NCBI RefSeq assembly: GCF_001610835.1
Contig: NZ_CP011270.1
Coordinates: 3,304,001-3,368,000, forward strand
Source: Planctomyces sp. SH-PL14
GTDB lineage: Bacteria > Planctomycetota > Planctomycetia > Planctomycetales > Planctomycetaceae
Direction of reading: 5' to 3'
Length of the DNA stretch: 64,000 nt
The notes under the pieces are model-generated. The model ran no database searches. It was not told where the DNA came from and saw only the letters and a list, made by a program, of their open reading frames with translations. The position numbers were made by a program, and so were the translations under genes. Positions 1 to 64,000 of this stretch are shown here, in pieces. Each line of letters begins with the position of its first letter. Positions within the stretch are counted from its first letter, which is position 1.

Positions 1-83
1 CGTCATCGATCCCGCCGACATTGGACCAACCGCTGAACGCTGACGGCTGACCGCTGACAGCACCTCGTCCGAAAGATCGTGTT

Positions 84-1391
84 GTGAACGACCTGAAGCG
101 TGTTTCCATCCTGGGCGTCCTGTTCCTCGTGATCCTCCGGATCTCGATCGGATGGCAGTTCCTGTACGAAGGACTCTGGAAGTACAACACGCTCCGCTCC
201 AACACCCCCTGGACCGCAGACGGCTACCTCAAGACCGCCCAGGGCCCCTTCCGCGACACGTTCCGCGCCATGACCGGCGATCCGGATGACCTCGGCTGGC
301 TCAACTACCAGGCGATGAGCGACAAGTGGGACCGCTGGGCCGGACGGTTCACGCAGCACTACGGACTCAACGAACAACAGCAGGGCCGTCTCCGGGCCCT
401 CCTCGATCCTCCGGCGCAGTTCGAACGGGCGATCGGCGCGCTCCCCGCCGGCTTCGATCCCAAGGCTCTCCCCCCGGTCGCCAAGATCGAGGGCAGCAAG
501 ATCATCGTCACCGGACCGATCACGCCGCTGGAGATGGTCCAGCTCGAGAAGTCTCTCGGCGTTCAGGACCAGGGGGGCAAGTCCTACGCCATCGTGAACG
601 AGTGGGGCGAAGTCCAGCGCGACACGGACAAGAACCCGATCCCCGTTCCGAAGGAGATCACCGACTTCCTGGCCAACATGGAGGCGGTCCGCAAGCAGGC
701 CAACACGCTCACCTTCCGGCAGAAGCTGAAGGGCTCGCTGGCGGTCGACCCGGACCGGGTCGGCGTCGTGTGGGACCCCAAGACCCGCGACCTCCAGTAC
801 GGCCCGCCGCAGGGGGATGAGGGACGGAACGACATCGTCCGCTACGGCGAGATTCAGGAGTACAAGGACACGCTCGCCCAGTACGACAAGGCGCTCAAGC
901 AGGCGAAGATCGACTTCCAGCTCGATCACGCCGAGCGGCTTGGCAAGCTCGTGGCGGAGAAGCGGGCCAAGCTCGTCGGCCCGATCCGGGCGATGGAGAC
1001 GGAACTGAAGCTCGAGGCGACGAAGCTCCTCAGCGGCAACCAGATTGCTCGCGGCGCCGTTCCGCCGGAGAACACCCCCGGCTATCGGGCCAGTATGCAG
1101 GCGATGTGGGGGCTTCTGATTCTCGGGCCGCTGCTGATCCTCGGGCTGGGAACGCGTCTGGCGGCCCTCGCCGGGGCGGTGATGGTTCTTTCGTTCTACC
1201 TCGTGATGCCGCCGTGGCCCGGTGTTCCGCAGGCTCCTGGACCGGAGCATAGTTTTGTCGTCAACAAGAACCTGATTGAGGTTCTGGCGCTGCTGGCGAT
1301 CGCGGCTTTCCCGACGGGAACGTGGTTCGGGATCGACGGCATTTTCTATCGGCTCTTTCGCCGGCCGACGGTCGAGACGATGAAGCGGTAA
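84..1391 (+). CDS. DoxX-like integral membrane protein with large soluble insert
   Basis: The 435-residue product starts at GTG. A first membrane segment at about residues 8-30 carries RISIGWQFLYEGLWK, the DoxX/SURF4-like opening. A long charged, probably coiled soluble region follows (about 45-330). Three hydrophobic segments close the protein (about 345-430). DoxX proteins are normally about 130-150 residues, so the roughly 300-residue insert after the first helix is the odd part; similar long forms are known from planctomycetes. Function is not established; DoxX members are linked to redox and membrane stress. The start is weakly supported because no clear ribosome binding site precedes it. 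Repeat copy A follows. Confidence 0.75.
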   Translation: MNDLKRVSILGVLFLVILRISIGWQFLYEGLWKYNTLRSNTPWTADGYLKTAQGPFRDTFRAMTGDPDDLGWLNYQAMSDKWDRWAGRFTQHYGLNEQQQGRLRALLDPPAQFERAIGALPAGFDPKALPPVAKIEGSKIIVTGPITPLEMVQLEKSLGVQDQGGKSYAIVNEWGEVQRDTDKNPIPVPKEITDFLANMEAVRKQANTLTFRQKLKGSLAVDPDRVGVVWDPKTRDLQYGPPQGDEGRNDIVRYGEIQEYKDTLAQYDKALKQAKIDFQLDHAERLGKLVAEKRAKLVGPIRAMETELKLEATKLLSGNQIARGAVPPENTPGYRASMQAMWGLLILGPLLILGLGTRLAALAGAVMVLSFYLVMPPWPGVPQAPGPEHSFVVNKNLIEVLALLAIAAFPTGTWFGIDGIFYRLFRRPTVETMKR

Positions 1392-1432
1392 GCGGCTTTG
1401 CGGAGAGCCAACCGATTGGCCGCGTCCCTACA

Positions 1433-1745
1433 CCGGGTCCAGGGGCACCCTGGTGGGGAGTGCAGAGGGGCAACGCCCCTTTGCCCGCCGGAGGCCTGGC
1501 CGTCGAGAGATGTCTGAAGGAGATCGTGTCCAAGCGCGGACACCGTGCCGTATGCCCCCCCACCAACACGCTGGGATTCCAGGGCGAGCGGTCGAGTCCT
1601 CTACGCCGGTACTACAAAGGGGACGTCCGTTGCTCACCACGGTTCCTCAACGAAAATGCCTCCGGCGGCAAGGGGGTGAGACCCCCTTGACCCCGGCTGC
1701 CGTCGCACGTTGGGTTTGAGCTACGGGCGTCGTGCCGGCAACGAC
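1433..1745 (+). repeat. Intergenic palindromic repeat, copy A (forward)
   Basis: This copy defines the forward orientation used here. Its order is: left end GGGTCCAGGGG with a CCAGGGG/CCCTGG hairpin; a GGGGC-AAC-GCCCC hairpin; GCCCGCCGGAGGC; AAGGAG; a GTGTCC-AAGCGC-GGACAC hairpin; a paired block around GGGGACGTCCG; ACCACGGTTCCTCA; GCCTCCGGCGGC; an AAGGGGG/CCCCCTT hairpin; TTGACCCCGG; CACGTTGGGTTTGAGC; and a tail with GTCGTGCCGGCAA. It fills most of the gap between the DoxX-like gene and the next membrane gene. Confidence 0.93.
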
Positions 1746-1858
1746 ATTGTGAATTCCCGACATGATTTCAAAGCCGCTCTGCACACCGGTTTGACACCGG
1801 CAAGCCCCCCGGTCAGCATGGCCGAAACCACGACTCTCTTGTGCCGCAGGCCCGCATC

Positions 1859-2269
1859 ATGCCGGACGTGGAAGCCGAAGAAGACGACGGGCTGGGAAGT
1901 CTCGCCCAGTCCGGCCGCAAACAACATCTCCGCACCGCCCGGACGACGATGTTCGTCATCGGGGGGATCACCTTCGTCGCCAACCTGGCCATGGCCCTGG
2001 GGACTCAGGACGCTGCGCTCAAGATGACGGGCTTCGGGTTCGCAGGGGTCGGCTTCACCTACTTCATCCTCGGGGCCTTCATCTACGCGGCGCCGGTCGC
2101 CTGCACCATCCTGGCTCTCATCCTGTACGTCGCCGGCTGGGCCATCTCGGCCGCGATGAACCCCGTGATGCTCGCCAACAACATCGTCATCAAGATCATC
2201 ATCGTGATGGCTCTCGTGCGGGCGGTTCAGGCCGCCATCGCCTACCAGCGCGAGGCGGTCGTCCTATGA
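1859..2269 (+). CDS. Small hydrophobic membrane protein, hypothetical
   Basis: The 136-residue product has an acidic/polar N-terminus (about 1-30) and then four hydrophobic stretches (about 32-52, 57-80, 82-103, 108-128). It resembles no family I can name. Its last codons overlap the start of the CPBP protease gene as ATGA, and that gene overlaps the next one in the same way, so the three look like one coupled transcription unit. The ATG at 1859 is chosen over an upstream TTG at 1841; neither has a strong ribosome binding site. The operon context suggests a membrane job shared with the protease. Confidence 0.6.
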   Translation: MPDVEAEEDDGLGSLAQSGRKQHLRTARTTMFVIGGITFVANLAMALGTQDAALKMTGFGFAGVGFTYFILGAFIYAAPVACTILALILYVAGWAISAAMNPVMLANNIVIKIIIVMALVRAVQAAIAYQREAVVL

Positions 2270-3177
2270 CGGATCGGGCCACCGGTGAGATGCCGTGGGA
2301 CGGGAACGGACACGCCTTCAGCGGCGCGGCGCCGCTCCCCTCGCTCCTCGACCCCGCCCTGCCGCCGGCGGAAACGACGACCCGCGAATGCGGCCGCTGC
2401 CGCAAGCCCCACGATTCGGCCGCCCCCCGCTGCCCCACCTGCGGCGCCCGTAATCCCGACGCCACGGCGACTTCGCAATCCCATCCGCGCCCCGGGGGCA
2501 CGGCGTCCGCCGCGCCCGACGCCCGGCCGAGCGATCTCCGCCCCTTCGCCGTCGTGATGTGGACGTTTGCCGCCCTCCTGCTGCAGTCGGTCCTGTTCGC
2601 CGTGATCGCGGCCGCCGGCGGACACGGAGACTTCGGCGTCGCGAGCCAGCTCACGTGGATCTCGATCCTCGAAGCGGTCGACACCGTCCTCGTCTTCCTC
2701 GCCGCCATGATGCTGTGGAACATCGCGTCGCCGCGCGATTCCCGGCGGCCGCTGCTCGCGTGGGTCGGCGCCTGGCCCGCACTCGCCGCGGCGCTCGCCA
2801 TCAACCTGGGCTACCACCGCTGGTTCGAGGGGTTCGGCATCGCCACCCAGGACCTGCCGATCGACCAGCAGGATCCCCGCATGATCGCCTGGGCCTTCGC
2901 GACGGTCTGTATCCAGCCGGCCCTCATCGAAGAATGGTTCTTCCGCGGCCTCGCTTGGAAGACGTTCCGCGATCACATGGGGCCGCATGGAACGGTGTGG
3001 GTGATCGCCGTCATGTTCGGGCTCGCCCACGTCGGCGCGTTCCTGAGCGTTCCCGTTCTGATCCTGGTCGGCGCGCTCCTGGGATACGCCCGGCTGTACA
3101 GCGGCGGGATCGCACTCCCGATCCTGCTGCACTTCGTTCACAATCTTGTCGTCAGTCTGTGGGACGCGTGGAAATGA
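2266..3177 (+). CDS. CPBP-family (CAAX-type) intramembrane protease with N-terminal zinc ribbon
   Basis: The 303-residue product has a cytoplasmic N-terminus with a two-CxxC zinc ribbon (ECGRCRKPH and RCPTCGARN, about residues 43-65), then a multi-spanning membrane domain. The ABI/CPBP signature is visible as EEWFFRG near residue 222 (the EExxxR catalytic motif), with FGLAHVGAF and a late HFVHN supplying the conserved histidines. The family includes CAAX prenyl endopeptidase relatives and bacterial immunity or regulated-proteolysis enzymes; the substrate cannot be told. The start overlaps the upstream gene (ATGA at 2266) and the end overlaps the next gene (ATGA at 3174), which supports translational coupling. 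Confidence 0.85.
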   Translation: MTDRATGEMPWDGNGHAFSGAAPLPSLLDPALPPAETTTRECGRCRKPHDSAAPRCPTCGARNPDATATSQSHPRPGGTASAAPDARPSDLRPFAVVMWTFAALLLQSVLFAVIAAAGGHGDFGVASQLTWISILEAVDTVLVFLAAMMLWNIASPRDSRRPLLAWVGAWPALAAALAINLGYHRWFEGFGIATQDLPIDQQDPRMIAWAFATVCIQPALIEEWFFRGLAWKTFRDHMGPHGTVWVIAVMFGLAHVGAFLSVPVLILVGALLGYARLYSGGIALPILLHFVHNLVVSLWDAWK

Positions 3178-4121
3178 TCGGTCGCATCTATCGGGTCGGG
3201 AGGCAATCGCCGCTCGTTCCGGCCTTCTGGGGGCTGCTGACGCTGGTCCTCGTCGCTCCCGCGGTCCTCGAACGCAATCCACACTGGGGACTGGCCGCGG
3301 TCCTGCCGGGCCTCTTCTTCCTCCGCTCCCTCCGACCCCTCGGGCGGCGCATGACGATCGAAGTTCAGGAGGACGGCCTCTACGAGACGGCCGAGGAGCG
3401 GCTGATTCCGTACGCCGACATCCAGTCGATCAAGATCGGCTACGTGACCCCTTCCTCGGCGGGCCGGATCCCGAACCGCAGGATCGACATCTCGACCGCG
3501 ACGGAGCACCTCGTCGTCCCCGCCGGCCGCGACGCGGGCGAACTGTACCGGTTCCTGATCGACCGGATCCCGGTCGCCGGCCTCTACGAAGTCCCGGACA
3601 AGCTCCAGAAACACTGGAACAACGCCGTCACCCTGTTCGGGGAGGAGATGGTCTGGGGCTACGCCGGACGATCGTACTTCCCGCCGCTCAGCCGGGCTCG
3701 CGGGATCGCGGCGATCCTGGGGCTCACGTTCGTCACCTGGATCATCGGCGGCACGATGATCGGCCGTGACGGCGCCCCCTGGATGGCGATGGGGATCCTC
3801 GGCTTCGCCGTCAGCAGCATCGTGGTCCTGGCGACCTTTGCCTCGACGCCGGAGAAGCGGCTGCAGAAGCTCGCTCCCCTCTCCGGCCTCATCATCACCC
3901 CCCGCGGCCTTGCGATGGTCCACGGCGAGATCTCCGGAAAGCTCCGCTGGGATGAAGTCCGCAAGATCGAGATGCTCAGCGTCCGCCCGTTCGCGCTGGC
4001 CCGCACCCCGCACGGACTGGCAGTGACGGTCGACGGCGCGACGATCCTGGTCCCGGACGTTTTCGAGAAGCCGCTCGCCAAGATCCACCAGCAGCTTCTC
4101 TACTACTGGCAGAAGGGATAG
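3174..4121 (+). CDS. Membrane protein with PH-like segments, hypothetical
   Basis: The 315-residue product starts at the ATG overlapping the CPBP stop codon. A paired hydrophobic segment at about residues 14-46 is followed by a soluble block whose pattern (MTIEVQEDGLY ... IPYADIQSIKIGY) resembles bacterial PH-like domains. A second hydrophobic pair lies at about 170-215, followed by another block (LRWDEVRKIEML) of similar design. This suggests two membrane-anchored PH-like modules, but that is inference from pattern only. It is the third gene of the coupled unit with the CPBP protease. No catalytic motif is seen. Confidence 0.65.
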   Translation: MIGRIYRVGRQSPLVPAFWGLLTLVLVAPAVLERNPHWGLAAVLPGLFFLRSLRPLGRRMTIEVQEDGLYETAEERLIPYADIQSIKIGYVTPSSAGRIPNRRIDISTATEHLVVPAGRDAGELYRFLIDRIPVAGLYEVPDKLQKHWNNAVTLFGEEMVWGYAGRSYFPPLSRARGIAAILGLTFVTWIIGGTMIGRDGAPWMAMGILGFAVSSIVVLATFASTPEKRLQKLAPLSGLIITPRGLAMVHGEISGKLRWDEVRKIEMLSVRPFALARTPHGLAVTVDGATILVPDVFEKPLAKIHQQLLYYWQKG

Positions 4122-4179
4122 CGTCCACGCGGAGGCGCTGTTGCGCCTCCCGTCTCCGACTCCCCAGGACTCGTCGCTC

Positions 4180-5919
4180 ATGTCGCGTCTGTCGCACCCG
4201 CTTCGTCTCGCGTTGGCCCTCCTCCTGGGACTCTTCTGCAGCCGCCCGGCGCTCGCCGAGCTCAAGACCTGGGACGGCAAGCACTCGATCGACAAGATCG
4301 ACGTCACGATCGTGTACTTCCTCCCCCGCGACCGCGCGCCGCTGGCGGACTGGAAGGATCGGGTCTCCTACTTCGCCAGGCGGATCGAGCAGTTCCACGC
4401 CCGCGAATACAACGGCCAGTCGACGCTCCGGACGATCGTTCATCCCGAGCCGCTCCGCTCCGCCCGCACGACAGAGCAGCTCCGCTCCGGCGACGGCGAC
4501 TTCATCTTCTTCCAGACGCTCCGCGAGACCGACGAAGCCCTCCGCTTTGGCCAGGACAAGACGGAGGGCGCCTTCCCGATCCTGCTCGTCCTGAGCGAGA
4601 TCAACTGGCGGCCGCTCGACGACTTCTACCGGCTCCGTCAAGAGGAGGGGAAACTCGTCTTCGAGGGGAACCTGAGCGGCGACCGGCACTTTCCTGGCTC
4701 CGGCCTCGGCGGGGCGCGGGCCACGTATCTCTCCCGCGAAGGGAAGGGATGGGGGCTCGTCAGTGCCGACGGCTGGCGGGTGCCGTACTGCGGCTCGGAC
4801 TGCGTCGTCTACCACGAAGGGGTCGGCCACACGGTCGGCCTGCCGCACCCCGAGCCCGGCAACGGTTCCGTCATGAGCCTGGCGCAGTACCGGGGCTGGA
4901 TCAGCGAGTCGTGGCTCGACGATGATCAGAAGCAGCGGCTGGGCTGGACGAAGCCGGAGACGCCGCTCGACCGCGAACGGGATCTCTACTCCGCGTTCCG
5001 GGCCCTCCCCGAGCCCAACGCTCCGGCGCCGGACGAGCCGGTCCGGCTGCGGCTCGACTGGCCGAAGGACGCCCAGGTCGCCTCCCTTCGCGTCCGCATC
5101 CAGACCGACGTTCTCGGTCCCTGGGTCGATGCCCCGACCGATCCGGCCGCGCCACAGTCGGTGTCGCTGGGGCGTTTCGATCGGCCCACACCCGTCAGCT
5201 ACCGGGTCGATGCCGCGCTCCAGGGGGGCGAGCGAGTCGAGCTGTGGGGTTACTTCCAGGTCCGCGCGGAGCGGGGACAAACGCCGCTCCCTCCCGTGTC
5301 CCGTCCGTTGCCGGAGTTTGCCCGCAACACGGGAGCGTCTTCGACCGCCGCGACCGGCTCCAGCCCCGCGACCGGAGAGCCGGTCGACCTCCTGAGCCGC
5401 ATCGACGTCGCGCGGGATACCGTCCAGGGGCAGTGGACGCTGGAAGAGGGCGTTCTCGAAAGCCCGAGCGCCTTCGGGGCGCGGATCGAGATTCCCTACG
5501 AGCCGCCGGCCGAGTACCGGATGATCGCCGTGGTCGAGCCGCTCGATGAGCCGAACGCCCTGATCCTCGGCCAGCGTTCCGGCGAGAACCGCTTCCTGAC
5601 CCTCCTGAACTTCGGCGAGAAGGAGAAGGCCCTCTCGGCGCTCGAGAACGTGGACGGGAAGAATGTCGGAGCGAACCTCACCACGGTCGCGGGGCCGCTC
5701 TTGCACAAGGGGGAGCCGTCCCAGGTGATCGTGACGGTCCGCAAGACGGGGGTGGAGGTGAGTGTCGACGGCCGGCGGATCATTGATTGGGAGGGGAGTC
5801 CGGAGTCGCTGAGTCTGTCGGACTACTGGTCGACGCCGAATGCGAAGCATCTTTTTGTGGGGGCGTATGCGTGCCGGTACCGCATCTCGCGGCTGACGCT
5901 GGTGCCACTGAACGACTGA
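4180..5919 (+). CDS. Secreted protein with metzincin-like HExxHxxGxxH motif and C-terminal lectin-like region
   Basis: The 579-residue product starts at the ATG before MSRLSHPLR and has a clear Sec signal peptide ending near RPALA. Around residues 212-224 the sequence reads YHEGVGHTVGLPH, an HExxHxxGxxH zinc-binding pattern as in metzincins, followed by a Met (SVMSL) about ten residues later that could be a Met-turn. The C-terminal third (about 410-575) looks like a beta-sandwich laminin-G/concanavalin-type domain (RIEIPYEPPAEYRM ... VEVSVDGRRI). Proteolysis outside the cytoplasm is the likely role; the substrate is unknown. Planctomycetes encode many such uncharacterised secreted proteins. 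Confidence 0.7.
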   Translation: MSRLSHPLRLALALLLGLFCSRPALAELKTWDGKHSIDKIDVTIVYFLPRDRAPLADWKDRVSYFARRIEQFHAREYNGQSTLRTIVHPEPLRSARTTEQLRSGDGDFIFFQTLRETDEALRFGQDKTEGAFPILLVLSEINWRPLDDFYRLRQEEGKLVFEGNLSGDRHFPGSGLGGARATYLSREGKGWGLVSADGWRVPYCGSDCVVYHEGVGHTVGLPHPEPGNGSVMSLAQYRGWISESWLDDDQKQRLGWTKPETPLDRERDLYSAFRALPEPNAPAPDEPVRLRLDWPKDAQVASLRVRIQTDVLGPWVDAPTDPAAPQSVSLGRFDRPTPVSYRVDAALQGGERVELWGYFQVRAERGQTPLPPVSRPLPEFARNTGASSTAATGSSPATGEPVDLLSRIDVARDTVQGQWTLEEGVLESPSAFGARIEIPYEPPAEYRMIAVVEPLDEPNALILGQRSGENRFLTLLNFGEKEKALSALENVDGKNVGANLTTVAGPLLHKGEPSQVIVTVRKTGVEVSVDGRRIIDWEGSPESLSLSDYWSTPNAKHLFVGAYACRYRISRLTLVPLND

Positions 5920-5947
5920 TGTGGGAGGCGTGCACAGTCGCCGGACT

Positions 5948-6272
5948 CATCTCGCCGGAACGGCTATGCCACCTCAAACCCAACGTGCTACGGCAGCCTG
6001 GGGTCAAGGGGGCCACGCCCCCTTGCCGCCGGAGGCACTTCCTATGAGGAACCGTGGGGCACAACGGACGTCCCCTTTTTGGCACCACCGTTGAGGACTC
6101 CCTCACATCACACCGCTGGCCTTGCAATCCCTGTGGGTTGGTAAGAGGGGGCATACGGTACGTTGTCCAAGCTTGGACACGTACTCCTTCAAACAGTTCT
6201 CGACGGCCAAAGCCTCCGGCGGGCAGGGGGTGGCCCCTGCACGCCACCAGGGCATCCGCCCTGGACCCGGTC
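5948..6272 (-). repeat. Intergenic palindromic repeat, copy B (reverse)
   Basis: This full copy sits between converging genes. Read on the minus strand, its first hairpin is CCAGGGCGGATGCCCTGG. Both sides differ from copy E (CCAGGGGCTCGCCCCTGG) yet remain paired. The GTGTCC block reads GTGTCCAAGCTTGGAC, and a two-base insertion follows the CCCCCTC motif. The outer tail is the most diverged of the ten copies. Confidence 0.92.
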
Positions 6273-6283
6273 GAATTCTCTTC

Positions 6284-7735
6284 TCAGCCCATCAGTTCCG
6301 CGATCGGACGGCCGTGATCCACAATCGGCGTCGGACGACCATTGAAGTCCTTGATGAACGTCTTCGTCGAGTCGATCCCCAGGTGGTGGTAAATCGTCGC
6401 CAGGAAATCGCCTGGACCACAGATCCGCTCGATCGAATCCTCGCCCCGCTTGTCGGTCGCCCCGACAAACCGGCCCGTCTGGATTCCCCCTCCCGCCCAG
6501 ATGTTCGAGAACGCCCGCGGCCAGTGGTCCCGGCCTGGCTGAATCGTCCCCGCCGCGGCGCTCGCATTCCCGGCGCCGGTGCTGGGGGAGTACTCGATCT
6601 TCGGCGTCCGGCCGAACTCTCCCGTCACGCAGACGAGAACCCGCTTGTCGAGACCCCGCTCGTAGATGTCCTCGATCAGGGCGGAAACCGCCCGGTCGTA
6701 GACTTCCGCCCGGAACCGCATCGCGTCGAAGACGTGATGGTTCACGGCGTGGTCGTCCCAGTTCTGCACCCGGCCGCAAAGCGGACCGCTCAGGCTCGTC
6801 GTCAGGATGTCGACCCCGGCCTCGACCAGCCGGCGGGCCAGCAGCAGCTGCTGCCCCCAGGCGTTCCGGCCGTACCGGTCGCGAACCTTGTCGTCCTCGC
6901 GCGACAGATCGAACGCCTCTTTCGTCTTGGGGTTCGTGAGCAGCGTCATCGCCTGGACCTCGAACTCGTCGAGGGCCGCCAGCTCCCGCTGCTGATCGAA
7001 CGTCCGCTCGAGCGTGTCGAGGTTCCGCCTCAGCTGCGAACGGCGATCCAGGTGCTGAACTTCGCCGGCGTCAGTCAGGCCGATGTTCGGCACCGAGAAG
7101 GTCGGCGCGCTCGGGTCGCCTGTCACGACGAACGGCGAACAGGCGTCGCCAAGATAGGCGGGCCCGTTGTACTCGAGCGGCGGATTGACTCCGACGTATC
7201 GCGGAAGCGGGTTCGTCCGCGGACCGTCCTTCGCCCGCATGTAGTTGGCGACCGTCATCCAGTCCGGGTACTTCGGTTTCGGCTTGTCGCGAGTGTCGGG
7301 ATCGCCGGAGAGGAGCTGCATCGACCCCGCCGGGTGTCCGCCCGCGGTCTGCCGCATCGAGCGGAGGACCGTGAACTTATCCGCGATCGCGGCATGCCGG
7401 GGGAGAAGCTCTGTGAACTGGAGCCCCGGGACCTTCGTGTCGATCACGTCGAACGGTCCGCGGTACTCAGACCCGGCGAAGGGCTTGGGATCGTATGAGT
7501 CGATGTGCGACAGCCCGCCGGGCTGCCACACCATGATCACGGCGTTCTTCTGCCGCGCGGGGGCCGTTCCGGTTTCGGCGGCCTGCAGGCTGTTGTGCGC
7601 CTGGAGGCGAAGCACCCCCGGCAGGCTCATCGTGGCAAAGCCCGCGAGCCCGGTCTGGAGGAAAGCGCGGCGGCGCGTTGCCAGCCCCCGCGGACCGGCG
7701 CAGTGAACAGGAGGGGAAGGTTGAGCGTGACTCAT
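6284..7735 (-). CDS. DUF1501 family protein (Tat-exported, sulfatase-like fold)
   Basis: The 483-residue product has a twin-arginine leader (TRRRAFLQTG, about residues 20-29). The DUF1501 hallmarks are AVIMVWQPGGLSHIDSYDPKP near the start of the mature chain, WDDHAVNHHVFDAM, VCVTGEFGRTPKI and GRDHWPRAFSNIWAGGG. The family has an alkaline-phosphatase/sulfatase-like fold and is massively expanded in planctomycetes, usually paired with DUF1549/DUF1553 cytochrome-like proteins. Its reaction is unknown. Its ATG overlaps the stop of the upstream PPC-like gene by four bases, and with the DUF1549 gene further upstream it forms a three-gene minus-strand operon. Confidence 0.93.
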   Translation of the reverse strand: MSHAQPSPPVHCAGPRGLATRRRAFLQTGLAGFATMSLPGVLRLQAHNSLQAAETGTAPARQKNAVIMVWQPGGLSHIDSYDPKPFAGSEYRGPFDVIDTKVPGLQFTELLPRHAAIADKFTVLRSMRQTAGGHPAGSMQLLSGDPDTRDKPKPKYPDWMTVANYMRAKDGPRTNPLPRYVGVNPPLEYNGPAYLGDACSPFVVTGDPSAPTFSVPNIGLTDAGEVQHLDRRSQLRRNLDTLERTFDQQRELAALDEFEVQAMTLLTNPKTKEAFDLSREDDKVRDRYGRNAWGQQLLLARRLVEAGVDILTTSLSGPLCGRVQNWDDHAVNHHVFDAMRFRAEVYDRAVSALIEDIYERGLDKRVLVCVTGEFGRTPKIEYSPSTGAGNASAAAGTIQPGRDHWPRAFSNIWAGGGIQTGRFVGATDKRGEDSIERICGPGDFLATIYHHLGIDSTKTFIKDFNGRPTPIVDHGRPIAELMG

Positions 7736-10065
7736 TTGGTCTCCGCGGGAAGGACTCGGATCGCGATCGGTTCCGAGACAACAATGTCCACGATATCCGT
7801 CGGCTGCGCTTTCGTGGTGGCGTTCTTGAGCGTCTGATCGGCGGCAGCCAGCGTGGCGGCAGCCGCTTTCTGCTTCGCCTGGAGGTCGACGACCGCGGCA
7901 TCCGCCGCCATCTTGGCCTCGGCCGTCTTGGCCGCCTCGGCGGCTTCGACTTTGGTCGCTTCCGCGGCGGCGGCCTTCGCCGCTTCGGTCGCCTTGAGGA
8001 GATCGGCGTCGACCGCCTTGAGGTCCGCCTCCGCCTTGCTCTTCACCAGCTCCGCGGCGGTGACCGCCTCCGGATGGTGGCGGTACTTGGCGACGGCGCT
8101 GCCGTAGAAGGCGATCTGGTAGTCGCCGGGAGGCGTCTTGAGCTTGGCGAGGTCGATCACCGCTTCAGAGGCGTCGGCCGTCAGCGGGACCGTGAACGGG
8201 GCGTTCGCCTCGAAGCCGCTGCCGAAGGTCTTGAGCGACATCGTCGCCCCCGAGAACTCGCTGCGACGGGTCTGGACGAGCGGAATCTTGAGCGTCGTCC
8301 CCGCCTTGGCTTCGATCGGATCGCGGGTCGTCGGAGCGATCGTCAGGGGGGCGAAGTCGTGTCCGCTGACCGAAACCGGAATGTCGACCGAGAGCCGCGG
8401 ATAGGGGATCTCACCCCAAGAGTCGGGAATCGGCCACGCGTAGGTCGCCAGTCGGCAGGGATGAGTCACGGCCGCGCCGTCGATCGTCGCCCGGCCGGTG
8501 AAGGTGGCGCTCGCCAGGGCCCGGGGGGCGGTCTGCTCGGCGCTCACCACGAGGATCCCGCGGTTCTGGCCGGCGGGAATCTTGAGTCCCTGCGCCCGGA
8601 CCCCCGCGGGAAGGTTCTCCATCACCAGGTCGATCTCTCCGCTGAACCCGTCCCGACGGATCGCGACGACTTCCAGGGCCATCGCGCCCCCGTTGCGGAG
8701 AGCGAGTGGTTTCGTCAGGGCGTTCCGGTCGCCGTTGCGGAGCTCCATGTGGAGCGGCCACGCCACGACGGCAAAGTCCGGCGCGGCTTTCCGGATCACC
8801 ATCCGGTAGACGTTCCGCGGATCGTTCCGGGTCCCGCCGAACAGGTCGGTGATCTGCAGCCGGTGAAGGCCGTCCTGCTGGATTGTCAGCTTGCCGAGGA
8901 TGTCGGCCGAGCCGGCATTGAAGGGAGGCCCGTCATAGGCGTAGCCGTTGCTCGAGACCTTGACGGGGCTCGGGATGTCGGTGAACTCGGCGACGTCGGT
9001 CAGCGTCTCCTTGCCGTCCGCAACCGCGACATGCTGGACCAGGACATTCGGATCGGTCTGGAGGCCGAACCGCTCCGATGCGACTTCGACCCACCACTCT
9101 TCGCCCTTCTTGGCTTCGAACTCGAACATGTCGACGTCCGCCGCCAGGGCGAAGCTGCCGGAGACATCGCACGGGAGCGTGATCTTCTGGACGTGGGCGG
9201 GATCGTTGTTCGGCTCCGCTTCGGCGAGCGGCGCCTGTTCGGGGAGGCCGGTCGGGGGCCACGAGAAGGCGTTGACCGGCTGGGTCGAGGGATGCCGGGC
9301 GATCGCCGCTCCGGCGGGGACGTCCTGGACGATGAGCCGGTAGAAGCAGTCGCGGCCCCCCTTGAAGGTCAGCTCGTGGACCTTGACGACATACTTGCCG
9401 TCTTCGGGGACGCTGAAGTCGAGGAGGCCGCCGCGGCGTTCCACCAGCAGGTCGTGGCCGGCGGAGTCGCCGATGATCACGACCGCGTCGAGCTTCGAGT
9501 CGATCCCGCGGGTCGCGCACTCGACGCCGATCCGCTGGCCCTTCTTCGCTTCGAACTGGTAGTGGTCGATCGCCCGGGCCGTCATGGCGGCGTTGCAGAC
9601 GGAGTTGACCTGGATCTCCTTCGCGGTCGCGAGGGTCGTGTTCGGCGTCGTGACCGCCGCTTCCGGGAGCGTCCCGACCGCGAAGACGCGGGACGAGGAC
9701 ATCCCGAGCCGGGTCATGACGCGGGCCTCGTAGAGTCCCGGCGGACAGTCAGCGGCGATCGAAACGACGTACTTGTTCGGCTCGATCTTTCCGGCGGCAT
9801 CCACCTTCATCGCGGCGGTGAGCCGCGGGTCGGAGAACGTCAGCGTGTCGGCATCATCAAGATGTTCCCCGGCGATGACGATCTCGACCGTCGTGCCGAC
9901 CTGTCCCCCCATCGGGACCGTGGTCAGGAGCCGCGGAGCGGGCAGGCAGACGGACTGCGCGGAGGCCAGCGAAGGAGCGAACAGCGTCGCAACCGCGAGG
10001 AGGAGAGTCGGTCGCAGGAAAGAAGCACTCTTCACGTTGCCGGCCTGTTCACTTGGTTTCGTCAT
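7732..10065 (-). CDS. Secreted multi-domain beta-sandwich protein with PPC-like repeats
   Basis: The 777-residue product starts at ATG 10065, preceded by GGGAGA at good spacing; a longer upstream start has no such site. A Sec signal peptide ends near SLASAQS. The body has repeated beta-sandwich blocks of the bacterial pre-peptidase C-terminal type (DHYQFEAKKGQRIGVEC near residue 170 and DVDMFEFEAKKGEEWWVEV near 315), then Ig-like blocks. A C-terminal alanine/lysine-rich coiled region (about 680-750) contains many Ala-Glu-Ala-Lys runs. It is translationally coupled to the DUF1501 gene. Such proteins often sit in planctomycete DUF1501/DUF1549 operons; a binding or scaffolding role outside the cytoplasm is inferred. 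Confidence 0.8.
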   Translation of the reverse strand: MTKPSEQAGNVKSASFLRPTLLLAVATLFAPSLASAQSVCLPAPRLLTTVPMGGQVGTTVEIVIAGEHLDDADTLTFSDPRLTAAMKVDAAGKIEPNKYVVSIAADCPPGLYEARVMTRLGMSSSRVFAVGTLPEAAVTTPNTTLATAKEIQVNSVCNAAMTARAIDHYQFEAKKGQRIGVECATRGIDSKLDAVVIIGDSAGHDLLVERRGGLLDFSVPEDGKYVVKVHELTFKGGRDCFYRLIVQDVPAGAAIARHPSTQPVNAFSWPPTGLPEQAPLAEAEPNNDPAHVQKITLPCDVSGSFALAADVDMFEFEAKKGEEWWVEVASERFGLQTDPNVLVQHVAVADGKETLTDVAEFTDIPSPVKVSSNGYAYDGPPFNAGSADILGKLTIQQDGLHRLQITDLFGGTRNDPRNVYRMVIRKAAPDFAVVAWPLHMELRNGDRNALTKPLALRNGGAMALEVVAIRRDGFSGEIDLVMENLPAGVRAQGLKIPAGQNRGILVVSAEQTAPRALASATFTGRATIDGAAVTHPCRLATYAWPIPDSWGEIPYPRLSVDIPVSVSGHDFAPLTIAPTTRDPIEAKAGTTLKIPLVQTRRSEFSGATMSLKTFGSGFEANAPFTVPLTADASEAVIDLAKLKTPPGDYQIAFYGSAVAKYRHHPEAVTAAELVKSKAEADLKAVDADLLKATEAAKAAAAEATKVEAAEAAKTAEAKMAADAAVVDLQAKQKAAAATLAAADQTLKNATTKAQPTDIVDIVVSEPIAIRVLPAETK

Positions 10066-10118
10066 CACACTCTCCCGCGACCGCTTCCTGCTACCCACGA
10101 CCAGCTGCCCACAACTCA

Positions 10119-12371
10119 CTAATGATTGAACAGAAACTCTTTGGTGTTGATCAGCGCCCAGACGAGGTCCTGGAAATTCTCGTTGGCTGCCTTGGCCGGA
10201 TCGACCGGTTTCCCGTCCTTGTCGACGCGGGGCTCTGCCAGGTAGTCGAGCGCGGTCTTGAGTTCGTCGGACCGGGGAGCGCGGGAGAAGGCGGCCAGGT
10301 ACAGCTCCTGGACCTTCTCTTCATTCGGCCGCATCTCCTTGGCGAGCTTCTGCGCGCGGCCGGTCGGGCTGGCCAGCTTGCCCTTGATGTCGGCCGCGTT
10401 GAGGAGGTGCAGGCTCTGAGCGAGGCTCGAGGACTGGACCCGTTCGCACTCGCAGACGCTCTCCCCTTCCGGCCGGCCGAAGACCCGCAGGAACGGTGAG
10501 GACCGGTTGTAGCTGTTGTCCGGCAGGGCAACCGCGCGCGTTCCGGCAGGGAGGTTCGCGAAGTCAGTCTGCGTTCCGGCAACCCGGTCGATCGCGTCGA
10601 GGAGGACTTCGGCCTGGAGCCGCTTCGGGTAGTGCCGCGAGTAGTTCTGACGGTCGGCCAGATTGTGGTCGTTCGGGATCGCACTGAGCTGGTAGGCGCT
10701 CGACTGCGTGATGACCTTGACCAGGGCCTTGAGGTCGAAGCCGCTGGCGACGAAGTGCTTTTCGAGGGCAGCGAGGAGCTCCGGATTCGTCGGCGGGTTC
10801 GTGTCCCGGATGTCGTCTTCGGGCTCGATCAGGCCGCGGGTGAAGAAGTGCTTCCAGTAGCGGTTGACGAGCGCCTTGGCGAAGAACGGGTTCTCCGGCC
10901 GGCTCATCCAGTCGGCCAGCTTCAGCCGCGGGTCCTGGTCGGGCAGAATGTCCGGAATCGCGTCGCCGAGCGCGGCGGGTTTGACCGCCTTTCCGGTCTT
11001 CATGTTCGTCGCGGCCGCCACTCCCCGCTTGTGGAAGATCAGGTCCTGCTCGCGGACGCCGGAGGGCTTGCGACCGACCTGGCTGAAGAACGCGGCGAGC
11101 GCGTAGTAGTCGTCCTGGCTCCAGCGCTCAAAGGGATGATGGTGGCACTGGGCACACTGCATCCGGACGCCGAGGAACAGCTGGGCGACGTCCTCGATCT
11201 GCTGCTTCGGTTCCTTGACCCGCTTGTACCAGGCGACCGGCGGGTTGGCGATGATCGTTCCGGTCGCCGCCAGAAGTTCGCGGACGAACTGGTCGTAGGG
11301 CTTGTTCGCCAGCAGGCTGTCGCGGACCCAGGCGTGGAAGGCGAAGTTGCTCGTGATGTCGCTGGCGTCGTCGCGGCGGTTCTTGAGGAGGGCGGTCCAC
11401 TTGGTGGCGAAGAAGTCGGCGTAGTCGGGGGTCTTGAGCAGCTCGTCGATGACGCGGTCGCGTTTCGCCGGATCGGAGCTTTCGAGGAACAGCTTCGCTT
11501 CTTCGTCAGTCGGGAGGCGGCCGGCGATGTCGAGAGTCACGCGGCGGAGGAACGTCGCGTCGTCGCAGAGGGCCGAGGGGGGAACGCCGATCCCTTTGAG
11601 GTTGGCGAAGACGAGTTCGTCGATGAAGTTTTTCGATGGCGGGAGCGAGTCGACCGGGGCTCCCAGCGGGATCGAGCCGCGGAAGACGGCGACGTTCCCC
11701 TGATAGCGGACCATGACCGCCACGTTGCCGGAGATGTCGTGCGTTTTGACGAGACCGTTGCCGGAGACTTCGGCGAGGGCTTCGTCGTTCGGCTCGAAGA
11801 GGGCCTGACCGGTCACGTCACGAGTCGTGCCGTCCGCGTAGCGGGCCACCGCCTTCAGGCTCTGCTCGCTCCGGCGGGGGATCGTGCCGCTGGGGGGCTG
11901 GACTTCGATAGAGACGAGCTTGGTGGCGGTCTCGCGGTCGTCCTTAGCTCCCTGGGAGATCCAGTCGTGGAGGATGCGGTAGCCTTCCGAGTCGCGGGGG
12001 AGCCGGACGCCACCGCCGTGGGGGACGCGTCCGGAGGCTTTCTGGAGGATCAGGCTTTCGTCGGGGGAGGGGGCGGCGATGCGGCGGCCGCGGCTCTCTT
12101 TGACGAGGTGCTCGTAGTCTTCGGCCGGTTCGAAGCCGAGGAGGGAGAGTTGGAAGCCGCGTTGGCCGCCCCCCGCCTTGGCGTGGCAGAAGCCGATGCT
12201 GCAGCCGGCTTTGGTCAGGACGGGCATGACGTCGTTGACGAAGCTGACCGGGGGTTCATCCGCCTGGAGCGGGCTGGCGAAGCCGAGGCAGAGCAGGGCG
12301 AGAGTGAGCGTCACTGTTCGCGGAGCGCGAACCCGGACGTGGCGCAGCAGAGGAAGATCGCGCTGGGGCAT
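10119..12371 (-). CDS. Planctomycete cytochrome-like DUF1549/DUF1553 protein
   Basis: The 750-residue product has a Sec leader ending near SPLQADEP. An N-terminal cytochrome-like segment carries CSIGFCH, a CX4CH spacing rather than CXXCH, near residue 57. A bacterial Ig-like (BIG2) segment follows at about 145-235. DUF1549 starts at about 245 and includes a normal CXXCH as CAQCHHHP; DUF1553 lies towards the C-terminus (ADWMSRPENPFFAKALVNRYW ... SVCECERV ... LHLLNAADI). Family members are expanded in planctomycetes and are thought to be periplasmic multi-domain haem proteins of unknown substrate. It is the first gene of the operon with the PPC-like and DUF1501 genes. Compare the truncated paralogue at 63237. 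Confidence 0.93.
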   Translation of the reverse strand: MPQRDLPLLRHVRVRAPRTVTLTLALLCLGFASPLQADEPPVSFVNDVMPVLTKAGCSIGFCHAKAGGGQRGFQLSLLGFEPAEDYEHLVKESRGRRIAAPSPDESLILQKASGRVPHGGGVRLPRDSEGYRILHDWISQGAKDDRETATKLVSIEVQPPSGTIPRRSEQSLKAVARYADGTTRDVTGQALFEPNDEALAEVSGNGLVKTHDISGNVAVMVRYQGNVAVFRGSIPLGAPVDSLPPSKNFIDELVFANLKGIGVPPSALCDDATFLRRVTLDIAGRLPTDEEAKLFLESSDPAKRDRVIDELLKTPDYADFFATKWTALLKNRRDDASDITSNFAFHAWVRDSLLANKPYDQFVRELLAATGTIIANPPVAWYKRVKEPKQQIEDVAQLFLGVRMQCAQCHHHPFERWSQDDYYALAAFFSQVGRKPSGVREQDLIFHKRGVAAATNMKTGKAVKPAALGDAIPDILPDQDPRLKLADWMSRPENPFFAKALVNRYWKHFFTRGLIEPEDDIRDTNPPTNPELLAALEKHFVASGFDLKALVKVITQSSAYQLSAIPNDHNLADRQNYSRHYPKRLQAEVLLDAIDRVAGTQTDFANLPAGTRAVALPDNSYNRSSPFLRVFGRPEGESVCECERVQSSSLAQSLHLLNAADIKGKLASPTGRAQKLAKEMRPNEEKVQELYLAAFSRAPRSDELKTALDYLAEPRVDKDGKPVDPAKAANENFQDLVWALINTKEFLFNH

Positions 12372-12568
12372 GGCGACTCAGCAGGCAAACAGCCCGGGCG
12401 GGCCGGAGTGGCGGGGCAGGGGCGGTGGGCGGAAATCAGGCAGGTCGGCGAGGGGGAGGGAGCGCTCAAGAACCTCCTCGGCCGGAATATCAAGAAACTT
12501 TAATGCGATGGGGTGACGATCGTCAATCAATTCGGGACGCGGGTGTTTGTGAGGGTGGTTGTCCTGGT

Positions 12569-12890
12569 CGGGTCCAGGGGGACCGTGGTGGGGGATGCAG
12601 GGGGGCCTGTGTTGTTTTCTTGGCCTCTTGCCCGCCGGAGGCTTGTCTCGTCGGACAACGTCGGAAGGAGTGCGTATCCAAGCGCGGACACGGTGTCGTA
12701 TGCCCCCTCACCAACCCGCGGGGACTCCAAGGCGAGCGGGGACCGCGAAACGCCGGCTCCATAAAGCGGACGTCCGTTACTTACCACGGTTCCTCAAAGA
12801 AGCGCCTCCGGCGGCAAGGGGTTGCCCCCTTGACCCCGGCTGCCGTGGCACATTGGGTCTGAGCAATGGAAGCCGCGCCGGCCGGAACGA
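12569..12890 (+). repeat. Intergenic palindromic repeat, copy C (forward), with enlarged hairpin-2 loop
   Basis: This copy lies between the divergent DUF1549 and DUF1501 operons. Its second hairpin has a longer loop (GGCCTGTGTTGTTTTCTTGG) than other copies. Nearly the same loop occurs in the third hairpin of copy H. The start codon position of the internal mini-frame reads GTA here, and the tail reads GCGCCGGCC. Confidence 0.92.
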
Positions 12891-12989
12891 CTCCCTTCAG
12901 CTCAGGAGGCCTGCAGTTGACGGCCCCCGAACGCCGATGGCACACTATGACCCATTAATGCAGCCCGATGCGTCCCGTCGGAAGCGGCC

Positions 12990-14378
12990 ATGCTCTCCCT
13001 CTTCAATCCCAACGCCCCGGTCGGCCGTCGGGCTATGCTCCGCGCCGGGACGCTGGGGCTCGGAGGGTTTTCGCTCTCGCACCTCCTGGGCCTGAAGTCC
13101 CAAGCCGCCACCGCTGACCTCGTCCGCAACAAAACGGTCGTCTTCCTCTTTATGCAGGGAGGACCGAGCCAGATCGAAACTTTCGATCCCAAGATGTCCG
13201 CTCCCGCGGGGATCCAGAGCGCGACCGGCGAAATCCAGACAACCGTTCCGGGAATGACCTTCGGCGGGACCTTCCCGCTCCTGGCCAAACAGGCCCACCG
13301 CCTCTCCATCGTCCGCTCGTTCGTCACCGGCGACGGCAACCATGACATCAAGCCCGTCCTGACGAACGGCCTGTATAAAGCGTCGCTCGGCTCGATTTAC
13401 TCCCGCGTCGCCGGGCCCATGCACCCCGTCAACGGGATCCCGCGGAGCGCGATGCTCTACCCGGCCGCGGTCGACACCTCCGCCAAGAAGGAGACGACGA
13501 GCTTCGGCAACCACGCCGACCCCGGCGTCCTGGGGAGCGCCTTCACGCCGTTCCTCCCCGGCACCGGGCCGCTGAACGACAACATGCGGCTCAACCTCCC
13601 GGAAGACCGCTTCACCGACCGCCAGTGGCTCCTGCGGCAGCTCGACCGGATCAACCGGGAAGTCGACAGCGGCGCCCTCCTGACCGGGATGGACAAGTTC
13701 CAGGTCCAGGCCGCCTCGACGATCCTCAGCAACGTGGCGGACGCCTTCAACCTCTCGAAGGAAGACCCCCGTCAGATCGCCCGCTACGACACCGCCCCGC
13801 TCATGACGCCGGACCAGATCAGCCGGCAGTGGAACAACCACCCGCACTACGTCTCGCACGTCAAGACCCTCGGAAAGCTGATGCTCCTGGCGCGGCGGCT
13901 GTGCGAGTCCGGAGTCGGGTTCATCACCGTCACGACCGACTTCGTATGGGACAACCACGCCGACTCGAACAACGCCGGTGTCGAAGAGGGGATGCGGTAC
14001 TGCGGCCACCCGTTCGACCACGCGGTCAGCACGTTTATTGAAGACCTCCACCAGCGCGGCCTCAGCGACAAAGTCCTCCTCGTCTGCTGCGGCGAGATGG
14101 GACGGTCGCCGCGACTCAACAAGCGCGGCGGCCGCGACCATTGGGGGAACCTCGCCCCGCTCCTCGTCAGCGGCGGCGGGCTGGCGATGGGAAAAGTCAT
14201 CGGCCAGTCGACCCGCGACGCCGCTGAGCCGCTGTCCGAGAAAGTCACGATCTCCAACCTCCTCGCGACGCTCGGCGAGGTGATGTTCGAGGTCCCGCAG
14301 ATGCGGCTCCGCCCCGATCTGCCGGCCGACCTGGTGAAGCTGTTTGCCGAGAGCCGTCCGATTCCCGGACTGACCTGA
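12990..14378 (+). CDS. DUF1501 family protein
   Basis: The 462-residue product has a Tat-like leader (GRRAMLRAGTLGLGG, about residues 12-26). Typical DUF1501 motifs are VVFLFMQGGPSQIETFDPK, TTDFVWDNHADSNN, LVCCGEMGRSPRLN and GGRDHWGNLAPLLVSGGG, ending with a TISNLLATLGE block. It shares the family fold and unknown chemistry with the genes at 6284 and 14443. It is the first of two tandem plus-strand DUF1501 genes, 64 bases apart, with no DUF1549 partner between them. Repeat copy C lies just upstream, so any promoter is either inside the repeat or in the 100 bases after it. Confidence 0.92.
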   Translation: MLSLFNPNAPVGRRAMLRAGTLGLGGFSLSHLLGLKSQAATADLVRNKTVVFLFMQGGPSQIETFDPKMSAPAGIQSATGEIQTTVPGMTFGGTFPLLAKQAHRLSIVRSFVTGDGNHDIKPVLTNGLYKASLGSIYSRVAGPMHPVNGIPRSAMLYPAAVDTSAKKETTSFGNHADPGVLGSAFTPFLPGTGPLNDNMRLNLPEDRFTDRQWLLRQLDRINREVDSGALLTGMDKFQVQAASTILSNVADAFNLSKEDPRQIARYDTAPLMTPDQISRQWNNHPHYVSHVKTLGKLMLLARRLCESGVGFITVTTDFVWDNHADSNNAGVEEGMRYCGHPFDHAVSTFIEDLHQRGLSDKVLLVCCGEMGRSPRLNKRGGRDHWGNLAPLLVSGGGLAMGKVIGQSTRDAAEPLSEKVTISNLLATLGEVMFEVPQMRLRPDLPADLVKLFAESRPIPGLT

Positions 14379-14442
14379 GACCGATCCAAGGGCCCGCTCC
14401 GCCTCCCGCGCGGCCTGCTCCTGAAATAGAAACTTTCGAACC

Positions 14443-15882
14443 ATGAACGGTGCCGATCGCCACGCGGCCCTCGCAACGAGCCGCCGCGGATTTCTCGTCG
14501 CTTCGACGGCCGGGATCGCCGGGATGACGTTCGGTCGTCCGACGCTCGCGTCCCCCGCGGCGCCGGTCGCCGCCACGGCCAGCGGCAAGCCGGCCAAGTC
14601 GACGATCCTGTTCTTCCTGTGCGGCGGGGCCTCCCACCTCGATATGTGGGACATGAAGCCCGACGCTCCGCTGGAGTACCGGGGTCCGTTCGACCCGATC
14701 CCGACATCGGCGCCGGGGATGTACCTCAGCGAGCACCTGCCGCTCCTGGCGAAGCAGGCCCATCACCTGGCGCTCCTGAACTCGGTCGGAGCGACCGTCA
14801 ACACGAACGACCACCACGCCGGGTACTACCACAACCTGACGGGCCACGTCCCCGATCCGACGTTCATCTCGCTCGGCAACAACCGGACGCCGATGCCGGA
14901 CGACTGGCCGTTCATGGGCTCGGTCGTCGCGTCGCGCCGCCCGGCGCACGCCCAGCTTCCGAACCTGATCACGCTGCCGCACAAGCCGAGCAAGGCTCCC
15001 TATACCCGTCCGGGGCAGTTCGCCGCGCGGCTGGGGATCGAGCACGATCCGCTGTACCTCGAAGGGAGCCTCAAGGAGCCGCTCAAGTTCCAGTCACCGG
15101 CGCTGATGCTCGACGGCAACACCTCGGCGGCGCGGCTGACCGATCGACGGGCTCTTCTGCGGAACGTCGACGAGGCCCGTCGTGACGGCGAGCGGTATGC
15201 GACCGCCGGCATCTGGAACCGTCAGCAGGAGCGGGCGTTCACGCTCCTCATGTCCTCCAGCACGGCGGATGCCTTTGACGTTTCCCGCGAGACGCCGAAG
15301 CTCCGCGCGCGGTACGGCGAGACGGTCAACGGGATGAGCCTGCTTCTGGCCCGGCGGCTGGTGGAGGCGGAGGTGCCGTTCATCACCGTCTTCTGGAAGG
15401 AGAACGAAGAGAAGCTGGCCAAGAAGTGTGCCAGTGCCGGCGGGTGGGACACGCACGGCAACAACTTCAACTGCCTCAAGGAGGATCTGCTGCCGGAGTT
15501 CGACCGCGCCTTCTCCGCGCTGATCGAGGATCTGGCCGACCGGAGGCTTCTCGACTCGACGCTCGTGATGGTGACGAGCGAGATGGGCCGGACGCCCAAG
15601 ATTGGGGACCGCCGCTCGGGCGGCGTGAACGGCGCGGGGCGGGACCACTGGACGCATTGCCTGACCGATGTCATGGCGGGTGGGGGAGTCCGGGGCGGGC
15701 AGGTTTATGGTTCGAGCGACCGCTTTGGCGAGTATCCGGCGAGCAAGCCGATCACGCCGGCGGATGTGACAAAGACGGTTTATCACGCGATGGGTGTTCA
15801 CGATCTGGAGGCGGTTGATCCGCAGGGTCGTCCGTACAGCCTCCTCGCCGAAGGGTCTCCGGTGACGGAGCTCTTCGGATAA
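14443..15882 (+). CDS. DUF1501 family protein
   Basis: The 479-residue product has a twin-arginine leader (SRRGFLVAST, about residues 9-18) and an alanine-rich cleavage region. Family motifs are ILFFLCGGASHLDMWDMKP, GGWDTHGNNFNCL, VMVTSEMGRTPKIG and GRDHWTHCLTDVMAGGG. It is closer in layout to the classic DUF1501 type than its upstream neighbour, which has a longer N-terminal variable part. It is likely co-transcribed with that gene. The pair may act together on the same unknown exported substrate; this is inference from adjacency. Confidence 0.92.
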   Translation: MNGADRHAALATSRRGFLVASTAGIAGMTFGRPTLASPAAPVAATASGKPAKSTILFFLCGGASHLDMWDMKPDAPLEYRGPFDPIPTSAPGMYLSEHLPLLAKQAHHLALLNSVGATVNTNDHHAGYYHNLTGHVPDPTFISLGNNRTPMPDDWPFMGSVVASRRPAHAQLPNLITLPHKPSKAPYTRPGQFAARLGIEHDPLYLEGSLKEPLKFQSPALMLDGNTSAARLTDRRALLRNVDEARRDGERYATAGIWNRQQERAFTLLMSSSTADAFDVSRETPKLRARYGETVNGMSLLLARRLVEAEVPFITVFWKENEEKLAKKCASAGGWDTHGNNFNCLKEDLLPEFDRAFSALIEDLADRRLLDSTLVMVTSEMGRTPKIGDRRSGGVNGAGRDHWTHCLTDVMAGGGVRGGQVYGSSDRFGEYPASKPITPADVTKTVYHAMGVHDLEAVDPQGRPYSLLAEGSPVTELFG

Positions 15883-15944
15883 GGGTCGAGTCGGTGCGCG
15901 GGGGCTTGCTTCCGCGCACCGGCTCGGTCTCTTCTTGTTCAAAC

Positions 15945-16262
15945 CGCGTCCTTGCCGACGCAGTTCCCATTGCTCAAACCCAACGTGCGACGGCAGCTGG
16001 GGTCAAGGGGGTCTCACCCCCTTGCCGCCGGAGGCACTTCCATGAGGAACCGTGGTAAGGAACGGACGTCCGCTTTGTGGGACCGGCGTCGAGGACTCAA
16101 CGCTCGCTTTGAAATCCTCGTGGGTTGGTGAGGGGGCATACGACACGGTGTCCGCGCTTGGACATCGACAGCTTTCGATGGTTCTCGACGAGACGGCCTC
16201 CGGCGGGCAAGGGGCGTTGCCCCCTTGCATCCCCCACCAGGGGTACCCCCTGGACCCCGGTC
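15945..16262 (-). repeat. Intergenic palindromic repeat, copy D (reverse)
   Basis: On the minus strand the first hairpin is CCAGGGGGTACCCCTGG, perfectly paired. This is the only copy in which the internal mini-frame starts with ATG, but it lacks the AAGGAG motif present in most copies. It lies between the second DUF1501 gene and the PQQ-like propeller gene, both on the plus strand. Confidence 0.92.
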
Positions 16263-16424
16263 GGCTGTCCTCTCGGCTGAATCCCGCGTGAAGCCACGGG
16301 GGCCAGTCCCCTTTTTCGCTACTTTTCCGGTCCGTCCACCCTCCGACCGGGTTTCACCAGAGGGAAACCCCGCGCCGAACGCCCCATATCGGCCCGTCCC
16401 ATGGACTCGACGAAGGAAAACACG

Positions 16425-17828
16425 ATGCGATCGATCCGGATCCTGGGCAGCCTCGCCCTCACCAGCACCCTGGCCTGCAACTTCGCCTGCAACTTTGCCT
16501 CGGCCAGCGACTGGCCCCGGTTCCGCGGACCCAACGGCAGCGGAGTCAGCCTCGACGCCGCCCCCGCTCCCGAAAAATGGAGCCCGGACGACGGCGTGAA
16601 ATGGAAGGTCGCTCTCCCCGGCGCTGGAGTCTCCTGCCCCATCGTCGTCGGCGACCGGATCTTCGTCACCTGCTACACCGGCTACGGCGTCGACCGCGGC
16701 AACCCCGGCGATCAGAAAGACCTCAAACGACACCTCGTCTGCATCGACCGCAAGACCGGCCAGATCGCCTGGACGAAAACCGTCGACGCCGTCCTCCCCG
16801 AAGACCCCTTCGCCGGCGCCGGCGTCCCCGAACACGGCTACGCCTCCCACACCGCCGCCTCAGACGGCCAGCGGGTCTACGCCTTCTTCGGCAAGAGCGG
16901 CGTCTACGCCTACGACCTCGAAGGGAAGGAACTCTGGCACGCCAACGTCGGCAAGGGCTCTGACCCCCGCCGCTGGGGCTCCTCCTCCAGTCCGATCATC
17001 TACCAGGAGACCGTCATCGTCCCGGCCGGCCCCGAGAGCGGAGCCATCGTCGGGCTCGACACCGCAACCGGCCAGGAGAAGTGGCGGGCGGAATCCGAAT
17101 CGCTCGGCAACGTCTGGGGAACCCCCGTCGCCGTACCGGTCAGCGCCGACCGGACCGACATCGTCATCGGCGCTCCCTACGAGATCTGGGCAATCAACCC
17201 GTCCAACGGGAAGCTCAAGTGGTACTGCGAGGCGATGCCCTCCGACCAGTTCAACTCGAGCGTCGTGGCGGGCGATGGGGTCGTGTACGCCATCGAAGGT
17301 CGCGGCGGCGGATCGATCGCCGTCAAAGCGGGGGGCTCCGGCGACGTAACGAAGGACCACGTCGTCTGGTCGGGAGGCGACTCCAGCCGCTTCGGGACGC
17401 CGGTCGTCTATGAGGGACGGATCTACTTCTTCAACGGCGGCGTAGCGAACTGCATCGACGCCGCGACGGGCGACAAGATCTTTCAGTCGCGCCTCCGAGG
17501 GGGACGGCCTGGCGGCAACGCCGGCGAAGCGGGCCGCGGACCGGGCGGTCCCGGCGGGGGCCAGGGTGGTCCTGGCGGCGGCCCGGGCGGCCGGCGCGGG
17601 TTCGGCGGCGGAAGCGACTATTCGTCGCCGGTCCTGACGGACGGCAAGGTGTACTACACGACCCGCGGCGGCGAGACCTACGTCCTCAAGGCGGGCCGGG
17701 AGTTCGAACAGCTCGCGGTGAACCGCGTCACCGACGATACCGAGGTCTTCAGCGCCACTCCGGCGATCAGCAACGGAGAACTGTTCCTCCGCTCGGACAA
17801 ACACCTCTACTGCGTGGGAGCCAAGTAG
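16425..17828 (+). CDS. Secreted PQQ-like beta-propeller protein
   Basis: The 467-residue product starts at ATG 16425, with AAGGA seven bases upstream; an ATG at 16401 lacks such a site. The leader contains a twice-repeated ACNFACNFA segment near residues 14-22, whose cysteines could form a lipobox-like site. The mature part has repeated PQQ-propeller blades (LVCIDRKTGQIAWTKT, YAYDLEGKELWHANVG, IVGLDTATGQEKWRAE, WAINPSNGKLKWYCEA). Between two blades sits a roughly 40-residue glycine/proline-rich insert (about 362-402). Such proteins are abundant in planctomycetes; cofactor binding cannot be confirmed because enzymatic PQQ dehydrogenase residues are not evident. Confidence 0.88.
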   Translation: MRSIRILGSLALTSTLACNFACNFASASDWPRFRGPNGSGVSLDAAPAPEKWSPDDGVKWKVALPGAGVSCPIVVGDRIFVTCYTGYGVDRGNPGDQKDLKRHLVCIDRKTGQIAWTKTVDAVLPEDPFAGAGVPEHGYASHTAASDGQRVYAFFGKSGVYAYDLEGKELWHANVGKGSDPRRWGSSSSPIIYQETVIVPAGPESGAIVGLDTATGQEKWRAESESLGNVWGTPVAVPVSADRTDIVIGAPYEIWAINPSNGKLKWYCEAMPSDQFNSSVVAGDGVVYAIEGRGGGSIAVKAGGSGDVTKDHVVWSGGDSSRFGTPVVYEGRIYFFNGGVANCIDAATGDKIFQSRLRGGRPGGNAGEAGRGPGGPGGGQGGPGGGPGGRRGFGGGSDYSSPVLTDGKVYYTTRGGETYVLKAGREFEQLAVNRVTDDTEVFSATPAISNGELFLRSDKHLYCVGAK

Positions 17829-17987
17829 CGGGATTCTGTCGCCGCTCAGATTTTTGCGCGAACATTTTCCGCGCGGCGCGCATCTCATTCGTACGGGCGA
17901 TGAGATCGTCCCCCGGCCGGCGGTGTTCGCCGGCCTGTCCGCTCTGCTGGACCTCCCGTTCATGATCATCATGAACGTTCGAACCCG

Positions 17988-18143
17988 ATGAGCATCATGA
18001 ACAGCCAGTCGCGTCTCCTACGCACCGCTCTCCTCCGCTTCCTGCGGGAGGCCGCCGCCTTGCGCCGGTCCCTGGCCGCCCGCAGCCAGCGGGAACAGGA
18101 ACGGAGCGCGCTCCTGGAGCGGATGCAAGAGCGACTGACGTGA
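17988..18143 (+). CDS. Small basic arginine/leucine-rich protein, hypothetical
   Basis: This is a 51-residue frame beginning MSIMNSQSRLL, with an alternative start at 17997. It is rich in Arg, Leu, Glu and Ala and predicted to form one amphipathic helix. It ends 33 bases before a strong Rho-independent terminator, which is the best reason to think the locus is transcribed. No family is recognised, and the start has no good ribosome binding site. The frame could instead be incidental to a small RNA ending at the same terminator. Confidence 0.35.
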   Translation: MSIMNSQSRLLRTALLRFLREAAALRRSLAARSQREQERSALLERMQERLT

Positions 18144-18175
18144 CACGGCCCCCCGGCCATCTACGAGCCATCACG

Positions 18176-18212
18176 GCCCGGTGTCACGAACAGGACACCG
18201 GGCTTTTTCTTT
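18176..18212 (+). terminator. Rho-independent terminator upstream of the tRNA array
   Basis: GCCCGGTGTC pairs perfectly with GACACCGGGC across an eight-base loop and is followed by CTTTTTCTTT. It closes the small transcript to its left and separates it from the tRNA genes that begin at 18272. Confidence 0.85.
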
Positions 18213-18271
18213 GAATCGCCCGGGACCTGTTTCACCGGTCACGCTCTCTCGACCAACCGGTTCGCTGCTTC

Positions 18272-18344
18272 GGCCCGTTCGACTTCTGGTGAGGTTGCCA
18301 GCCTTTCACGCTGGCCAGGTTGGGTTCGAATCCCACACGGGTCA
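18272..18344 (+). tRNA. tRNA-Glu (anticodon TTC)
   Basis: The acceptor GGCCCGT pairs with ACGGGTC. The anticodon stem CCAGC/GCTGG encloses the loop CTTTCAC. The T-arm has TTCGAAT, and the discriminator is A. No CCA is encoded. It is the first gene of the array. Confidence 0.88.
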
Positions 18345-18370
18345 TGTCGTGCGCTGAGAGTGCGCGCTCA

Positions 18371-18441
18371 TGCGGGATCGTCCAGCGGCAGGACGCGATC
18401 CTCTGAAGATCGAGACGCTGGTTCGAATCCAGCTCCCGCAA
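18371..18441 (+). tRNA. tRNA-Gln (anticodon CTG)
   Basis: The acceptor TGCGGGA pairs with TCCCGCA. The D-stem is GTCC/GGAC. The anticodon stem CGATC/GATCG encloses the loop CTCTGAA. The T-stem GCTGG/CCAGC encloses TTCGAAT. CCA is not encoded. All four helices are perfect. Confidence 0.92.
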
Positions 18442-18452
18442 TGGAAGGAAAA

Positions 18453-18549
18453 GAGTTCTCAGTTTTCAGTTTTCCGTTCTCAGCCAGAAGGGCGGATCCC
18501 GACCAACCCCGTTCTGAACTGACGACTGAAAACTGACAACTGAAAACTC
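18453..18549. repeat. Imperfect 37-bp inverted repeat built of TCAG octamers
   Basis: The left arm (18453-18489, beginning GAGTTCTCAGTTTTC) is the near reverse complement of the right arm (18512-18549, ending CTGAAAACTC), separated by a 22-base loop. Each arm is itself a run of 8-9-base TCAGTTNT-like units. The fold-back lies exactly between tRNA-Gln and tRNA-Ala. Related short TCAG tracts occur at 30-60, 19086-19106, 38512-38536 and 45388-45405. Confidence 0.85.
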
Positions 18550-18555
18550 CCCCAA

Positions 18556-18626
18556 GGGCTCATCGTCCAACAGGAAGACGCCGGTCTTGCAAGCCGGAGA
18601 TTCGGGTGCAATTCCCGGTGGGTCCA
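18556..18626 (+). tRNA. tRNA-Ala (anticodon TGC)
   Basis: The acceptor GGGCTCA pairs with TGGGTCC. It includes the G3:U70 wobble that marks alanine identity. The anticodon stem CCGGT/GCCGG encloses the loop CTTGCAA. The T-loop is TGCAATT rather than TTCAANT, which is unusual. CCA is not encoded. Confidence 0.85.
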
Positions 18627-18674
18627 CTCATTTGAATGACCGCGGGGGTGCATCGCTCCACCGCCGCGGCGTCC

Positions 18675-18747
18675 GGCCCGTTCGTCTAGAGGTTCAGGAT
18701 ACCGGCCCCTCAAGCCGGTGACGCGGGTTCAAATCCCGCACGGGTCA
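18675..18747 (+). tRNA. tRNA-Glu (anticodon CTC)
   Basis: The acceptor GGCCCGT/ACGGGTC is identical to that of the first tRNA-Glu. The anticodon stem CCGGC/GCCGG encloses CCCTCAA, so position 33 is C instead of the nearly universal T. The T-arm CGGG/CCCG encloses TTCAAAT. CCA is not encoded. Confidence 0.85.
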
Positions 18748-18750
18748 CTA

Positions 18751-18869
18751 CGGGAGGGCGAGGCTCCCGCCGAGCCACAGCGGTGACGGACGTCCCCAAC
18801 GGCGACTTCCCGTCCCGACATCGATCGCGTCGGGCACCGGCGCGGCTCAGCAGGAGCTTCGCCCTCCCG
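18751..18869. ncRNA. Candidate structured RNA: 119-nt rod closed by a 17-bp stem
   Basis: CGGGAGGGCGAGGCTCC (18751-18767) pairs along its whole length with GGAGCTTCGCCCTCCCG (18853-18869), with one G-T pair. Inside, GAGCC/GGCTC, GGTG/CACC and CCCGAC/GTCGGG can extend the rod. It does not match a tRNA, and I do not see the SRP apical GGAAG motif. It sits between tRNA-Glu and tRNA-Leu. Transcription is inferred only from position; strand is undecided. Confidence 0.5.
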
Positions 18870-18903
18870 ACAGGCACGAGCACTCACTTCTGCACGTGCC
18901 TTC

Positions 18904-18985
18904 GACCAGGTGGTGTAACGGTAGCCACGCGGCGCTCAGAACGCCGTGCCGTCAAGGCGTGGGAGTTCGACTCTCCCCCTGGTCA
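18904..18985 (+). tRNA. tRNA-Leu (anticodon CAG)
   Basis: The acceptor GACCAGG pairs with CCTGGTC. The anticodon stem CGGCG/CGCCG encloses CTCAGAA. A long class II variable arm is present, as expected for leucine. The T-stem GGGAG/CTCCC encloses TTCGACT. CCA is not encoded. Confidence 0.92.
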
Positions 18986-19003
18986 CTGACAGAGAAGTTT
19001 CCC

Positions 19004-19072
19004 TGCAGGCAGGGCTGGTGCCCGACCCGCTTTCATACGGCGGGGAGCCCGGATCGTTCCCGGGGTCTGCAA
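19004..19072 (+). tRNA. Degenerate tRNA-like gene, possibly Met (anticodon CAT)
   Basis: TGCAGGC pairs with GTCTGCA. CCGCT/GGCGG encloses TTCATAC, which places T at 33 and CAT as anticodon. CCCGG/CCGGG encloses ATCGTTC, a poor T-loop. The D-arm is short (GGGC/GCCC with four loop bases). The cloverleaf is complete but reduced, so it may be a pseudogene or a specialised tRNA. Confidence 0.55.
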
Positions 19073-19121
19073 TTGAGTCGCGAGTTGTCAGTCATCAGTC
19101 GTCAGCGATGGCGGCTGTTGC

Positions 19122-19197
19122 GGTCGAGTACGCAAACGGGAAAAGCGGCCAGGTCGAGAGCCTGGTGACTTTGTGGGTTCGACTCCCACCTCGGCCA
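19122..19197 (+). tRNA. Atypical tRNA with anticodon GAG and class I variable loop
   Basis: GGTCGAG pairs with CTCGGCC. CCAGG/CCTGG encloses TCGAGAG, giving GAG (leucine) but with C at position 33. The variable loop is only seven bases, unlike a normal tRNA-Leu. GTGGG/CCCAC encloses TTCGACT. Its amino acid identity is therefore doubtful. Confidence 0.7.
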
Positions 19198-19304
19198 CTG
19201 TGGGTTCGCCCGGTCCTGGTGTTACGCGTCGTACAAAAAGATCTCACGATTGGACCGACGAGCCCTGGTCCTGAAGCCTCCCCTTCGGGAGGTGGGAGTT
19301 CGTC

Positions 19305-20480
19305 ATGAGGAACAAGCTGCACTTCAACGTCGGAACGATCGGTCACATCGATCACGGCAAAACCACGCTGACCACCGCGATCCTGGCGGTCCAGGCGACA
19401 CAGGGGCTCGCGCGAGCCCGGTCGTACGCCGACGTCGCCCGGGGAGGAACGGTCCGCGACCCCACGAAGGTCGTCACGATTACATCGAGCCACGTCGAGT
19501 ACGAGACGGAAGCCCGGCACTATGCCCACATCGACTGCCCGGGGCACGCGGACTACATCAAGAACATGATCACGGGCGCCGCCCAGATGGACGGCGGGAT
19601 CCTCCTGATCTCCGCTGCCGACGGGCCAATGCCGCAAACGCGGGAGCACATCCTCCTCGCGCGGCAGATCGGCGTCCCGCACCTCGTGGTGTTCGTCAAC
19701 AAGGTCGACCTTGTCGACGACCCCGAGCTGATCGATCTCGTCGAGATGGAGACGCGCGACCTCCTCACGCGGCACGGCTACGACGGCGACGCCACCCCGT
19801 TCGTGCGGGGGAGCGCGATCGCTGCGGCGCAAGCGCCGGGCGATCCGCAGGCCACCCGGTGCATCGCCGCGTTGCTGGCGGAGCTGGACCGGTTTCCCGC
19901 GCCGGAGCGGCTCGTCGACCGGCCGTTCCTGATGCCCGTGGAAGGGGTCTTCACGATCTCCGGCCGCGGCACGGTCGTGACCGGCAAGATCGAGCAGGGG
20001 ACGATCCATCCCGGCGACAAGGTCGAGATCCTCGGCTCCGGCGATCCGATCGACACCGTCGTGACGAGCGTCGAAGCCTTCAACCGGGTCCAGGAGCAGG
20101 GGACAGCGGGTGAGAACGTCGGCCTCCTGCTCCGCGGCGTGAAGAACACGGACGTGGCACGCGGCGATGTCCTCGCCGCGCCGCGGTCGGTCGAGCCCCG
20201 CACGCGGTTCCGCGGAGCGGTCTATCTCCTGAGTCCCGAAGAAGGAGGACGGCGGACGCCGTTCTTCAGCGGTTACACGCCGCAGTTCTTCTTCCGGACG
20301 ACAGACGCGACCGGCCGCGCGGAACTCGACGCGGAGGTCGCGATGGCGATGCCGGGAGACAACGTCTCGCTCGTCGTCGACCTGCGCAGAGCGGTCGCGA
20401 TCGAGACCGGGACGCACTTCGCGATCCGCGAAGGGGGCCGCACCGTCGGCTCCGGCGTCGTAACCGAGATCTTGGCGTGA
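19305..20480 (+). CDS. Divergent elongation factor Tu paralogue in a tRNA array
   Basis: The 391-residue product begins after GGGAG. All three EF-Tu domains are present at normal length. GTPase motifs are GHIDHGKT (13-20), DCPGH (77-81), NKVD (132-135) and GSA (about 168-170). Domain 3 ends with [15 protein letters not shown] as in true EF-Tu. The switch I region is altered: where EF-Tu has ARGITIN, this protein has TKVVTIT in a segment with an extra GGTVRDP, so effector and ribosome contacts may differ. EF-Tu normally delivers aminoacyl-tRNA to the ribosome. The usual ribosomal-protein neighbours of housekeeping tuf are absent; instead it lies between tRNA genes, suggesting a specialised duty with these tRNAs (inference). 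A GC-rich hairpin without a T tract follows at 20546-20573. Confidence 0.88.
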
Positions 20481-20577
20481 CCTGAGGGAGCCCCGCCGGT
20501 CGCCTCGTCGGCCGGCGGTGTTCCTGTTCTCGCACTCGCTTATCGGTCCGCCGTCCCGCGTTGGGGCGGCGGACTCT

Positions 20578-20649
20578 GCCTTGATGGTGAAATGGACATC
20601 ATGTCCCGCTTCGAACGGGGCGTTCCAGGTTCGAGTCCTGGTCGAGGCA
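20578..20649 (+). tRNA. tRNA-Arg (anticodon TCG)
   Basis: The acceptor GCCTTGA pairs with TCGAGGC. The anticodon stem TCCCG/CGGGG encloses CTTCGAA. The T-stem CCAGG/CCTGG encloses TTCGAGT. CCA is not encoded. It lies about 100 bases after the EF-Tu-like gene. Confidence 0.88.
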
Positions 20650-20756
20650 CTCAATGCCGTCAGGAGGGATCCTCCGGCGGCGAACCTCCCCGGGGGACGC
20701 GTGTCCCTCGGGAGACTGCGGGTCATCGTTCTTGCTTTCCCGGAAAGGGGGCCACC

Positions 20757-20825
20757 ATGACATCGATATCCAATCGTCCACAGAGGTTGTCCGCGCGGAT
20801 GGTCCGCGACGGCACTGTTTCCTGA
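20757..20825 (+). CDS. Possible 22-residue leader peptide
   Basis: ATG 20757 follows AAAGGGGG at ideal spacing and opens a 22-codon frame (MTSISNRPQRLSARMV...). It stops 46 bases before the next gene's ATG. It may be a translated leader for the 266-residue gene, or an incidental frame with a good ribosome binding site. No similarity is recognised. Confidence 0.35.
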   Translation: MTSISNRPQRLSARMVRDGTVS

Positions 20826-20871
20826 CGTGATTCCCTGCGGAACTCACGTCGACTCTTTGGAGTTCACTCCA

Positions 20872-21672
20872 ATGGACGTGACTGTTCTTCAGCGGCAGTT
20901 CGCCCGCATCGGGGCTCGCGCCCGGGTGCGGACGGTGGATGGCCGCTGGGCCGTCGAGGCGGTGGCGATCGATATCGCCCGCGACCGCGATGGCGAACTG
21001 TTTGATGTGCAGGTCCCTCCCCGCCGGTCGGCGGAGCTCAGCGTGCTCCACCTGGAACCGGCCCGGCGGCACCTGCTGTTGATGTCGCGCGATGGCGGCT
21101 CGGAGCCGCACAAGTTCCTGTGCGGCCACGACGAGCGGCACTGGTTCGTGGCGGCGGTCCCGGAGAACCGGAGCGCCTCGACGGTGGCGACGGCGATGGA
21201 GGCTCTTAAACCGGCCGAGATCGTCGCCCTCCAGTCGCGGCTGCAGGTCCGGCCCAAGGACCGCAATCGGCGGAAGAACGAAGCCTTCCTCCGACAGGGG
21301 GAATGGTTCTTCGTCCGCGAACCGGGACTGATCGTCGATGAGCGACTCGTCCTGACGCGCGAACCGATGCGTCGCGGAGGTGGAAAGCCGCATACGGTCG
21401 ACTTCCTCTACCGCTCCGGCGGGGAGGTGGTCTACGTCTGCCGGCACCGCCCCAACGGTCTGACCCAGGCCCAGCACAACACTCTTCTCTCCCGCAAGCC
21501 GGAAGCGAAGAGCTGGGGCTGGTCGGTCCTGCGGCGGAACCCGTCGGTGTACGTGAAGGGGCGTGTTCGCCATGCGGACCACGCCACCATCGTGCTGGAC
21601 GACTGGCACCGCGTGCTGATGAACACCGAGACGCAGGCAGCCGCGATGCGGCATGTCGCGTTTCTGGACTGA
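20872..21672 (+). CDS. Unrecognised 266-residue protein embedded in the tRNA array
   Basis: The product starts at ATG 20872 after TTTGGAG; a GTG at 20827 is a less likely alternative. It is soluble, basic and rich in Arg, Val and His, with no signal peptide or membrane segment. It reads as mixed alpha/beta with several conserved-looking blocks: GGSEPHKFLCGHDERHWFVA (about 86-105), QVRPKDRNRRKNEAFLRQGEW and a C-terminal ADHATIVLDDWHRVLMN. The Cys/His-containing block could bind a metal. I do not recognise a family. Its place between tRNA-Arg and tRNA-His, with EF-Tu and HNH neighbours, points to an RNA- or translation-linked role, but that is only context. Confidence 0.65.
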   Translation: MDVTVLQRQFARIGARARVRTVDGRWAVEAVAIDIARDRDGELFDVQVPPRRSAELSVLHLEPARRHLLLMSRDGGSEPHKFLCGHDERHWFVAAVPENRSASTVATAMEALKPAEIVALQSRLQVRPKDRNRRKNEAFLRQGEWFFVREPGLIVDERLVLTREPMRRGGGKPHTVDFLYRSGGEVVYVCRHRPNGLTQAQHNTLLSRKPEAKSWGWSVLRRNPSVYVKGRVRHADHATIVLDDWHRVLMNTETQAAAMRHVAFLD

Positions 21673-21781
21673 TCGCACTCGGTCTGGCGGGCGGGCCGGG
21701 GAGGAGTCTCTGAAGTCGGGGCCGCGAGCACGGCCGACCCGCTCCCTGGGCTCCTCTCCCGACCCCGCTCCGCTCCGACAT

Positions 21782-21855
21782 GGTGTTCGTGGTGTAGAGG
21801 TTCTGCACGCCGGCCTGTGACGCCGGAGGAATCGGTTCAATTCCGTTCGAACACC
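21782..21855 (+). tRNA. tRNA-His (anticodon GTG)
   Basis: GTGTTCG pairs with CGAACAC. An extra 5' G at 21782 faces the C discriminator at 21855, the G-1:C73 pair specific for histidine. CCGGC/GCCGG encloses CTGTGAC. CCA is not encoded. It ends 34 bases before the HNH gene. Confidence 0.88.
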
Positions 21856-21889
21856 CTCGACAACACTTTCCAGGAAGTGAGGAAGAATC

Positions 21890-22483
21890 ATGGAAGCGAC
21901 TCTGACACGACCGACGCTCGTCCTGAACCGCGTGTGGCAGCCCGTCGGCGTCGCCTCCGTTGCGCGGGCGCTGACGCTGGTCGCCGGCGAGCGGGCCCGG
22001 ATCGTCGATCCGCTGGACTACCGGCTCCACAGCTGGTCGGACTGGACGGCGCTGATCCCGGGCCACGAGGAGCCGTTCCTCCAGACGGTCTCGCGGCGGC
22101 TGCGCGTTCCGGAAGTGATCGCGCTGACGGAGTATGACCGCGTTCCGACGAACGTCGTCACCTTCAGCCGGCGGAACCTTTTCAAGCGGGACCGCTACAC
22201 TTGCCAGTATTGCGGCCTTCAGCCGGGGAGCGAGGAGCTGACGATCGACCACGTCGTTCCCCGTTCGCGGGGGGGCCTGGGCACGTGGGAGAACTGTGTG
22301 CTGGCCTGCATCGACTGCAACGCGAAGAAGGCGGACCGGACTCCGGTGGAGGCCCACATGCCGCTGCGGAAGCGGCCGGTCCGACCGAAGTGGAACCCGC
22401 TCTACGCGCGGCACGATGTCCGGATCGAGAGCTGGTCGAAGTTCCTCAGCGAGGCGTACTGGACGGTGGAGCTCGACGAGTAG
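21890..22483 (+). CDS. HNH endonuclease family protein
   Basis: The 197-residue product starts at ATG after GGAAG. An N-terminal 90-residue region (RPTLVLNRVWQPVGVASVAR) precedes an HNH domain: YTCQYCG (C105, C108), IDHVVPRSRGG (D120, H121), WENCVLAC (N135) and CIDC (C140, C143). The two CxxC pairs should bind a structural zinc around the beta-beta-alpha-metal nuclease fold. This layout belongs to a widespread stand-alone HNH family of unclear role, possibly DNA repair or restriction. Its place directly after tRNA-His in the array is notable. A hairpin at 22484 may end its transcript. Confidence 0.88.
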   Translation: MEATLTRPTLVLNRVWQPVGVASVARALTLVAGERARIVDPLDYRLHSWSDWTALIPGHEEPFLQTVSRRLRVPEVIALTEYDRVPTNVVTFSRRNLFKRDRYTCQYCGLQPGSEELTIDHVVPRSRGGLGTWENCVLACIDCNAKKADRTPVEAHMPLRKRPVRPKWNPLYARHDVRIESWSKFLSEAYWTVELDE

Positions 22484-22513
22484 CACCCGGTCTGTCGACC
22501 GACGGACCGGGTG
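22484..22513 (+). terminator. Terminator-like hairpin after the HNH gene
   Basis: CACCCGGTC pairs perfectly with GACCGGGTG around a 12-base loop and starts directly after the stop codon. There is no T tract, so termination is uncertain; it may protect or process the 3' end. Confidence 0.5.
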
Positions 22514-22550
22514 CGTTCTCTGGATATTGGTCGGACGGCGGATGATCAAT

Positions 22551-22862
22551 ACCGGGGTCCAGGGGCTCGCCCCTGGTGGGGAGTGCAGAGGGGCAACGCC
22601 CCTTTGCCCGCCGGAGGCCTGGCCGTCGAGAGATGTCTGAAGGAGTGAGTGTCCAAGCGCGGACATCGTGTCGTATGCCCCCAAATCAACCCGCGGGGAG
22701 TGCAGAGCGAGCGTGGAGTTCTCAACGCCGGTGCCACAAAGGGGACGTCCGTTGTGTACCACGGTTCCTCACAGGAGGCCTCCGGCGGCAAGGGGTTGCC
22801 CCCTTGACCCCGGCTGCCGTGGCACGTTGGGTTTGAGCTAGGGGAGTCGTGCCGGCCAGAAC
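22551..22862 (+). repeat. Intergenic palindromic repeat, copy E (forward)
   Basis: The first hairpin is CCAGGGGCTCGCCCCTGG, the longest perfect form seen, shared with copy G. The central block pairs GGTGCCACAA with TTGTGTACC. It marks the right side of the tRNA island, before the SEC-C gene. Confidence 0.93.
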
Positions 22863-22940
22863 GCAAGTTCGAAACCGCTCGATTCGACGCCCCATCTTGA
22901 CCGATCACCGTTCCGCGAATGCACCCCTGGGCGGTTCGCC

Positions 22941-23228
22941 GTGAACCAGTCCTCGACGCCCGGTGTCGAGTCGCCGTCGTCGAACTCAAACCCATTCACT
23001 CTTTGCCCCGGAGGTGTGCCATGCGGTCATTCCACGAAGATCTCCCTTGCTTTCGAAACGACGAGTAAGCGCCGCCGGGGCTACCCCTCGGAAACGCAGG
23101 TAAAGCGGGGCGTGCGGATCGTCCACGGCGACAAGCTCCTCGAAGAGAAGCTCGGCCGGGACGATCTCTGCCCCTGCGGATCCGGTCTACGGTTCCGGCG
23201 GTGCTGTCTCGCGAAAGGCCGCTTTTGA
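22941..23228 (+). CDS. SEC-C motif protein
   Basis: The frame ends with [22 protein letters not shown] (about residues 74-95), a complete SEC-C zinc motif of the CxC...CC type found at the end of SecA and in many small proteins. The start is uncertain: the GTG at 22941 gives 95 residues with a low-complexity Ser/Pro N-terminus; a GTG near 23013 or 23115 would give a shorter protein. An overlapping 15-codon frame with a good GGAGG site begins at 23020 ([15 protein letters not shown]) and stops inside this gene, so expression could depend on coupled re-initiation. The motif usually binds zinc and mediates protein contacts. Confidence 0.7.
23020..23067 (+). CDS. Possible 15-residue coupled peptide overlapping the SEC-C gene
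   Basis: ATG in GTGCCATGCGG lies just after CGGAGG and opens [15 protein letters not shown], ending at TAA inside the SEC-C reading frame. It is the second tiny frame with a strong ribosome binding site in the tRNA island. It may be a leader that sets re-initiation of the SEC-C gene; coding status is unproven. Confidence 0.25.
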
Positions 23229-23315
23229 CGGCAGCAACCGGCACCACTTTTTTCCGCGAGGCATAAACCGCGGGGCCTTCCACGGAAGCTCCGCGGGCCT
23301 TCGCAAATCATGAGT

Positions 23316-23990
23316 TCAAGATGTCGTGGGAGAGGTCTCGCGGAGAGGGCGAACCAGGAGAGACTGGTTCCGCTCGCCGCAGACCTCGACCTGCGCGCCG
23401 ACCGGAATCAGCGTCCCATCCAGCGAGATCGCCGCGAACCGGGCGCCTCGGACTTCAACAGTCCCCGCCGGCCGCAGGACCGACACGGCCGTGGCGACCT
23501 GCGGACCTTCTGAACCCGCCGCGGAGAGGGCTTCGGCGGGATTCGTCGTTTCTTGTGCCGGGCGGGACGGTGCCCCTTTGATGCGTGCCACCGAGGAGGA
23601 AGACCCCGGCGGCAGCAGGACGATCTCGTCGTAGTCGGGAAAGCCGAGCAGGTACTGTTTCAGCACATACGGCGGAGTGACGATCAGCACCACGAGAGCA
23701 ACGCCCACGACGTTGTGGTGCGGCCCCTCATACGCTTTCAGCGAGGTCAGCAGGACAATCGGCATCGCGATCAGGAGACCCAATGCGATCCGTGGACCGG
23801 TGACTCCCAGCCCCCATCCCAATCCCAGGAACGCCACGACACACAAGACCGCTGTGCGGACAGCGACCATTCGAGACCGAGCCGCCGTCCGCGGAATACC
23901 GGTCTGCTTCGACTTGTGAACGTAGAGCAGCAGGAACGCGGTGACGACCAGCCACGTCGCCACACCGAGGATCGCGTCTCTCCCGCTCAT
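23316..23990 (-). CDS. NfeD-like membrane protein
   Basis: The 224-residue product has four hydrophobic segments (about residues 7-27, 45-62, 66-86, 92-112), a short linker, and a C-terminal OB-fold block. The block RPAGTVEVRGARFAAISLDG followed by PVGAQVEV (about 172-201) is the signature of the NfeD C-terminal domain, which normally partners membrane stomatin-like proteins. No stomatin gene is adjacent. It is transcribed towards the tRNA island. The family assists membrane microdomain or proteolysis complexes; the specific role here is unknown. Confidence 0.75.
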   Translation of the reverse strand: MSGRDAILGVATWLVVTAFLLLYVHKSKQTGIPRTAARSRMVAVRTAVLCVVAFLGLGWGLGVTGPRIALGLLIAMPIVLLTSLKAYEGPHHNVVGVALVVLIVTPPYVLKQYLLGFPDYDEIVLLPPGSSSSVARIKGAPSRPAQETTNPAEALSAAGSEGPQVATAVSVLRPAGTVEVRGARFAAISLDGTLIPVGAQVEVCGERNQSLLVRPLRETSPTTS

Positions 23991-24025
23991 TAGGTTCCCA
24001 TCGGGAAGGTTCTGCCGTCCTCTCT

Positions 24026-24427
24026 TCAGCGGACCGCCGTCTGAAAGCAGAGCACGTAGCCGTCGGGATCGTCAACGGTCAGTTGCCGCATTCCATAGTC
24101 CCGCGTCACCGGCCCTTCGGCCACGATTCCGTGAATCCGGAAGTGTTCTGAAGCGGCCTCAAGGTCCGGGCAGTCCAGGTAGAGAGCCGTGTCGCGGTGG
24201 GCATTCCGGCGGGCAAGGTTCGGGGCCGGAGGGCGTTCGTCGCGTTCGTATTGCGTGTTGAGCATCAGCTCCGCGCGGCTCTGGCGGAGCAGGCACCAGT
24301 CACAGTCGTCTCCCGGTCGGTCCGAGGCGACGACCGTGAACCCCAGGACATCGCGATAGAACCGGAGAGACGCAGGCATGTCGAAGACCTGCAGCAGTGG
24401 ACAGAGGGAGTTGAACGCAATCGGCAT
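24026..24427 (-). CDS. Glyoxalase/bleomycin-resistance/dioxygenase fold protein
   Basis: The 133-residue product starts at MPIAFNSLCPLL. It is one vicinal-oxygen-chelate domain with two beta-alpha-beta-beta-beta units: LQVFDMPASLRFYRDVLGF in the first and ALYLDCPDLEAASEHF with LTVDDPDGYVLCFQ in the second. The ending DPDGYVLCF resembles the usual DPDGN/Y...F motif with a substrate- or metal-facing strand. The members include lyases, dioxygenases and antibiotic-binding proteins; no specific substrate can be assigned. It is divergent from the SDR gene with about 70 bases between, so the two may share a regulatory region. Confidence 0.85.
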   Translation of the reverse strand: MPIAFNSLCPLLQVFDMPASLRFYRDVLGFTVVASDRPGDDCDWCLLRQSRAELMLNTQYERDERPPAPNLARRNAHRDTALYLDCPDLEAASEHFRIHGIVAEGPVTRDYGMRQLTVDDPDGYVLCFQTAVR

Positions 24428-24496
24428 CGGTTCCTCTTCTTCGCCCCAGGAGAGAAGGCATGGTATCGTCCGCCGCAGAGACCTGAGGAGACCGAG

Positions 24497-25186
24497 ATGG
24501 CTGGCGGCAAGACAGTGGTGGTGACGGGGGCAACGCGGGGGCTGGGACGAGCGATGGTGGCCCGGTTTACCGAAGCCGAATGGACGGTCGCCGGCTGCGG
24601 ACGGGATGCCGCCGCGATCGACGAGCTTCGCCGCCAGTATCCCGGTCCGCATCGGTTCGAGGTTGTCGATGTCACCAATGATGCCTCCGTCGGTGCGTGG
24701 GCTGCGGCACTCGCGGAACAGGGGATCGTTCCCGATCTCCTGCTGAACAACGCGGCCGTGATGAACCAGACCGCGCCGTTGTGGGAGGTCCCGCCGGAGG
24801 AGTTCCAGCGGCTGCTCGACATCAACATCGGCGGCGTGTTTCACGTGGTCCGGCACTTCGTTCCGCGGATGATCGCGGCGGGACGGGGGGTGATCGTCAA
24901 TTTTTCGTCGGGCTGGGGACGGTCGACGTCGCCGGAAGTCGCTCCGTACTGCGCGACGAAGTATGCCATCGAGGGGCTGACGTCGGCGCTGGCCTCGGAA
25001 CTTCCGAAGGGGCTGGCAGCGGTCGCCTTGAATCCGGGGATCATCGATACCGACATGCTGCGGCTCTGCTGGAGCGACGGTGCGAGTGCTTATCCGGGGC
25101 CGGAGGAGTGGAGCCAGGCGGCTGTTCCGTTCCTGATGGGGTTGGGACCGCGAAGTAACGGCCGGTCGCTGGACGCCCCCGGCTAG
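24497..25186 (+). CDS. Short-chain dehydrogenase/reductase (SDR)
   Basis: The 229-residue product starts at ATG 24497 after TGAGGAG. The classical SDR pattern is complete: TGATRGLGR (10-18) for NAD(P) binding, LLNNAAV for the NNAG-type motif, VNFSSGWG for the catalytic Ser, and YCATK for the Tyr and Lys pair. An Arg in the glycine motif suggests NADP preference (family knowledge). At about 230 residues it is slightly short but complete. The substrate is unknown. The upstream divergent gene is a VOC-fold protein. Confidence 0.92.
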   Translation: MAGGKTVVVTGATRGLGRAMVARFTEAEWTVAGCGRDAAAIDELRRQYPGPHRFEVVDVTNDASVGAWAAALAEQGIVPDLLLNNAAVMNQTAPLWEVPPEEFQRLLDINIGGVFHVVRHFVPRMIAAGRGVIVNFSSGWGRSTSPEVAPYCATKYAIEGLTSALASELPKGLAAVALNPGIIDTDMLRLCWSDGASAYPGPEEWSQAAVPFLMGLGPRSNGRSLDAPG

Positions 25187-25192
25187 CCTCGA

Positions 25193-25512
25193 ACCACGTC
25201 CCTTGCCGGCGCAGCGTCCATAGCTCAAACCCAACGTGCCACGGCAGCCCGGGGTCAAGGGGGCCACGCCCCCTTGCCGCCGGAGGCACGTCCATGAGGA
25301 ACCGTGGTAAGCAACGGACGACCGCTTTGTGGCACCCGCGTTGAGGATTCACCGCTCGCTTTGCAATCCCCGCAGGTTGGTGAAGGGGCATACGGCACGT
25401 CGTCCGCGTCTGGATACTCACTCCTTCAGACATCGTTCGACGGCCAGGCCTCCGGCGGGCATGGGGGATTCTCCCCCCTGCACCCCCTGACCAGGAGACC
25501 CTGGACCCGGTA
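25193..25512 (-). repeat. Intergenic palindromic repeat, copy F (reverse)
   Basis: On the minus strand the second hairpin is GGGGGGAGAATCCCCC, where other copies have GGGGC-AAC-GCCCC. Both sides changed together, which supports selection for pairing. The internal mini-frame starts with GTA. The copy lies between the SDR gene and the MotA-like gene. Confidence 0.92.
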
Positions 25513-25614
25513 TAGGGAGGTCTCGAAACGGGCTTGTTCTGTGAGCAACGGCAGATGAGACTAGAGACTCACTGCTGGTCCCCGTCTCCTTCACGCTTCG
25601 AGGAGTGTCACGCC

Positions 25615-26049
25615 ATGCCGGTTTCTCAAGAAGTTCTGGCCAGAATCCTGCCCGGTCAAACCACCGAACTCGGATGGATCCTCAACTCCGTCGGCAATGT
25701 TTCCACCTTCGCGGCCCTGGCCGTCGGCGTCGGCCTCTTTGCCGGAGCCTGCGTCCTCGTCAACCGCCGCAAGGCACCGGCCGTTCTCGCGTCCTACCTC
25801 ACCCTCCTCCCCCTTCCCGCCCTCATCAGCCTCTGCGGAACCATGAAGGGGATGATCGCCTCCTTCACCGTCATCGCCGCCTCGGAAACCGTCCAGCCCA
25901 CGATGGCCGACTTCGCCGGCGGCCTGGCGGCTTCGCTCCTGAGCCTGCTGCTCGCAATCCTGATCTCGTTCCCGACCTACCTGCTCCTCACGATCAATCT
26001 CCTCGTCCGGACCGCCCGCAGCGAACCGCAGCCACCCGCTGGCGCGTAA
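25615..26049 (+). CDS. Small MotA/TolQ/ExbB-like membrane protein
   Basis: The 144-residue product starts at ATG 25615 after GAGGAG. It has three hydrophobic segments at about 24-48, 58-80 and 103-132. The segment GTMKGMIASFTVIA ... MADFAGGLAASLLSLLLAIL resembles the conserved core of MotA/TolQ/ExbB proton channels, where a Gly-rich helix pair lines the pore. Family members are about 200-250 residues, so this is a short form. No ExbD/TolR-like partner is next to it. Assignment is by pattern; it precedes the PVC dehydrogenase gene by 55 bases and may be co-transcribed. Confidence 0.55.
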   Translation: MPVSQEVLARILPGQTTELGWILNSVGNVSTFAALAVGVGLFAGACVLVNRRKAPAVLASYLTLLPLPALISLCGTMKGMIASFTVIAASETVQPTMADFAGGLAASLLSLLLAILISFPTYLLLTINLLVRTARSEPQPPAGA

Positions 26050-26104
26050 GCCCCCCATCTCTGCTGATTGATCACCAACTGCTGAACTTCTTTCCGAGAC
26101 GCTC

Positions 26105-29100
26105 ATGCTTCGTCGGCTGCTGCTGTGTGCTTTCCCATTCCTGGCCTCCGCGGCGCTCGCCGCGCCGCTCGTCGTCGAGACCGACGCCCTCCCGCCCGAA
26201 GAGCAGCGGGCGAAGTTCCATCTCCCCGCCGGTTTCACGATCCAGCTCGTCGTCAGCGATCCGGACATCGGCCAGCCGATGAACCTGAACTTCGACGCCG
26301 CGGGCCGGCTGTGGGTCACGTCCTCGGTCGAATACCCGTATCCCGTCGAAGGGGACGGAGTCCAACCGCGGGACGGCAACTTTCAGGGCATGGGAAAACC
26401 TCCCGCGCGGGACCGGCTGACGGTCGTCGAAGGGATCGGCCCGGACGGCAAGCCGGCCAAAGTGACCACGTTCGCCAGCGGTCTCAACATCCCCATCGGG
26501 CAGGTCCCCCTCAGCACCAGCAAGGCCGCCGTCTTCAGCATCCCGGACATCTACCTGTGCGAGGACACCGACGGGGACGGGAAGAGCGACCGCCAGTCGG
26601 TGCTCTACGGCCGGTTCGGTAACCTCGACACCCACGGGATGGCAAGCTCTTTCACGTGGTGGATCGACGGCTGGGTCTACGCCTGCCACGGCTTCCGCAA
26701 CACGTCGACGGTCAAAGGGCGGGACGGGCATGAGTTCACGATGAACTCGGGGAACACCTTCCGCTTCAGCCCGGACGGCAACCGGATCGAGCAGTGGACC
26801 TGGGGACAGGTGAACCCCTTCGGCATGGCGTTCGACCACCGCGGCAACCTCTACAACGCCGACTGCCACTCCAAGCCGATCACAATGCTCCTCAGGGGGG
26901 CGTACTACGAGAGCTTCGGCAAGCCGCACGACGGCCTGGGCTTCGGCCCGAACATGATCGACCACAACCACGGCTCCACCGGGATCTGCGGCGTGGCGTT
27001 CTACCAGGCGGACCACTTTCCGGCGGACTACCAGGAGAATGTCTTCATCTGCAACCCGGTCAACGGCCAAGTCCATCGCGACAAGCTGATCTGGACCGGC
27101 GCGACCCCGCGGATCGACACCCAGCCGGAGTTCCTGACCTGCGACGACGGCTGGTTCCGTCCGGTCGACGTCAAGCTGGGGCCGGACGGGGCGCTCTACA
27201 TCGCCGACTTCCACAACGCCGTCATCGGCCACTACGAGGTCCCGCTCGCGCATCCGCGGCGGGACCGGACGACAGGCCGGATCTGGCGCGTCGTCTACAC
27301 CGGCGAAGGGGCGACGCCGCCCAAGAGCGTCGATCTCACAAAGCAGTCCGCCGACGAACTCCTCGACACGCTGGGAGACCGCAACCTCACGACCCGCGTC
27401 CTGGCGACGCATGAGCTGCTGGCCCGGTCGGTGGCGGGGACGTCGCCCGCCGCTCGCCCCGCGGCGGGCTTCTTCCAGGGGGAAGGCTCGGAGTTCCGCC
27501 GGGCTCACATGACTTGGCTCATGCAGCACCTCGGCACCCTGACTCCCAGCCGCGTCGAATGGAAGGACTGCGACCCGTCGCCGCTCGTCCGCGTTCACTA
27601 CGTCAAAGCCCTCGGTAGCCCGAATCACTGGGACGATCTCCGGCGGGAATCGATCGTCCGCTTTGCCGAGGATCCCGATCCGTTCGTCCGGATGGCGGTC
27701 GCCGAAGCGATCGGCCTCCACCCGCATGAGTCGACGGTCGCGACCCTCGCGGACCTCCTGGCGCAGACCCCTGCCGACGATACGCATCTCGTCCACGCGA
27801 TCCGGATGGCGCTGCGGAACCATCTCGACCAGGACGCCATCGTACGCAGTGACGCGGTCCGGGCCATCACGCAGGCCCACCCGCAGGCGATCTTCGACAT
27901 CCTGCTGGCGACGACGACACCCGCCTCCGCCGAACTCCTCGTCGATCTCGTCAAGACGCAGTGGGATTCGCCGCGGCGGACCGAGGCGCTCCAGCGGATC
28001 GCCCGTTTCGGCAACGAGGCCGGAGTCCGGGCCCTGATTGCCGACCTGCAGCAGAAGCCGCTGGACCTGCCGTCGCTGCAGTCCGCCTTCACCGCCCTGC
28101 AGACGGGACTGGAGCAGCGCGGCAAGGGGTCGCTGGCATGGCTCAAGCCGTGGGCTCTTGAGGTCGCCCGGAAGCTTCTCAGCCAGCCCGTGGAAGACCG
28201 CCCGGCCTGGACCGCGGAGTCGATCGATGGCAGTCCGCTCCCGGACAACCCGTTCGTCACGCAGATCCGTCCGTCGGCCGATGGCCGCGCGGACGGGGCC
28301 TTTTTCTGCACGCTCCCCAGAGGAGAACAGCGGACCGGTCTCCTGCGGTCGTCCTCCTTCCCCTGCCCCAAGACGTTCTCCTTCTGGATGGCGGGGCACA
28401 ACGGGCTCCCCTCCACACCGGAGGACCCGCAGAACATCCTGCTGCTCCGGGACGGAGCAAGCGGGGCGATCCTGCGTCAGCAGCCTCCGCCGCGGAACGA
28501 CCTGGCTCAGCAGACGACCTGGGATCTCTCCGAGATCGCCGGGCAGCCGGTTTACCTGGAGATCCTCGACCGCGATACGCGGGGGGCTTACGCCTGGCTG
28601 GCGGTCGGACGGTTTTCGCTGGAGGGGCTCAACCCGCGGGATGCCGTCTCGCCGATCGAGCTCGCGACCCGTCTCGCCTCGGCTCTGCGGCTGGAGGAAC
28701 TGCAATCGCCGCTCCTGGCGCTCGCGGTCAATCGGGAGGCGACACTCGCGCACCGCGCCCGGGCAGCCGAGGCGGTCCTTTCTCTCGCGCCGGCTCCGGA
28801 CACGCGGCTCGCGACGCTGATGGCTCTCGCCCGCGATCCGGCGATGGCCGCGGCGCTGCGTGAGCAGTGCTTCGCCTGTCTCCAGTCGCAGACCGATGCC
28901 GGGACTGCGGAGCTCCTGGGAGCGATCCTCAAGACCGCGCCGTTTGCCCAGCAGCGGGGGGCGGCGGAGCAGCTTGCGTCCGACCGCCGCGGGGCGGAGG
29001 TCCTGCTCTCGCTGATCGAGCAGGGACGCCTCGCTCCGACGCTGCTGCGGCATCCGCCGCTCGTTGAGAAGCTCAAGCGAGTTGGCCTGGACGGGATCGA

Positions 29101-29617
29101 GGGCCGGCTGACGAGTTTGACGCGGGATCTGCCCCCTGAGAACGAGGCGATTGCCAAGCTCATTGCAGAGCGTCGCCAGCAGTACGGTGCCGCGGCTCGC
29201 GATGCTCAGGTTGGGAAGGCGGTCTTTGCCAAGCACTGTGCGGCGTGCCACCAGATTGGCGATGTCGGGAATCGCGTCGGTCCGCAGCTCGACGGTGTCG
29301 GCATCCGTGGACTCGACCGCCTGCTGGAAGACGTTCTTGACCCCAACCGCAACGTCGATGCTGCGTTCCGGGCTTCGACGCTGGTCCTCACGGATGGCCG
29401 CGTTCTCACCGGCCTCAAGCGCCGCGAAGAGGGTGACCTGCTGGTCTTTGCGGACGGCAAGGGGCAGGAGTTCAAGGTCGCGCGGGGGGACATTGAGGAG
29501 CAGGCCGCTTCGCCGCTTTCGCTGATGCCGGCCAACGTTGCGGAGCTGGTCTCGCCCGAGGAGTTCCAGAACCTGTTGGCGTTCCTGCTGACGCAGCGGA
29601 CCGGTGAAGGGCGATAG
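26105..29617 (+). CDS. PVC-type membrane-bound dehydrogenase with HEAT-like repeats and C-terminal c-type haem domain
   Basis: The 1170-residue product has a Sec leader ending near AALAAP. An N-terminal six-bladed propeller (about 25-420) of the soluble glucose/sorbosone dehydrogenase class includes PAGFTIQLVVSDPDIGQPMN, WTWGQVNPFGMAFD and VKLGPDGALYIADFHN. A middle alpha-helical region (about 420-700) of HEAT-like repeats is followed by a beta-rich segment. A final cytochrome domain carries HCAACHQIG near residue 1045 and a distal DVLDPNRNVDAAF block. This arrangement is a trademark of planctomycetes and verrucomicrobia; the enzymes are predicted periplasmic haem-linked sugar oxidoreductases, but substrates are rarely known. 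Confidence 0.93.
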   Translation: MLRRLLLCAFPFLASAALAAPLVVETDALPPEEQRAKFHLPAGFTIQLVVSDPDIGQPMNLNFDAAGRLWVTSSVEYPYPVEGDGVQPRDGNFQGMGKPPARDRLTVVEGIGPDGKPAKVTTFASGLNIPIGQVPLSTSKAAVFSIPDIYLCEDTDGDGKSDRQSVLYGRFGNLDTHGMASSFTWWIDGWVYACHGFRNTSTVKGRDGHEFTMNSGNTFRFSPDGNRIEQWTWGQVNPFGMAFDHRGNLYNADCHSKPITMLLRGAYYESFGKPHDGLGFGPNMIDHNHGSTGICGVAFYQADHFPADYQENVFICNPVNGQVHRDKLIWTGATPRIDTQPEFLTCDDGWFRPVDVKLGPDGALYIADFHNAVIGHYEVPLAHPRRDRTTGRIWRVVYTGEGATPPKSVDLTKQSADELLDTLGDRNLTTRVLATHELLARSVAGTSPAARPAAGFFQGEGSEFRRAHMTWLMQHLGTLTPSRVEWKDCDPSPLVRVHYVKALGSPNHWDDLRRESIVRFAEDPDPFVRMAVAEAIGLHPHESTVATLADLLAQTPADDTHLVHAIRMALRNHLDQDAIVRSDAVRAITQAHPQAIFDILLATTTPASAELLVDLVKTQWDSPRRTEALQRIARFGNEAGVRALIADLQQKPLDLPSLQSAFTALQTGLEQRGKGSLAWLKPWALEVARKLLSQPVEDRPAWTAESIDGSPLPDNPFVTQIRPSADGRADGAFFCTLPRGEQRTGLLRSSSFPCPKTFSFWMAGHNGLPSTPEDPQNILLLRDGASGAILRQQPPPRNDLAQQTTWDLSEIAGQPVYLEILDRDTRGAYAWLAVGRFSLEGLNPRDAVSPIELATRLASALRLEELQSPLLALAVNREATLAHRARAAEAVLSLAPAPDTRLATLMALARDPAMAAALREQCFACLQSQTDAGTAELLGAILKTAPFAQQRGAAEQLASDRRGAEVLLSLIEQGRLAPTLLRHPPLVEKLKRVGLDGIEGRLTSLTRDLPPENEAIAKLIAERRQQYGAAARDAQVGKAVFAKHCAACHQIGDVGNRVGPQLDGVGIRGLDRLLEDVLDPNRNVDAAFRASTLVLTDGRVLTGLKRREEGDLLVFADGKGQEFKVARGDIEEQAASPLSLMPANVAELVSPEEFQNLLAFLLTQRTGEGR

Positions 29618-29655
29618 GGCGAGCGAGGAGTGCGGCTGATCCCGGTATCTCGGTG

Positions 29656-29984
29656 CACGTTCTTGCCGGCACGACTTGATAGCTCAGACCCATCGTGCGA
29701 CGGCAGCCGGGGTCAAGGGGGCCTCGCCCCCTTGCCGCCGGAGGCACTTCCCTGAGGAACCGTGGGACACAACGGACGTCCGCTTTGTGGCACCAGCGTT
29801 GAGGACTCCCTCAACGTACACCGCTGGCTCTGCCATCCCCGCGGGTTGGTGAGGGGGCATACGACACGGTGTCCGCGTTTGGACACGGACTCCTTCAGAC
29901 CTCTCCCGACGGCCAGGCCTCCGGCGGGCAAAGGGGCGTTGCCCCCTTGCATCCCCCACCAGGGGCGAGCCCCTGGACCCCGGC
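29656..29984 (-). repeat. Intergenic palindromic repeat, copy G (reverse)
   Basis: The first hairpin is the perfect CCAGGGGCTCGCCCCTGG form. The tail carries CTTGCCGGCACGAC as in most copies. It occupies the gap between the PVC dehydrogenase and NAD kinase genes. Confidence 0.93.
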
Positions 29985-30094
29985 GAATTGTGCGATGGAT
30001 CCTCCGTCCGCCACACCGCCCGGCCTGTCCGCGGTTCAACGCCCCGTTATCATGCCCTGACCCATCCCCTGAGTGCGGCCCCTTCGAGCGTGGA

Positions 30095-30955
30095 ATGCCC
30101 AACCCCCTGCGGATCATCGTCCTGGCCCGCAACTCCGCACCCCACGTCCGAAACGCCTGGGAACAGATGTCCCCCGCACTGGCGGACCGGCCCAACCTCC
30201 AGATCGTCGCGGTCGCGACCGAAGACGACCCCCCACCCGATCTCCCCGAGGCGGACCTGGCAATGGTCATCGGCGGCGACGGGGCAATCCTCCGGGCCTG
30301 CCGGCACTTCCATGACAAGCAGATTCCCCTGCTTGGGATCAACCTGGGACGGCTCGGCTTCCTCGCCGACCTCTCGCCGGAAGAGCTGCTGCTGAACATC
30401 GAGCGGCTCGAGACCCGGCACTTCAAGATCACCCGCCACGTGATGCTCGACGTGGAACACCACCGCGCCGACGGCAAGATCTCCAGCTACCTGGCGCTCA
30501 ACGAAGCCACGATCTCCTGCGCGGCGGCGCTCGCCATGATCGAAATCGAATTCTGGATCGCCGGCGAGCGGGCGACGACCTACAGCGCGGACGGCGTCAT
30601 CATCAGTACGCCAGTCGGCTCCACGGCCCACAACCTCTCGGCGGGTGGGCCGATCCTGGAGCAGAACCTGAACGCCTTCGTAATCACACCGATCTGCCCG
30701 CACACACTGACGAACCGTCCGCTCGTCGTCAGCGCCGAACACGAATACATGCTCTCCGTCCCCCGCGCCCCCGAAGGGGTGATGCTGGTGATCGACGGCC
30801 AGATCAAGGAGCCGCTCTCCCGCGGCGACCGGATCGTCATCCGCCGCGCGGCGACGGAACTTCCACTCGTCCGCGTCCCCGGCCACAGCTACTACGCGAC
30901 GCTGCGGCGGAAGCTCGGCTGGGGCGGTCAGCCGCAATATCAGCGGATGCAGTAA
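30095..30955 (+). CDS. nadK: NAD kinase
   Basis: The 286-residue product starts at ATG 30095. It phosphorylates NAD to NADP in the cytoplasm using ATP or polyphosphate. Family motifs are GGDG (60-63, the diacylglycerol-kinase-like phosphate loop), GINLGRLGFLAD, LALNEATI and STPVGSTAHNLSAGGP (about 170-185), in the correct order, with the expected length. The C-terminus adds an 18-residue basic tail. It is the only obvious housekeeping enzyme of coenzyme metabolism in the window. Repeat copy G covers its upstream region, so its promoter probably lies in or just after the repeat. Confidence 0.95.
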   Translation: MPNPLRIIVLARNSAPHVRNAWEQMSPALADRPNLQIVAVATEDDPPPDLPEADLAMVIGGDGAILRACRHFHDKQIPLLGINLGRLGFLADLSPEELLLNIERLETRHFKITRHVMLDVEHHRADGKISSYLALNEATISCAAALAMIEIEFWIAGERATTYSADGVIISTPVGSTAHNLSAGGPILEQNLNAFVITPICPHTLTNRPLVVSAEHEYMLSVPRAPEGVMLVIDGQIKEPLSRGDRIVIRRAATELPLVRVPGHSYYATLRRKLGWGGQPQYQRMQ

Positions 30956-31003
30956 CGAGCGGTGTATTGAGAGTCGACGGTTGAGAGTTGGAAGGAGAGG
31001 CCG

Positions 31004-31987
31004 ATGCGTTCGTTGGAATCGGGTGAGATGCAGGATCGGAACATCGCTGTGGGCAATCCGCGTCTCTCCCGTCGTCAGACCCTGCTGGCTCTGGCCGCTC
31101 TCGCTGTCGGTCGCGGTGCGCAGGCGGCCGAGACCGGGACGATGACGCTCAGCATCGGCAACTACGGGATGAAGTCCCTCAGACTCGAGGAGGCGCTCGC
31201 CGCGATCGCCCGGATCGGGTACGACGGGACCGAAATCGCCACGATGCCCGAATGGGACTCGGCGCCGGCCAACATGCCCGCCGCGCGAAGGACCGAGGTC
31301 CGTAAGCGGCTCGCCGACAGCGGACTGAAGCTGACGGCCCTCATGGAGAACCTCCCGCCGAGCGCCGACGACAAACAGCACGCCGTCGCGATGGAGCGGC
31401 TGCGGAAGGTGGTCGAGATGAGTCACGACCTCGTCCCGGACTCGCCCCCGCTGATCCAGACCGTCCTCGGAGGCGGGAAGTGGGACGTCATCAAGACGAC
31501 GCTGCGGGACCGGCTCACCGACTGGGTGAAGCTGGCGGACGAGACGCAGACGACCATCGCCATCAAGCCGCATCGCGGCGGCGGGATGTCGCAGCCGAGC
31601 GAGGCGATCTGGCTCTTTGAGCAGCTCGGCAAGCCCGCGCGACTGCGGATGGTGTACGACTACAGCCACTACGCCTACCGCGATCTCCCGATCGACGAGA
31701 CGGTCAAGGAGTCGCTCCCCTGGACGGCTCACATGGCGGTCAAGGACGCGATCAAGACCGGCGATAAGATCACCTTCGACCTCCCGGGATCGTCCGACGC
31801 GATCGACTTCGCCAGGATCCTGCGGCTGTTCTTCGACGGCGGCTATCGCGGCGACGTCTGCTGCGAAGTGAGCGCCCAGCTCTCCGGCCGGCCGGACTAC
31901 GATCCGATCGCCGCCGCGGAGAAGTCGTACAGGGCGATGGCGAAGGTCTTCGAGAAGGCCGGCATCCGCCGGCCGGCGCACAAGTAG
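31004..31987 (+). CDS. Sugar phosphate isomerase/epimerase-like TIM-barrel protein, exported
   Basis: The 327-residue product starts at ATG 31004 after GAAGGAG. A Tat-like leader (SRRQTLLALAALAVG, about residues 23-37) ends at AQAAE. The mature part has the xylose-isomerase-like barrel pattern: LRLEEALAAIARIGYDGTEIA at the start, IAIKPHRGG in the middle, and RMVYDYSHYAY with AHMAVKDAI near the metal-binding end, matching His/Asp/Glu positions typical of the family. Planctomycetes carry many exported members of unknown sugar substrate. A degenerate TCTGTG/TTCATC repeat follows the gene at 32033-32056. Confidence 0.85.
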   Translation: MRSLESGEMQDRNIAVGNPRLSRRQTLLALAALAVGRGAQAAETGTMTLSIGNYGMKSLRLEEALAAIARIGYDGTEIATMPEWDSAPANMPAARRTEVRKRLADSGLKLTALMENLPPSADDKQHAVAMERLRKVVEMSHDLVPDSPPLIQTVLGGGKWDVIKTTLRDRLTDWVKLADETQTTIAIKPHRGGGMSQPSEAIWLFEQLGKPARLRMVYDYSHYAYRDLPIDETVKESLPWTAHMAVKDAIKTGDKITFDLPGSSDAIDFARILRLFFDGGYRGDVCCEVSAQLSGRPDYDPIAAAEKSYRAMAKVFEKAGIRRPAHK

Positions 31988-32104
31988 ACACGCGGAGGCA
32001 TCAAGCCACGGCTTGCGAGGGCCGATCTTATCCGTGTGCATCTGTGTTCATCTGTGGCTGAACCTCAGCCCGACAAACACTCCTCCACGCAGCCGCTCCC
32101 TCGA

Positions 32105-33094
32105 TCACTCGTCATCCTCTTCGTCTTCATCCTCGTCTTCATCCTGGTAATCCGGATGCAGCGGGTTCTTGGGGTCGAAGAAGAAGTCTCCCAGGCCCAT
32201 CGGGAGCGCGTTGCCGCCGAGCGATTGCCGTTTGCGTTCCGCGAGCCGCTGGAGGTCGAGGGCCTCGTCGCCCAGGCAGGCCTGGAGGGACTCCTGCCAC
32301 GCCACGTCCTTGCCGAGCGGGTGCTTGAGATCGGCGGCGATCCGCTTGAGGGCATACCGCAGGACGTTGATGCCGTCGCGGGTCGAGAAGTCGAGTTTGA
32401 GGGCGTGCGCCTGCTGCAGGAACTCGACGGTCAGGTTCAGCATCTCGCTGTCGGCAAACGGCAGGTGGTACTGCAGGATCGCCAGTTCGTCCTGGCGGGC
32501 GGGGTGGCCGAGGGCCAGGGAGGGCTGGAGGCGGCTCAGGATGTAGTCGGGGATCTCGTAGGTTGAGTCATCCTCGTTCATCGTGACGGCGCAGCGGAAG
32601 TTCTCGTGGGCCCGGATCGTGATGCCGGCGACGATCGATTCGACGTATCGGCGGTGGTCGAGGAGCGGGGCGAGGCTGGCCCACGACTTCTCGTTCATCC
32701 GGTTCCCTTCGTCGAGGATGCAGACGCCGCCGCGGACCATGGCGGTGACGAGGGGGGAGGCCTGGTACTGGATCTTGCCGCTGTCGGCGAGGACCGGCGT
32801 CACCAGCAGGTCTTCGGGCCGGGTGTCGGCCGTGCACTGGTAGATGTAGAGGTCCTGTTTGCGGATGCGGGCGGCGGCGATGCCGAGGGTGGTCTTGCCG
32901 ATCCCGGGTGCGCCGACGAGGCGGGGGGTGAGGGGGAGGTCGCGGGCGTCGACGACGAGCCAGCAGGCGAGGAGTTGCTTGAGGACTTCGGCCTGTCCGA
33001 TCCATTCGCCCGCGGTGGTGTCGGCGTGTCCGAGGTGGAGCCGAATGCCGTCGATGTCCACTACCCGCGCGGCGGGTTCGTTTGCCACACCCAT
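32105..33094 (-). CDS. MoxR-like AAA+ ATPase
   Basis: The 329-residue product starts at ATG 33094 (MGVANEP), with AGAGG upstream. It has Walker A GAPGIGKT (61-68), Walker [11 protein letters not shown] (about 123-132), sensor 1 VTMNEDD and a sensor 2-like region. The C-terminus ends in a run of Asp/Glu residues ([12 protein letters not shown]), which may serve as a charged tail for partner binding. MoxR-type ATPases act as chaperones for assembling metal or von Willebrand-factor-type complexes, but no vWA gene is adjacent. It stands alone between the isomerase-like gene and repeat copy H. Confidence 0.88.
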
Positions 33095-33181
33095 GTTGTC
33101 TCTGACCTCTGTTGGTTGGCTCCGCGGGATATGCGGGCCGCCGTGCCCATCATACGCAGCCCATCGCGGTTCGTCTCCTCG

Positions 33182-33506
33182 CGGGGTCCAGGGGGTACCC
33201 CTGGTGGGGGATGCAAGGGGGTCACACCCCCTTGCCCGCCGGAGGCCTGGCTTGTCTCGATCTCTCTGAAAGAGCGAGTGTCCAAGCGCGGACATCGTGT
33301 CGTATGCCCCCTCACCAACCCGCGGGGACTCCAGAGCGAGCGGCGAGTCCTCAGCGCCGGTACCACAAAGGGGACATCCGTCGTGTACCTCGGTACCTCA
33401 ACGAAAATGCCTCCGGCGGCAAGGGGCCTGTGTTGTTTTTTGGCCCCTTGACCCCAGCGGCCGTCGCACGTTGGGTTTGAGCGAGCAACGTCGTACCGGC
33501 AAGAGT
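33182..33506 (+). repeat. Intergenic palindromic repeat, copy H (forward), with enlarged hairpin-3 loop
   Basis: The first hairpin is CCAGGGGGTACCCCTGG. The third hairpin near the right end carries the loop GGCCTGTGTTGTTTTTTGG, the same module that copy C carries in its second hairpin. It lies between two minus-strand genes. Confidence 0.92.
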
Positions 33507-33518
33507 CCTGCGCCGATC

Positions 33519-34016
33519 TCACATCAGCTTCTCAAAACAGACGAACTCCCCCTTCCGCATCCGGGCCACTCCCGTTCGCCGGTAACCAAGCGACTCGTAA
33601 AGGCGAAGCGACGCAGGGTTCGCCAGAAACGCATCAAGCCGCACCGAATGCGAACCCCGCTCCCGGGCAATCGCCTCCGCGCGGCTCATCAGCCGTCGGG
33701 CCAGCCCCTGTCCCTGCCGGTCTGGATGAACCATCAGCCGGTGCACCGCCGAGGCTCCCGCGTCAGGACGGGACCAGTCCATGTCGTTCCAGAGCGGATC
33801 GAGCGACGCGTCAACCGTGACGCAGCCGATCACCGCTTCGCCATCCCGCAGCAGGTGAACGGTCCCCGCCGCAACGTCGCGGGCGAACAGCGCCTCATCG
33901 GGATAAATGTCGTCCCACTGGTCGATCCCCTGCTCGCGCATTCGGACAATGCAGAGCCGGGTCAGATCGAGGAGAGCCGGAAGATCGTCGGGAACGGCGG
34001 GGGAGACTGTCAGCAT
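33519..34016 (-). CDS. GNAT family N-acetyltransferase
   Basis: The 165-residue product starts at ATG 34016. A longer start would overlap the upstream gene by 32 bases. The acetyl-CoA motif A is clear: VHRLMVHPDRQGQGLARRLMSRA (about 93-115, split R/Q-x-x-G-x-G/A as RQGQGLA). LYESLGYRR near the C-terminus is motif B. The family transfers acetyl groups to amines on proteins, metabolites or drugs; the acceptor here is unknown. It is close behind the secreted lectin-fold gene on the same strand and may share its transcript. Confidence 0.9.
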   Translation of the reverse strand: MLTVSPAVPDDLPALLDLTRLCIVRMREQGIDQWDDIYPDEALFARDVAAGTVHLLRDGEAVIGCVTVDASLDPLWNDMDWSRPDAGASAVHRLMVHPDRQGQGLARRLMSRAEAIARERGSHSVRLDAFLANPASLRLYESLGYRRTGVARMRKGEFVCFEKLM

Positions 34017-34038
34017 GGCGCCGGCGGAGACACCGCGG

Positions 34039-34644
34039 TTACTCGTGCGGTTCGGTCGGACAGTCGACAAGGCCGACGTCGATGTACTGCCCCCCGCCCG
34101 AGTGATGGCAGTGGACCGCCAGGACGTTGCGGCCGACCTTCAGTGCGGACTCGCGGTCCTTCGGCACATCCAGGTGAACGTACGCCGTCGTAAACCGGCG
34201 AGTCTGCGCGATCTTGACCCCGTTGAGGTACACCTCGGCATCCTCATCATGGTGAATCCGGAGCCACAGATCCGTGATCTCAGCGGACGAGAGCGAAAAC
34301 TCCCGACGGGCCCAGACGTCTTCGCTCCGCCACGTGCTGCGGACCTTCGAGCCCGGGGGATCGCCATACCCGATCCCCCCGAGGACGAGCTTCCAGCCGG
34401 AGGTGTCGAAGTCCGGCTTCTCCCAGCCGGCGGCGGGGGCCTCGGTCGTGATCCGCCACTCCTGCGGGATCTCGTCCGACGTCGTCACGAGGGTCCTGGC
34501 GTCCGGGGGGAGCTTTCGGACGACGGGCACCTCCGGCAGCGGATCGGTCGGCTCGGCAGCGGCCGCCGCAACGCCGACCGCGAGGGTCAGACCGACAGAG
34601 AGCCGACCGGAGAGAAAGTGGTGCATGTCGCGCTGGTGAGCCAT
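34039..34644 (-). CDS. Secreted galactose-binding-like (beta-sandwich) protein
   Basis: The 201-residue product is read from ATG 34644 (MAHQRDMHH); an ATG at 34626 is equally possible, and a much longer frame upstream has unlikely composition. A signal peptide ends near AAAAAEP. The mature part has the jelly-roll pattern of glycoside-hydrolase-family-2-like sugar-binding domains: EWRITTEAPAAGWEKPDFD, GWKLVLGGIGYGDP, VWARREFSL, LRIHHDEDAEVYLNGVKIA and GRNVLAVHCHH. It is likely a carbohydrate-binding exported protein. No enzyme domain is attached. It ends just upstream of the GNAT gene. Confidence 0.7.
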   Translation of the reverse strand: MAHQRDMHHFLSGRLSVGLTLAVGVAAAAAEPTDPLPEVPVVRKLPPDARTLVTTSDEIPQEWRITTEAPAAGWEKPDFDTSGWKLVLGGIGYGDPPGSKVRSTWRSEDVWARREFSLSSAEITDLWLRIHHDEDAEVYLNGVKIAQTRRFTTAYVHLDVPKDRESALKVGRNVLAVHCHHSGGGQYIDVGLVDCPTEPHE

Positions 34645-34848
34645 GTTGTGCCATGGGGGCCGATCCGCCGCGGACGGCGGCCTTCCCCGATAGGCTGGCA
34701 CCGGCCGTGGAGGAAAACAAGCGACTGTTCCGGCGCGATAGGCGCGGTGTCTATTTCTCCGGAGAGGGGGCCGTTTTTTCTCTTCACATTTCCTGAACAT
34801 GATGCATAAGCTGCGGCTCACGTCACTTCACTTCATAGAGGGCCTCTT

Positions 34849-35076
34849 ATGAAGTTTGTACCGCCGTTCGGCGAATTGTTGGTCGTGACCTGTCTGTTTT
34901 TTTCCGTCGTCGTGGCCGACGCGGTCCTGAACCTCATGGGTTCGATCGTCGCCTACGACTTCACCTGGGCGGAGGCCATCTCATTCATCCAACATCCTCC
35001 GGTTGAGTCGCTGTTCAACGAGGAAGAACTCCGCAAGCCGATCCTGCTGGCGGACACTCCTCTCCCGCTGCGATAG
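34849..35076 (+). CDS. Small single-span membrane protein, hypothetical
   Basis: The 75-residue product starts at ATG 34849 after an AGAGGG site. One hydrophobic segment covers about residues 9-36, and the rest is soluble. It ends in LADTPLPLR. It resembles no family I can name. It lies between converging YidD and a divergently placed secreted-protein gene. The codon use is in keeping with its neighbours and the ribosome binding site is good, so I regard it as real but uncharacterised. Confidence 0.5.
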   Translation: MKFVPPFGELLVVTCLFFSVVVADAVLNLMGSIVAYDFTWAEAISFIQHPPVESLFNEEELRKPILLADTPLPLR

Positions 35077-35265
35077 CGGGGCAGCCACCCCGAAGCCCGT
35101 CATCGCGGCCGTGCGATTCGCCCGTTTCCCATGGGACCCCGGTTCTTTTTCGGAGCCGGCAGGTCCGACGGAGAGGGTGTTGACCGCGGCAGCGACAACG
35201 TCTCCCCCAGCCTGCAATCGACAGGGGGCGGAGCGGGCTCAAGGTGCGCGGCCACCAGCGGTGCA

Positions 35266-35550
35266 TTACGGCGGGTCGTACCCGCTCCCACCCCACGGGT
35301 TGCAACGACAGATCCGCCAGATCCCTTTGACAGCCCCTCGCACGGCTCCGTACTTGTTGACCGCCCCGATGAAGTAGTGGCTGCAGGTCGGCTGGAACCG
35401 GCAGTCCCGCCCCATGATCGGGCTGAGAGTCCACTGATAGATCCGGACCAGGCCGATCAGGATCCAGGAGGGAATCCGCACAAGGACCTGCCAAGGGCCC
35501 AGGCGGGAGGGCTCGGGAGGCACGTCGGGTGTCGAGTCTTCGGAGCACAT
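35266..35550 (-). CDS. yidD: Membrane protein insertion efficiency factor YidD
   Basis: The 94-residue product carries the YidD signature: ISWILIGLVRIYQWTLSP-like membrane-surface helix (about 28-45), GRDCRFQPTCSHYFIGAVNKYG (48-69) with conserved Cys residues, and CRCNPWGGSGYDPP at the end. It associates with the inner membrane and aids YidC-dependent insertion of proteins. In many bacteria yidD sits between rnpA and yidC, but here the neighbours are a small membrane protein and glnD, so the canonical cluster is broken. The N-terminal 20 residues are poorly conserved. Confidence 0.93.
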   Translation of the reverse strand: MCSEDSTPDVPPEPSRLGPWQVLVRIPSWILIGLVRIYQWTLSPIMGRDCRFQPTCSHYFIGAVNKYGAVRGAVKGIWRICRCNPWGGSGYDPP

Positions 35551-35780
35551 GCAGGCGAACGTCGGAAAACGGGTGGGGCCGGGACCTGATTCTATCGGAG
35601 TGAGACGGGCGACGGAGCCTGTGCTGGCCCCGATCTGAACTTCGCGGCGATCGCAATCGTCGCGGACCGTTCTCTTCTTCCCGTGCCGGGCGGTCGTCTT
35701 GGATGGTGTGGGCCGGGCCGGTACAGTGCCAGTCCGCGGTCGCGTGCGCTCTCCGCGGACGTTGACCTCAAGCCGTTGCC

Positions 35781-38507
35781 ATGCACCAGATTGCCCCGGA
35801 GAACACAGCCCAGCTTCTTGCCGCCCGCAAGGGACGCGTGACCGAACTGCGGGCCCGCATCCGCGGCCTCTTCAATTCCGGCGTCAACGGGATGCAACTC
35901 GCCACGACGCTGTGCGAAGGCTCGGAGAAGTTGTTCCTCGAGCTGGTTGAAGAAGTCCTCTCGACGCGGCCCGCGGAGGTCCAGAACCGGATCCGCGAAG
36001 GGGGAGCGATCCTTGCGGTCGGGGGGACGGGCCGCGGCGAGATCTGCGTCTACTCCGACCTCGACATCCTGTTTCTCGACGGCATGACGTCGGCCGATTT
36101 TCGGGCGGCCGTGACCGACATCACCCAGGCGTGCTGGGACTGCGGCCTCAAGCTCAGCCACAGCATCCGCTCGATCGACGACACGATCGCCTTCGCGGCC
36201 CAGGACGTCCCCTTCTGCACCTCGCTCGTCGAGGCCCGCCACCTGTGGGGCCAGGCCCCCCTGTCGGAGCTCACGATCCGCCGCTTCCGCCAGCGGCTGC
36301 TGGAGCGCCGCAAGCGGGCCTTCATCCAGTCGTGCATCGACGGCCGGAAGTCCGAATGGGAGAAGAGCGGCGGCGGCGTGCAGGAGCTGCAGCCGAACGT
36401 CAAAACCTCGCTCGGCGGACTGCGGGACATCCACCTGATCCGCTGGGTCGGGCAGGCGGCGTACGGCGTCCGCGACCTCGACCAGTTGCGCCTCAAGGGG
36501 GCGCTCACCAAGGAAGAGTCGTATGATCTGCGGGACGCCTGGGACTTCCTGACGCGGATCAGGTTCGACCTGCACTTCGAGATGGGGCGGGCCCAGGACG
36601 TGCTGCTCCGCGACGACCAGCTCCGCATCTCCGGCGACGACGGCCGGTACGAAGCGGCCCACATGCGGCTGGTCGAGAAGTTCATGCAGACGTATTTCCG
36701 GCACACCTCCCGCGTGGCCAACATCGCCCGCCGCTTCTCCCGCCGGAACCTCCACCCCACGATCCTGACCCAGACCAAGAGTCTGATCCTCGGTCACCGG
36801 GCGGATGGAGTCCTGCGGGTGAGCGACCAGGGGGTGGAGGCCCGCCGCAAGGATCTGCCGCGGGTCGTCGAATCCCTCACGTCGATCATGCGGGCCTACC
36901 GTCTGGCGGCGATGCACGGTGTCGACCTCTCTCCGGAGATTGAGGAGGCGATCAAGGTCCGCATCCCGAGCCTGACCGGAGCCGCCCTCTCGCAGGAAAC
37001 CGCCGGCCTGTTCGTCGAGGTCCTCCGCTATCCGCTCCGCCTGGGGCCGCTGCTGCGGAGCATGTTCGAAACCGAAGTCCTCGACGCGATTATCCCGGAC
37101 GTGACGCACGTCCGCTGCCTGCTCCAGTTCAACCAGTACCACAGCTACACGGTCGACGAGCATACGCTGCGGGCGGTCGAGGTCATGACCGGCTTCGAGG
37201 CCGACACCGGTCCGCTCGGCGCGGCTTACCGCTCGGTCCGCAACAAGGAGGTGCTGCACCTCGCGATCCTGCTGCACGACGTCGGCAAGGGATTCGACCG
37301 CGACCACAGCGAAGTAGGGCGGGACATCGCCGACCGGATCGGGAACCGGCTCTTCCTTCCCCGCGAGTCGACCGAGCAGGTGATGTTCCTGGTGCTCAAG
37401 CACCTGGAGATGGCGCACATCGCGTTCCGCCGCGACATCACCGACATGGATCTGATGATGAAGTTCGCCCGGCTCGTCGGGACGCCGGAGACGCTGACGA
37501 TGCTCTACCTCCTCACCGCCGCGGATGTCACCGCCGTCGGTCCGGGGGTCTGGAACGAGTGGAAGGCGGAACTCCTCGACGAAGTCTACGACCGCTGCAG
37601 CGTGATCCTGACCGGCTGCCATGAGCAGTTCCACCAGACCGAACGCCTCCGCAAGGTTCGCGACGAGGTCGTGCGGCTGCTGGCTTCGGAGTCCGCTCCC
37701 CCGCCGCCGGAGGGCGCTCCCCGCGAAGAGGGAGCGGCCGAGCCGGACGCGCCGGACTGGGTCCACCATCAGCTCAGCCAGTGCACCCCTTATTACCTGA
37801 CCTCGACTTCCGCCGAGCAGGTCGCATCCGACCTCAAGATCCTGCAGTCGCTCGACGACAAGGCGATCGAGGTGACGGGGAATTACGACCCGCAGACCGG
37901 GACCGTGGACTACCGCGTCTTTACGCGGAACCCGGTGGCGACCGCCGGCTGCTTCCACAAGATGGCCGGGGTCCTGACCGCCAAGCGGATGGAGATCCTG
38001 GCGGCGAACATCAACACGACCGCCCAGGGTGTGGTCGTCGACGGCTTCCGGGTCAAGGACGGCGACTACGAGGGGGAAGTCCCCCCGCACCGGATCCGCG
38101 AAGTCGCGATGTCGCTGCGGGACGTGCTGCTCGGCCACACGACGGTCGAGGACCTGTTCCGCAAGCACCGCCGGTTCGGCGAGCGGCGCCGGCCCCCGGT
38201 CTCGAACCTCCCCAACCAGGTAAAGCTCGACCGCGACTCGACGGACGAGAAGCTGATCATCGACGTCTTCGCCCACGACGCCCCGGGGCTCCTGTACACG
38301 ATCACCAAGTCGATCTTCGACCTCGACCTGTCGATCGACCTGGCGAAGATCGCTACGCACTTCGACCAGGTGCTGGACGTGTTCTACGTCCGGGAAAGCA
38401 ACGGCCGCCCCGTGGCGGGGACCGAGCGTCGCAAGGCGATCCTGGAGACGATGAACGCCCAGCTCAAGGAGTTCGAAACCGGCGGCCACCGACGGTTTCT
38501 GGTTTGA
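35781..38507 (+). CDS. glnD: Bifunctional PII uridylyltransferase/uridylyl-removing enzyme
   Basis: The 908-residue product has all GlnD domains. A nucleotidyltransferase core reads GGTGRGEICVYSDLDILF (81-98; D93 and D95 bind metal). A helical linker follows. An HD hydrolase domain carries LHLAILLHDVGKGFDRDHSE (about 490-512). Two C-terminal ACT domains lie at about 705-775 (VTGNYDPQTG...) and 820-905 (DVFAHDAPGLLYTI...). GlnD senses glutamine through the ACT domains and uridylylates or de-uridylylates PII signal proteins, setting nitrogen assimilation. No glnB, amtB or glnA gene is next to it. The length is typical. Confidence 0.97.
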   Translation: MHQIAPENTAQLLAARKGRVTELRARIRGLFNSGVNGMQLATTLCEGSEKLFLELVEEVLSTRPAEVQNRIREGGAILAVGGTGRGEICVYSDLDILFLDGMTSADFRAAVTDITQACWDCGLKLSHSIRSIDDTIAFAAQDVPFCTSLVEARHLWGQAPLSELTIRRFRQRLLERRKRAFIQSCIDGRKSEWEKSGGGVQELQPNVKTSLGGLRDIHLIRWVGQAAYGVRDLDQLRLKGALTKEESYDLRDAWDFLTRIRFDLHFEMGRAQDVLLRDDQLRISGDDGRYEAAHMRLVEKFMQTYFRHTSRVANIARRFSRRNLHPTILTQTKSLILGHRADGVLRVSDQGVEARRKDLPRVVESLTSIMRAYRLAAMHGVDLSPEIEEAIKVRIPSLTGAALSQETAGLFVEVLRYPLRLGPLLRSMFETEVLDAIIPDVTHVRCLLQFNQYHSYTVDEHTLRAVEVMTGFEADTGPLGAAYRSVRNKEVLHLAILLHDVGKGFDRDHSEVGRDIADRIGNRLFLPRESTEQVMFLVLKHLEMAHIAFRRDITDMDLMMKFARLVGTPETLTMLYLLTAADVTAVGPGVWNEWKAELLDEVYDRCSVILTGCHEQFHQTERLRKVRDEVVRLLASESAPPPPEGAPREEGAAEPDAPDWVHHQLSQCTPYYLTSTSAEQVASDLKILQSLDDKAIEVTGNYDPQTGTVDYRVFTRNPVATAGCFHKMAGVLTAKRMEILAANINTTAQGVVVDGFRVKDGDYEGEVPPHRIREVAMSLRDVLLGHTTVEDLFRKHRRFGERRRPPVSNLPNQVKLDRDSTDEKLIIDVFAHDAPGLLYTITKSIFDLDLSIDLAKIATHFDQVLDVFYVRESNGRPVAGTERRKAILETMNAQLKEFETGGHRRFLV

Positions 38508-38608
38508 CGAAGTTGTCAGTCGTCAGTTTTCCGTGATCAGCCAGGCACCGAAGCCTCTCGGTCCTCTTGTCCCTAGTCTCTCGTCCCTAGTCCCCAGACC
38601 TCCTCCAC

Positions 38609-39403
38609 ATGGAAATCCTGATTGCCCTGGCGACCCTGACGGCGATGGAGATCGTCCTGGGGATCGACAACATCGTGTTCATCGCGATCCTGTCGGCCAG
38701 GCTGCCGGAGCATCAGCAGTCGTCCGCCCGCAAGATGGGGCTTCTGGCGGCGCTCGTGACCCGGCTGATCCTGCTTTTCTCGCTGAGCTGGCTGATGGGG
38801 CTCACCGCTCCGCTGTTCCACTGGTCCGACTTCGGGATTCCGGATTCATGGGTCCACGCCGCGGCGAGCGGGACGGCGGGGAAGGTGGAGGAGATGAAGC
38901 ATGACGTCAACGGGGTCTCGGCCCGAGACCTGATCCTGATCGTCGGCGGACTGTTCCTGATCTGGCACAGCGTCCGCGAGATCCACCACAAGGTGGAGGG
39001 GGTCAGTGAAGCGGAGCGGTCGGCGGGGGGATCGAGCTACTACGGCGTCATCGCGAACATCGCGGTGATGGACATCATCTTCTCGCTCGACTCCGTCATC
39101 ACCGCTCTCGGGATGGTGAAGCAGCTGTGGATCATGGTGACCGCCGTCGTGCTGGCGATGATGGTCATGATCCTTTTCGCCACGCGGATCAGCCATTTCG
39201 TCGAGAACAATCCGACGATCAAGATGCTGGCCCTGAGCTTCCTGATCCTGATCGGGGTCCTGCTCGTGGCCGAAGGGTTCGGGACGCCGGTCAGCAAGGG
39301 GTACATCTACTTTGCGATGGCGTTCTCGCTGGCGGTGGAGCTGCTCAATATGCGGATGCGGAGCCGGGCTCCGATTGCACCGCCTCCGCCGGAAGCGGGC
39401 TGA
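38609..39403 (+). CDS. TerC family integral membrane protein
   Basis: The 264-residue product begins MEILIALATLTAMEIVLGIDN, the exact TerC opening, in which the acidic pair EIVLGIDN is conserved. About seven membrane segments follow, with a second acidic repeat VMDIIFSLDSVITALGM (about 150-166) and NPTIKMLALSFLILIG. Members include tellurite-resistance TerC and manganese-exporting relatives; the acidic residues are thought to handle Mn or Ca ions. It is probably an ion exporter (family knowledge). The region upstream (38512-38600) holds two types of short degenerate repeats. Confidence 0.92.
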   Translation: MEILIALATLTAMEIVLGIDNIVFIAILSARLPEHQQSSARKMGLLAALVTRLILLFSLSWLMGLTAPLFHWSDFGIPDSWVHAAASGTAGKVEEMKHDVNGVSARDLILIVGGLFLIWHSVREIHHKVEGVSEAERSAGGSSYYGVIANIAVMDIIFSLDSVITALGMVKQLWIMVTAVVLAMMVMILFATRISHFVENNPTIKMLALSFLILIGVLLVAEGFGTPVSKGYIYFAMAFSLAVELLNMRMRSRAPIAPPPPEAG

Positions 39404-39469
39404 GGCGGGCGTGCAATCGCCGAACGGCGTTCAGTGAAAGAGGGGCAAAGCCTCGTCCCGTTGGCTCGA

Positions 39470-39798
39470 ACAATTTCGTCGCCGGCTCGACGATGCCCGC
39501 TCAAACCCAACGTGCGACGGCAGCCTGGGGTCAAGGGGGCCACGCCCCCTTGCCGCCGGAGGCATTCCGGTGAGGAACCGTGGTACACAACGGACTTCCC
39601 CTTTGTGGAACCGGCGTTGAGGACTCCCTCTACCTACACAGTTCGCTTCACAATCCCTGCGGGTTGGTGAGGGGGAATACGGCACGGTGTCCGCGTTTGG
39701 ACACGTGCTCCTTCAGATACCCCGCGACGGCCAGGCCTCCGGCGGGCAAAGGGGCGTTGCCCCTCTGCACTCCCCACCAGGGTGCCCCTGGACCCGGT
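39470..39798 (-). repeat. Intergenic palindromic repeat, copy I (reverse)
   Basis: On the minus strand the first hairpin is CCAGGGGCACCCTGG, and GTGTCCAAACGCGGACAC keeps its pairing with a base change only in the loop. It lies between the converging terC-like gene and a minus-strand hypothetical gene. Confidence 0.92.
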
Positions 39799-39841
39799 TG
39801 GGGCGCCATACCCGATCGCCGTCCAGCCGACGCACGATGGC

Positions 39842-40330
39842 TCACACCAGCTCGACCCGCCCGTCACCATACTCACGCAGACCCGGTCCCGATTCGCCAG
39901 GTGCGGTCGCATGCAGCTGCAGCCGGACCGTCTGACCCGCCTTGAGACCTTCGATCGCAATGAACGACACCATCGGCTCTTCGTCGAACATCTCCCCCGT
40001 GTCCGGAAGGGCATTCCAGACATAAGAGCTGACGGAGTCGAACAGGTTCAGCAGCCCCTTCAGGTCAAAGCGGAAATTCACCGGGGAAAGCTGCCCGTCG
40101 AGGGCCCCTCCGATCGTCTCGCTGCTGCCGAGGTACAGCGAAATCTCCCACTCGTTGCCGACGTGGTAGCACTCATAGCCGGCACGGGCCACCCCGCGGA
40201 ACGGCTCGAAGAGCTGCGCGGCGGCGTCGATGAAGCCCGCCAGCCAGGAGGGAACCGTCAGACCGGGCTCGTGTCCTTCCTGCTCGAGCTGGCGAATCAG
40301 ATGCCGCACGGGGAGGTGTGACTGCGCCAA
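39842..40330 (-). CDS. Hypothetical cytoplasmic protein
   Basis: The frame is open to 40420, but a TTG at 40330 preceded by GGAGTG at the right distance is the most likely start, giving 162 residues beginning MAQSHLPVRHLIRQLEQEG. The protein is soluble and acidic. It has blocks such as ECYHVGNEWEISLYLGSSETIGG (about 52-74) and SSYVWNALPDTGEMFDEEP (about 105-123). No motif I recognise is present and no signal peptide is seen. It lies tail-to-tail with terC across repeat copy I. Confidence 0.6.
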   Translation of the reverse strand: MAQSHLPVRHLIRQLEQEGHEPGLTVPSWLAGFIDAAAQLFEPFRGVARAGYECYHVGNEWEISLYLGSSETIGGALDGQLSPVNFRFDLKGLLNLFDSVSSYVWNALPDTGEMFDEEPMVSFIAIEGLKAGQTVRLQLHATAPGESGPGLREYGDGRVELV

Positions 40331-40782
40331 GATGACACTCCGGATTCCAACACGTTTTGTCGCCCCTCCCTGCGACGCGACTCCCCTCCCGCCAGGGCGG
40401 CAGGGCCGTTCGCGATCCACGCCGAAGTTATCGGGGATTTAAGGCTCAGGTTCGCATGGTTTTGAGCCCGTCCGGCAGAGTGTGCCGGTCCGGATGCACG
40501 ATGGTGCGGTGGTAGCAGGGTTGCCGTACGCCCCGCGTCCAAGCGACGGAAAACGGGTCCCGCGGCTCACTTTCCCATCGCATCGCGGAGAACCCTGCCG
40601 CGACCCGGGCCCCGCCAGCACAACCGGAACCCGCCGACTTTCTCCCAGCACGCCGCCACGGCCTCCCCTCCGTCCCGCTCCCCCGTCTCTCCGCTTTCTC
40701 GCCGAATCGGCCGCCAAGCCAGAAGGAAATCTGCTCCCGGGGCCGGCCGGATTCCCCCGGCAAAATCTCTCCAGAGACTGTT
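40331..40782. other. Non-coding interval before the marR promoter
   Basis: About 450 bases hold no convincing gene. Two small hairpins can be drawn (GGCTCA/TGAGCC near 40443-40466 and TCCGGCA/TGCCGG near 40471-40494). A minus-strand frame here has the composition of a chance open frame in GC-rich DNA. No known riboswitch class is recognised. Confidence 0.4.
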
Positions 40783-40783
40783 G

Positions 40784-40810
40784 TTGACAAGACGATAGTT
40801 GACATATAAT
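40784..40810 (+). promoter_or_regulatory. Sigma-70-type promoter and operator-like site of the marR gene
   Basis: TTGACA (40784-40789) and TATAAT (40805-40810) are separated by 15 bases. The stretch GACAAGACGATAGTT within them matches the GACAA/ATAGTT elements of the site at 41346 in front of the pirin gene. Autoregulation by the MarR protein is inferred. Confidence 0.65.
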
Positions 40811-40832
40811 CTTTCATGCAGAGGTGAAGCAG

Positions 40833-41324
40833 ATGGCGGAGCGGACAGGATTGCAGAGCGAACTCAAGAAGCGGGGGCCCTTTGCCTCCCTCGAGCAGGA
40901 AGCGATGCTCAACCTCCTCCGCGCCAGCGATCAGTTCCAGAACCGGTTCGGCCGGTTGTTCCGCGAGTACGGCCTGACCTCCTCGCAGTACAACATCCTC
41001 CGGATCCTCCGCGGCGAAGGGAAACCCCTCCCGAGCCTCGAGATCGCCGACCGGATGATCCAGGTCGTCCCGGCGATCACGGGGCTCATCGACCGCCTGC
41101 AGGAGGCCGGCATGGTCACCCGCCGCCGGTGCGAAACCGACCGGCGGGTGGTGTACGTCGACCTGACCGACAAGGCCCGCTCGCTCCTGACCGACCTGGA
41201 CGAGCCGGTGCTCGAACTGCATCGCGACCTTCTGGGACACCTCTCCCGGACCGAACTCAAGGAGCTGGTTCAGCTGCTGGAGAAGGCCCGGGTCCCGCTC
41301 GGGACAACCTCGCCCGAGTCGTGA
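40833..41324 (+). CDS. MarR family transcriptional regulator
   Basis: The 163-residue product starts at ATG 40833, eight bases after AGAGG; a GTG at 40824 overlaps that site and is less likely. The winged helix reads YGLTSSQYNILRIL ... PLPSLEIADRMIQVVPAITGLIDRLQEAGMVTRRRCETDRRVVYVDLTDKARSLL, with the wing Asp-Arg typical of MarR. MarR dimers usually repress their own gene and a neighbour and let go upon binding phenolic ligands or thiol oxidation. Here the downstream genes are a pirin and a DoxX protein, a common redox-stress trio. Matching operator-like sequences precede marR and pirin. Confidence 0.92.
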   Translation: MAERTGLQSELKKRGPFASLEQEAMLNLLRASDQFQNRFGRLFREYGLTSSQYNILRILRGEGKPLPSLEIADRMIQVVPAITGLIDRLQEAGMVTRRRCETDRRVVYVDLTDKARSLLTDLDEPVLELHRDLLGHLSRTELKELVQLLEKARVPLGTTSPES

Positions 41325-41345
41325 GTTCGCCCGCGTGTTTTTTTA

Positions 41346-41374
41346 GACAAATAGTTCACCGGTAAACAATTGTC
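41346..41374 (+). promoter_or_regulatory. Operator-like inverted repeat upstream of the pirin gene
   Basis: GACAAATAGTT and AAACAATTGTC flank CACCGGT and form an imperfect palindrome of GACAA.T.GTT type. The GACAA and ATAGTT elements recur in the marR promoter. It is the likely MarR binding site controlling pirin. Confidence 0.6.
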
Positions 41375-41417
41375 GCGAAAGGAACTTCCTGACGCGGCCT
41401 TTCCCAGGAGCTCGACC

Positions 41418-42167
41418 ATGAACGTCCAGCGCACTCCCAACACCCTCCCGCCGGTCGCCGGCAACCAGTCGATCGTCGTCCGCCGGGCGGCGGATCGCGG
41501 CCATGCCGACCACGGCTGGCTCGACACCTGGCACACCTTCTCGTTCTCGTCCTACCAGGACCCGGACCACGTTCAGTTCCGCTCGCTGCGGGTCATGAAC
41601 GAGGACTTCGTCGCCCCCGGCCGCGGCTTCGGGACGCACCCGCACCGTGACATGGAGATCGTGACCTATGTCCTGGAAGGGGCCCTGGAGCACCGCGACT
41701 CGATGGGGAACGGAGAAATCCTCCGCCCCGGCGAGTTCCAGCGGATGTCCGCCGGGACCGGGATCACCCACAGCGAGTTCAACCCGTCGAAGACCGAGCC
41801 GGTCCACCTGTACCAGATCTGGCTGCTGCCGGAGCGGAAGGGGATCACCCCCAGCTACGAACAGAAGCGATTTGCAGAAGAAGAGCGGCATAACCGCCTC
41901 CGTCTCGTCGCCTCCCGCGACGCGGCGGACGGGTCGCTCCTCATCCACCAGGACGCCCGGATCTTCCTCGGCACCCTCGATGCCGGGATTCCGGTGACGC
42001 ACACGCTCGATGCCGGTCGGCACGCCTGGATCCAGGTCCTCCGCGGATCCGTCGCGCTGAACGGTATCGGACTCGAGACTTCGGACGGCGCGGCCGTGAG
42101 CGATCTCAGGGACCTCACGATCACCGCCTCGACGAATGCCGAAGTGATGGTGTTCGACCTTCCCTGA
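41418..42167 (+). CDS. Pirin family protein (YhhW-like)
   Basis: The 249-residue product starts at ATG 41418 after AGGAG. It is a bicupin. The N-terminal cupin has the metal site THPHRDMEI (H74, H76) and GITHSEFN (H118, E120), matching the two His, His, Glu set of pirins with quercetinase activity. The second cupin (about 150-245) lacks metal ligands as usual. Pirins bind iron, degrade quercetin in some cases and respond to stress. It lies in a MarR-pirin-DoxX cluster with a strong terminator directly downstream. Confidence 0.94.
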   Translation: MNVQRTPNTLPPVAGNQSIVVRRAADRGHADHGWLDTWHTFSFSSYQDPDHVQFRSLRVMNEDFVAPGRGFGTHPHRDMEIVTYVLEGALEHRDSMGNGEILRPGEFQRMSAGTGITHSEFNPSKTEPVHLYQIWLLPERKGITPSYEQKRFAEEERHNRLRLVASRDAADGSLLIHQDARIFLGTLDAGIPVTHTLDAGRHAWIQVLRGSVALNGIGLETSDGAAVSDLRDLTITASTNAEVMVFDLP

Positions 42168-42180
42168 CCTTTCCACTCCC

Positions 42181-42216
42181 GCGGCGGCACGACCTTCGTG
42201 CCGCCGCTTTCGTTTC
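42181..42216 (+). terminator. Rho-independent terminator after the pirin gene
   Basis: GCGGCGGCACGA pairs perfectly with TCGTGCCGCCGC over a three-base loop and is followed by TTTCGTTTCT. It separates pirin from the DoxX gene, so DoxX is either expressed by read-through or has its own promoter. Confidence 0.8.
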
Positions 42217-42287
42217 TACTGCCGCTCCTTCGCCACTGCCCCGGACCGATTCCGACCCGACTTCCCCTTCCGAGAAAGACCATCGCC

Positions 42288-42710
42288 ATGAACCAGCCTC
42301 TTCGTTCCGCCGCCACGCTCCTCGGCCGCCTGATGATCGTCACGATCTTTGTCCTCAGCACCGTGGGGAACAAGATCCCCAACTTCAGCGGCGTCGCCAG
42401 CTACATGGCCTCTGAGGGAGTCCCGGCGCCGCAGCTCCTCCTTGGCGGCGCGATCCTGTTCCTGATGGTCGGCAGCGTGACCGTGCTGCTCGGCTATCAG
42501 GCCCGCTTCGGTGCCGCGCTGCTGCTGACGTTCCTGGCCCTGGCGACGTACTACTTCCATGACTTCTGGAACTTCCAGGGTCAGGAGCAGCAGATGCAGA
42601 TGATCCAGTTTCTCAAGAACCTGTCGATGATGGGGACGATGGTGTTCCTGATGGCGAACGGCCCCGGCCCGGCCAGCGTTGACACACAGCGGCCGCTCGC
42701 GGCGGAGTGA
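42288..42710 (+). CDS. DoxX family membrane protein
   Basis: The 140-residue product has the normal DoxX size and four membrane helices (about 10-30, 48-70, 74-94, 108-128). LGRLMIVTIFVLSTVGNKI is a DoxX-type opening, and LLGYQARFGAALLLTFLALATYYFHDFW is the conserved third block. Small DoxX proteins are often found with pirins and MarR regulators and may act in thiol or quinone stress. The ATG follows a weak GAGAAAG site. A terminator lies between it and pirin. Confidence 0.9.
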   Translation: MNQPLRSAATLLGRLMIVTIFVLSTVGNKIPNFSGVASYMASEGVPAPQLLLGGAILFLMVGSVTVLLGYQARFGAALLLTFLALATYYFHDFWNFQGQEQQMQMIQFLKNLSMMGTMVFLMANGPGPASVDTQRPLAAE

Positions 42711-42719
42711 GAGTCCGCG

Positions 42720-43016
42720 CTACTGGCCCCGTTTCTTCCAGTAGCCCGGACGGCGCTTGCCATGAGCCACAGCGACGACGATCACCTGATCGCCGTCGCT
42801 GCGGTAGATCAGGGCATAGGGAAACCGGCGCATCGGGAAACATCGATGACGCTCGTCATACCGGGCAAAGCGATGCGGGCCGCTCGCGATCTTCGATAAA
42901 GCTTCGTCGACCGCAACCTCGAAGGCGTCCGCGAGATGAGGCCCCTGCTCGGCGTACCACCGAAGAGCGGATCGATAGTCGTCCTCCGCCCCCGGAAGAA
43001 ACAGCGTCTCAGCCAT
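42720..43016 (-). CDS. ParE/RelE superfamily toxin
   Basis: The 98-residue product begins LFLPGAEDDYRSALRWYAEQG, continues FEVAVDEALSKIASGPHRFARYDERHRCFPMRRFPYALIYRSDGDQVIVVAVAHGKRRPGYW, and fits the ParE/RelE toxin fold (helical hairpin, beta-sheet with Arg-rich loop and terminal RRPGYW). ParE-type members inhibit gyrase; RelE-type cut mRNA on the ribosome. The Arg-Arg-Phe-Pro-Tyr pattern is more like ParE. It overlaps the antitoxin gene by eight bases and is translated after it, the usual order for this pair. Confidence 0.92.
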   Translation of the reverse strand: MAETLFLPGAEDDYRSALRWYAEQGPHLADAFEVAVDEALSKIASGPHRFARYDERHRCFPMRRFPYALIYRSDGDQVIVVAVAHGKRRPGYWKKRGQ

Positions 43017-43248
43017 GAGGAGCGACGGCCTTTCTGGCGGCCTCCCGAACCTGACTCCAGGGAATCGGCGTCACGTTCCCCTCGTCGAACTCTCGCGATC
43101 GACGCTCCACCTCGCTCGCCCAGGTCTCTTCGACCGCTTGTTGATCGAGATCCGGCAACGTCTCCAGCAGCGAGTCCGCCAGTCGCGCCCGGTCCTGCTC
43201 GGACAGTTCCATGGCAGCCTTCTTGACACTATCGAGATTCGTCGACAT
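43009..43248 (-). CDS. Addiction module antitoxin (RelB/TIGR02574-like)
   Basis: The 79-residue product starts at ATG 43248 (MSTNLDSVKKAAMELSEQDR). ALELSEQDRARLADSLLETL-type helix followed by an acidic C-terminal arm (about 45-79, including EETWASEVERRSREFDEG) matches small antitoxins that pair with ParE/RelE toxins. A long upstream extension of this frame has the composition of a shadow frame and is discarded. It is the first gene of the two-gene toxin-antitoxin unit. Confidence 0.85.
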   Translation of the reverse strand: MSTNLDSVKKAAMELSEQDRARLADSLLETLPDLDQQAVEETWASEVERRSREFDEGNVTPIPWSQVREAARKAVAPHG

Positions 43249-43357
43249 TGCGGACTCGGGCAGGACGCAGAGGTTGCGGACTCTCTCAAGGATACCGGCG
43301 ATGCGGTCGGGACCGAAGGGAGATTTCGCGCGCGTCGAACGCCGTGGATAGCTTGGA

Positions 43358-43421
43358 CCGTTCCGCAGGGAAGCGCCTCCGGGGTCAAGGGGTTCCCGCT
43401 TGACCCCGGCTCTTCGCCGTC
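43358..43421 (-). repeat. Fold-back remnant of the intergenic repeat
   Basis: AAGCGCCTCC then CCGGGGTCAAG-GGGTTCCCG-CTTGACCCCGG: the two terminal sequences of the repeat family lie head to head with an 11-bp perfect stem (43379-43409), the central 250 bases being absent. ACCGTTCC just before resembles the conserved ACGGTTCC motif. It looks like a deletion derivative. The strand given is arbitrary. Confidence 0.75.
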
Positions 43422-43436
43422 CTGACAGTCGAGGCC

Positions 43437-45362
43437 CTATCCCTGCTCGTGAATGCTCGAGTCCGGGACCTGCCGGACCTTCTTCGCGATCTTTGCCAGC
43501 GCCCCGCCCGCCGCGATCACCAGCACCTGACCCGGCAACCGCACCAGCGGAACCAACCGCGACGCGAGCGCCTGATCCTTCTCCCCGCTCCCGCCCCACC
43601 ACCCTGCCCGACGCGCCTCCACGCACAGGACAAACAGCCGCCGATGCGGGAAATGCTCCAGCCCCTTCTGCGCCAGCCAAGCGTTCCCCAGCTCCGCCTG
43701 CTGCCGCAGAACCTCCCGCAATGGAGCCAGCTCGTCCCGCGAAAGGTCGTGCGGCTCGAACGTATCCGCCGCAGTCACCATCCCCCGCTCCTTCCGGGCC
43801 GCCGCCGCCTCGACTTCGAAGGCAGCCATGTGCTTTCGGATCACCTCCAGCTCGGCCTGCGCCCCGGTCCGGCGAAAGTGCTCCATCAGCATGTTGCTGG
43901 CGTGCGGAATGACATCGTCCCGGTCGCTCGTGATGACCCGCCGCAACAGCCGGATCCCCTCTCCCGGATCGCGGTCGAGCAGGTGCTGTCCCAGCATCAG
44001 GCTGGCATACACGTGCGTCGGCTGGACCGCCAGGAGCTGCCGGAGGACCGGCTCCGCCGCCGGCACTCCCTCCACGTCGGCAACCATCCGCGCCCGCTCC
44101 CACAGCACCCCCACGTCGAGACTGGTCTCGACGGCATCCACCGGCGCCGACGGAAGATCGGACAGGCGGCGGTTGAGGGTGGAGGAACGCCCATGCCGCC
44201 GACGCCAGTCCGCCAGCAACTCCCTCTTCCAGAAGTTCGAAACCTCCGCCTCGAATTGCCGCTCGTCCGTGCTGAAGAACGCGGCCGCGGCCGTCCCCCG
44301 CGCGGCCCCGGGGAATCCCGCCCGCCGGAAGTCGTCCGCCGAGAACCCCATCGCGCCGACGCGGTCGGAGAAGGAGGGATGGGTGTTCGCCTGGTCCGTC
44401 AGCGCCTGACAGACTTCCGTCATCCACCGCTTGGCCTCCTCGTCGGACGGCGCCTGCCGGAGCGTCTCGTCCATCCGCCGCAGCATGTTGTCCGGAGGCT
44501 CCGCCTGCCGGGCCGCGAGCCGCTGCATCTCGGGCCAGAACTCGTCCCGGAGAACGAAGTCGAGACAATCGATCCGCCACAGCGCCTGGGCCAGGTGCTC
44601 CGAGCCGACCGTCTCCCCCGCCTGCTCGTCCGCCTCATACTCTGCCGCCCGGCTCAGGAGGAACATCCGGGCGTGCAGCCGGGGCCAGAACCAGTTGAGG
44701 CCCCAGATCAGGACTCCCAGGAACTTCCGGATGGTCGCCGACTGCTCCGCCGTCTGGAGCTGCCCGATGACCCGGCCCCACATCTCGTTGAGACCGTACA
44801 GCCAGTGACCGAAGCGGCCATGCTCCCGTGACAGGTGTGCGAACTCATGCGCCAGGACGCCCCGCGCCTCCGCGGGCGACAGCGACGTGAGGAGCGGCCA
44901 TCCGATCAGGAGCGACGGCCGCGACCACCCGAACAGCCCCAGCTTCGGGACACGGTAGACGGCGGCGTTGAAATCGGGCGTGAGCTGAACGCGATGGAAG
45001 TGCCGGCAGCGGATCGACTCGCTCAGCCGGTCCAGCTCCTGAAAGAGTCCGGGGGCGGAGGTCCGCGTCACGACCACCCCTTTGGGAGCGGGAACGCGGA
45101 TGCTCAGGAGGAGCGCGGTCTGGACGAGCCCCAGGGCAAACAGCACCGCCCCCACGATCAGCCAGGCCGCCGGAGCGGGCAGGAGACCGGCTCCTCCGAA
45201 GAGAGCGATCCCTCCCAGGATCAGCAGCGGAATCAGCCATCCGAACAGAACGACGTACCCCGCCACAACCCACAGCACGACCCGCCACCGAAGGGCGCCG
45301 GGCCGATGGGCGTACTTCGCTTCGAGCCGTTGAACGAGCCTGTCGAAGTCCTCGCGATTCAT
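43437..45362 (-). CDS. M48 family zinc metalloprotease with C-terminal repeat region
   Basis: The 641-residue product has two N-terminal membrane segments (about 26-56 and 64-88). The M48 catalytic motif VLAHEFAHLSREH follows (H172, E173, H176), with SRAAEYEADEQAG supplying the third ligand Glu. Another hydrophobic stretch (FLGVLIWGLNWFWPRL) lies between the two, as in HtpX/Ste24 relatives. The C-terminal half (about 400-620) is helical and TPR-like (VLRQLLAVQPTHVYASLMLGQHL). M48 enzymes perform membrane-protein quality control. The gene sits just upstream of a TPR/zinc-ribbon membrane protein on the same strand, 60 bases apart. Confidence 0.92.
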   Translation of the reverse strand: MNREDFDRLVQRLEAKYAHRPGALRWRVVLWVVAGYVVLFGWLIPLLILGGIALFGGAGLLPAPAAWLIVGAVLFALGLVQTALLLSIRVPAPKGVVVTRTSAPGLFQELDRLSESIRCRHFHRVQLTPDFNAAVYRVPKLGLFGWSRPSLLIGWPLLTSLSPAEARGVLAHEFAHLSREHGRFGHWLYGLNEMWGRVIGQLQTAEQSATIRKFLGVLIWGLNWFWPRLHARMFLLSRAAEYEADEQAGETVGSEHLAQALWRIDCLDFVLRDEFWPEMQRLAARQAEPPDNMLRRMDETLRQAPSDEEAKRWMTEVCQALTDQANTHPSFSDRVGAMGFSADDFRRAGFPGAARGTAAAAFFSTDERQFEAEVSNFWKRELLADWRRRHGRSSTLNRRLSDLPSAPVDAVETSLDVGVLWERARMVADVEGVPAAEPVLRQLLAVQPTHVYASLMLGQHLLDRDPGEGIRLLRRVITSDRDDVIPHASNMLMEHFRRTGAQAELEVIRKHMAAFEVEAAAARKERGMVTAADTFEPHDLSRDELAPLREVLRQQAELGNAWLAQKGLEHFPHRRLFVLCVEARRAGWWGGSGEKDQALASRLVPLVRLPGQVLVIAAGGALAKIAKKVRQVPDSSIHEQG

Positions 45363-45422
45363 GGGCGCCCGTGGAGCGTTCTTCGTCGTCAGTTCTCAGT
45401 TGTCCATGTCCAACACACCCAG

Positions 45423-48047
45423 TCAGGTGCCCGATTCCTTCTTCGTCTCGTTCTCCGCTGCGGCCTTCTTGCTCGCATCGGTCGTTGCCCCCTTGCTGGC
45501 CGGGAACACGCTCCGGACAAGCTGGTACGGCGGAACGCTGGTGACGTTCAGCTCCGCCGCCAGCTCGCCCGCCTGGGGCGCGAGCGCCGGGAACTGCTGC
45601 GCCACGGCGCAGAGGAACAGGAGCTTCTGGGACGGCTCGAGCGACAGGTCCCGGACCGCCTCGAAATCCGGCGGATCGAGCGTCGTCAGCATCGCCGCCG
45701 CCATCCGCTCCTCGGCCCCGCGGGTCTTGAACCGCTCGCACGCCTTCGCGAGCCATCGTTCCGACTCGACGTCGTCATGGGCGAGGTGATACGCGACCGA
45801 CAGCGCCAGAGCGTCCCAGGGCATTTCGTCCTTGGGAGCCAGGAGCGGATCGGACGCGACCTTCCCCGGCTGGCCGTTCGCCAGGTGGAACGCGGCATGA
45901 TACCGCTGCACGACGGTATCGTTCCCCGGCGGCGGGGCCTGCTGGAACTCCGTGAAGTTCGCCCCGCCGTAGAGGATGTGCAGCCGCAGCATCTCGACGA
46001 CCGGAGCGATGCTGGAGAGGATCGCCTGCCGCTGGGCCTTCCAGGCATCCAGCTCCTGCTGGGCCTCCGCGAGGCGGCCCGTCGAGACATAGGCGTCGAT
46101 GAGGCCGAAGAGCGCCGCGATGTCCATCGGCGTACTGGCCAGCGTCGCCTTGCTCTCTTCGACGATCTTCGCCGACTCCCCGCTTCCGAGGCGGGCCAGG
46201 GTGATCATCCGCTGCGACAGATCCGGATCCAGCCCCTTGGCGTTCGCCACCTGAAGCTCCGTCAGGGCCGAGGGCCAGTCCCCCTCGATCGCCGCCTGGA
46301 ATCCGAGGCCGAAGTGCGGCCACGGGTTCTCGGGATCGGCGTCCCGGGCCTTCGTCATGAACTCCCGCCGGATCTTAGCCTCCCCCTCGAAGCGGGAGCG
46401 GAGGTACAGGAGCATCGCGCTATCCGGCTCCGCCTCGAGGCGGCGGTCGTACTCGGTCCGCAGGTCGTCGATCCGTCCCTGCGACTCGAGCAGGTTCTGG
46501 TACGTCCGGTGCCAGTTGACTTCGACCGGTTTGCGGTCGAGCCCCGGTTTCAGGAACGTCTCGCCGCGGTCCTGCTTCTTGAGCGTCGTCAGCCGCTCTT
46601 CGTATTCGTGAAACAGCATCGCGTCCTCCGGCCGCATCGGCAGGTGCGTCTCCAGGAACGCGAGCGCATCGTCCGGCGCCGTCACGTGCTGGATGAGCTG
46701 CTGCGGGTCGGCGTCGACGACGATGATCCCCGATTTCGTCACGAACCCGTCCCGCTTCTTGATCGGCAGCGAGTCGGGGGGATCGACGAACGGGTAATCG
46801 ATGTGCGGGCGGGCCACGAACGTCTGGCCGATGAGGTGCGTCCAGGTCGGCGGCGTCGGGTTGCGGGCGTAGTGGTACTGCATCTCGATCAGCCCGGCGG
46901 TCCCGGCAACGTTGACCACCCACACCGGCTTGCTTCCCCAGCGGCTCCAGTACGGGGCCTCCATCGTGACGTTGTAGGCCGCCTGGACCGGCCCGCTGAC
47001 GTTGACCTGGTGGGCCCCCTCGGGAAGCGTGACGGTCCCCTGCTTCGCGACTTCGAACGGCGGTCCGTTGTCGACCTGGACCGTGACGGGCTTCGTCAGC
47101 CCGCTCACAATGTGGAGCGTTCGATTGCGCCGGATCTGATCGTTGTAGAGCGCCATCCCGGTGGCAAAGAGGATCCCCACGAGCCCCAGGAACGCCCCCC
47201 ACTTCTGGCCTGACGAGTAGCCGCGGCTCCAGGGGTTGAAGATCCCCAGCCAGCTCTCCTCCCGGCTCGGGAGAATGCTCTCGCGGGCCTTCAGCTTCTT
47301 CTCAGAGACCTGCACCATCTTGCGGACGCCGTGGAGCTGCGCCGCGTCGGGGTATTCGTTGAGGAGATGGCGGAAGAGCTCAAGCGCCTTTTCGTGCTGG
47401 TTCCGCTGCTGGTAGAGAGTCGCCAGCGTCTCCAGCGGCCCGAGTGAATAGACCTGGCCGGCCCCCGGCGCTTCGAGGTGGCTCAGGAGACGCCGCGCCT
47501 CCTCCAGCTTCCCCTCGTTCATCCGGGCGAAGGCGACACCGACGCGGGCCTCGGGGAGCTCCGGCTCCAATCCATGCGCCTCGGCGTAAAGCGCGGCCGC
47601 GAGATCGTACCGGCCCACCTGATCGAGATGGTTCGCCAGCCCCGCCCGCAGTCCGGCGTCCTGAGGGAACCGCTCCAGGAGCTCCTTGCGGAAGGCGTCG
47701 GACTCATCGTGCTGATGGTACCCCAGCATCCGGGCGTGCGCGTCGAGGGCGTTGTCGACCGTCGGCTCGGACTGGTAGCGGTCCTTCCCCTCGGAGACGG
47801 TGAGCTGGCTGGCGATCGCGAACTCGTCCGCCTTGGCGGCGTAGTGCCGGCGGCAGGAGGGGCAGTCATCGATGATTCGCTTGCGGCCCAGAGGGATGAT
47901 CGGGATGAAGATGACCACGAACCACAGCCGGGTGTCGTAGCTGGCGAGATCCCCGACGTGCCCGCAGCTGCGGCATTGCCCGCGGCGGACGCTCCGGTTC
48001 CTCTTGCCATAGTAGTGCGTTCCAATTCCGTTGACGGTCGTCGGCAC
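45423..48047 (-). CDS. Membrane-anchored TPR protein with N-terminal zinc ribbon
   Basis: The 874-residue product begins with a zinc ribbon (CRSCGHVG at about 23-30 and CPSCRRHY at about 62-69) that encloses a hydrophobic stretch, WFVVIFIPIIPLGRKRI, typical of zinc-ribbon membrane proteins. TPR-like helices follow (about 110-250), then a membrane segment (KWGAFLGLVGILFATGMAL, about 282-300), a beta-rich region, and further TPR units to the end (about 470-820), closing with a Lys/Glu-rich tail. A scaffolding function is likely. Its neighbour, an M48 protease, also carries TPR-like repeats, so the two may form one membrane complex (inference). Confidence 0.75.
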   Translation of the reverse strand: MPTTVNGIGTHYYGKRNRSVRRGQCRSCGHVGDLASYDTRLWFVVIFIPIIPLGRKRIIDDCPSCRRHYAAKADEFAIASQLTVSEGKDRYQSEPTVDNALDAHARMLGYHQHDESDAFRKELLERFPQDAGLRAGLANHLDQVGRYDLAAALYAEAHGLEPELPEARVGVAFARMNEGKLEEARRLLSHLEAPGAGQVYSLGPLETLATLYQQRNQHEKALELFRHLLNEYPDAAQLHGVRKMVQVSEKKLKARESILPSREESWLGIFNPWSRGYSSGQKWGAFLGLVGILFATGMALYNDQIRRNRTLHIVSGLTKPVTVQVDNGPPFEVAKQGTVTLPEGAHQVNVSGPVQAAYNVTMEAPYWSRWGSKPVWVVNVAGTAGLIEMQYHYARNPTPPTWTHLIGQTFVARPHIDYPFVDPPDSLPIKKRDGFVTKSGIIVVDADPQQLIQHVTAPDDALAFLETHLPMRPEDAMLFHEYEERLTTLKKQDRGETFLKPGLDRKPVEVNWHRTYQNLLESQGRIDDLRTEYDRRLEAEPDSAMLLYLRSRFEGEAKIRREFMTKARDADPENPWPHFGLGFQAAIEGDWPSALTELQVANAKGLDPDLSQRMITLARLGSGESAKIVEESKATLASTPMDIAALFGLIDAYVSTGRLAEAQQELDAWKAQRQAILSSIAPVVEMLRLHILYGGANFTEFQQAPPPGNDTVVQRYHAAFHLANGQPGKVASDPLLAPKDEMPWDALALSVAYHLAHDDVESERWLAKACERFKTRGAEERMAAAMLTTLDPPDFEAVRDLSLEPSQKLLFLCAVAQQFPALAPQAGELAAELNVTSVPPYQLVRSVFPASKGATTDASKKAAAENETKKESGT

Positions 48048-48197
48048 GAGCGGGCCTCGATCGAAAAGAGAAGCAGCGAAGGGAGCGGGAGCGGCAGCTT
48101 ACCGCATTTCTCCGCGCCGTGTCCCGCCGCCGACAAGGCTTGTCCCCGCAACGCGCGCGTTCCAGCCGCCGCGCTCACAGTAACGGCCGCACTCTGA

Positions 48198-50012
48198 CTA
48201 GGCGCCGTAACCGAGGCGGGCGCGCAGCGGGCCCAGGACTTCGTCGGCAATCGCACGTACGGCTGGCGTGAAGTTTTCGGACGTCCTCCAGACCCCCGCC
48301 TGGCCCCGCCGACGGAACTGGAGCGGACCGGTCTGCTGGTACTTCTGGAAGGCAAACCGTTCGACGACCGATCGCGCGACCTCCGCGTCGACGGGGATCG
48401 ACAGCAGTTCGCCGCAGGCCACGAGCCCGGGGACGGGGTCGCGCAGGAGCTCTTCATAGGTCAGCCGGAGCCTCTGCTCCAGCGGCGTGTTCTCGAACGT
48501 TTTGACCGCCAGGAGCGTGGTGTCGCGGATGTGCTCCGCGGACCGCCGCACCGCGGCCAGGTCCGGCTCGCCGGCGTTCGTCCGGTCCTCCGCGTCCGAG
48601 AAGGACTCGTTCCAGCTCCCCGGCTTCTGGAGATCGAGGTACGAGTCGAGCACGTCGAAGGGGTCCCGCACCAGCAGGATCACCCGGCCGAGCGGAAAGA
48701 TCGCCCGCAGCCAGGGGTAAAGCTCGGGCGTGTTGACCTCTTTGACGACCAGGGCGTGCCGGCCGAACTGCGGAAAGCGGGCCCGGGCCATATCGAAGAA
48801 CAGCCGCCGGAGCCCCTCCACCCACACCGGCTGATGCCGCCGCACGAAGAACGACGCTTTCCGGTCGAGTTCCCCGGGCTCGTCTTCGACGTGCTTGAGG
48901 AACCGCCCGAAGTACGGTTCGTGCCATCGCCGGATCCGCGGGAGGTCCCCCAGCATCTCCGCCAGCCACGTCGATCCGGTCCGGCCGCAGCCGATGATCC
49001 AGGCGAGCCGCTCCTCGGATGGTGCTGCCGCGGACGACTCGGCTTCGCCCCGCCGGACGCTCTCGATCAGCCCCCGCGCGCGATGCTCGTAGAGGTGTCC
49101 GGCGAGCGTGATCCGCCGGGCCCGCTCCACCTTTTCGATCCGTCGCCCTTCGTCGCGGAGCGCTTCCCGGAGCGCCGCCAACGCGGAGTCAGCGTCGTCG
49201 AAGTGGTAGACGCTGTCGCCGAAGATCCGCCGGACCTCGGGGCGGTCGGGGCCGGTCAGGAGAGCGGCCTGACCGAAGGCGGTCACCTCGAACACCCGCG
49301 GACTGGGGGAGTCGGCCGGCTGCTCCGAGGTCCGGAACAGGTTCATGGTGACCCGCGACTGAGAGTAGATCTCCCACTTCTCGATCGTTTCGATCGTCCG
49401 CTGCCGGACCTCGGTACAGCCGAACGATTCAAACGGCTCGGTCCCTCCCACGATCTTCCCCGCCACCAGGAACCGCAGCCCCTCCCGCTCGCAGAACTCC
49501 GCCATCCGCAGGAGCATCGGCAGCCGGTCCTCAAATACGGTTCCGAGGAACGAGAGGTCGTAGGGGGGACGCGGGAAGCGGGGGACGTCCGGCAGGGGGA
49601 GGGTTGCGGTCGGCAGGTACTCCGCGCCGCGGACCGCGGAGCGGATCTCGTTCGTGAAGCGATAGGTATAGAGCGACTCGACGTCCGGAATCGTCTCGTA
49701 CGGGTCGTCCGTGGCGACCAGGACCGTGGGGATCCCGGCCCGCCGCAGGGAGAGCGGAATCCGGGCCCGGGCCCCGCGGAAATACAGGCCGTCGACAAAG
49801 ACGACGCTGTCGATCTCGTTGGCGACGTCGAGCGCCGTCCCCAGGATGTCGTTACCGACGGCGTCGGGACTCAGGACCTTGAGGAACGAGAACGTCGGAT
49901 ACGGGACGACCCGGACCCCGTCCTGCTCCAGCGCCACGCGGTATCCGTCCCAGACATCGCGCGTCGAGAAGTTGGCCGACCCGGCGACGAGAAGCACATT
50001 CGCGAACGCCAC
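48198..50012 (-). CDS. Fusion of CgeB-like glycosyltransferase and sulfotransferase
   Basis: The 604-residue product has two parts. Residues about 1-310 resemble CgeB/DUF3880-type glycosyltransferases (FANVLLVAGSANFSTRD..., DLSFLGTVFEDRLPMLLRMAEF, SRVTMNLFRTSEQ, SPRVFEVTAFGQAALLTG). Residues about 335-604 are a PAPS-dependent sulfotransferase: the 5'-phosphosulfate loop IGCGRTGSTWLAEML (about 339-353) and 3'-phosphate element LVRDPFDVLDSYLDL. The protein is probably cytoplasmic and may both glycosylate and sulfate one acceptor. It begins 12 bases after a 66-residue Tat-leader peptide gene, which makes that peptide a candidate acceptor (inference). Domain order and fusion are unusual. Confidence 0.85.
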   Translation of the reverse strand: MAFANVLLVAGSANFSTRDVWDGYRVALEQDGVRVVPYPTFSFLKVLSPDAVGNDILGTALDVANEIDSVVFVDGLYFRGARARIPLSLRRAGIPTVLVATDDPYETIPDVESLYTYRFTNEIRSAVRGAEYLPTATLPLPDVPRFPRPPYDLSFLGTVFEDRLPMLLRMAEFCEREGLRFLVAGKIVGGTEPFESFGCTEVRQRTIETIEKWEIYSQSRVTMNLFRTSEQPADSPSPRVFEVTAFGQAALLTGPDRPEVRRIFGDSVYHFDDADSALAALREALRDEGRRIEKVERARRITLAGHLYEHRARGLIESVRRGEAESSAAAPSEERLAWIIGCGRTGSTWLAEMLGDLPRIRRWHEPYFGRFLKHVEDEPGELDRKASFFVRRHQPVWVEGLRRLFFDMARARFPQFGRHALVVKEVNTPELYPWLRAIFPLGRVILLVRDPFDVLDSYLDLQKPGSWNESFSDAEDRTNAGEPDLAAVRRSAEHIRDTTLLAVKTFENTPLEQRLRLTYEELLRDPVPGLVACGELLSIPVDAEVARSVVERFAFQKYQQTGPLQFRRRGQAGVWRTSENFTPAVRAIADEVLGPLRARLGYGA

Positions 50013-50024
50013 GAACGGCTCTCC

Positions 50025-50225
50025 TTACGGATTCATATACGGGTAGGGCATCGCCCCCATCCCGTTCTCGCGGACGGCGAGAGGCTGGATCACCGGCCGC
50101 GCCAGGGCGTCGGTCTTCAAGGTGATCAGTGCAACAGCACTGGCTGTGGAAAGCGCGGCGGTGGAGTGTTGAAGAAACGCCCGTCGCGTCACCTTGGACT
50201 TCTCGTCGGGATCGAAGGTTGCCAC
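50025..50225 (-). CDS. Very short Tat-leader peptide
   Basis: The 66-residue product starts at GTG 50225 after GGGGAG. A twin-arginine motif (TRRAFLQHS, about residues 13-21), a hydrophobic stretch and a TDALA cleavage site leave a mature chain of only about 24 residues ending GAMPYPYMNP. Such short Tat substrates are rare, because Tat usually exports folded proteins. It may be a precursor modified by the fused glycosyl/sulfotransferase directly downstream, its tyrosines being possible sulfate acceptors, or a non-functional signal remnant. No known family is recognised. Confidence 0.6.
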   Translation of the reverse strand: MATFDPDEKSKVTRRAFLQHSTAALSTASAVALITLKTDALARPVIQPLAVRENGMGAMPYPYMNP

Positions 50226-50367
50226 CGTGGAGCTCCCCAGTTGGAAGGAAAGCGACAGATTTCACACGCGCGTGAGTTTGAACCTGCGCTCCTTGACATG
50301 CTTTCGGTCCGGACACCCTGTCAGAAGGAGCGTACGGCCTCCGTCCCAGCTTCGGACGGGTTTCTCT

Positions 50368-50979
50368 TCAGGGAACATCGCGGAGGTGTTCGTAGGAAGC
50401 CTCGTACGGCTTAGGCATCCCCCCCCCGCCACCCGCAAGTCCCAGAACGGAAACCGTTCGATGTGCTCCTGTGCCGGGAACCTCGAAGTCGATCGACTGA
50501 TCAGCGCCAAGCGAATGTTCGACCGCGGTCGCAGCAGTCCTCATGATCACCTTGAATTCGTTCTTCCCGGCGTTGAAGAACCGATACAAAGCCTTCGGTG
50601 TCGTGGTCGTGTTCACCTGGGGCAGCATTGAGATGACAAGCTGTTCGGTCGCGGCCGACGCCTGTCTCACCTTGAGTCGCCCTGGGCGAATCTCGGCGTC
50701 TGGCTGAATGATCTCGTAAACTCCCTCAGCGTTACCGGAAGGGACAACTTTCAGGCCGATCGCCGCGTCCTTGATGAGTAGATCGATGGAACAGCCGTTG
50801 AGTATGGAGACCAGAATCGGGTTGCCCATAGCGTTGTTGGCGGTCGTAACATCGAACGGAGCATCCCCGGTGTTGAAGATCCGATAACGGGCTCCCTCGC
50901 GTCCGAAGACGAGAGGGATTGTCGTGTTGGTGCGGAACCGACCACCCCGCGGTCCCTCGACGAGCTTACGAGCAGGCAT
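50368..50979 (-). CDS. Hypothetical protein with two similar beta-rich halves
   Basis: The 203-residue product starts at ATG 50979 (MPARKLVEG), with TGAGGA upstream; other ATGs lie at 50988 and further. Two related halves are seen: IPLVFGREGARYRIFNTGDAPFDVTTANNA (about 18-47) and TPKALYRFFNAGKNEFKVIMRTAATAV (about 124-150), each followed by a strand-rich stretch. It ends with a five-glycine run and PKPYEASYEHLRDVP. No signal peptide is present. It could be a small structural or binding protein; no family is recognised. It is transcribed in the same direction as the peptide and fusion genes. Confidence 0.6.
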   Translation of the reverse strand: MPARKLVEGPRGGRFRTNTTIPLVFGREGARYRIFNTGDAPFDVTTANNAMGNPILVSILNGCSIDLLIKDAAIGLKVVPSGNAEGVYEIIQPDAEIRPGRLKVRQASAATEQLVISMLPQVNTTTTPKALYRFFNAGKNEFKVIMRTAATAVEHSLGADQSIDFEVPGTGAHRTVSVLGLAGGGGGMPKPYEASYEHLRDVP

Positions 50980-51067
50980 AGCATTCATCCTCAACAGAGC
51001 CCGGATCGAACGAAAAGCAGCCACAACGCAGGCGCCCAGCGAAGGTACTATACGATCGAGAGCACCG

Positions 51068-54000
51068 TTACTCAACAAACGGCTTTAGCGGGCTGCTCAT
51101 CGGCTGGACTGGCTTTGCCCGCCAGACGCGAATCTCCCCAATCAGGCCTCCCGAGACAATCGTCTGGCCGTCCGCCTCGGTCGCCACCGAAAAGACCTGG
51201 CGAAAGTGCCCCCGCAGCGGCGCAATCAGCTCGCCCGACCGAATGTCCCACAGCTTCAACTGAAAGTCCCGGCCGGCCGAGACCAGGGTCGTGCTGTGCG
51301 GCAGGACCGCGAGCCCGTGAATCCGTCCCGTGTGCCCCTTGATCTTCGCCCGGGTCTGGCCCCTCGCAGGATCCCAGAACAGCAGGTCCCCCGCCCCCGT
51401 CGCAATCGCCAGCGTGCCGTCCGGGCAGTAGGCCAGGGCCGTCGGAGCCTCGTCCAGCGGGATCACCTCGCGGGTCGTTCCACTCCCCACGTCCACCAGC
51501 TCCACCGTCCGGGCGACGCGGGCCACGGCCACCGTTCGGTCGTCCGCCGCCAGAGCGATCGCCGCGACCTCCGACGGCCCCGCGGCAATCTCCCGCACAG
51601 GCTTCGACCAGTCCCCCGCGTCGTAGAGCACCAGCGGCCCCCCCCGCCCCGCGCACCCGAACAACCGCCCCGACGGGGAGAAGCCGATCGCCACCGCCCC
51701 AGTCGGCTGCGTCGGCAACTCCCGCTCGATCTGGAGCGTCTCGGCGTTCCAGAGCGTCACGACCGGCTTGTTCCAGACTGTCGCCAGCAGCCCTCCTCTC
51801 GGCTGGAGCACGACGAGGCGCCCCGTCCGCTCCGGATCGCCCGGAAGCGGGGTCCAGCGTCCGGTTTTCAGGTCCCACACCCGCATCTCGGCGGAGTCGT
51901 AGGCCGCCACGACCCGGTGGCCGTCCGGAAGACACTGGAGGCTGCGGACGGGGGGCGAGTCGGTCCGGTCCTCCTCCTCCGGGTCGGGCTGTTCGCCGTA
52001 CCACAGGACCTCCGGGACATCCAGCCCTTCGGGACGGAGGATCGTCACGCTGCCGTCGCCGCTGCCGAGGACCAGGGCGCGGCCGTCCACCGACGCCGCC
52101 AGGGTCCCCACCGTCAGTCCGTGGGTATCGTGCACCTGCTGTTCCTGACGGCTGTCGATGTCGTAGAAGTGCATCTGCCCGTCATTCGCCGCCACCGCCA
52201 CGATGTGCGTCCCGGCCACGAATTCCAGGGCGTCCATCCGGCCCCAGGCCATCTGGCCGGAGAGAACCTCATCGGTCGAAAGCGAGCGCGTCGTCAGGAC
52301 GCCGTTGAAGTCCCCCGCCGCGATCAGCGTTCCATCCCGCGAGACGGCCAGGCACCGGAGGTTCGGACGCAGCGTGAACTGGCGGATTGGAACGGGGACC
52401 TCTCCCGTTCCCTGACCGACGGCCGCCTCGACGTCCCACACGCGGACCTGGCCCGCCTCCGTGGCGACGAAGAGCGTCCCGCCGTCCGCGGAAAAGCGGG
52501 CATCGGAAGGAACGGCCTGCTGTCCGGTCGGGATCTCGGCCAGCTTGTTCCCGGTCGCGGCCTCCCACAGCCGCACCGCCCCCTTGTTGCCCACCGACAG
52601 CACCCGGCGGCCGTCCGGCGAGAAGCGGACGCGGCGGATCCGCGGGCCATGCCGCATCTCCCTCACCATCCGCTCGCCAGCCAGCGGTTCCCACAGCCGG
52701 ACGAAGCCGTCCTTCCCTCCCGTCGCCAGCCGCGCGTCGGTCGGAGAGAACTCGACCGATTGAAACGGCTGCTCGGGGTCTCCCGCCAGGGTCCGGATCA
52801 GGTCGTTGGTCCGGGAGTCCCACACGCGGACTTCCCCTCCCTCGCCGATCGCGGCGGAGAGGCCGCCATCCCGCGAAAGGGCCACCGCCTCCACGGCGCC
52901 GCCGGCGTTGGCCACGGAGTGGAGCGGGCGGAGGACCGTGTCGAAGTAGCCCCAGGCGAACCCGCGGAAGCGGGACATCTCGGGATCGGCGGCGATGCGG
53001 GAGAGGATGTCCCGCACCCCCAGGATGTCGCCGTTGTCGAGATGGTTCGCCGCCAGGTTCAGCCACGAGTGGTACAGCGACAGCCGGGCCGCCGACGCGT
53101 TCGCCTCCGCCTTCCGCCAGAAGGTCGAGACGCCGATCAACCCGGCGGCCAGGCTCAGGATCGTGCTCGCCAGGAGCCCGGAGATCGCCGGCCGCTTGCG
53201 GCACCATCGCCAGGTCCGTTCCACACGGGAGATCGGCCGGGAGCGGATCGGCTCTCCGGAGGAGAAACGGACCAGTTCGTCCGCCAGGTCCTGGGCGGTC
53301 GCGAACCGCTTGTCCGGATCGCGCTCGAGGCACTTGAGGCAGATCGTCTCCAGGTCCCGGGGGATGCGGATGTCGAAGGTCCGGGGGGAGGGGGGATCGT
53401 CCGAGACCTTCTGGAACAGGACGGCGCTGTTGTTTCCGCGAAACGGAGTCTCGCCGGTTAGCATCTCGAAGAGCGTCACGCCGAGGGCATAGATGTCCGA
53501 CCGCGCGTCGGTCGCCTGGGTCCGCCCTCCCGCCTGTTCGGGGGACATGTAGCGGGCGGTGCCGACCACCTGCCCCTCGGGGGGCTGCAGCGGGTCGAAG
53601 GCGGCGGTCTTGGCGATCCCGAAGTCGGCGATGTAGGGCTCGCCCGCCTTGTCCAGGAGGATGTTGGCGGGCTTGATGTCCCGGTGCACGACGCCGTGCT
53701 GATGGGCGAAGTGCAGGGCGCGGGCCACGGGGAGGAGCAGCTGGACGCAGCGGACGATCGACGGCCGGCCGGCCGTGAGGAAGTCGCGGAGCGTGAGCCC
53801 GTCAATCAGCTCGCTGGCGATGTAGACCTGTCCGGTCTCCTCCCCGACCTCGAAGACCGAGACGATGTTCGGATGCTGCAGGCGGGCCGCCGTCCGGGCC
53901 TCGAAGAGGAGGTTCTCCGAATCGGTCCCGGCCGCCCGCGGCAGCTTGAGCGCCACCTCGCGGCCGAGGTGGTCGTCGCTCGCCAGCCAGACCTCGCCGA

Positions 54001-54214
54001 ACCCGCCCTGCCCGAGGCGTTTGAGCAGGCGGAAGTGCGCGACCTGCATCGACTCGATACTGGCCGTGCCGTGATAGGTGGCGGTCCGGCCTTCGTCCGG
54101 CTCGTCGCAGACGGGACAGGTGGAGCGGGTCTGCGTCACCGACGGATCGAACGGAAGCTCCCGGGAGGCCGCATCGGGCAGAGGCCGGTCGCACTTGGGA
54201 CATCGACTGACCAT
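51068..54214 (-). CDS. Serine/threonine protein kinase with zinc ribbon, membrane segment and WD40 propeller
   Basis: The 1048-residue product starts at ATG 54214 (MVSRCPKC), with GGAGGG seven bases upstream; a longer start at 54274 lacks this. A zinc ribbon uses C5, C8, C33 and C36. The Hanks kinase domain has GQGGFGEV (68-75), K90, HRDIKPAN (177-184), DFG (197-199) and a C-lobe to about 320. One membrane segment (LLASTILSLAAGLIGVSTFW) lies near 340-360. The outside region has about 10-14 WD40 repeats (DSRTNDLIRTLAGDPEQ ... LKLWDIRSGELIAPLRGH). This architecture is abundant in planctomycetes, linking an external or periplasmic propeller with intracellular kinase signalling. Substrates are unknown. 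Confidence 0.95.
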   Translation of the reverse strand: MVSRCPKCDRPLPDAASRELPFDPSVTQTRSTCPVCDEPDEGRTATYHGTASIESMQVAHFRLLKRLGQGGFGEVWLASDDHLGREVALKLPRAAGTDSENLLFEARTAARLQHPNIVSVFEVGEETGQVYIASELIDGLTLRDFLTAGRPSIVRCVQLLLPVARALHFAHQHGVVHRDIKPANILLDKAGEPYIADFGIAKTAAFDPLQPPEGQVVGTARYMSPEQAGGRTQATDARSDIYALGVTLFEMLTGETPFRGNNSAVLFQKVSDDPPSPRTFDIRIPRDLETICLKCLERDPDKRFATAQDLADELVRFSSGEPIRSRPISRVERTWRWCRKRPAISGLLASTILSLAAGLIGVSTFWRKAEANASAARLSLYHSWLNLAANHLDNGDILGVRDILSRIAADPEMSRFRGFAWGYFDTVLRPLHSVANAGGAVEAVALSRDGGLSAAIGEGGEVRVWDSRTNDLIRTLAGDPEQPFQSVEFSPTDARLATGGKDGFVRLWEPLAGERMVREMRHGPRIRRVRFSPDGRRVLSVGNKGAVRLWEAATGNKLAEIPTGQQAVPSDARFSADGGTLFVATEAGQVRVWDVEAAVGQGTGEVPVPIRQFTLRPNLRCLAVSRDGTLIAAGDFNGVLTTRSLSTDEVLSGQMAWGRMDALEFVAGTHIVAVAANDGQMHFYDIDSRQEQQVHDTHGLTVGTLAASVDGRALVLGSGDGSVTILRPEGLDVPEVLWYGEQPDPEEEDRTDSPPVRSLQCLPDGHRVVAAYDSAEMRVWDLKTGRWTPLPGDPERTGRLVVLQPRGGLLATVWNKPVVTLWNAETLQIERELPTQPTGAVAIGFSPSGRLFGCAGRGGPLVLYDAGDWSKPVREIAAGPSEVAAIALAADDRTVAVARVARTVELVDVGSGTTREVIPLDEAPTALAYCPDGTLAIATGAGDLLFWDPARGQTRAKIKGHTGRIHGLAVLPHSTTLVSAGRDFQLKLWDIRSGELIAPLRGHFRQVFSVATEADGQTIVSGGLIGEIRVWRAKPVQPMSSPLKPFVE

Positions 54215-54614
54215 GACCCGCCCTCCAGACCAGCCTCCGGATTCGATGGCCGTCTCGAATCGAAAGCCGCGCACAGGATCGTTGGGGGCCCGCCCGTCGG
54301 CCCGCCGGCATCAGCCTTTCCACTCGCTCCGGTCCTGTCAACCCCGTGTCCCGTTGAATCCGCTGCTGCCGCTGGTGGATCGGGGGGCCGGAACGGGGCC
54401 GGACGGTATCTGCGCGGCAAGGAGGCGAGGGGCCAGTGAACTCCGATGCGCCCGCGCCGGGTGACGCGCGGGGAGCCCACCGACGAGCGCAAACCCCGTT
54501 CGAAATCGCAACACGACGGTCGCAGGGATTTGACTGGTTGTAGCGACTGAGCGGCCTCCCGGCGGGCACGATGCAGAGCCGCAACATCCGGAATTTTCGT
54601 TGCACGATGGCAGC

Positions 54615-54650
54615 TTGACCGTCTCGCAAACGAAACCTGTAACGGTTTCG
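54615..54650 (+). promoter_or_regulatory. Candidate promoter of the tad operon with overlapping palindrome
   Basis: TTGACC (54615-54620) and TGTAAC (54638-54643) lie 17 bases apart. The -10 box is the exact centre of the palindrome CGAAACC-TGTAAC-GGTTTCG, so a bound repressor would block it. The remaining bases between 54215 and 54737 show no gene. Confidence 0.5.
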
Positions 54651-54737
54651 CAACATTCGCAGTGCCTGCCGGAAGCGTGTGATAGGTTTGCCAGACAATC
54701 TCGGAAATCTGTTCGGAGCGGGGCGATCCCGTTGTTT

Positions 54738-55367
54738 ATGGCCGACCTGTCTACCTCATCGCTCGTCCTTGCCTGCGCCATGGCGGTCTTCACGCTCGTG
54801 GCGGCGTTCTGGGACCAGCGGTTCATGAAAATCCCCAACAAGCTGACCCTCCCGGTATTCGCGCTGGGATGGATCTACCAGGGGGTCTTCCACGGCTTCC
54901 CCGGAGTCCTGAACGGACTCGGCGGGTTCGTCGTGGGGTTCGGAATCCTGTTCCTCCTGTGGATGGTCGGCGGCGGCGGCGGCGGGGACGTCAAGCTCAT
55001 CGGCGCGCTGAGCGTCTGGATGGGATACCGCATGACCCTGGCGGTGATCGCCATCAGCGTCGTGCTCGTCGTCGTCCTGACCATGGCCGTCGTCCTGTAC
55101 GGCGTGATGAAGCGCGGGATGCGGAAGACCAAGGACGAGTACCTGGCGACCGGCAAGGGAAAGCCGACGCTCAAGGAATCGATCGAAAAGAAGCAGGGCC
55201 GGCGAGTCATGGCTTTCGCCCTCCCGGTCTGCATCGCGACGTGGATCGTCCTGGCCTGGTTCCTCCCGCGGATCGACCGGGAACTCAAGGCCAAGGAAGA
55301 AGCCGCCAAGGCCAAGCCCGCCGCGGCCGCCGTTCAAACCGATTCGCAGCCCTGGCCGGACGTGTAA
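54738..55367 (+). CDS. cpaA: Prepilin peptidase (A24 family, CpaA/TadV-like)
   Basis: The 209-residue product has six or so membrane segments. The aspartate protease sites are DQRFMKIPN (D26) and GGGGDVKLIGA (D84), the FlaK/TadV-type motif. A cytoplasmic loop (about 120-150) and a charged alanine-rich C-terminal tail (about 180-209) follow. It removes the leader of Flp-type prepilins and TadE/F-like pseudopilins in the inner membrane. It is the first gene of the pilus operon and the TadE-like gene follows 73 bases later. Assignment is firm at family level; the long tail is an extra. Confidence 0.88.
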   Translation: MADLSTSSLVLACAMAVFTLVAAFWDQRFMKIPNKLTLPVFALGWIYQGVFHGFPGVLNGLGGFVVGFGILFLLWMVGGGGGGDVKLIGALSVWMGYRMTLAVIAISVVLVVVLTMAVVLYGVMKRGMRKTKDEYLATGKGKPTLKESIEKKQGRRVMAFALPVCIATWIVLAWFLPRIDRELKAKEEAAKAKPAAAAVQTDSQPWPDV

Positions 55368-55440
55368 GCGTTCGAGTCCCCCCGACTCTCGAGCAGGCCG
55401 GACCGTCACCAGGCGGCCGGCCCCGCAGGCCAAAGTCCCC

Positions 55441-55848
55441 ATGATCCGAAACACCGCACATCCTCCGACGCGCCGCCGCGGGCTCCTGAGCATGGAGCTC
55501 GTGCTGACGCTTCCGATCCTCGGCATCCTGCTGCTGGGGATGTTCGAATTCTCGATGCTGTTCTTCGCCCGCGGGGCCGTCGTCGACGCCTGCCGGGCGG
55601 GAGCCAAGCAGGCGACGCTGCAGGGAGCGACACAGGCGGATGTCGAAGTCGCCGTGCTGAATCTCCTGGGCGGCCGACTGCACGAGAACGCCCAGGTCGA
55701 GGCCGTCCTCGGAAAGAACTCCGGCGATCCGGTTTCGGTCGCGGTCTCGGTTCCGATGAACGCCGCCGTCCCGGACCTGCTCTGGGTCGTCGGCTTCAGC
55801 CTCAAAGACCAGTACCTGTTCTGCCAGACCCAGATGAGCAAGGAATAG
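55441..55848 (+). CDS. TadE-like pilus pseudopilin
   Basis: The 135-residue product has a short basic leader (TRRRGLLSMELVLTLPILG, about 10-28). After the G-L-L-S-M-E processing-type site comes one hydrophobic helix (LVLTLPILGILLLGMFEFSMLFF). The Glu at position +5 relative to the cleavage point is conserved in pilin-like proteins. TadE-like proteins are minor pseudopilins of the Flp pilus system and are processed by the TadV/CpaA peptidase encoded just upstream. The rest is periplasmic. Confidence 0.82.
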   Translation: MIRNTAHPPTRRRGLLSMELVLTLPILGILLLGMFEFSMLFFARGAVVDACRAGAKQATLQGATQADVEVAVLNLLGGRLHENAQVEAVLGKNSGDPVSVAVSVPMNAAVPDLLWVVGFSLKDQYLFCQTQMSKE

Positions 55849-55954
55849 GGAACCGAGAGCCCGGTCACGGGCCCTCTGACACCCGACGCCTTGCATCCCA
55901 ATAACTGACACCTGCCTACCGCACAACGGACGCCTTTCGACTGGAGACCTTCCC

Positions 55955-57055
55955 GTGAGACGTGTGACGCCCGCGTTCCTGACAATGATCATGCTGCTCG
56001 TCGTGGGCGGCCTGGTGGTTCTGTATGTCGGCAAGCGCCTCCTGGCGAAGCCGGAAGCCCCGCCGCCGGCGCTCCAGACGGTTCCGATGGCGATCCAGGA
56101 CCTGCCGGCCGGCACGGTCATCACCTCGGAGCACCTCGCCAAGGGGCGAATCCTGTCTTCCAAGCTCGTTCCCGAGAACGCGCTGACCAACGACCCCCTC
56201 ATCGGCCGCGTCGTGAAGAACCCGATCACGCACGCCACGCCGATCAAGACGACCGACCTCTACCTCCCGAACGAGTTCCCGCCGCTGGTCCTCGGCGCCG
56301 GGATGGAAGCGATGACGTTCCCCACCGGGACCGCCTCCATGACCGTCGACGGGATCGTCAAGACGGGGGACCGGGTCAACATCCAGTTCACCCCCGCCAG
56401 CGCTCCGGATATGAATGAGACCGGCGGCTACACCATGACCCTCATGAAGGGGATCAAGGTCCTGGCGATGAACCGCAACCTGGCCGGCGCCCCGGCCCGC
56501 GGCCGGGCCACCGGCTCGATGGTCGTCGAGGTTTCTCCGGAGCAGGCCAAGATCCTGCTGCTCTGCAAGGACAAGGGGCAGCTCAACATGACCTACACGA
56601 CCGAGACCGAGAACAGCGGCCGGATCGTCCTCAAGGACTCGGAAAAGGCGACCCTGGCCGAGATCCTGAACGTTTCGCCTCCGGACAAGCCCATCGCTCC
56701 GATCGTGACCGAGCTCTACTCGGGCAACGGCCGCCGGCTGCACACGTTCAAGGACGGTCTCCGGGCCGACCGGTACGGCATCGAGCGGTTCGACTACAAC
56801 CGCAACCGCGGATTCGGCGGGGGCTTCGGCGACTTCGGCGGCGGCAACGTCGCCCCGGTTCCGGATGAGAACCAGGTCTTCGGCTCCGGCAGCGGAAACT
56901 ACCTGTCGGTCCCGGCGGGCGCCCAGGGGGGAGCCGGCAATGGCGGATTCGGCGGCAATGGCGGCATGGGTGGCAACAACGGATTCGGCGGCAACGCCGG
57001 ATTCGGCGGAGCCGGAAACGGAGCCGCCGCCGCCCGTCCTGAAGGCGGAAACTGA
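55955..57055 (+). CDS. cpaB: Flp pilus assembly protein CpaB/RcpC
   Basis: The 366-residue product starts at GTG 55955 after GGAG. One N-terminal membrane helix (about 8-28) is followed by an SAF domain (TVPMAIQDLPAGTVITSEHLAKGRIL, about 45-75) and the RcpC-type C-terminal fold (MTVDGIVKTGDRVNIQF, about 118-134; VEVSPEQAKILLLCKDKG). The C-terminal 100 residues are Gly/Asn/Phe-rich with GGFGG- and GNGG-type repeats, unusual for CpaB and possibly a flexible periplasmic tether. CpaB helps the secretin complex of the Flp pilus. No secretin gene (cpaC) is in the window. Confidence 0.88.
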   Translation: MRRVTPAFLTMIMLLVVGGLVVLYVGKRLLAKPEAPPPALQTVPMAIQDLPAGTVITSEHLAKGRILSSKLVPENALTNDPLIGRVVKNPITHATPIKTTDLYLPNEFPPLVLGAGMEAMTFPTGTASMTVDGIVKTGDRVNIQFTPASAPDMNETGGYTMTLMKGIKVLAMNRNLAGAPARGRATGSMVVEVSPEQAKILLLCKDKGQLNMTYTTETENSGRIVLKDSEKATLAEILNVSPPDKPIAPIVTELYSGNGRRLHTFKDGLRADRYGIERFDYNRNRGFGGGFGDFGGGNVAPVPDENQVFGSGSGNYLSVPAGAQGGAGNGGFGGNGGMGGNNGFGGNAGFGGAGNGAAAARPEGGN

Positions 57056-57083
57056 GATTGGCTGAGACACGAGACCTCCGGGA

Positions 57084-57116
57084 GCCGAAGAGTCGATGGG
57101 ACTCTTCGGCTTTCGG
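57084..57116 (+). terminator. Stem-loop between cpaB and the TadG-like gene
   Basis: GCCGAAGAGTC pairs perfectly with GACTCTTCGGC over the loop GATGG and is followed by TTTCGG. The T run is weak, so it may attenuate rather than end transcription inside the tad operon. A second smaller CCGAAGG/CCTTCGG hairpin follows near 57161-57180. Confidence 0.5.
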
Positions 57117-57249
57117 CCTCGACGGCCCCGCCTCGATGGCTCCCGATTGAACGACACACCCCGAAGGATGGCCCCTTCGGACTCTTCGGCAGGGATTCGC
57201 TGATCCACCTGTCTTCCCGCTTCCTCGTCCCCCTGATCGCGAAGCCGCC

Positions 57250-58485
57250 GTGCTCCGACGCCGAACAACTCGCCCAGCCGCCTCGCGGACGAACCGTCGC
57301 GGGAGCATGATCCCCGCGCTCGCCTTCGCGATGCTCGTGGTCGGCCTGGCGATCGCGCTCGTGGTCGACCGGCTGTGGCTCGACGCGGCCCGCGTCGAAC
57401 TGACCGCCGCGGCCGAGGCGGCCGCCCTCGCGGCCGCCGGACGGGTGGCCGACGACGCGCTCCTGAAGCCCGACGCCGACCTCCAGCCGGTCCTCGAAGC
57501 GGCCCGCCAGAAGGCGGTCGAAGTCGCCGCCGGCAACCAGGCCGCCGGATCCCCGGTCACGCTCAACCCGGCCGAGGAGGGAGACATCCGCTTCGGCCGG
57601 CTCATCCGGGACGGAAAGACCGGCAAGCCGCTCTTCCTGGAAACGGAGTCCCGCCCGACCTCCGTCGTGGTCTTCGCGGAGCGGACCCACGGCCGGGGGA
57701 ATCCGGTCGCGCTCTTCTTCCGCCAGCTTACCGGACAATCGGCCGGCAACCTGATCGTGTCGGCCGAGGCGACGATCGACAACCGGATCGCCGGCATCCG
57801 TCCCTACCAGGGAGCCAACACTCCGGCGATCCCCCTCGCCCTCCTCGACAAGCACCTCGATCCCAAGCGGCTCGACACCTGGACGCTCCAGATCGACGGC
57901 CGCGCCGGCTCGGACGACTTCGGATTCGACGCCGCGACCGGCGAAGTGACTCCCGGAGGAGACGGCATCCCCGAGATGCTGATCTACGGCGCGCCGCAGC
58001 AGGCCAAGGAAGAAGACGTCCAGAAGGCCAACTGCCATTTGGCGGACATCGGCACGGGACTCCAGCCGGACGCGGTCGCCCGCCAGTTCGACGAAGGCTG
58101 GAGCCACGAGGACCTCGCGGATTTCGGCGATGAACTCCGGACCGACGAAGGGCCGCAGTCGCTCGACTCGAACGCGATCCTCACCGATGCCGAGACGACC
58201 TCGCTCGAAGGACTCGTCGGCCAGGCCCGGATCTGCCTCCTGTATGCGAACCCGCGGTCGGTCGGGAGCACCGGCGAGTGCAAGATCGAGGCGACCCGCC
58301 TCGTCGCGGTCCGGATCCTGAACGTCCGCCCGGCCACCAAGAAGTCGGTCGAGATTCTCGTCCAGCCCGCCGTCGTCACGACCCGCACGGCGATCCTGTC
58401 CGAGCCCGACCCCGCCTGGAGCCCCGATCCCGGCGTCTCCTACGACACGAACCCGTACATCTACAAGCTGTTCCTCACGCAGTGA
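57250..58485 (+). CDS. TadG-like pilus assembly protein
   Basis: The 411-residue product starts at GTG. A basic N-terminus and one hydrophobic helix (MIPALAFAMLVVGLAIALVVDRLWLDAARVEL, about residues 18-49) end in the Asp/Arg pattern of Tad/TadG (putative Flp pilus-assembly) proteins, where the helix is followed by AAEAAALAAAGR. The rest is periplasmic and mixed alpha/beta, with Cys residues near 259 and 329. TadG-like members carry von Willebrand or related domains in other bacteria; I cannot confirm one here. It is co-oriented with the rest of the tad genes, but a stem-loop precedes it. Confidence 0.75.
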   Translation: MLRRRTTRPAASRTNRRGSMIPALAFAMLVVGLAIALVVDRLWLDAARVELTAAAEAAALAAAGRVADDALLKPDADLQPVLEAARQKAVEVAAGNQAAGSPVTLNPAEEGDIRFGRLIRDGKTGKPLFLETESRPTSVVVFAERTHGRGNPVALFFRQLTGQSAGNLIVSAEATIDNRIAGIRPYQGANTPAIPLALLDKHLDPKRLDTWTLQIDGRAGSDDFGFDAATGEVTPGGDGIPEMLIYGAPQQAKEEDVQKANCHLADIGTGLQPDAVARQFDEGWSHEDLADFGDELRTDEGPQSLDSNAILTDAETTSLEGLVGQARICLLYANPRSVGSTGECKIEATRLVAVRILNVRPATKKSVEILVQPAVVTTRTAILSEPDPAWSPDPGVSYDTNPYIYKLFLTQ

Positions 58486-58537
58486 GCGCGGGAACACGAT
58501 CGCATTGCGCCCGCCTTCCACCGCAAGGTTTTCCCTC

Positions 58538-59860
58538 ATGGTCACCGGAACCGAGAACCGCCGCAGCTTCCAGCAGCTCAAGACGAAGCTGCACCGCCAG
58601 ATCGTGGACGTGATCGACATGTCCAAGGCGGGGGAGATCGGCCAGGAGGAGTTCCGCAAGCAGCTCCGCTCGCTGGCCAACCACCTCGTCACGCGGCCGG
58701 AGGTGAACCTCGCCGGGCGGGACAAGGACCTGATGGTCCAGGAGCTGATGGACGAGATCTACGGGTTCGGCCCGATCCAGGAGGTGATGGACGACCCCGA
58801 GGTGAGCGACGTCCTGGTCAACGGCGCCGACACGGTCTTCGTGGAACGGAACGGTCTCCTCGAAAAGACCGACATCAAGTTCGCCGATGACGAGCACCTG
58901 CTGCAGTTCATCCAGCGGCTCGTCGGCCGCGCCGGGCGGCGTATCGACGAAACGACCCCGATGGTCGACGCCAAGCTGGCGGACGGCTCGCGTCTCCACG
59001 CGGTCATCCCGCCGCTCGCCCTCCGCGGACCGACCCTCTCGATCCGGCGGTTCAAGAACAAGATCGTCCAGCTCGAGGACATGGTCCGGACCGGGACGCT
59101 GGCTCCCGAGATGTCGGACTTCCTGGTCCAGGCGGTCCGCGGCCGGATGAACATCCTGCTGTCGGGCGGTACCGGCGCCGGCAAGACCACGATGCTCAAC
59201 AACCTGAGCCGCTTCATCCCGGCTTCCGAGCGGGTCGTCACGATCGAAGAAACGGCCGAACTCCAGCTCCAGCAGGCGGACGTCGTGGGCCTCGAGACCC
59301 GCGTGCCGAACGTCGAAGGGAAGGGGCTCGTGACCCCCCGCGACCTGCTCCGCAACTCACTGCGTATGCGTCCGGACCGGATCATCGTCGGGGAAGCCCG
59401 CGGCGGCGAAGTCCTCGACATGCTCCAGGCGATGAACACCGGCCACGACGGCTCGATGAGCACCGTCCACGCCAACGACACCCGCGACGCGCTCTCCCGC
59501 CTCGAGCTGATGATCGCCCTCTCGGGGGCGGAGCTGCCGACCCGCGTCACCCGCCAGTACATCGCGACCGCCCTGCAGATCTTCGTCCACGTCCAGCGCC
59601 TCCCGACCGGGGAGCGGAAGATCATGCGGATCTCCGAACTCGCCGGCGTGACCGATGGCGAGTTCGACCTGGAAGACATCTTCGTCTACCGCATGGCGGG
59701 GACGGACGTGCACGGCCGGACCATCGGCTCGTTCTACGCCACGGGGTACGAGCCGCAGTGCCTGCGGCGGATGAGCACCCGCGGCTACGAACTTCCCGCC
59801 CGTCTGTTCCAGGCCCGCGAACTGCGGACCGGCGGCGAATACCGCCCCGTGGGACTGTGA
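58538..59860 (+). CDS. cpaF: Flp pilus ATPase CpaF/TadA
   Basis: The 440-residue product starts at ATG 58538. A GSPII_E/CpaF ATPase is seen: an N-terminal domain with YGFGPIQEVMDDPEVSDVLVNG (about 76-98), Walker A GGTGAGKTTM (about 209-218), VVTIEETAELQLQ (Asp box) and a Walker B-like RPDRIIVGEARGGEVLDMLQAMNTGHDGSMSTVHAN block (about 278-313). It powers pilin polymerisation from the cytoplasmic side with TadB and TadC. The gene lies 52 bases after the TadG-like gene and 79 before tadB. All key residues are present. Confidence 0.95.
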   Translation: MVTGTENRRSFQQLKTKLHRQIVDVIDMSKAGEIGQEEFRKQLRSLANHLVTRPEVNLAGRDKDLMVQELMDEIYGFGPIQEVMDDPEVSDVLVNGADTVFVERNGLLEKTDIKFADDEHLLQFIQRLVGRAGRRIDETTPMVDAKLADGSRLHAVIPPLALRGPTLSIRRFKNKIVQLEDMVRTGTLAPEMSDFLVQAVRGRMNILLSGGTGAGKTTMLNNLSRFIPASERVVTIEETAELQLQQADVVGLETRVPNVEGKGLVTPRDLLRNSLRMRPDRIIVGEARGGEVLDMLQAMNTGHDGSMSTVHANDTRDALSRLELMIALSGAELPTRVTRQYIATALQIFVHVQRLPTGERKIMRISELAGVTDGEFDLEDIFVYRMAGTDVHGRTIGSFYATGYEPQCLRRMSTRGYELPARLFQARELRTGGEYRPVGL

Positions 59861-59939
59861 CTCGAAAGGCCTGACGACACGTCACGCCTGATCCGTTGTC
59901 TCCAGTCCCCCGACCCTAGTCCTTTGACCTTCTCTCATC

Positions 59940-60788
59940 ATGGCCGCACCCACCATCGAAGTTCGTCCGGAATTTGCGGGGATCCTCCGCAATGATGAGA
60001 CCAACTACGTCGAGAGCGACGCCTCGGTCGGCAACCGCATCAACGGCTGGTTCGACACGCTGCTGGTCCAGTCCGGACTGGGGATCTCGCCGACCGTGAT
60101 GATGTTCCTGTCGTTCCTGGGGGGACTCGTCCTGGGGGGGGCTGCCTTCGTCTGGCAGGAGAACCCGCTGACGACCGCCATCGGGGCGTGCATCGGCTTC
60201 CTGCTGCCGATCCTGCTCGTGATGTTCCTCCGCCAGCGGCGGCAGACGACGATCATGAACCAGCTTCCGCCGATGATCGACGAGCTGGCCCGCGCGGCCA
60301 AGACCGGCCGCAGTATCGAACAGTGTTTCCAGCTCGTGGCGGCCGACACCCATGCCCCGCTCGGTTCCGAACTCCAGGTCTGCGCCCGCCGCCTGGAGCT
60401 CGGTCTGCCGATGAGTGAAGCCCTTTCGGAGCTTCCGTACCGGACCGGGGTCGTCAGCACGAGCGTTCTCACAACCGCCCTCGGCGTGCACCAGCAGACC
60501 GGGGGAGACCTTGTCCGCGTTCTGGAACGGCTGGCCATCACGGTCCGCGACCGTATCCAGTTCATGGGACGGCTCCGGGCCGCGACCGCCGCCAGCCGGT
60601 ACGTCGCGTTCCTGATGCTCGCCCTCCCCCCGGCGATCCTGGCGTTCTTCACCTTCCGCGACCCGGACTACCTCAAGAACCTCATGGACTCCGAGTGGGG
60701 CCGGTGGACGATCATCTCCGCCGTGATCCTCGAAATCGTCGGCGTCATCTGGATCCTCCGCATCCTCGGCAAGAGCAGCCAGACGTAG
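59940..60788 (+). CDS. tadB: Flp pilus membrane platform protein TadB
   Basis: The 282-residue product has an N-terminal pair of membrane helices (about 50-100), a cytoplasmic T2SSF domain (about 110-225: LPPMIDELARAAKTGRSIEQCFQLVA ... GLPMSEALSEL ... LTTALGVHQQTGGDLVRVLERLA) and a final pair of helices (about 220-278). TadB and TadC form the inner-membrane platform that couples the CpaF ATPase to the pilus. Its start lies after a GTCCC/CTAGTCC-rich spacer that resembles the spacer before terC at 38565. Confidence 0.93.
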   Translation: MAAPTIEVRPEFAGILRNDETNYVESDASVGNRINGWFDTLLVQSGLGISPTVMMFLSFLGGLVLGGAAFVWQENPLTTAIGACIGFLLPILLVMFLRQRRQTTIMNQLPPMIDELARAAKTGRSIEQCFQLVAADTHAPLGSELQVCARRLELGLPMSEALSELPYRTGVVSTSVLTTALGVHQQTGGDLVRVLERLAITVRDRIQFMGRLRAATAASRYVAFLMLALPPAILAFFTFRDPDYLKNLMDSEWGRWTIISAVILEIVGVIWILRILGKSSQT

Positions 60789-60905
60789 GAAGGGGACGAC
60801 GGTCCAGGGACTAGGGTCCAGGGACCTCAAGCGAGTTTACGTCCCCAAGCTCTCTACCTTCCGCCTTCAGCCTTACGCCTTCCGTCTCACGCACCACCGA
60901 CTACC

Positions 60906-62102
60906 ATGCTCAATCTCAGTCCTGCCAGCCGGATGGTCCTCCTCGCCCTGGCGGCGCTCGCCGTGGTGGTGCTCGTCGGGCGTCTGTTCGTGAAGTGGAT
61001 CCGTTCGCGCCCGGCCCGGCCCGGCAAGGCGGCCCGCAGCAAGGCCGCGGCGCCGATCGCCGGCACGATCACGCCGGAGGCCCGGCAGCCGGTGGCGGCC
61101 AAGAGCGAGGAGGGGCCCGCCGCCCCCGCCTCTCCGTTCACCGTCCCGTTCTCCGCTCCCAAACCTGCCGCTCCGAAGGGGGCCGCCGCGCCGGCGCGGG
61201 TGGCGAAGGGGTTCCCGGAACCTCCGCCGTACAACCCGGACAACGCCTCGCTGCCGCTCGACTTTGCCGAGTTCCCGGACGCGGACGTGAGCGACTATCG
61301 CTACGGCTCGATGACGCCGGTCCTGGCGGCCATGCTGCCGGAGTCGGATGAACGCCGCCGGAACGCCACCCGGTTGCTCCGCAACGCGGGAGAATACAAC
61401 CGGCACGCCTGGCACAACTTTGCCGCGGCCCGCTATCTGGGGATCATCCTGCCGATCCTGTTCTTCGGCGTGATGCTCCTGGTGGTGCCGGAGCGGCTCG
61501 AAGGGCTGATGATGGCGGGGCTCGTGGTCGGCCCGCTCCTGGGCTGGTCGCTGCCGACGCTGATGCTGCAGAGCAAGGCGACGTCCCGCCTGTCCGAGAT
61601 CGCCCAGGGGATTCCGGACATGCTGGACATCCTCAACATGTGCGTGAGCCAGGGGATGACGGTTCCGACGTCGCTTGGCCGCGTCGGCCGCGACCTGGCG
61701 CCGGTTTATCCCGCGCTGTCGAAGGAGCTGAAGATCGTCACCGAGCAGGCGCGGGTCGGGACGCTGAACCAGGCGCTGGCCGGGTTCAGTCACCGTTGCG
61801 ACCTTCCGGAAGTCCACTCGTTCACGTCGCTGTTGATGCAGACGGAGAAGATGGGGACGAGCATGTCGAGCGCGCTGACGGAGTACAGCGACAACATGCG
61901 TGAGACGGTGAAGCAGCGGGCGGACGAGAAGTCGAACTCGGCGTCGTTCAAGCTGTTGTTTCCGACGGTGTTGTGCCTGATGCCGGCGGTGTTCTTGCTG
62001 TTGCTGGGGCCGGCGATTGTGGAGTTGTCGAACTTCTTCAATCGCGGTGGTTCGGACATCTTGAATACGGGTGGCCGCGCAGTTCAGCAGTCGCGCCGCT
62101 AA
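60906..62102 (+). CDS. tadC: Flp pilus membrane platform protein TadC
   Basis: The 398-residue product has a membrane helix near 8-28, an Ala/Pro/Lys-rich cytoplasmic linker (about 30-125), a second helix pair (about 178-220), a T2SSF domain (IPDMLDILNMCVSQGMTVPTSLGRVGRDL ... ALAGFSHRCDLPEVHSFTSLLMQTEKMGTSMSSAL) and a last helix (LCLMPAVFLLLLGPAIVELS). It pairs with TadB. The linker is longer than usual. It is the last tad gene; repeat copy J follows within 16 bases. Confidence 0.93.
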   Translation: MLNLSPASRMVLLALAALAVVVLVGRLFVKWIRSRPARPGKAARSKAAAPIAGTITPEARQPVAAKSEEGPAAPASPFTVPFSAPKPAAPKGAAAPARVAKGFPEPPPYNPDNASLPLDFAEFPDADVSDYRYGSMTPVLAAMLPESDERRRNATRLLRNAGEYNRHAWHNFAAARYLGIILPILFFGVMLLVVPERLEGLMMAGLVVGPLLGWSLPTLMLQSKATSRLSEIAQGIPDMLDILNMCVSQGMTVPTSLGRVGRDLAPVYPALSKELKIVTEQARVGTLNQALAGFSHRCDLPEVHSFTSLLMQTEKMGTSMSSALTEYSDNMRETVKQRADEKSNSASFKLLFPTVLCLMPAVFLLLLGPAIVELSNFFNRGGSDILNTGGRAVQQSRR

Positions 62103-62117
62103 ACCTCGTCGACCAAA

Positions 62118-62430
62118 CCGGGTCCAGGGGCACCCTGGTGGGGGGATGCAAGGGGGGCAACGCCCCTCTTGCCCGCCGGAGGCCCTCTCGTCGAGAGATG
62201 CCTGAAGGAGATCGTGTCCAAGCGCGGGGGACGTGTCGGATGCTCCCTCACCAACCCGCGGGGACTTCTTAGCGAGCAGTCAGGTCGAAACGCCGGTCCC
62301 ACAAAGGGGATGTCCGTTGCTTTCCACGGTTCCTCATGGAAGCGCCTCCGGCGGCAAGGGGTGACCCCCTTGACCCCGGCTGCCGTCGCACGTTGGGTTT
62401 GACGTCGCAACGTCGTGCCGGCAAGGACAC
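62118..62430 (+). repeat. Intergenic palindromic repeat, copy J (forward)
   Basis: The copy starts 16 bases after the tadC stop. The first hairpin is CCAGGGGCACCCTGG as in copy A. The GTGTCC/GGACAC hairpin is damaged here (GCGGGGGACG). It keeps AAGGAG, ACGGTTCCTCA, GCCTCCGGCGGC and the CGTGCCGGCAAG tail. Confidence 0.92.
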
Positions 62431-62530
62431 GCATCGAGCCAGCAGAACGGCCGCCCGACTTGCATCACCACGGCCTCCCCGGAAGACTCGCCCAAAGAGA
62501 CGAGCTCCAATTCTTCGGGAGGAACAGGCA

Positions 62531-63058
62531 ATGGCGGGCACAACGTGGCGGACAGGACTCGGCTGGGGACTCGGACTCCTGATCCTCTCCATCGCCTGGG
62601 GGGCCGAGCCGGACAAGCCAGCCGGCGCGACCTACACCGACAACGACTACGGCTTCTCACTCGCCCTTCCCAAGTTCGAAGGACGCGGCCAGCAGACCGA
62701 ACTGCTCATGTCCTACCACGCGGCCGCAGTCGACGGATTCTCCTCCAACCTCAACATCCAGGCCCAGAAGGGGAAGTTCACCCGCGACCAGTACCGGGCC
62801 CTCTCCGAAGGCCAGATGAAACAGGTCGGCTTCACCATCCATTCGACGGAAGAACTCCAGGTCTCTTCGGCCGACGCCCTGCTCCTGGACTACGAGGGCA
62901 AACTCCAGGAGACCCCCTTGCACTGGCTGGCGCTCGCCGTCATCCGCGACGACCACGTGCTGCTCGTCAGCTGCACGGCAATGGAATCGCAATTCCCAAT
63001 GGTGAAGGAGCAGTTTCTGAACAGCCTCAAGACCTTCAAGCTGACACCCGCCCGCTGA
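62531..63058 (+). CDS. Secreted PsbP/DcrB-like protein, hypothetical
   Basis: The 175-residue product starts at ATG 62531 after GGGAGGA. A Sec signal peptide ends near AWGAEP. The mature part begins with TYTDNDYGFSLALPKFEG, a pattern seen in PsbP-like and DcrB-like domains, and ends with VKEQFLNSLKTFKL, the usual closing helix of that fold. Such domains occur in small periplasmic or lipoproteins of unknown job. No lipobox cysteine is present. It stands alone between repeat copy J and the DUF1549-class gene. Confidence 0.65.
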   Translation: MAGTTWRTGLGWGLGLLILSIAWGAEPDKPAGATYTDNDYGFSLALPKFEGRGQQTELLMSYHAAAVDGFSSNLNIQAQKGKFTRDQYRALSEGQMKQVGFTIHSTEELQVSSADALLLDYEGKLQETPLHWLALAVIRDDHVLLVSCTAMESQFPMVKEQFLNSLKTFKLTPAR

Positions 63059-63236
63059 CGTCCGATCCGCCCGGGCCGGCGAACGACTCCGACTGTTCCG
63101 TCCGGGCCACCCGGAGGACGGCCGAGGAGCACCGCGAAGCTCGGCCCCGAGCGAATGACGAGAGATTGCATCGCATCAACGTCGATTGATACAGTGATCC
63201 GATTGGGTTTCTCCATCGAGCGCTCGGCGGAGTTTC

Positions 63237-64000
63237 ATGGGCGGCATCACATCGGTCCGGCTGCGGTCACAGGGTCTCGTTGCGCTGGCAACCGGGGCCT
63301 GGCTTCTCCTTTTGGCGGCGCCCGGCCTGTCCGCCGACCCGCTGCGGGTCTCTCCTGACTCAATCACGTTCCAGGACGCCTACGCCCGCCGGCAACTGCT
63401 CATCGAGCAGGGGAACCAGGACGTCACGCGCCGCGCGGAGTACCGCAGCGCCGATCCGGCGATCGCGGAAGTCGATGCGGCCGGCTACGTGCTGCCGCGA
63501 CGCGTCGGTGAAACGACCATCACGGCGTCGAGCGACGGAGTCTCGGCGACAGTTCCGGTCAAAGTCACGGCTCTCAACGCCGATCGGCGGATCGACTTCG
63601 CCACCGAGATCGAACCGCTGCTGACCCGCTACAGCTGCAACTCCGGCGGCTGCCACGGCAAGGCGAGCGGCCAGAACGGGTTCCGGCTCTCGCTCTTCGG
63701 GTTCGACCCGGAATTTGACTACCGGGCCCTCGCCTCCGAGGCCCGCGGACGACGGATCTCCGCCACCGCCCCCGAGCGAAGCCTGCTCCTCTCCAAGGCG
63801 ACGGCCCAGGTCCCCCACGGCGGAGGGCGGCGGATCGAGCCCGGGAGCGAGCCGCACCAGGTTCTGCTGGCCTGGATCCGGTCCGGAGCTCCGCAGTCCG
63901 CCCCGGACGTTCCGCGTGTCGTCCGCGTCGTGATCGAACCGGCCGAGCGGATCTTCGCTCCCGGCGGCACGCAGCAGCTCCGGGTCACGGCCCGCTACAG
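63237..64000 (+). CDS. Planctomycete cytochrome/BIG2 protein, N-terminal part (runs off the window)
   Basis: The frame opens at ATG 63237 (MGGITSVRLRSQG) and has no stop before the window ends. A signal peptide ends near PGLSADP. A BIG2-like domain follows (about 30-118, ending SATVPVKVTALNA), then the haem-like CNSGGCHGKASGQNGFRLSLFGFDP (CX4CH, about 138-162), RRISATAPERSLLLSKAT and VPHGGGRRIEPGSE. The last bases begin another Ig-like segment. This is the same design as the N-terminus of the 12371-10119 gene, so DUF1549 and DUF1553 domains are expected just beyond the window. Confidence 0.88.
   Translation, partial: MGGITSVRLRSQGLVALATGAWLLLLAAPGLSADPLRVSPDSITFQDAYARRQLLIEQGNQDVTRRAEYRSADPAIAEVDAAGYVLPRRVGETTITASSDGVSATVPVKVTALNADRRIDFATEIEPLLTRYSCNSGGCHGKASGQNGFRLSLFGFDPEFDYRALASEARGRRISATAPERSLLLSKATAQVPHGGGRRIEPGSEPHQVLLAWIRSGAPQSAPDVPRVVRVVIEPAERIFAPGGTQQLRVTARY

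Follow-up and report, generated by a model that had tools for sequence, protein, structure and literature searches.

A planctomycete gene set joining a glycosyltransferase-sulfotransferase fusion to a Tat-leader peptide with two invariant tail tyrosines

What does an enzyme that carries a glycosyltransferase and a sulfotransferase in a single chain modify, and is the 66-residue Tat-leader peptide encoded just upstream of it the substrate? The locus that raises this question lies in the window (the whole 64,000-nt stretch of DNA analyzed) of a host genome assembled as one 8.44-Mb contig (G000). An earlier note had proposed that the two genes could be a pair forming a new type of modified, exported peptide system. 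The two do co-occur across genomes, and their co-occurrence, also where they are unlinked, supports a functional link between them; the notion of a pair is too narrow, as an all-β repeat protein accompanies them and so, in many cases, does an orthologous WD40 kinase. The reading we favor, at a probability of about 0.55, is that the locus is a gene set for one modified peptide whose Y-x-Y tail would be altered by the fusion enzyme and which would be exported by Tat. It is based on four observations: the presence of the genes, the fold families of the two enzyme halves, the conservation of the Y-x-Y motif and co-occurrence, even when the genes are unlinked. A literature search found no published description of the peptide-fusion gene set.

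All four genes run in one direction on the minus strand, in the order kinase, all-β repeat protein, Tat peptide and fusion enzyme. The fusion gene had been placed 12 bases downstream of the peptide gene, and both ORFs are indeed found with this spacing: the gap between peptide stop and fusion start (50013..50024, minus strand) has the sequence GGAGAGCCGTTC directly after the TAA stop of the peptide, and an AAGGAG ribosome-binding-like site overlaps that stop. The same 12-nt gap recurs in loci L019, L020 and L025, and elsewhere the spacing ranges from 3 to about 190 nt. By ORF reading the peptide relatives are located upstream of the fusion, with one found elsewhere (genome G004).

The peptide gene (50025..50225, minus strand, GTG start) encodes 66 residues, which read as a twin-arginine motif (RRAFL at residues 14-18, with RR at 14-15) followed by a hydrophobic stretch and ALA at residues 40-42. 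Predicted cleavage at ALA leaves 24 residues (43-66) with the C-terminal end MPYPYMNP, in agreement with the earlier description of a Tat leader and a mature part of about 24 residues ending PYPYMNP. In an alignment of 16 peptides, the window peptide included, the only invariant residues are R14, R15, F17, D39 (an Asp following the hydrophobic stretch), Y61 and Y63. The Tat motif RRxF[LIV] is present in all 16, nine match the TIGR01409 Tat signal model at E 0.01 or better (the window peptide scores 15.6, slightly under the 16.7 cut-off), and TatC is found in the host genome. The AxA cleavage motif is absent from some of the 16, and on this reading of their sequences some of those peptides may remain membrane-anchored. 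TIGR02811 (formate dehydrogenase region TAT target) resembles the peptide in being a 66-position model with a Tat leader, and six of the 16 match it weakly (best E 0.0013); the window peptide, however, scores 13.9 bits where the cut-off is 48.45, the match spans residues 7-37 in the leader only, and the gene neighborhood differs.

The mature part is held constant at two positions only. Y61 and Y63, which delimit the YPY of the window peptide (residues 61-63; 50037..50045, minus strand) and supply 2 of the 6 invariant columns (n=16), are its sole invariant residues, and the remainder of the mature part drifts. The tails read MPYPYMNP, MPYPYHGG, MPYPYHMPPT, MPYPYVGA, LPYAYHEGPR and IPYMYGEAGP; SPYAYVDGGS, SPYAYHDEE and onward, TAYTYV, HGYTYAGGVP and IPYTYNDVAP (twice); and TYLYSNGVV, VYSYT, HYSYIPD and NYDYDGGQ. 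Residues preceding the tail tyrosines are not reliably acidic in these homologues; typical animal TPST sites have acidic residues before the tyrosine (PMC9372746). In one homologue (L055, genome G121), whose gene lies upstream of the fusion, SPYAYH is followed by a long acidic, glycine-rich extension.

Codon changes that are mostly silent, together with a control on short ORFs, place the peptide beyond chance, and by these sequence comparisons it is a real gene under purifying selection. Between Thalassoglobus neptunius (L036) and a locus of the same genus (L057), 60 codons show 25 silent and 8 residue-changing differences (random expectation about 75% non-silent), and all 8 residue changes lie outside the last 15 residues. 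L030 and L031, a closer pair, differ by 8 silent changes and 1 non-silent one. The control covered 863 kb of sequence (the window plus loci that overlap one another), in which 87 distinct short ORFs contain an RR motif; the 16 of them that carry a Y-x-Y tail are exactly these 16 peptides. A chance ORF or a pseudogene is thereby rejected. Decayed pseudogenes of the peptide were also looked for in the relatives and none was seen, the frames being open; the single match row with a stop (G182) extends past a natural end at ...TAYTYV.

The fusion enzyme (48198..50012, minus strand, 604 residues, GTG start) was identified by Pfam, a structure model and fold searches, and its two halves, which had been read from the letters of the sequence, are borne out by Pfam scores above curated cut-offs. 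Residues 1-327 (49032..50012, minus strand) form a complete GT-B glycosyltransferase fold, matching PimA (2gej) with a VIA-align Z of 26.0 over 309 residues at an rmsd of 3.2, and contain Glyco_trans_1_2 (PF13524) at residues 175-316 (E 7e-18; 65.3 bits, cut-off 25). The N-terminal half thus shares a domain family and the GT-B fold with PF13524 and GT4-type glycosyltransferases such as PimA; the fusion differs from the PimA-type enzymes in carrying a C-terminal sulfotransferase. This second half (residues 330-604; 48198..49025, minus strand) was assigned by Pfam, Foldseek and invariant residues, and matches Sulfotransfer_3 (PF13469; E 3e-12, 47.6 bits, cut-off 27) and Sulfotransfer_1 (PF00685; E 2e-10, 40.8 bits, cut-off 22), both over residues 337-594. 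It has a 5'-PSB motif (GCGRTGST), an invariant HEP and a 3'-PB motif (RDPFDVLDS), so arranged that the PAPS motifs enclose a Glu between the 5'-PSB Arg and the 3'-PB Ser. R344, E365 and S457 are invariant across 13 sulfotransferase rows and are general sulfotransferase features; by analogy, E365 of the HEP motif is a candidate catalytic base. An APS kinase is found in the host genome.

Relatives of the fusion were found at 19 loci, labeled as planctomycetes; among these are Thalassoglobus neptunius, strain K23_9 and several Planctomycetaceae MAGs. One fusion-bearing MAG carries the label Candidatus Kuenenia, although by coordinates it corresponds to G140, a genome of the family to which the window belongs. 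Among 18 aligned homologues PF13524 is present in 18 and a sulfotransferase Pfam domain in 14, the other four rows holding the glycosyltransferase half only (L038, cut by its contig, and three Rhodopirellula/Stieleria proteins). At the Rhodopirellula/Stieleria loci L039-L042 (about 8000-10400) the lone glycosyltransferase homologue adjoins a convergent, separate sulfotransferase gene, and no Tat peptide was seen near it. This pattern suggests that the glycosyltransferase family may have its origin in glycan work. A distant fusion homologue of 40% identity (L037) lies on a 14.9-kb contig where no such peptide is present.

The sulfate acceptor may be tyrosine or a sugar, because fold ranks TPST-1 first and sequence profiles rank other sulfotransferases first. 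The structure model of the fusion has a pLDDT of 84.6 and a pTM of 0.61, and on account of the latter the arrangement of the two halves is uncertain. For the whole model the first Foldseek match is human TPST-1 with bound peptide (5wri_A; TM-score by target 0.57, E 2.3e-8), with GT-B proteins close behind, and tick TPST and TPST-2 are among the best 50 matches. By sequence profile, the sulfotransferase half is nearest to retinol dehydratase (1e-9), polyketide-synthase sulfotransferases (3e-7) and SULTs (2e-6 and weaker), with NoeE matching 6 of 13 members weakly (best E 0.011). NoeE sulfates a sugar, and to our knowledge neither NoeE nor retinol dehydratase nor the SULTs are peptide enzymes or are fused to a glycosyltransferase. 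TPST-1 is thus the best solved-structure match to the model, yet the sequence similarity of TPST chains to the sulfotransferase half is weak (profile E 0.3-0.65). The TPST-1 alignment covers profile positions 9-130, from 5'-PSB to 3'-PB (E 0.4-0.6 over an equal-length range), and with the first 138 residues of the half polyketide-synthase sulfotransferases again score best, at E 0.02-0.04, and TPST 0.4-0.6. An outright identity of this half with TPST was dropped, since sequence profiles favor other sulfotransferases. We know of no animal TPST that carries a glycosyltransferase.

The distribution of the genes ties peptide and fusion together beyond their adjacency. Searches covered a family set of 170 genomes and an overlapping class sample of 397, scoring some of the first-look candidates (for the peptide up to 35 per genome in the family set and 15 in the class sample), so that absences are not proofs. 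In the family set the fusion is present in 15 genomes, the full-length peptide (E below 1e-15) in 13 and the repeat protein in 13. Fusion and peptide occur together in 13 genomes, the fusion by itself in 2, the peptide by itself in none and neither in 155 (Fisher p 1e-17, kinship among genomes ignored); for fusion and repeat protein the corresponding numbers are 12, 3, 1 and 154. In the class sample, most of whose fusion-positive genomes are the same as those of the family set, the full-length peptide is found in 12 of 14 fusion-positive genomes and in 0 of the 383 others. The repeat protein is found there in 13 genomes (one of them, G324, by a weak match of 2e-4) and together with the fusion in 11. 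One of the 12 genomes with both fusion and peptide, G400, belongs to another family (f5), and its coordinates match strain K23_9.

In three genomes the genes lie apart. The fusion of G004, at 3.58 Mb, is 1.84 Mb away from the peptide, which sits with the kinase and the repeat protein at 1.74 Mb, and in G179 and G183 peptide and fusion lie together with the repeat protein elsewhere. The association among fusion, peptide and repeat protein is therefore more than one of neighborhood, as co-presence persists when the genes are unlinked. The peptide model was built mostly from neighbors of the fusion and is biased toward finding peptides beside it; this bias is countered by its recovery of the distant copy in G004 and of no full-length peptide in the 155 fusion-negative genomes.

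The fusion does not occur regularly without the peptide. The two fusion-positive family genomes in which no full-length peptide was found (G100 and G072) have fusions cut at residues 157 and 277, and the repeat protein was not found in them either. In G100 (L058) a truncated kinase runs into the cut end of the fusion, and at both loci (L058 and L059, the latter from G072) the cut fusion adjoins a truncated or inverted module kinase; these cases look like deletion or MAG misassembly. The fusion of G094 starts at base 481 of its contig, which makes the missing repeat protein there uninformative, and G071 (L113 8899-9525) has the repeat protein without the fusion or a full-length peptide. Peptide matches above E 1e-6 cover the leader or part of the peptide, nearly all within longer ORFs. 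Three are short ORFs, of which that in G087 is the start of a longer protein at a contig end and those in G181 (73 residues) and G020 (114 residues) were excluded on match range alone (7-42 and 2-24). A match in G439 (4e-7, leader only, in a 370-residue ORF) was also left out of the counts.

The repeat protein (50368..50979, minus strand, 203 residues) is encoded in an ORF open to 51078, its MPARK start having been chosen by comparison. By eye it contains 2-3 copies of a unit of about 90 residues with the motifs RxGRF and YRxFNSG, and its structure model is all β (pLDDT 77.7). No family in Pfam, NCBIfam or PHROGs covers it, these searches giving weak scattered hits only. Several homologues start MAIRSGRF or MPIRSGRF, and a signal peptide is not evident by eye. 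Its fold matches are middling: PirA (Z 8.2), 9i0y (7.4), 7a02 (6.9), 9t3p (6.8), 8pdz (5.7) and cupins. The likeness to Ena endospore appendage subunits and jelly rolls (Z 5.7-7.4) falls in the range of a common arrangement, for which reason an identity as an Ena spore appendage was not adopted, and the sequence search returned no Ena chain. An AlgF-like identity, for which Pfam gave hits in 2 of 11 members (E as low as 0.016) and the PDB one match at E 1.5, was set aside as too weak.

The fourth gene (51068..54274, minus strand) encodes a protein of 1068 residues in which Pfam and hydrophobicity place a Ser/Thr kinase, one hydrophobic segment (about residues 364-382) and a WD40 propeller. An orthologous kinase is present in most loci with enough sequence, several contigs being too short to tell. 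In a tree that also includes 11 other kinases (7 being own-genome paralogues), the 10 module-locus kinases form one group (support 100/99, recovered in 200 of 200 bootstrap trees); long branches are numerous in it, and the ends of the retrieved sequence truncate some of the paralogue ORFs. Over about 900-1085 positions the nine other locus kinases match the window kinase at 35-49%; its best-scoring own-genome paralogue reaches 28%. Eight of the ten, including that of G004, stand in module order, one is inverted beside the module (L021), and one, in L059, adjoins the truncated fusion of G072. In L024 (G017), L036 and L057 the kinase is not adjacent to the peptide. In all ten the most hydrophobic 19-residue stretch (mean 1.6-2.5) falls between kinase domain and WD40, and this stretch after the kinase domain suggests that the propeller is probably outside the cell.

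We infer from these arrangements that the peptide is the substrate of the fusion. The peptide would be synthesized with its Tat leader, and the fusion enzyme would act on the C-terminal Y-x-Y tail in the cytoplasm, the site of PAPS and nucleotide sugars. A tail tyrosine could gain either a sulfate or a sugar; alternatively, a sugar could be attached first and be sulfated by the second half. Export by Tat, a carrier of cargo finished in the cytoplasm, would come next, and removal of the leader would yield a decorated peptide of about 24 residues, a candidate RiPP. Most likely the β-repeat protein would bind the peptide or present it to the enzyme, and the WD40 kinase would sense the product or control the pathway. 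The export route, the modified residue and these two roles are the conjectural parts of the scheme.

Several other accounts of the same genes were weighed. The fusion might instead make a sulfated glycan for the repeat protein or a cell-surface polymer, with the peptide in an accessory role such as that of a Tat hitch-hiking adaptor which binds and exports the repeat protein. We consider this rather unlikely, although the repeat protein shows no signal peptide by eye and is as tightly co-present as the peptide (for peptide and repeat protein, 12 family genomes have both, 1 and 1 a single one and 156 neither). The weak NoeE similarity of the sulfotransferase half is also consistent with glycan synthesis, as are the Rhodopirellula/Stieleria relatives, which lie near genes that by eye resemble glycan enzymes and beside a separate sulfotransferase without the peptide. 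However, in G179 and G183 the fusion stays with the peptide and not with the repeat protein, and adaptor binding alone leaves two invariant tyrosines beside a sulfotransferase unexplained. That the genes are chance neighbors in a conserved stretch, with no common function, would fit their usual adjacency and is highly improbable, given that they still occur together in genomes in which they are not linked. Besides close relatives, moreover, no other family recurs at a fixed place in the compared loci, and the upstream genes differ in kind among the five loci scanned: Flp-pilus genes in the window, a gene of anthranilate-synthase type in L019, one of no family in L020, a glycosidase-like protein in L035 and a sugar-type ABC importer in L055.

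The kinase invites a further reading by analogy with sulfated peptide hormones and their receptor kinases, namely that the module's transmembrane kinase, through its propeller, reads the decorated peptide as a signal from outside the cell. The separate grouping of the locus kinases, the hydrophobic stretch common to all ten and the retention of kinase, repeat protein and peptide together in G004, away from the fusion, argue for it; yet such kinases are common (53 matches in the host genome at E 1e-30 or better, the window kinase included), three loci lack the adjacency to the peptide, and the propeller, its outward position being inferred, could read something else. We regard a signal-receptor relation as unlikely. 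A peptide-hormone circuit in which the single fused enzyme both glycosylates and sulfates the Y-x-Y tail, the peptide is exported by Tat because it has to be completed in the cytoplasm and is read by a dedicated one-TM kinase with an outward WD40 propeller, and the repeat protein acts as presenter or partner, is in our view quite doubtful.

The favored reading, of a peptide modified on its tail and exported by Tat, has its closest parallel in RaxX of Xanthomonas, a 60-residue precursor encoded beside a sulfotransferase and modified in the cytoplasm before export, for which bacterial tyrosine sulfation is documented (PMC9372746; PMC6637879). With RaxX/RaxST/RaxAB the module shares the placement of a gene for a short precursor next to one for a sulfotransferase. 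The leader is of the twin-arginine type here, in contrast to a double-glycine leader and a type I system there; the sulfotransferase is fused to a glycosyltransferase, unlike RaxST; a repeat protein and a kinase are added; and RaxX and the window peptide have no likeness recognizable by eye. In the proposed account the module would work like RaxX/RaxST, yet it is not a member of that system because the leader differs. No type I secretion genes (raxA/raxB-like) were seen among the neighbors scanned in the window; the flanks of other loci, scanned in part and with many genes unannotated, yielded one sugar-type ABC importer (L055). RaxST homologues outside Xanthomonas are reported without raxX (PMC6637879), and animal TPST is described as a Golgi membrane enzyme (PMC9372746). 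Here a sulfotransferase stands beside a conserved candidate substrate in whose mature part tyrosines alone are constant, which makes the question of sulfation directly testable. Three features would each be unusual: the union of a glycosyltransferase and a sulfotransferase in a single chain, the use of Tat for so short a peptide (about 24 residues), and an adjoining orthologous transmembrane kinase.

The surroundings of the module include several other gene groups. Downstream (43437-48047, minus strand) are genes for a zinc-ribbon/TPR protein (874 residues) and an M48-type peptidase (641 residues), which have no counterparts at the same place in the other loci compared. Upstream and divergent from the module are genes of Flp-pilus type (55955-59860, plus strand), among them a CpaB/RcpC-like gene (55955-57055) and a T2SSE ATPase (58505-59860), and a TadE/G-like gene adjoins the kinase cluster of G004 (L112 11368-12873). 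A link of the module to Flp/Tad pilus genes was not adopted, none being present among the upstream genes scanned in L019, L020, L035 and L055. Further away in the window, at 18272-21856 on the plus strand, eight tRNA genes are clustered in the order Glu, Gln, Glu, Leu, Met, Leu, Arg and His.
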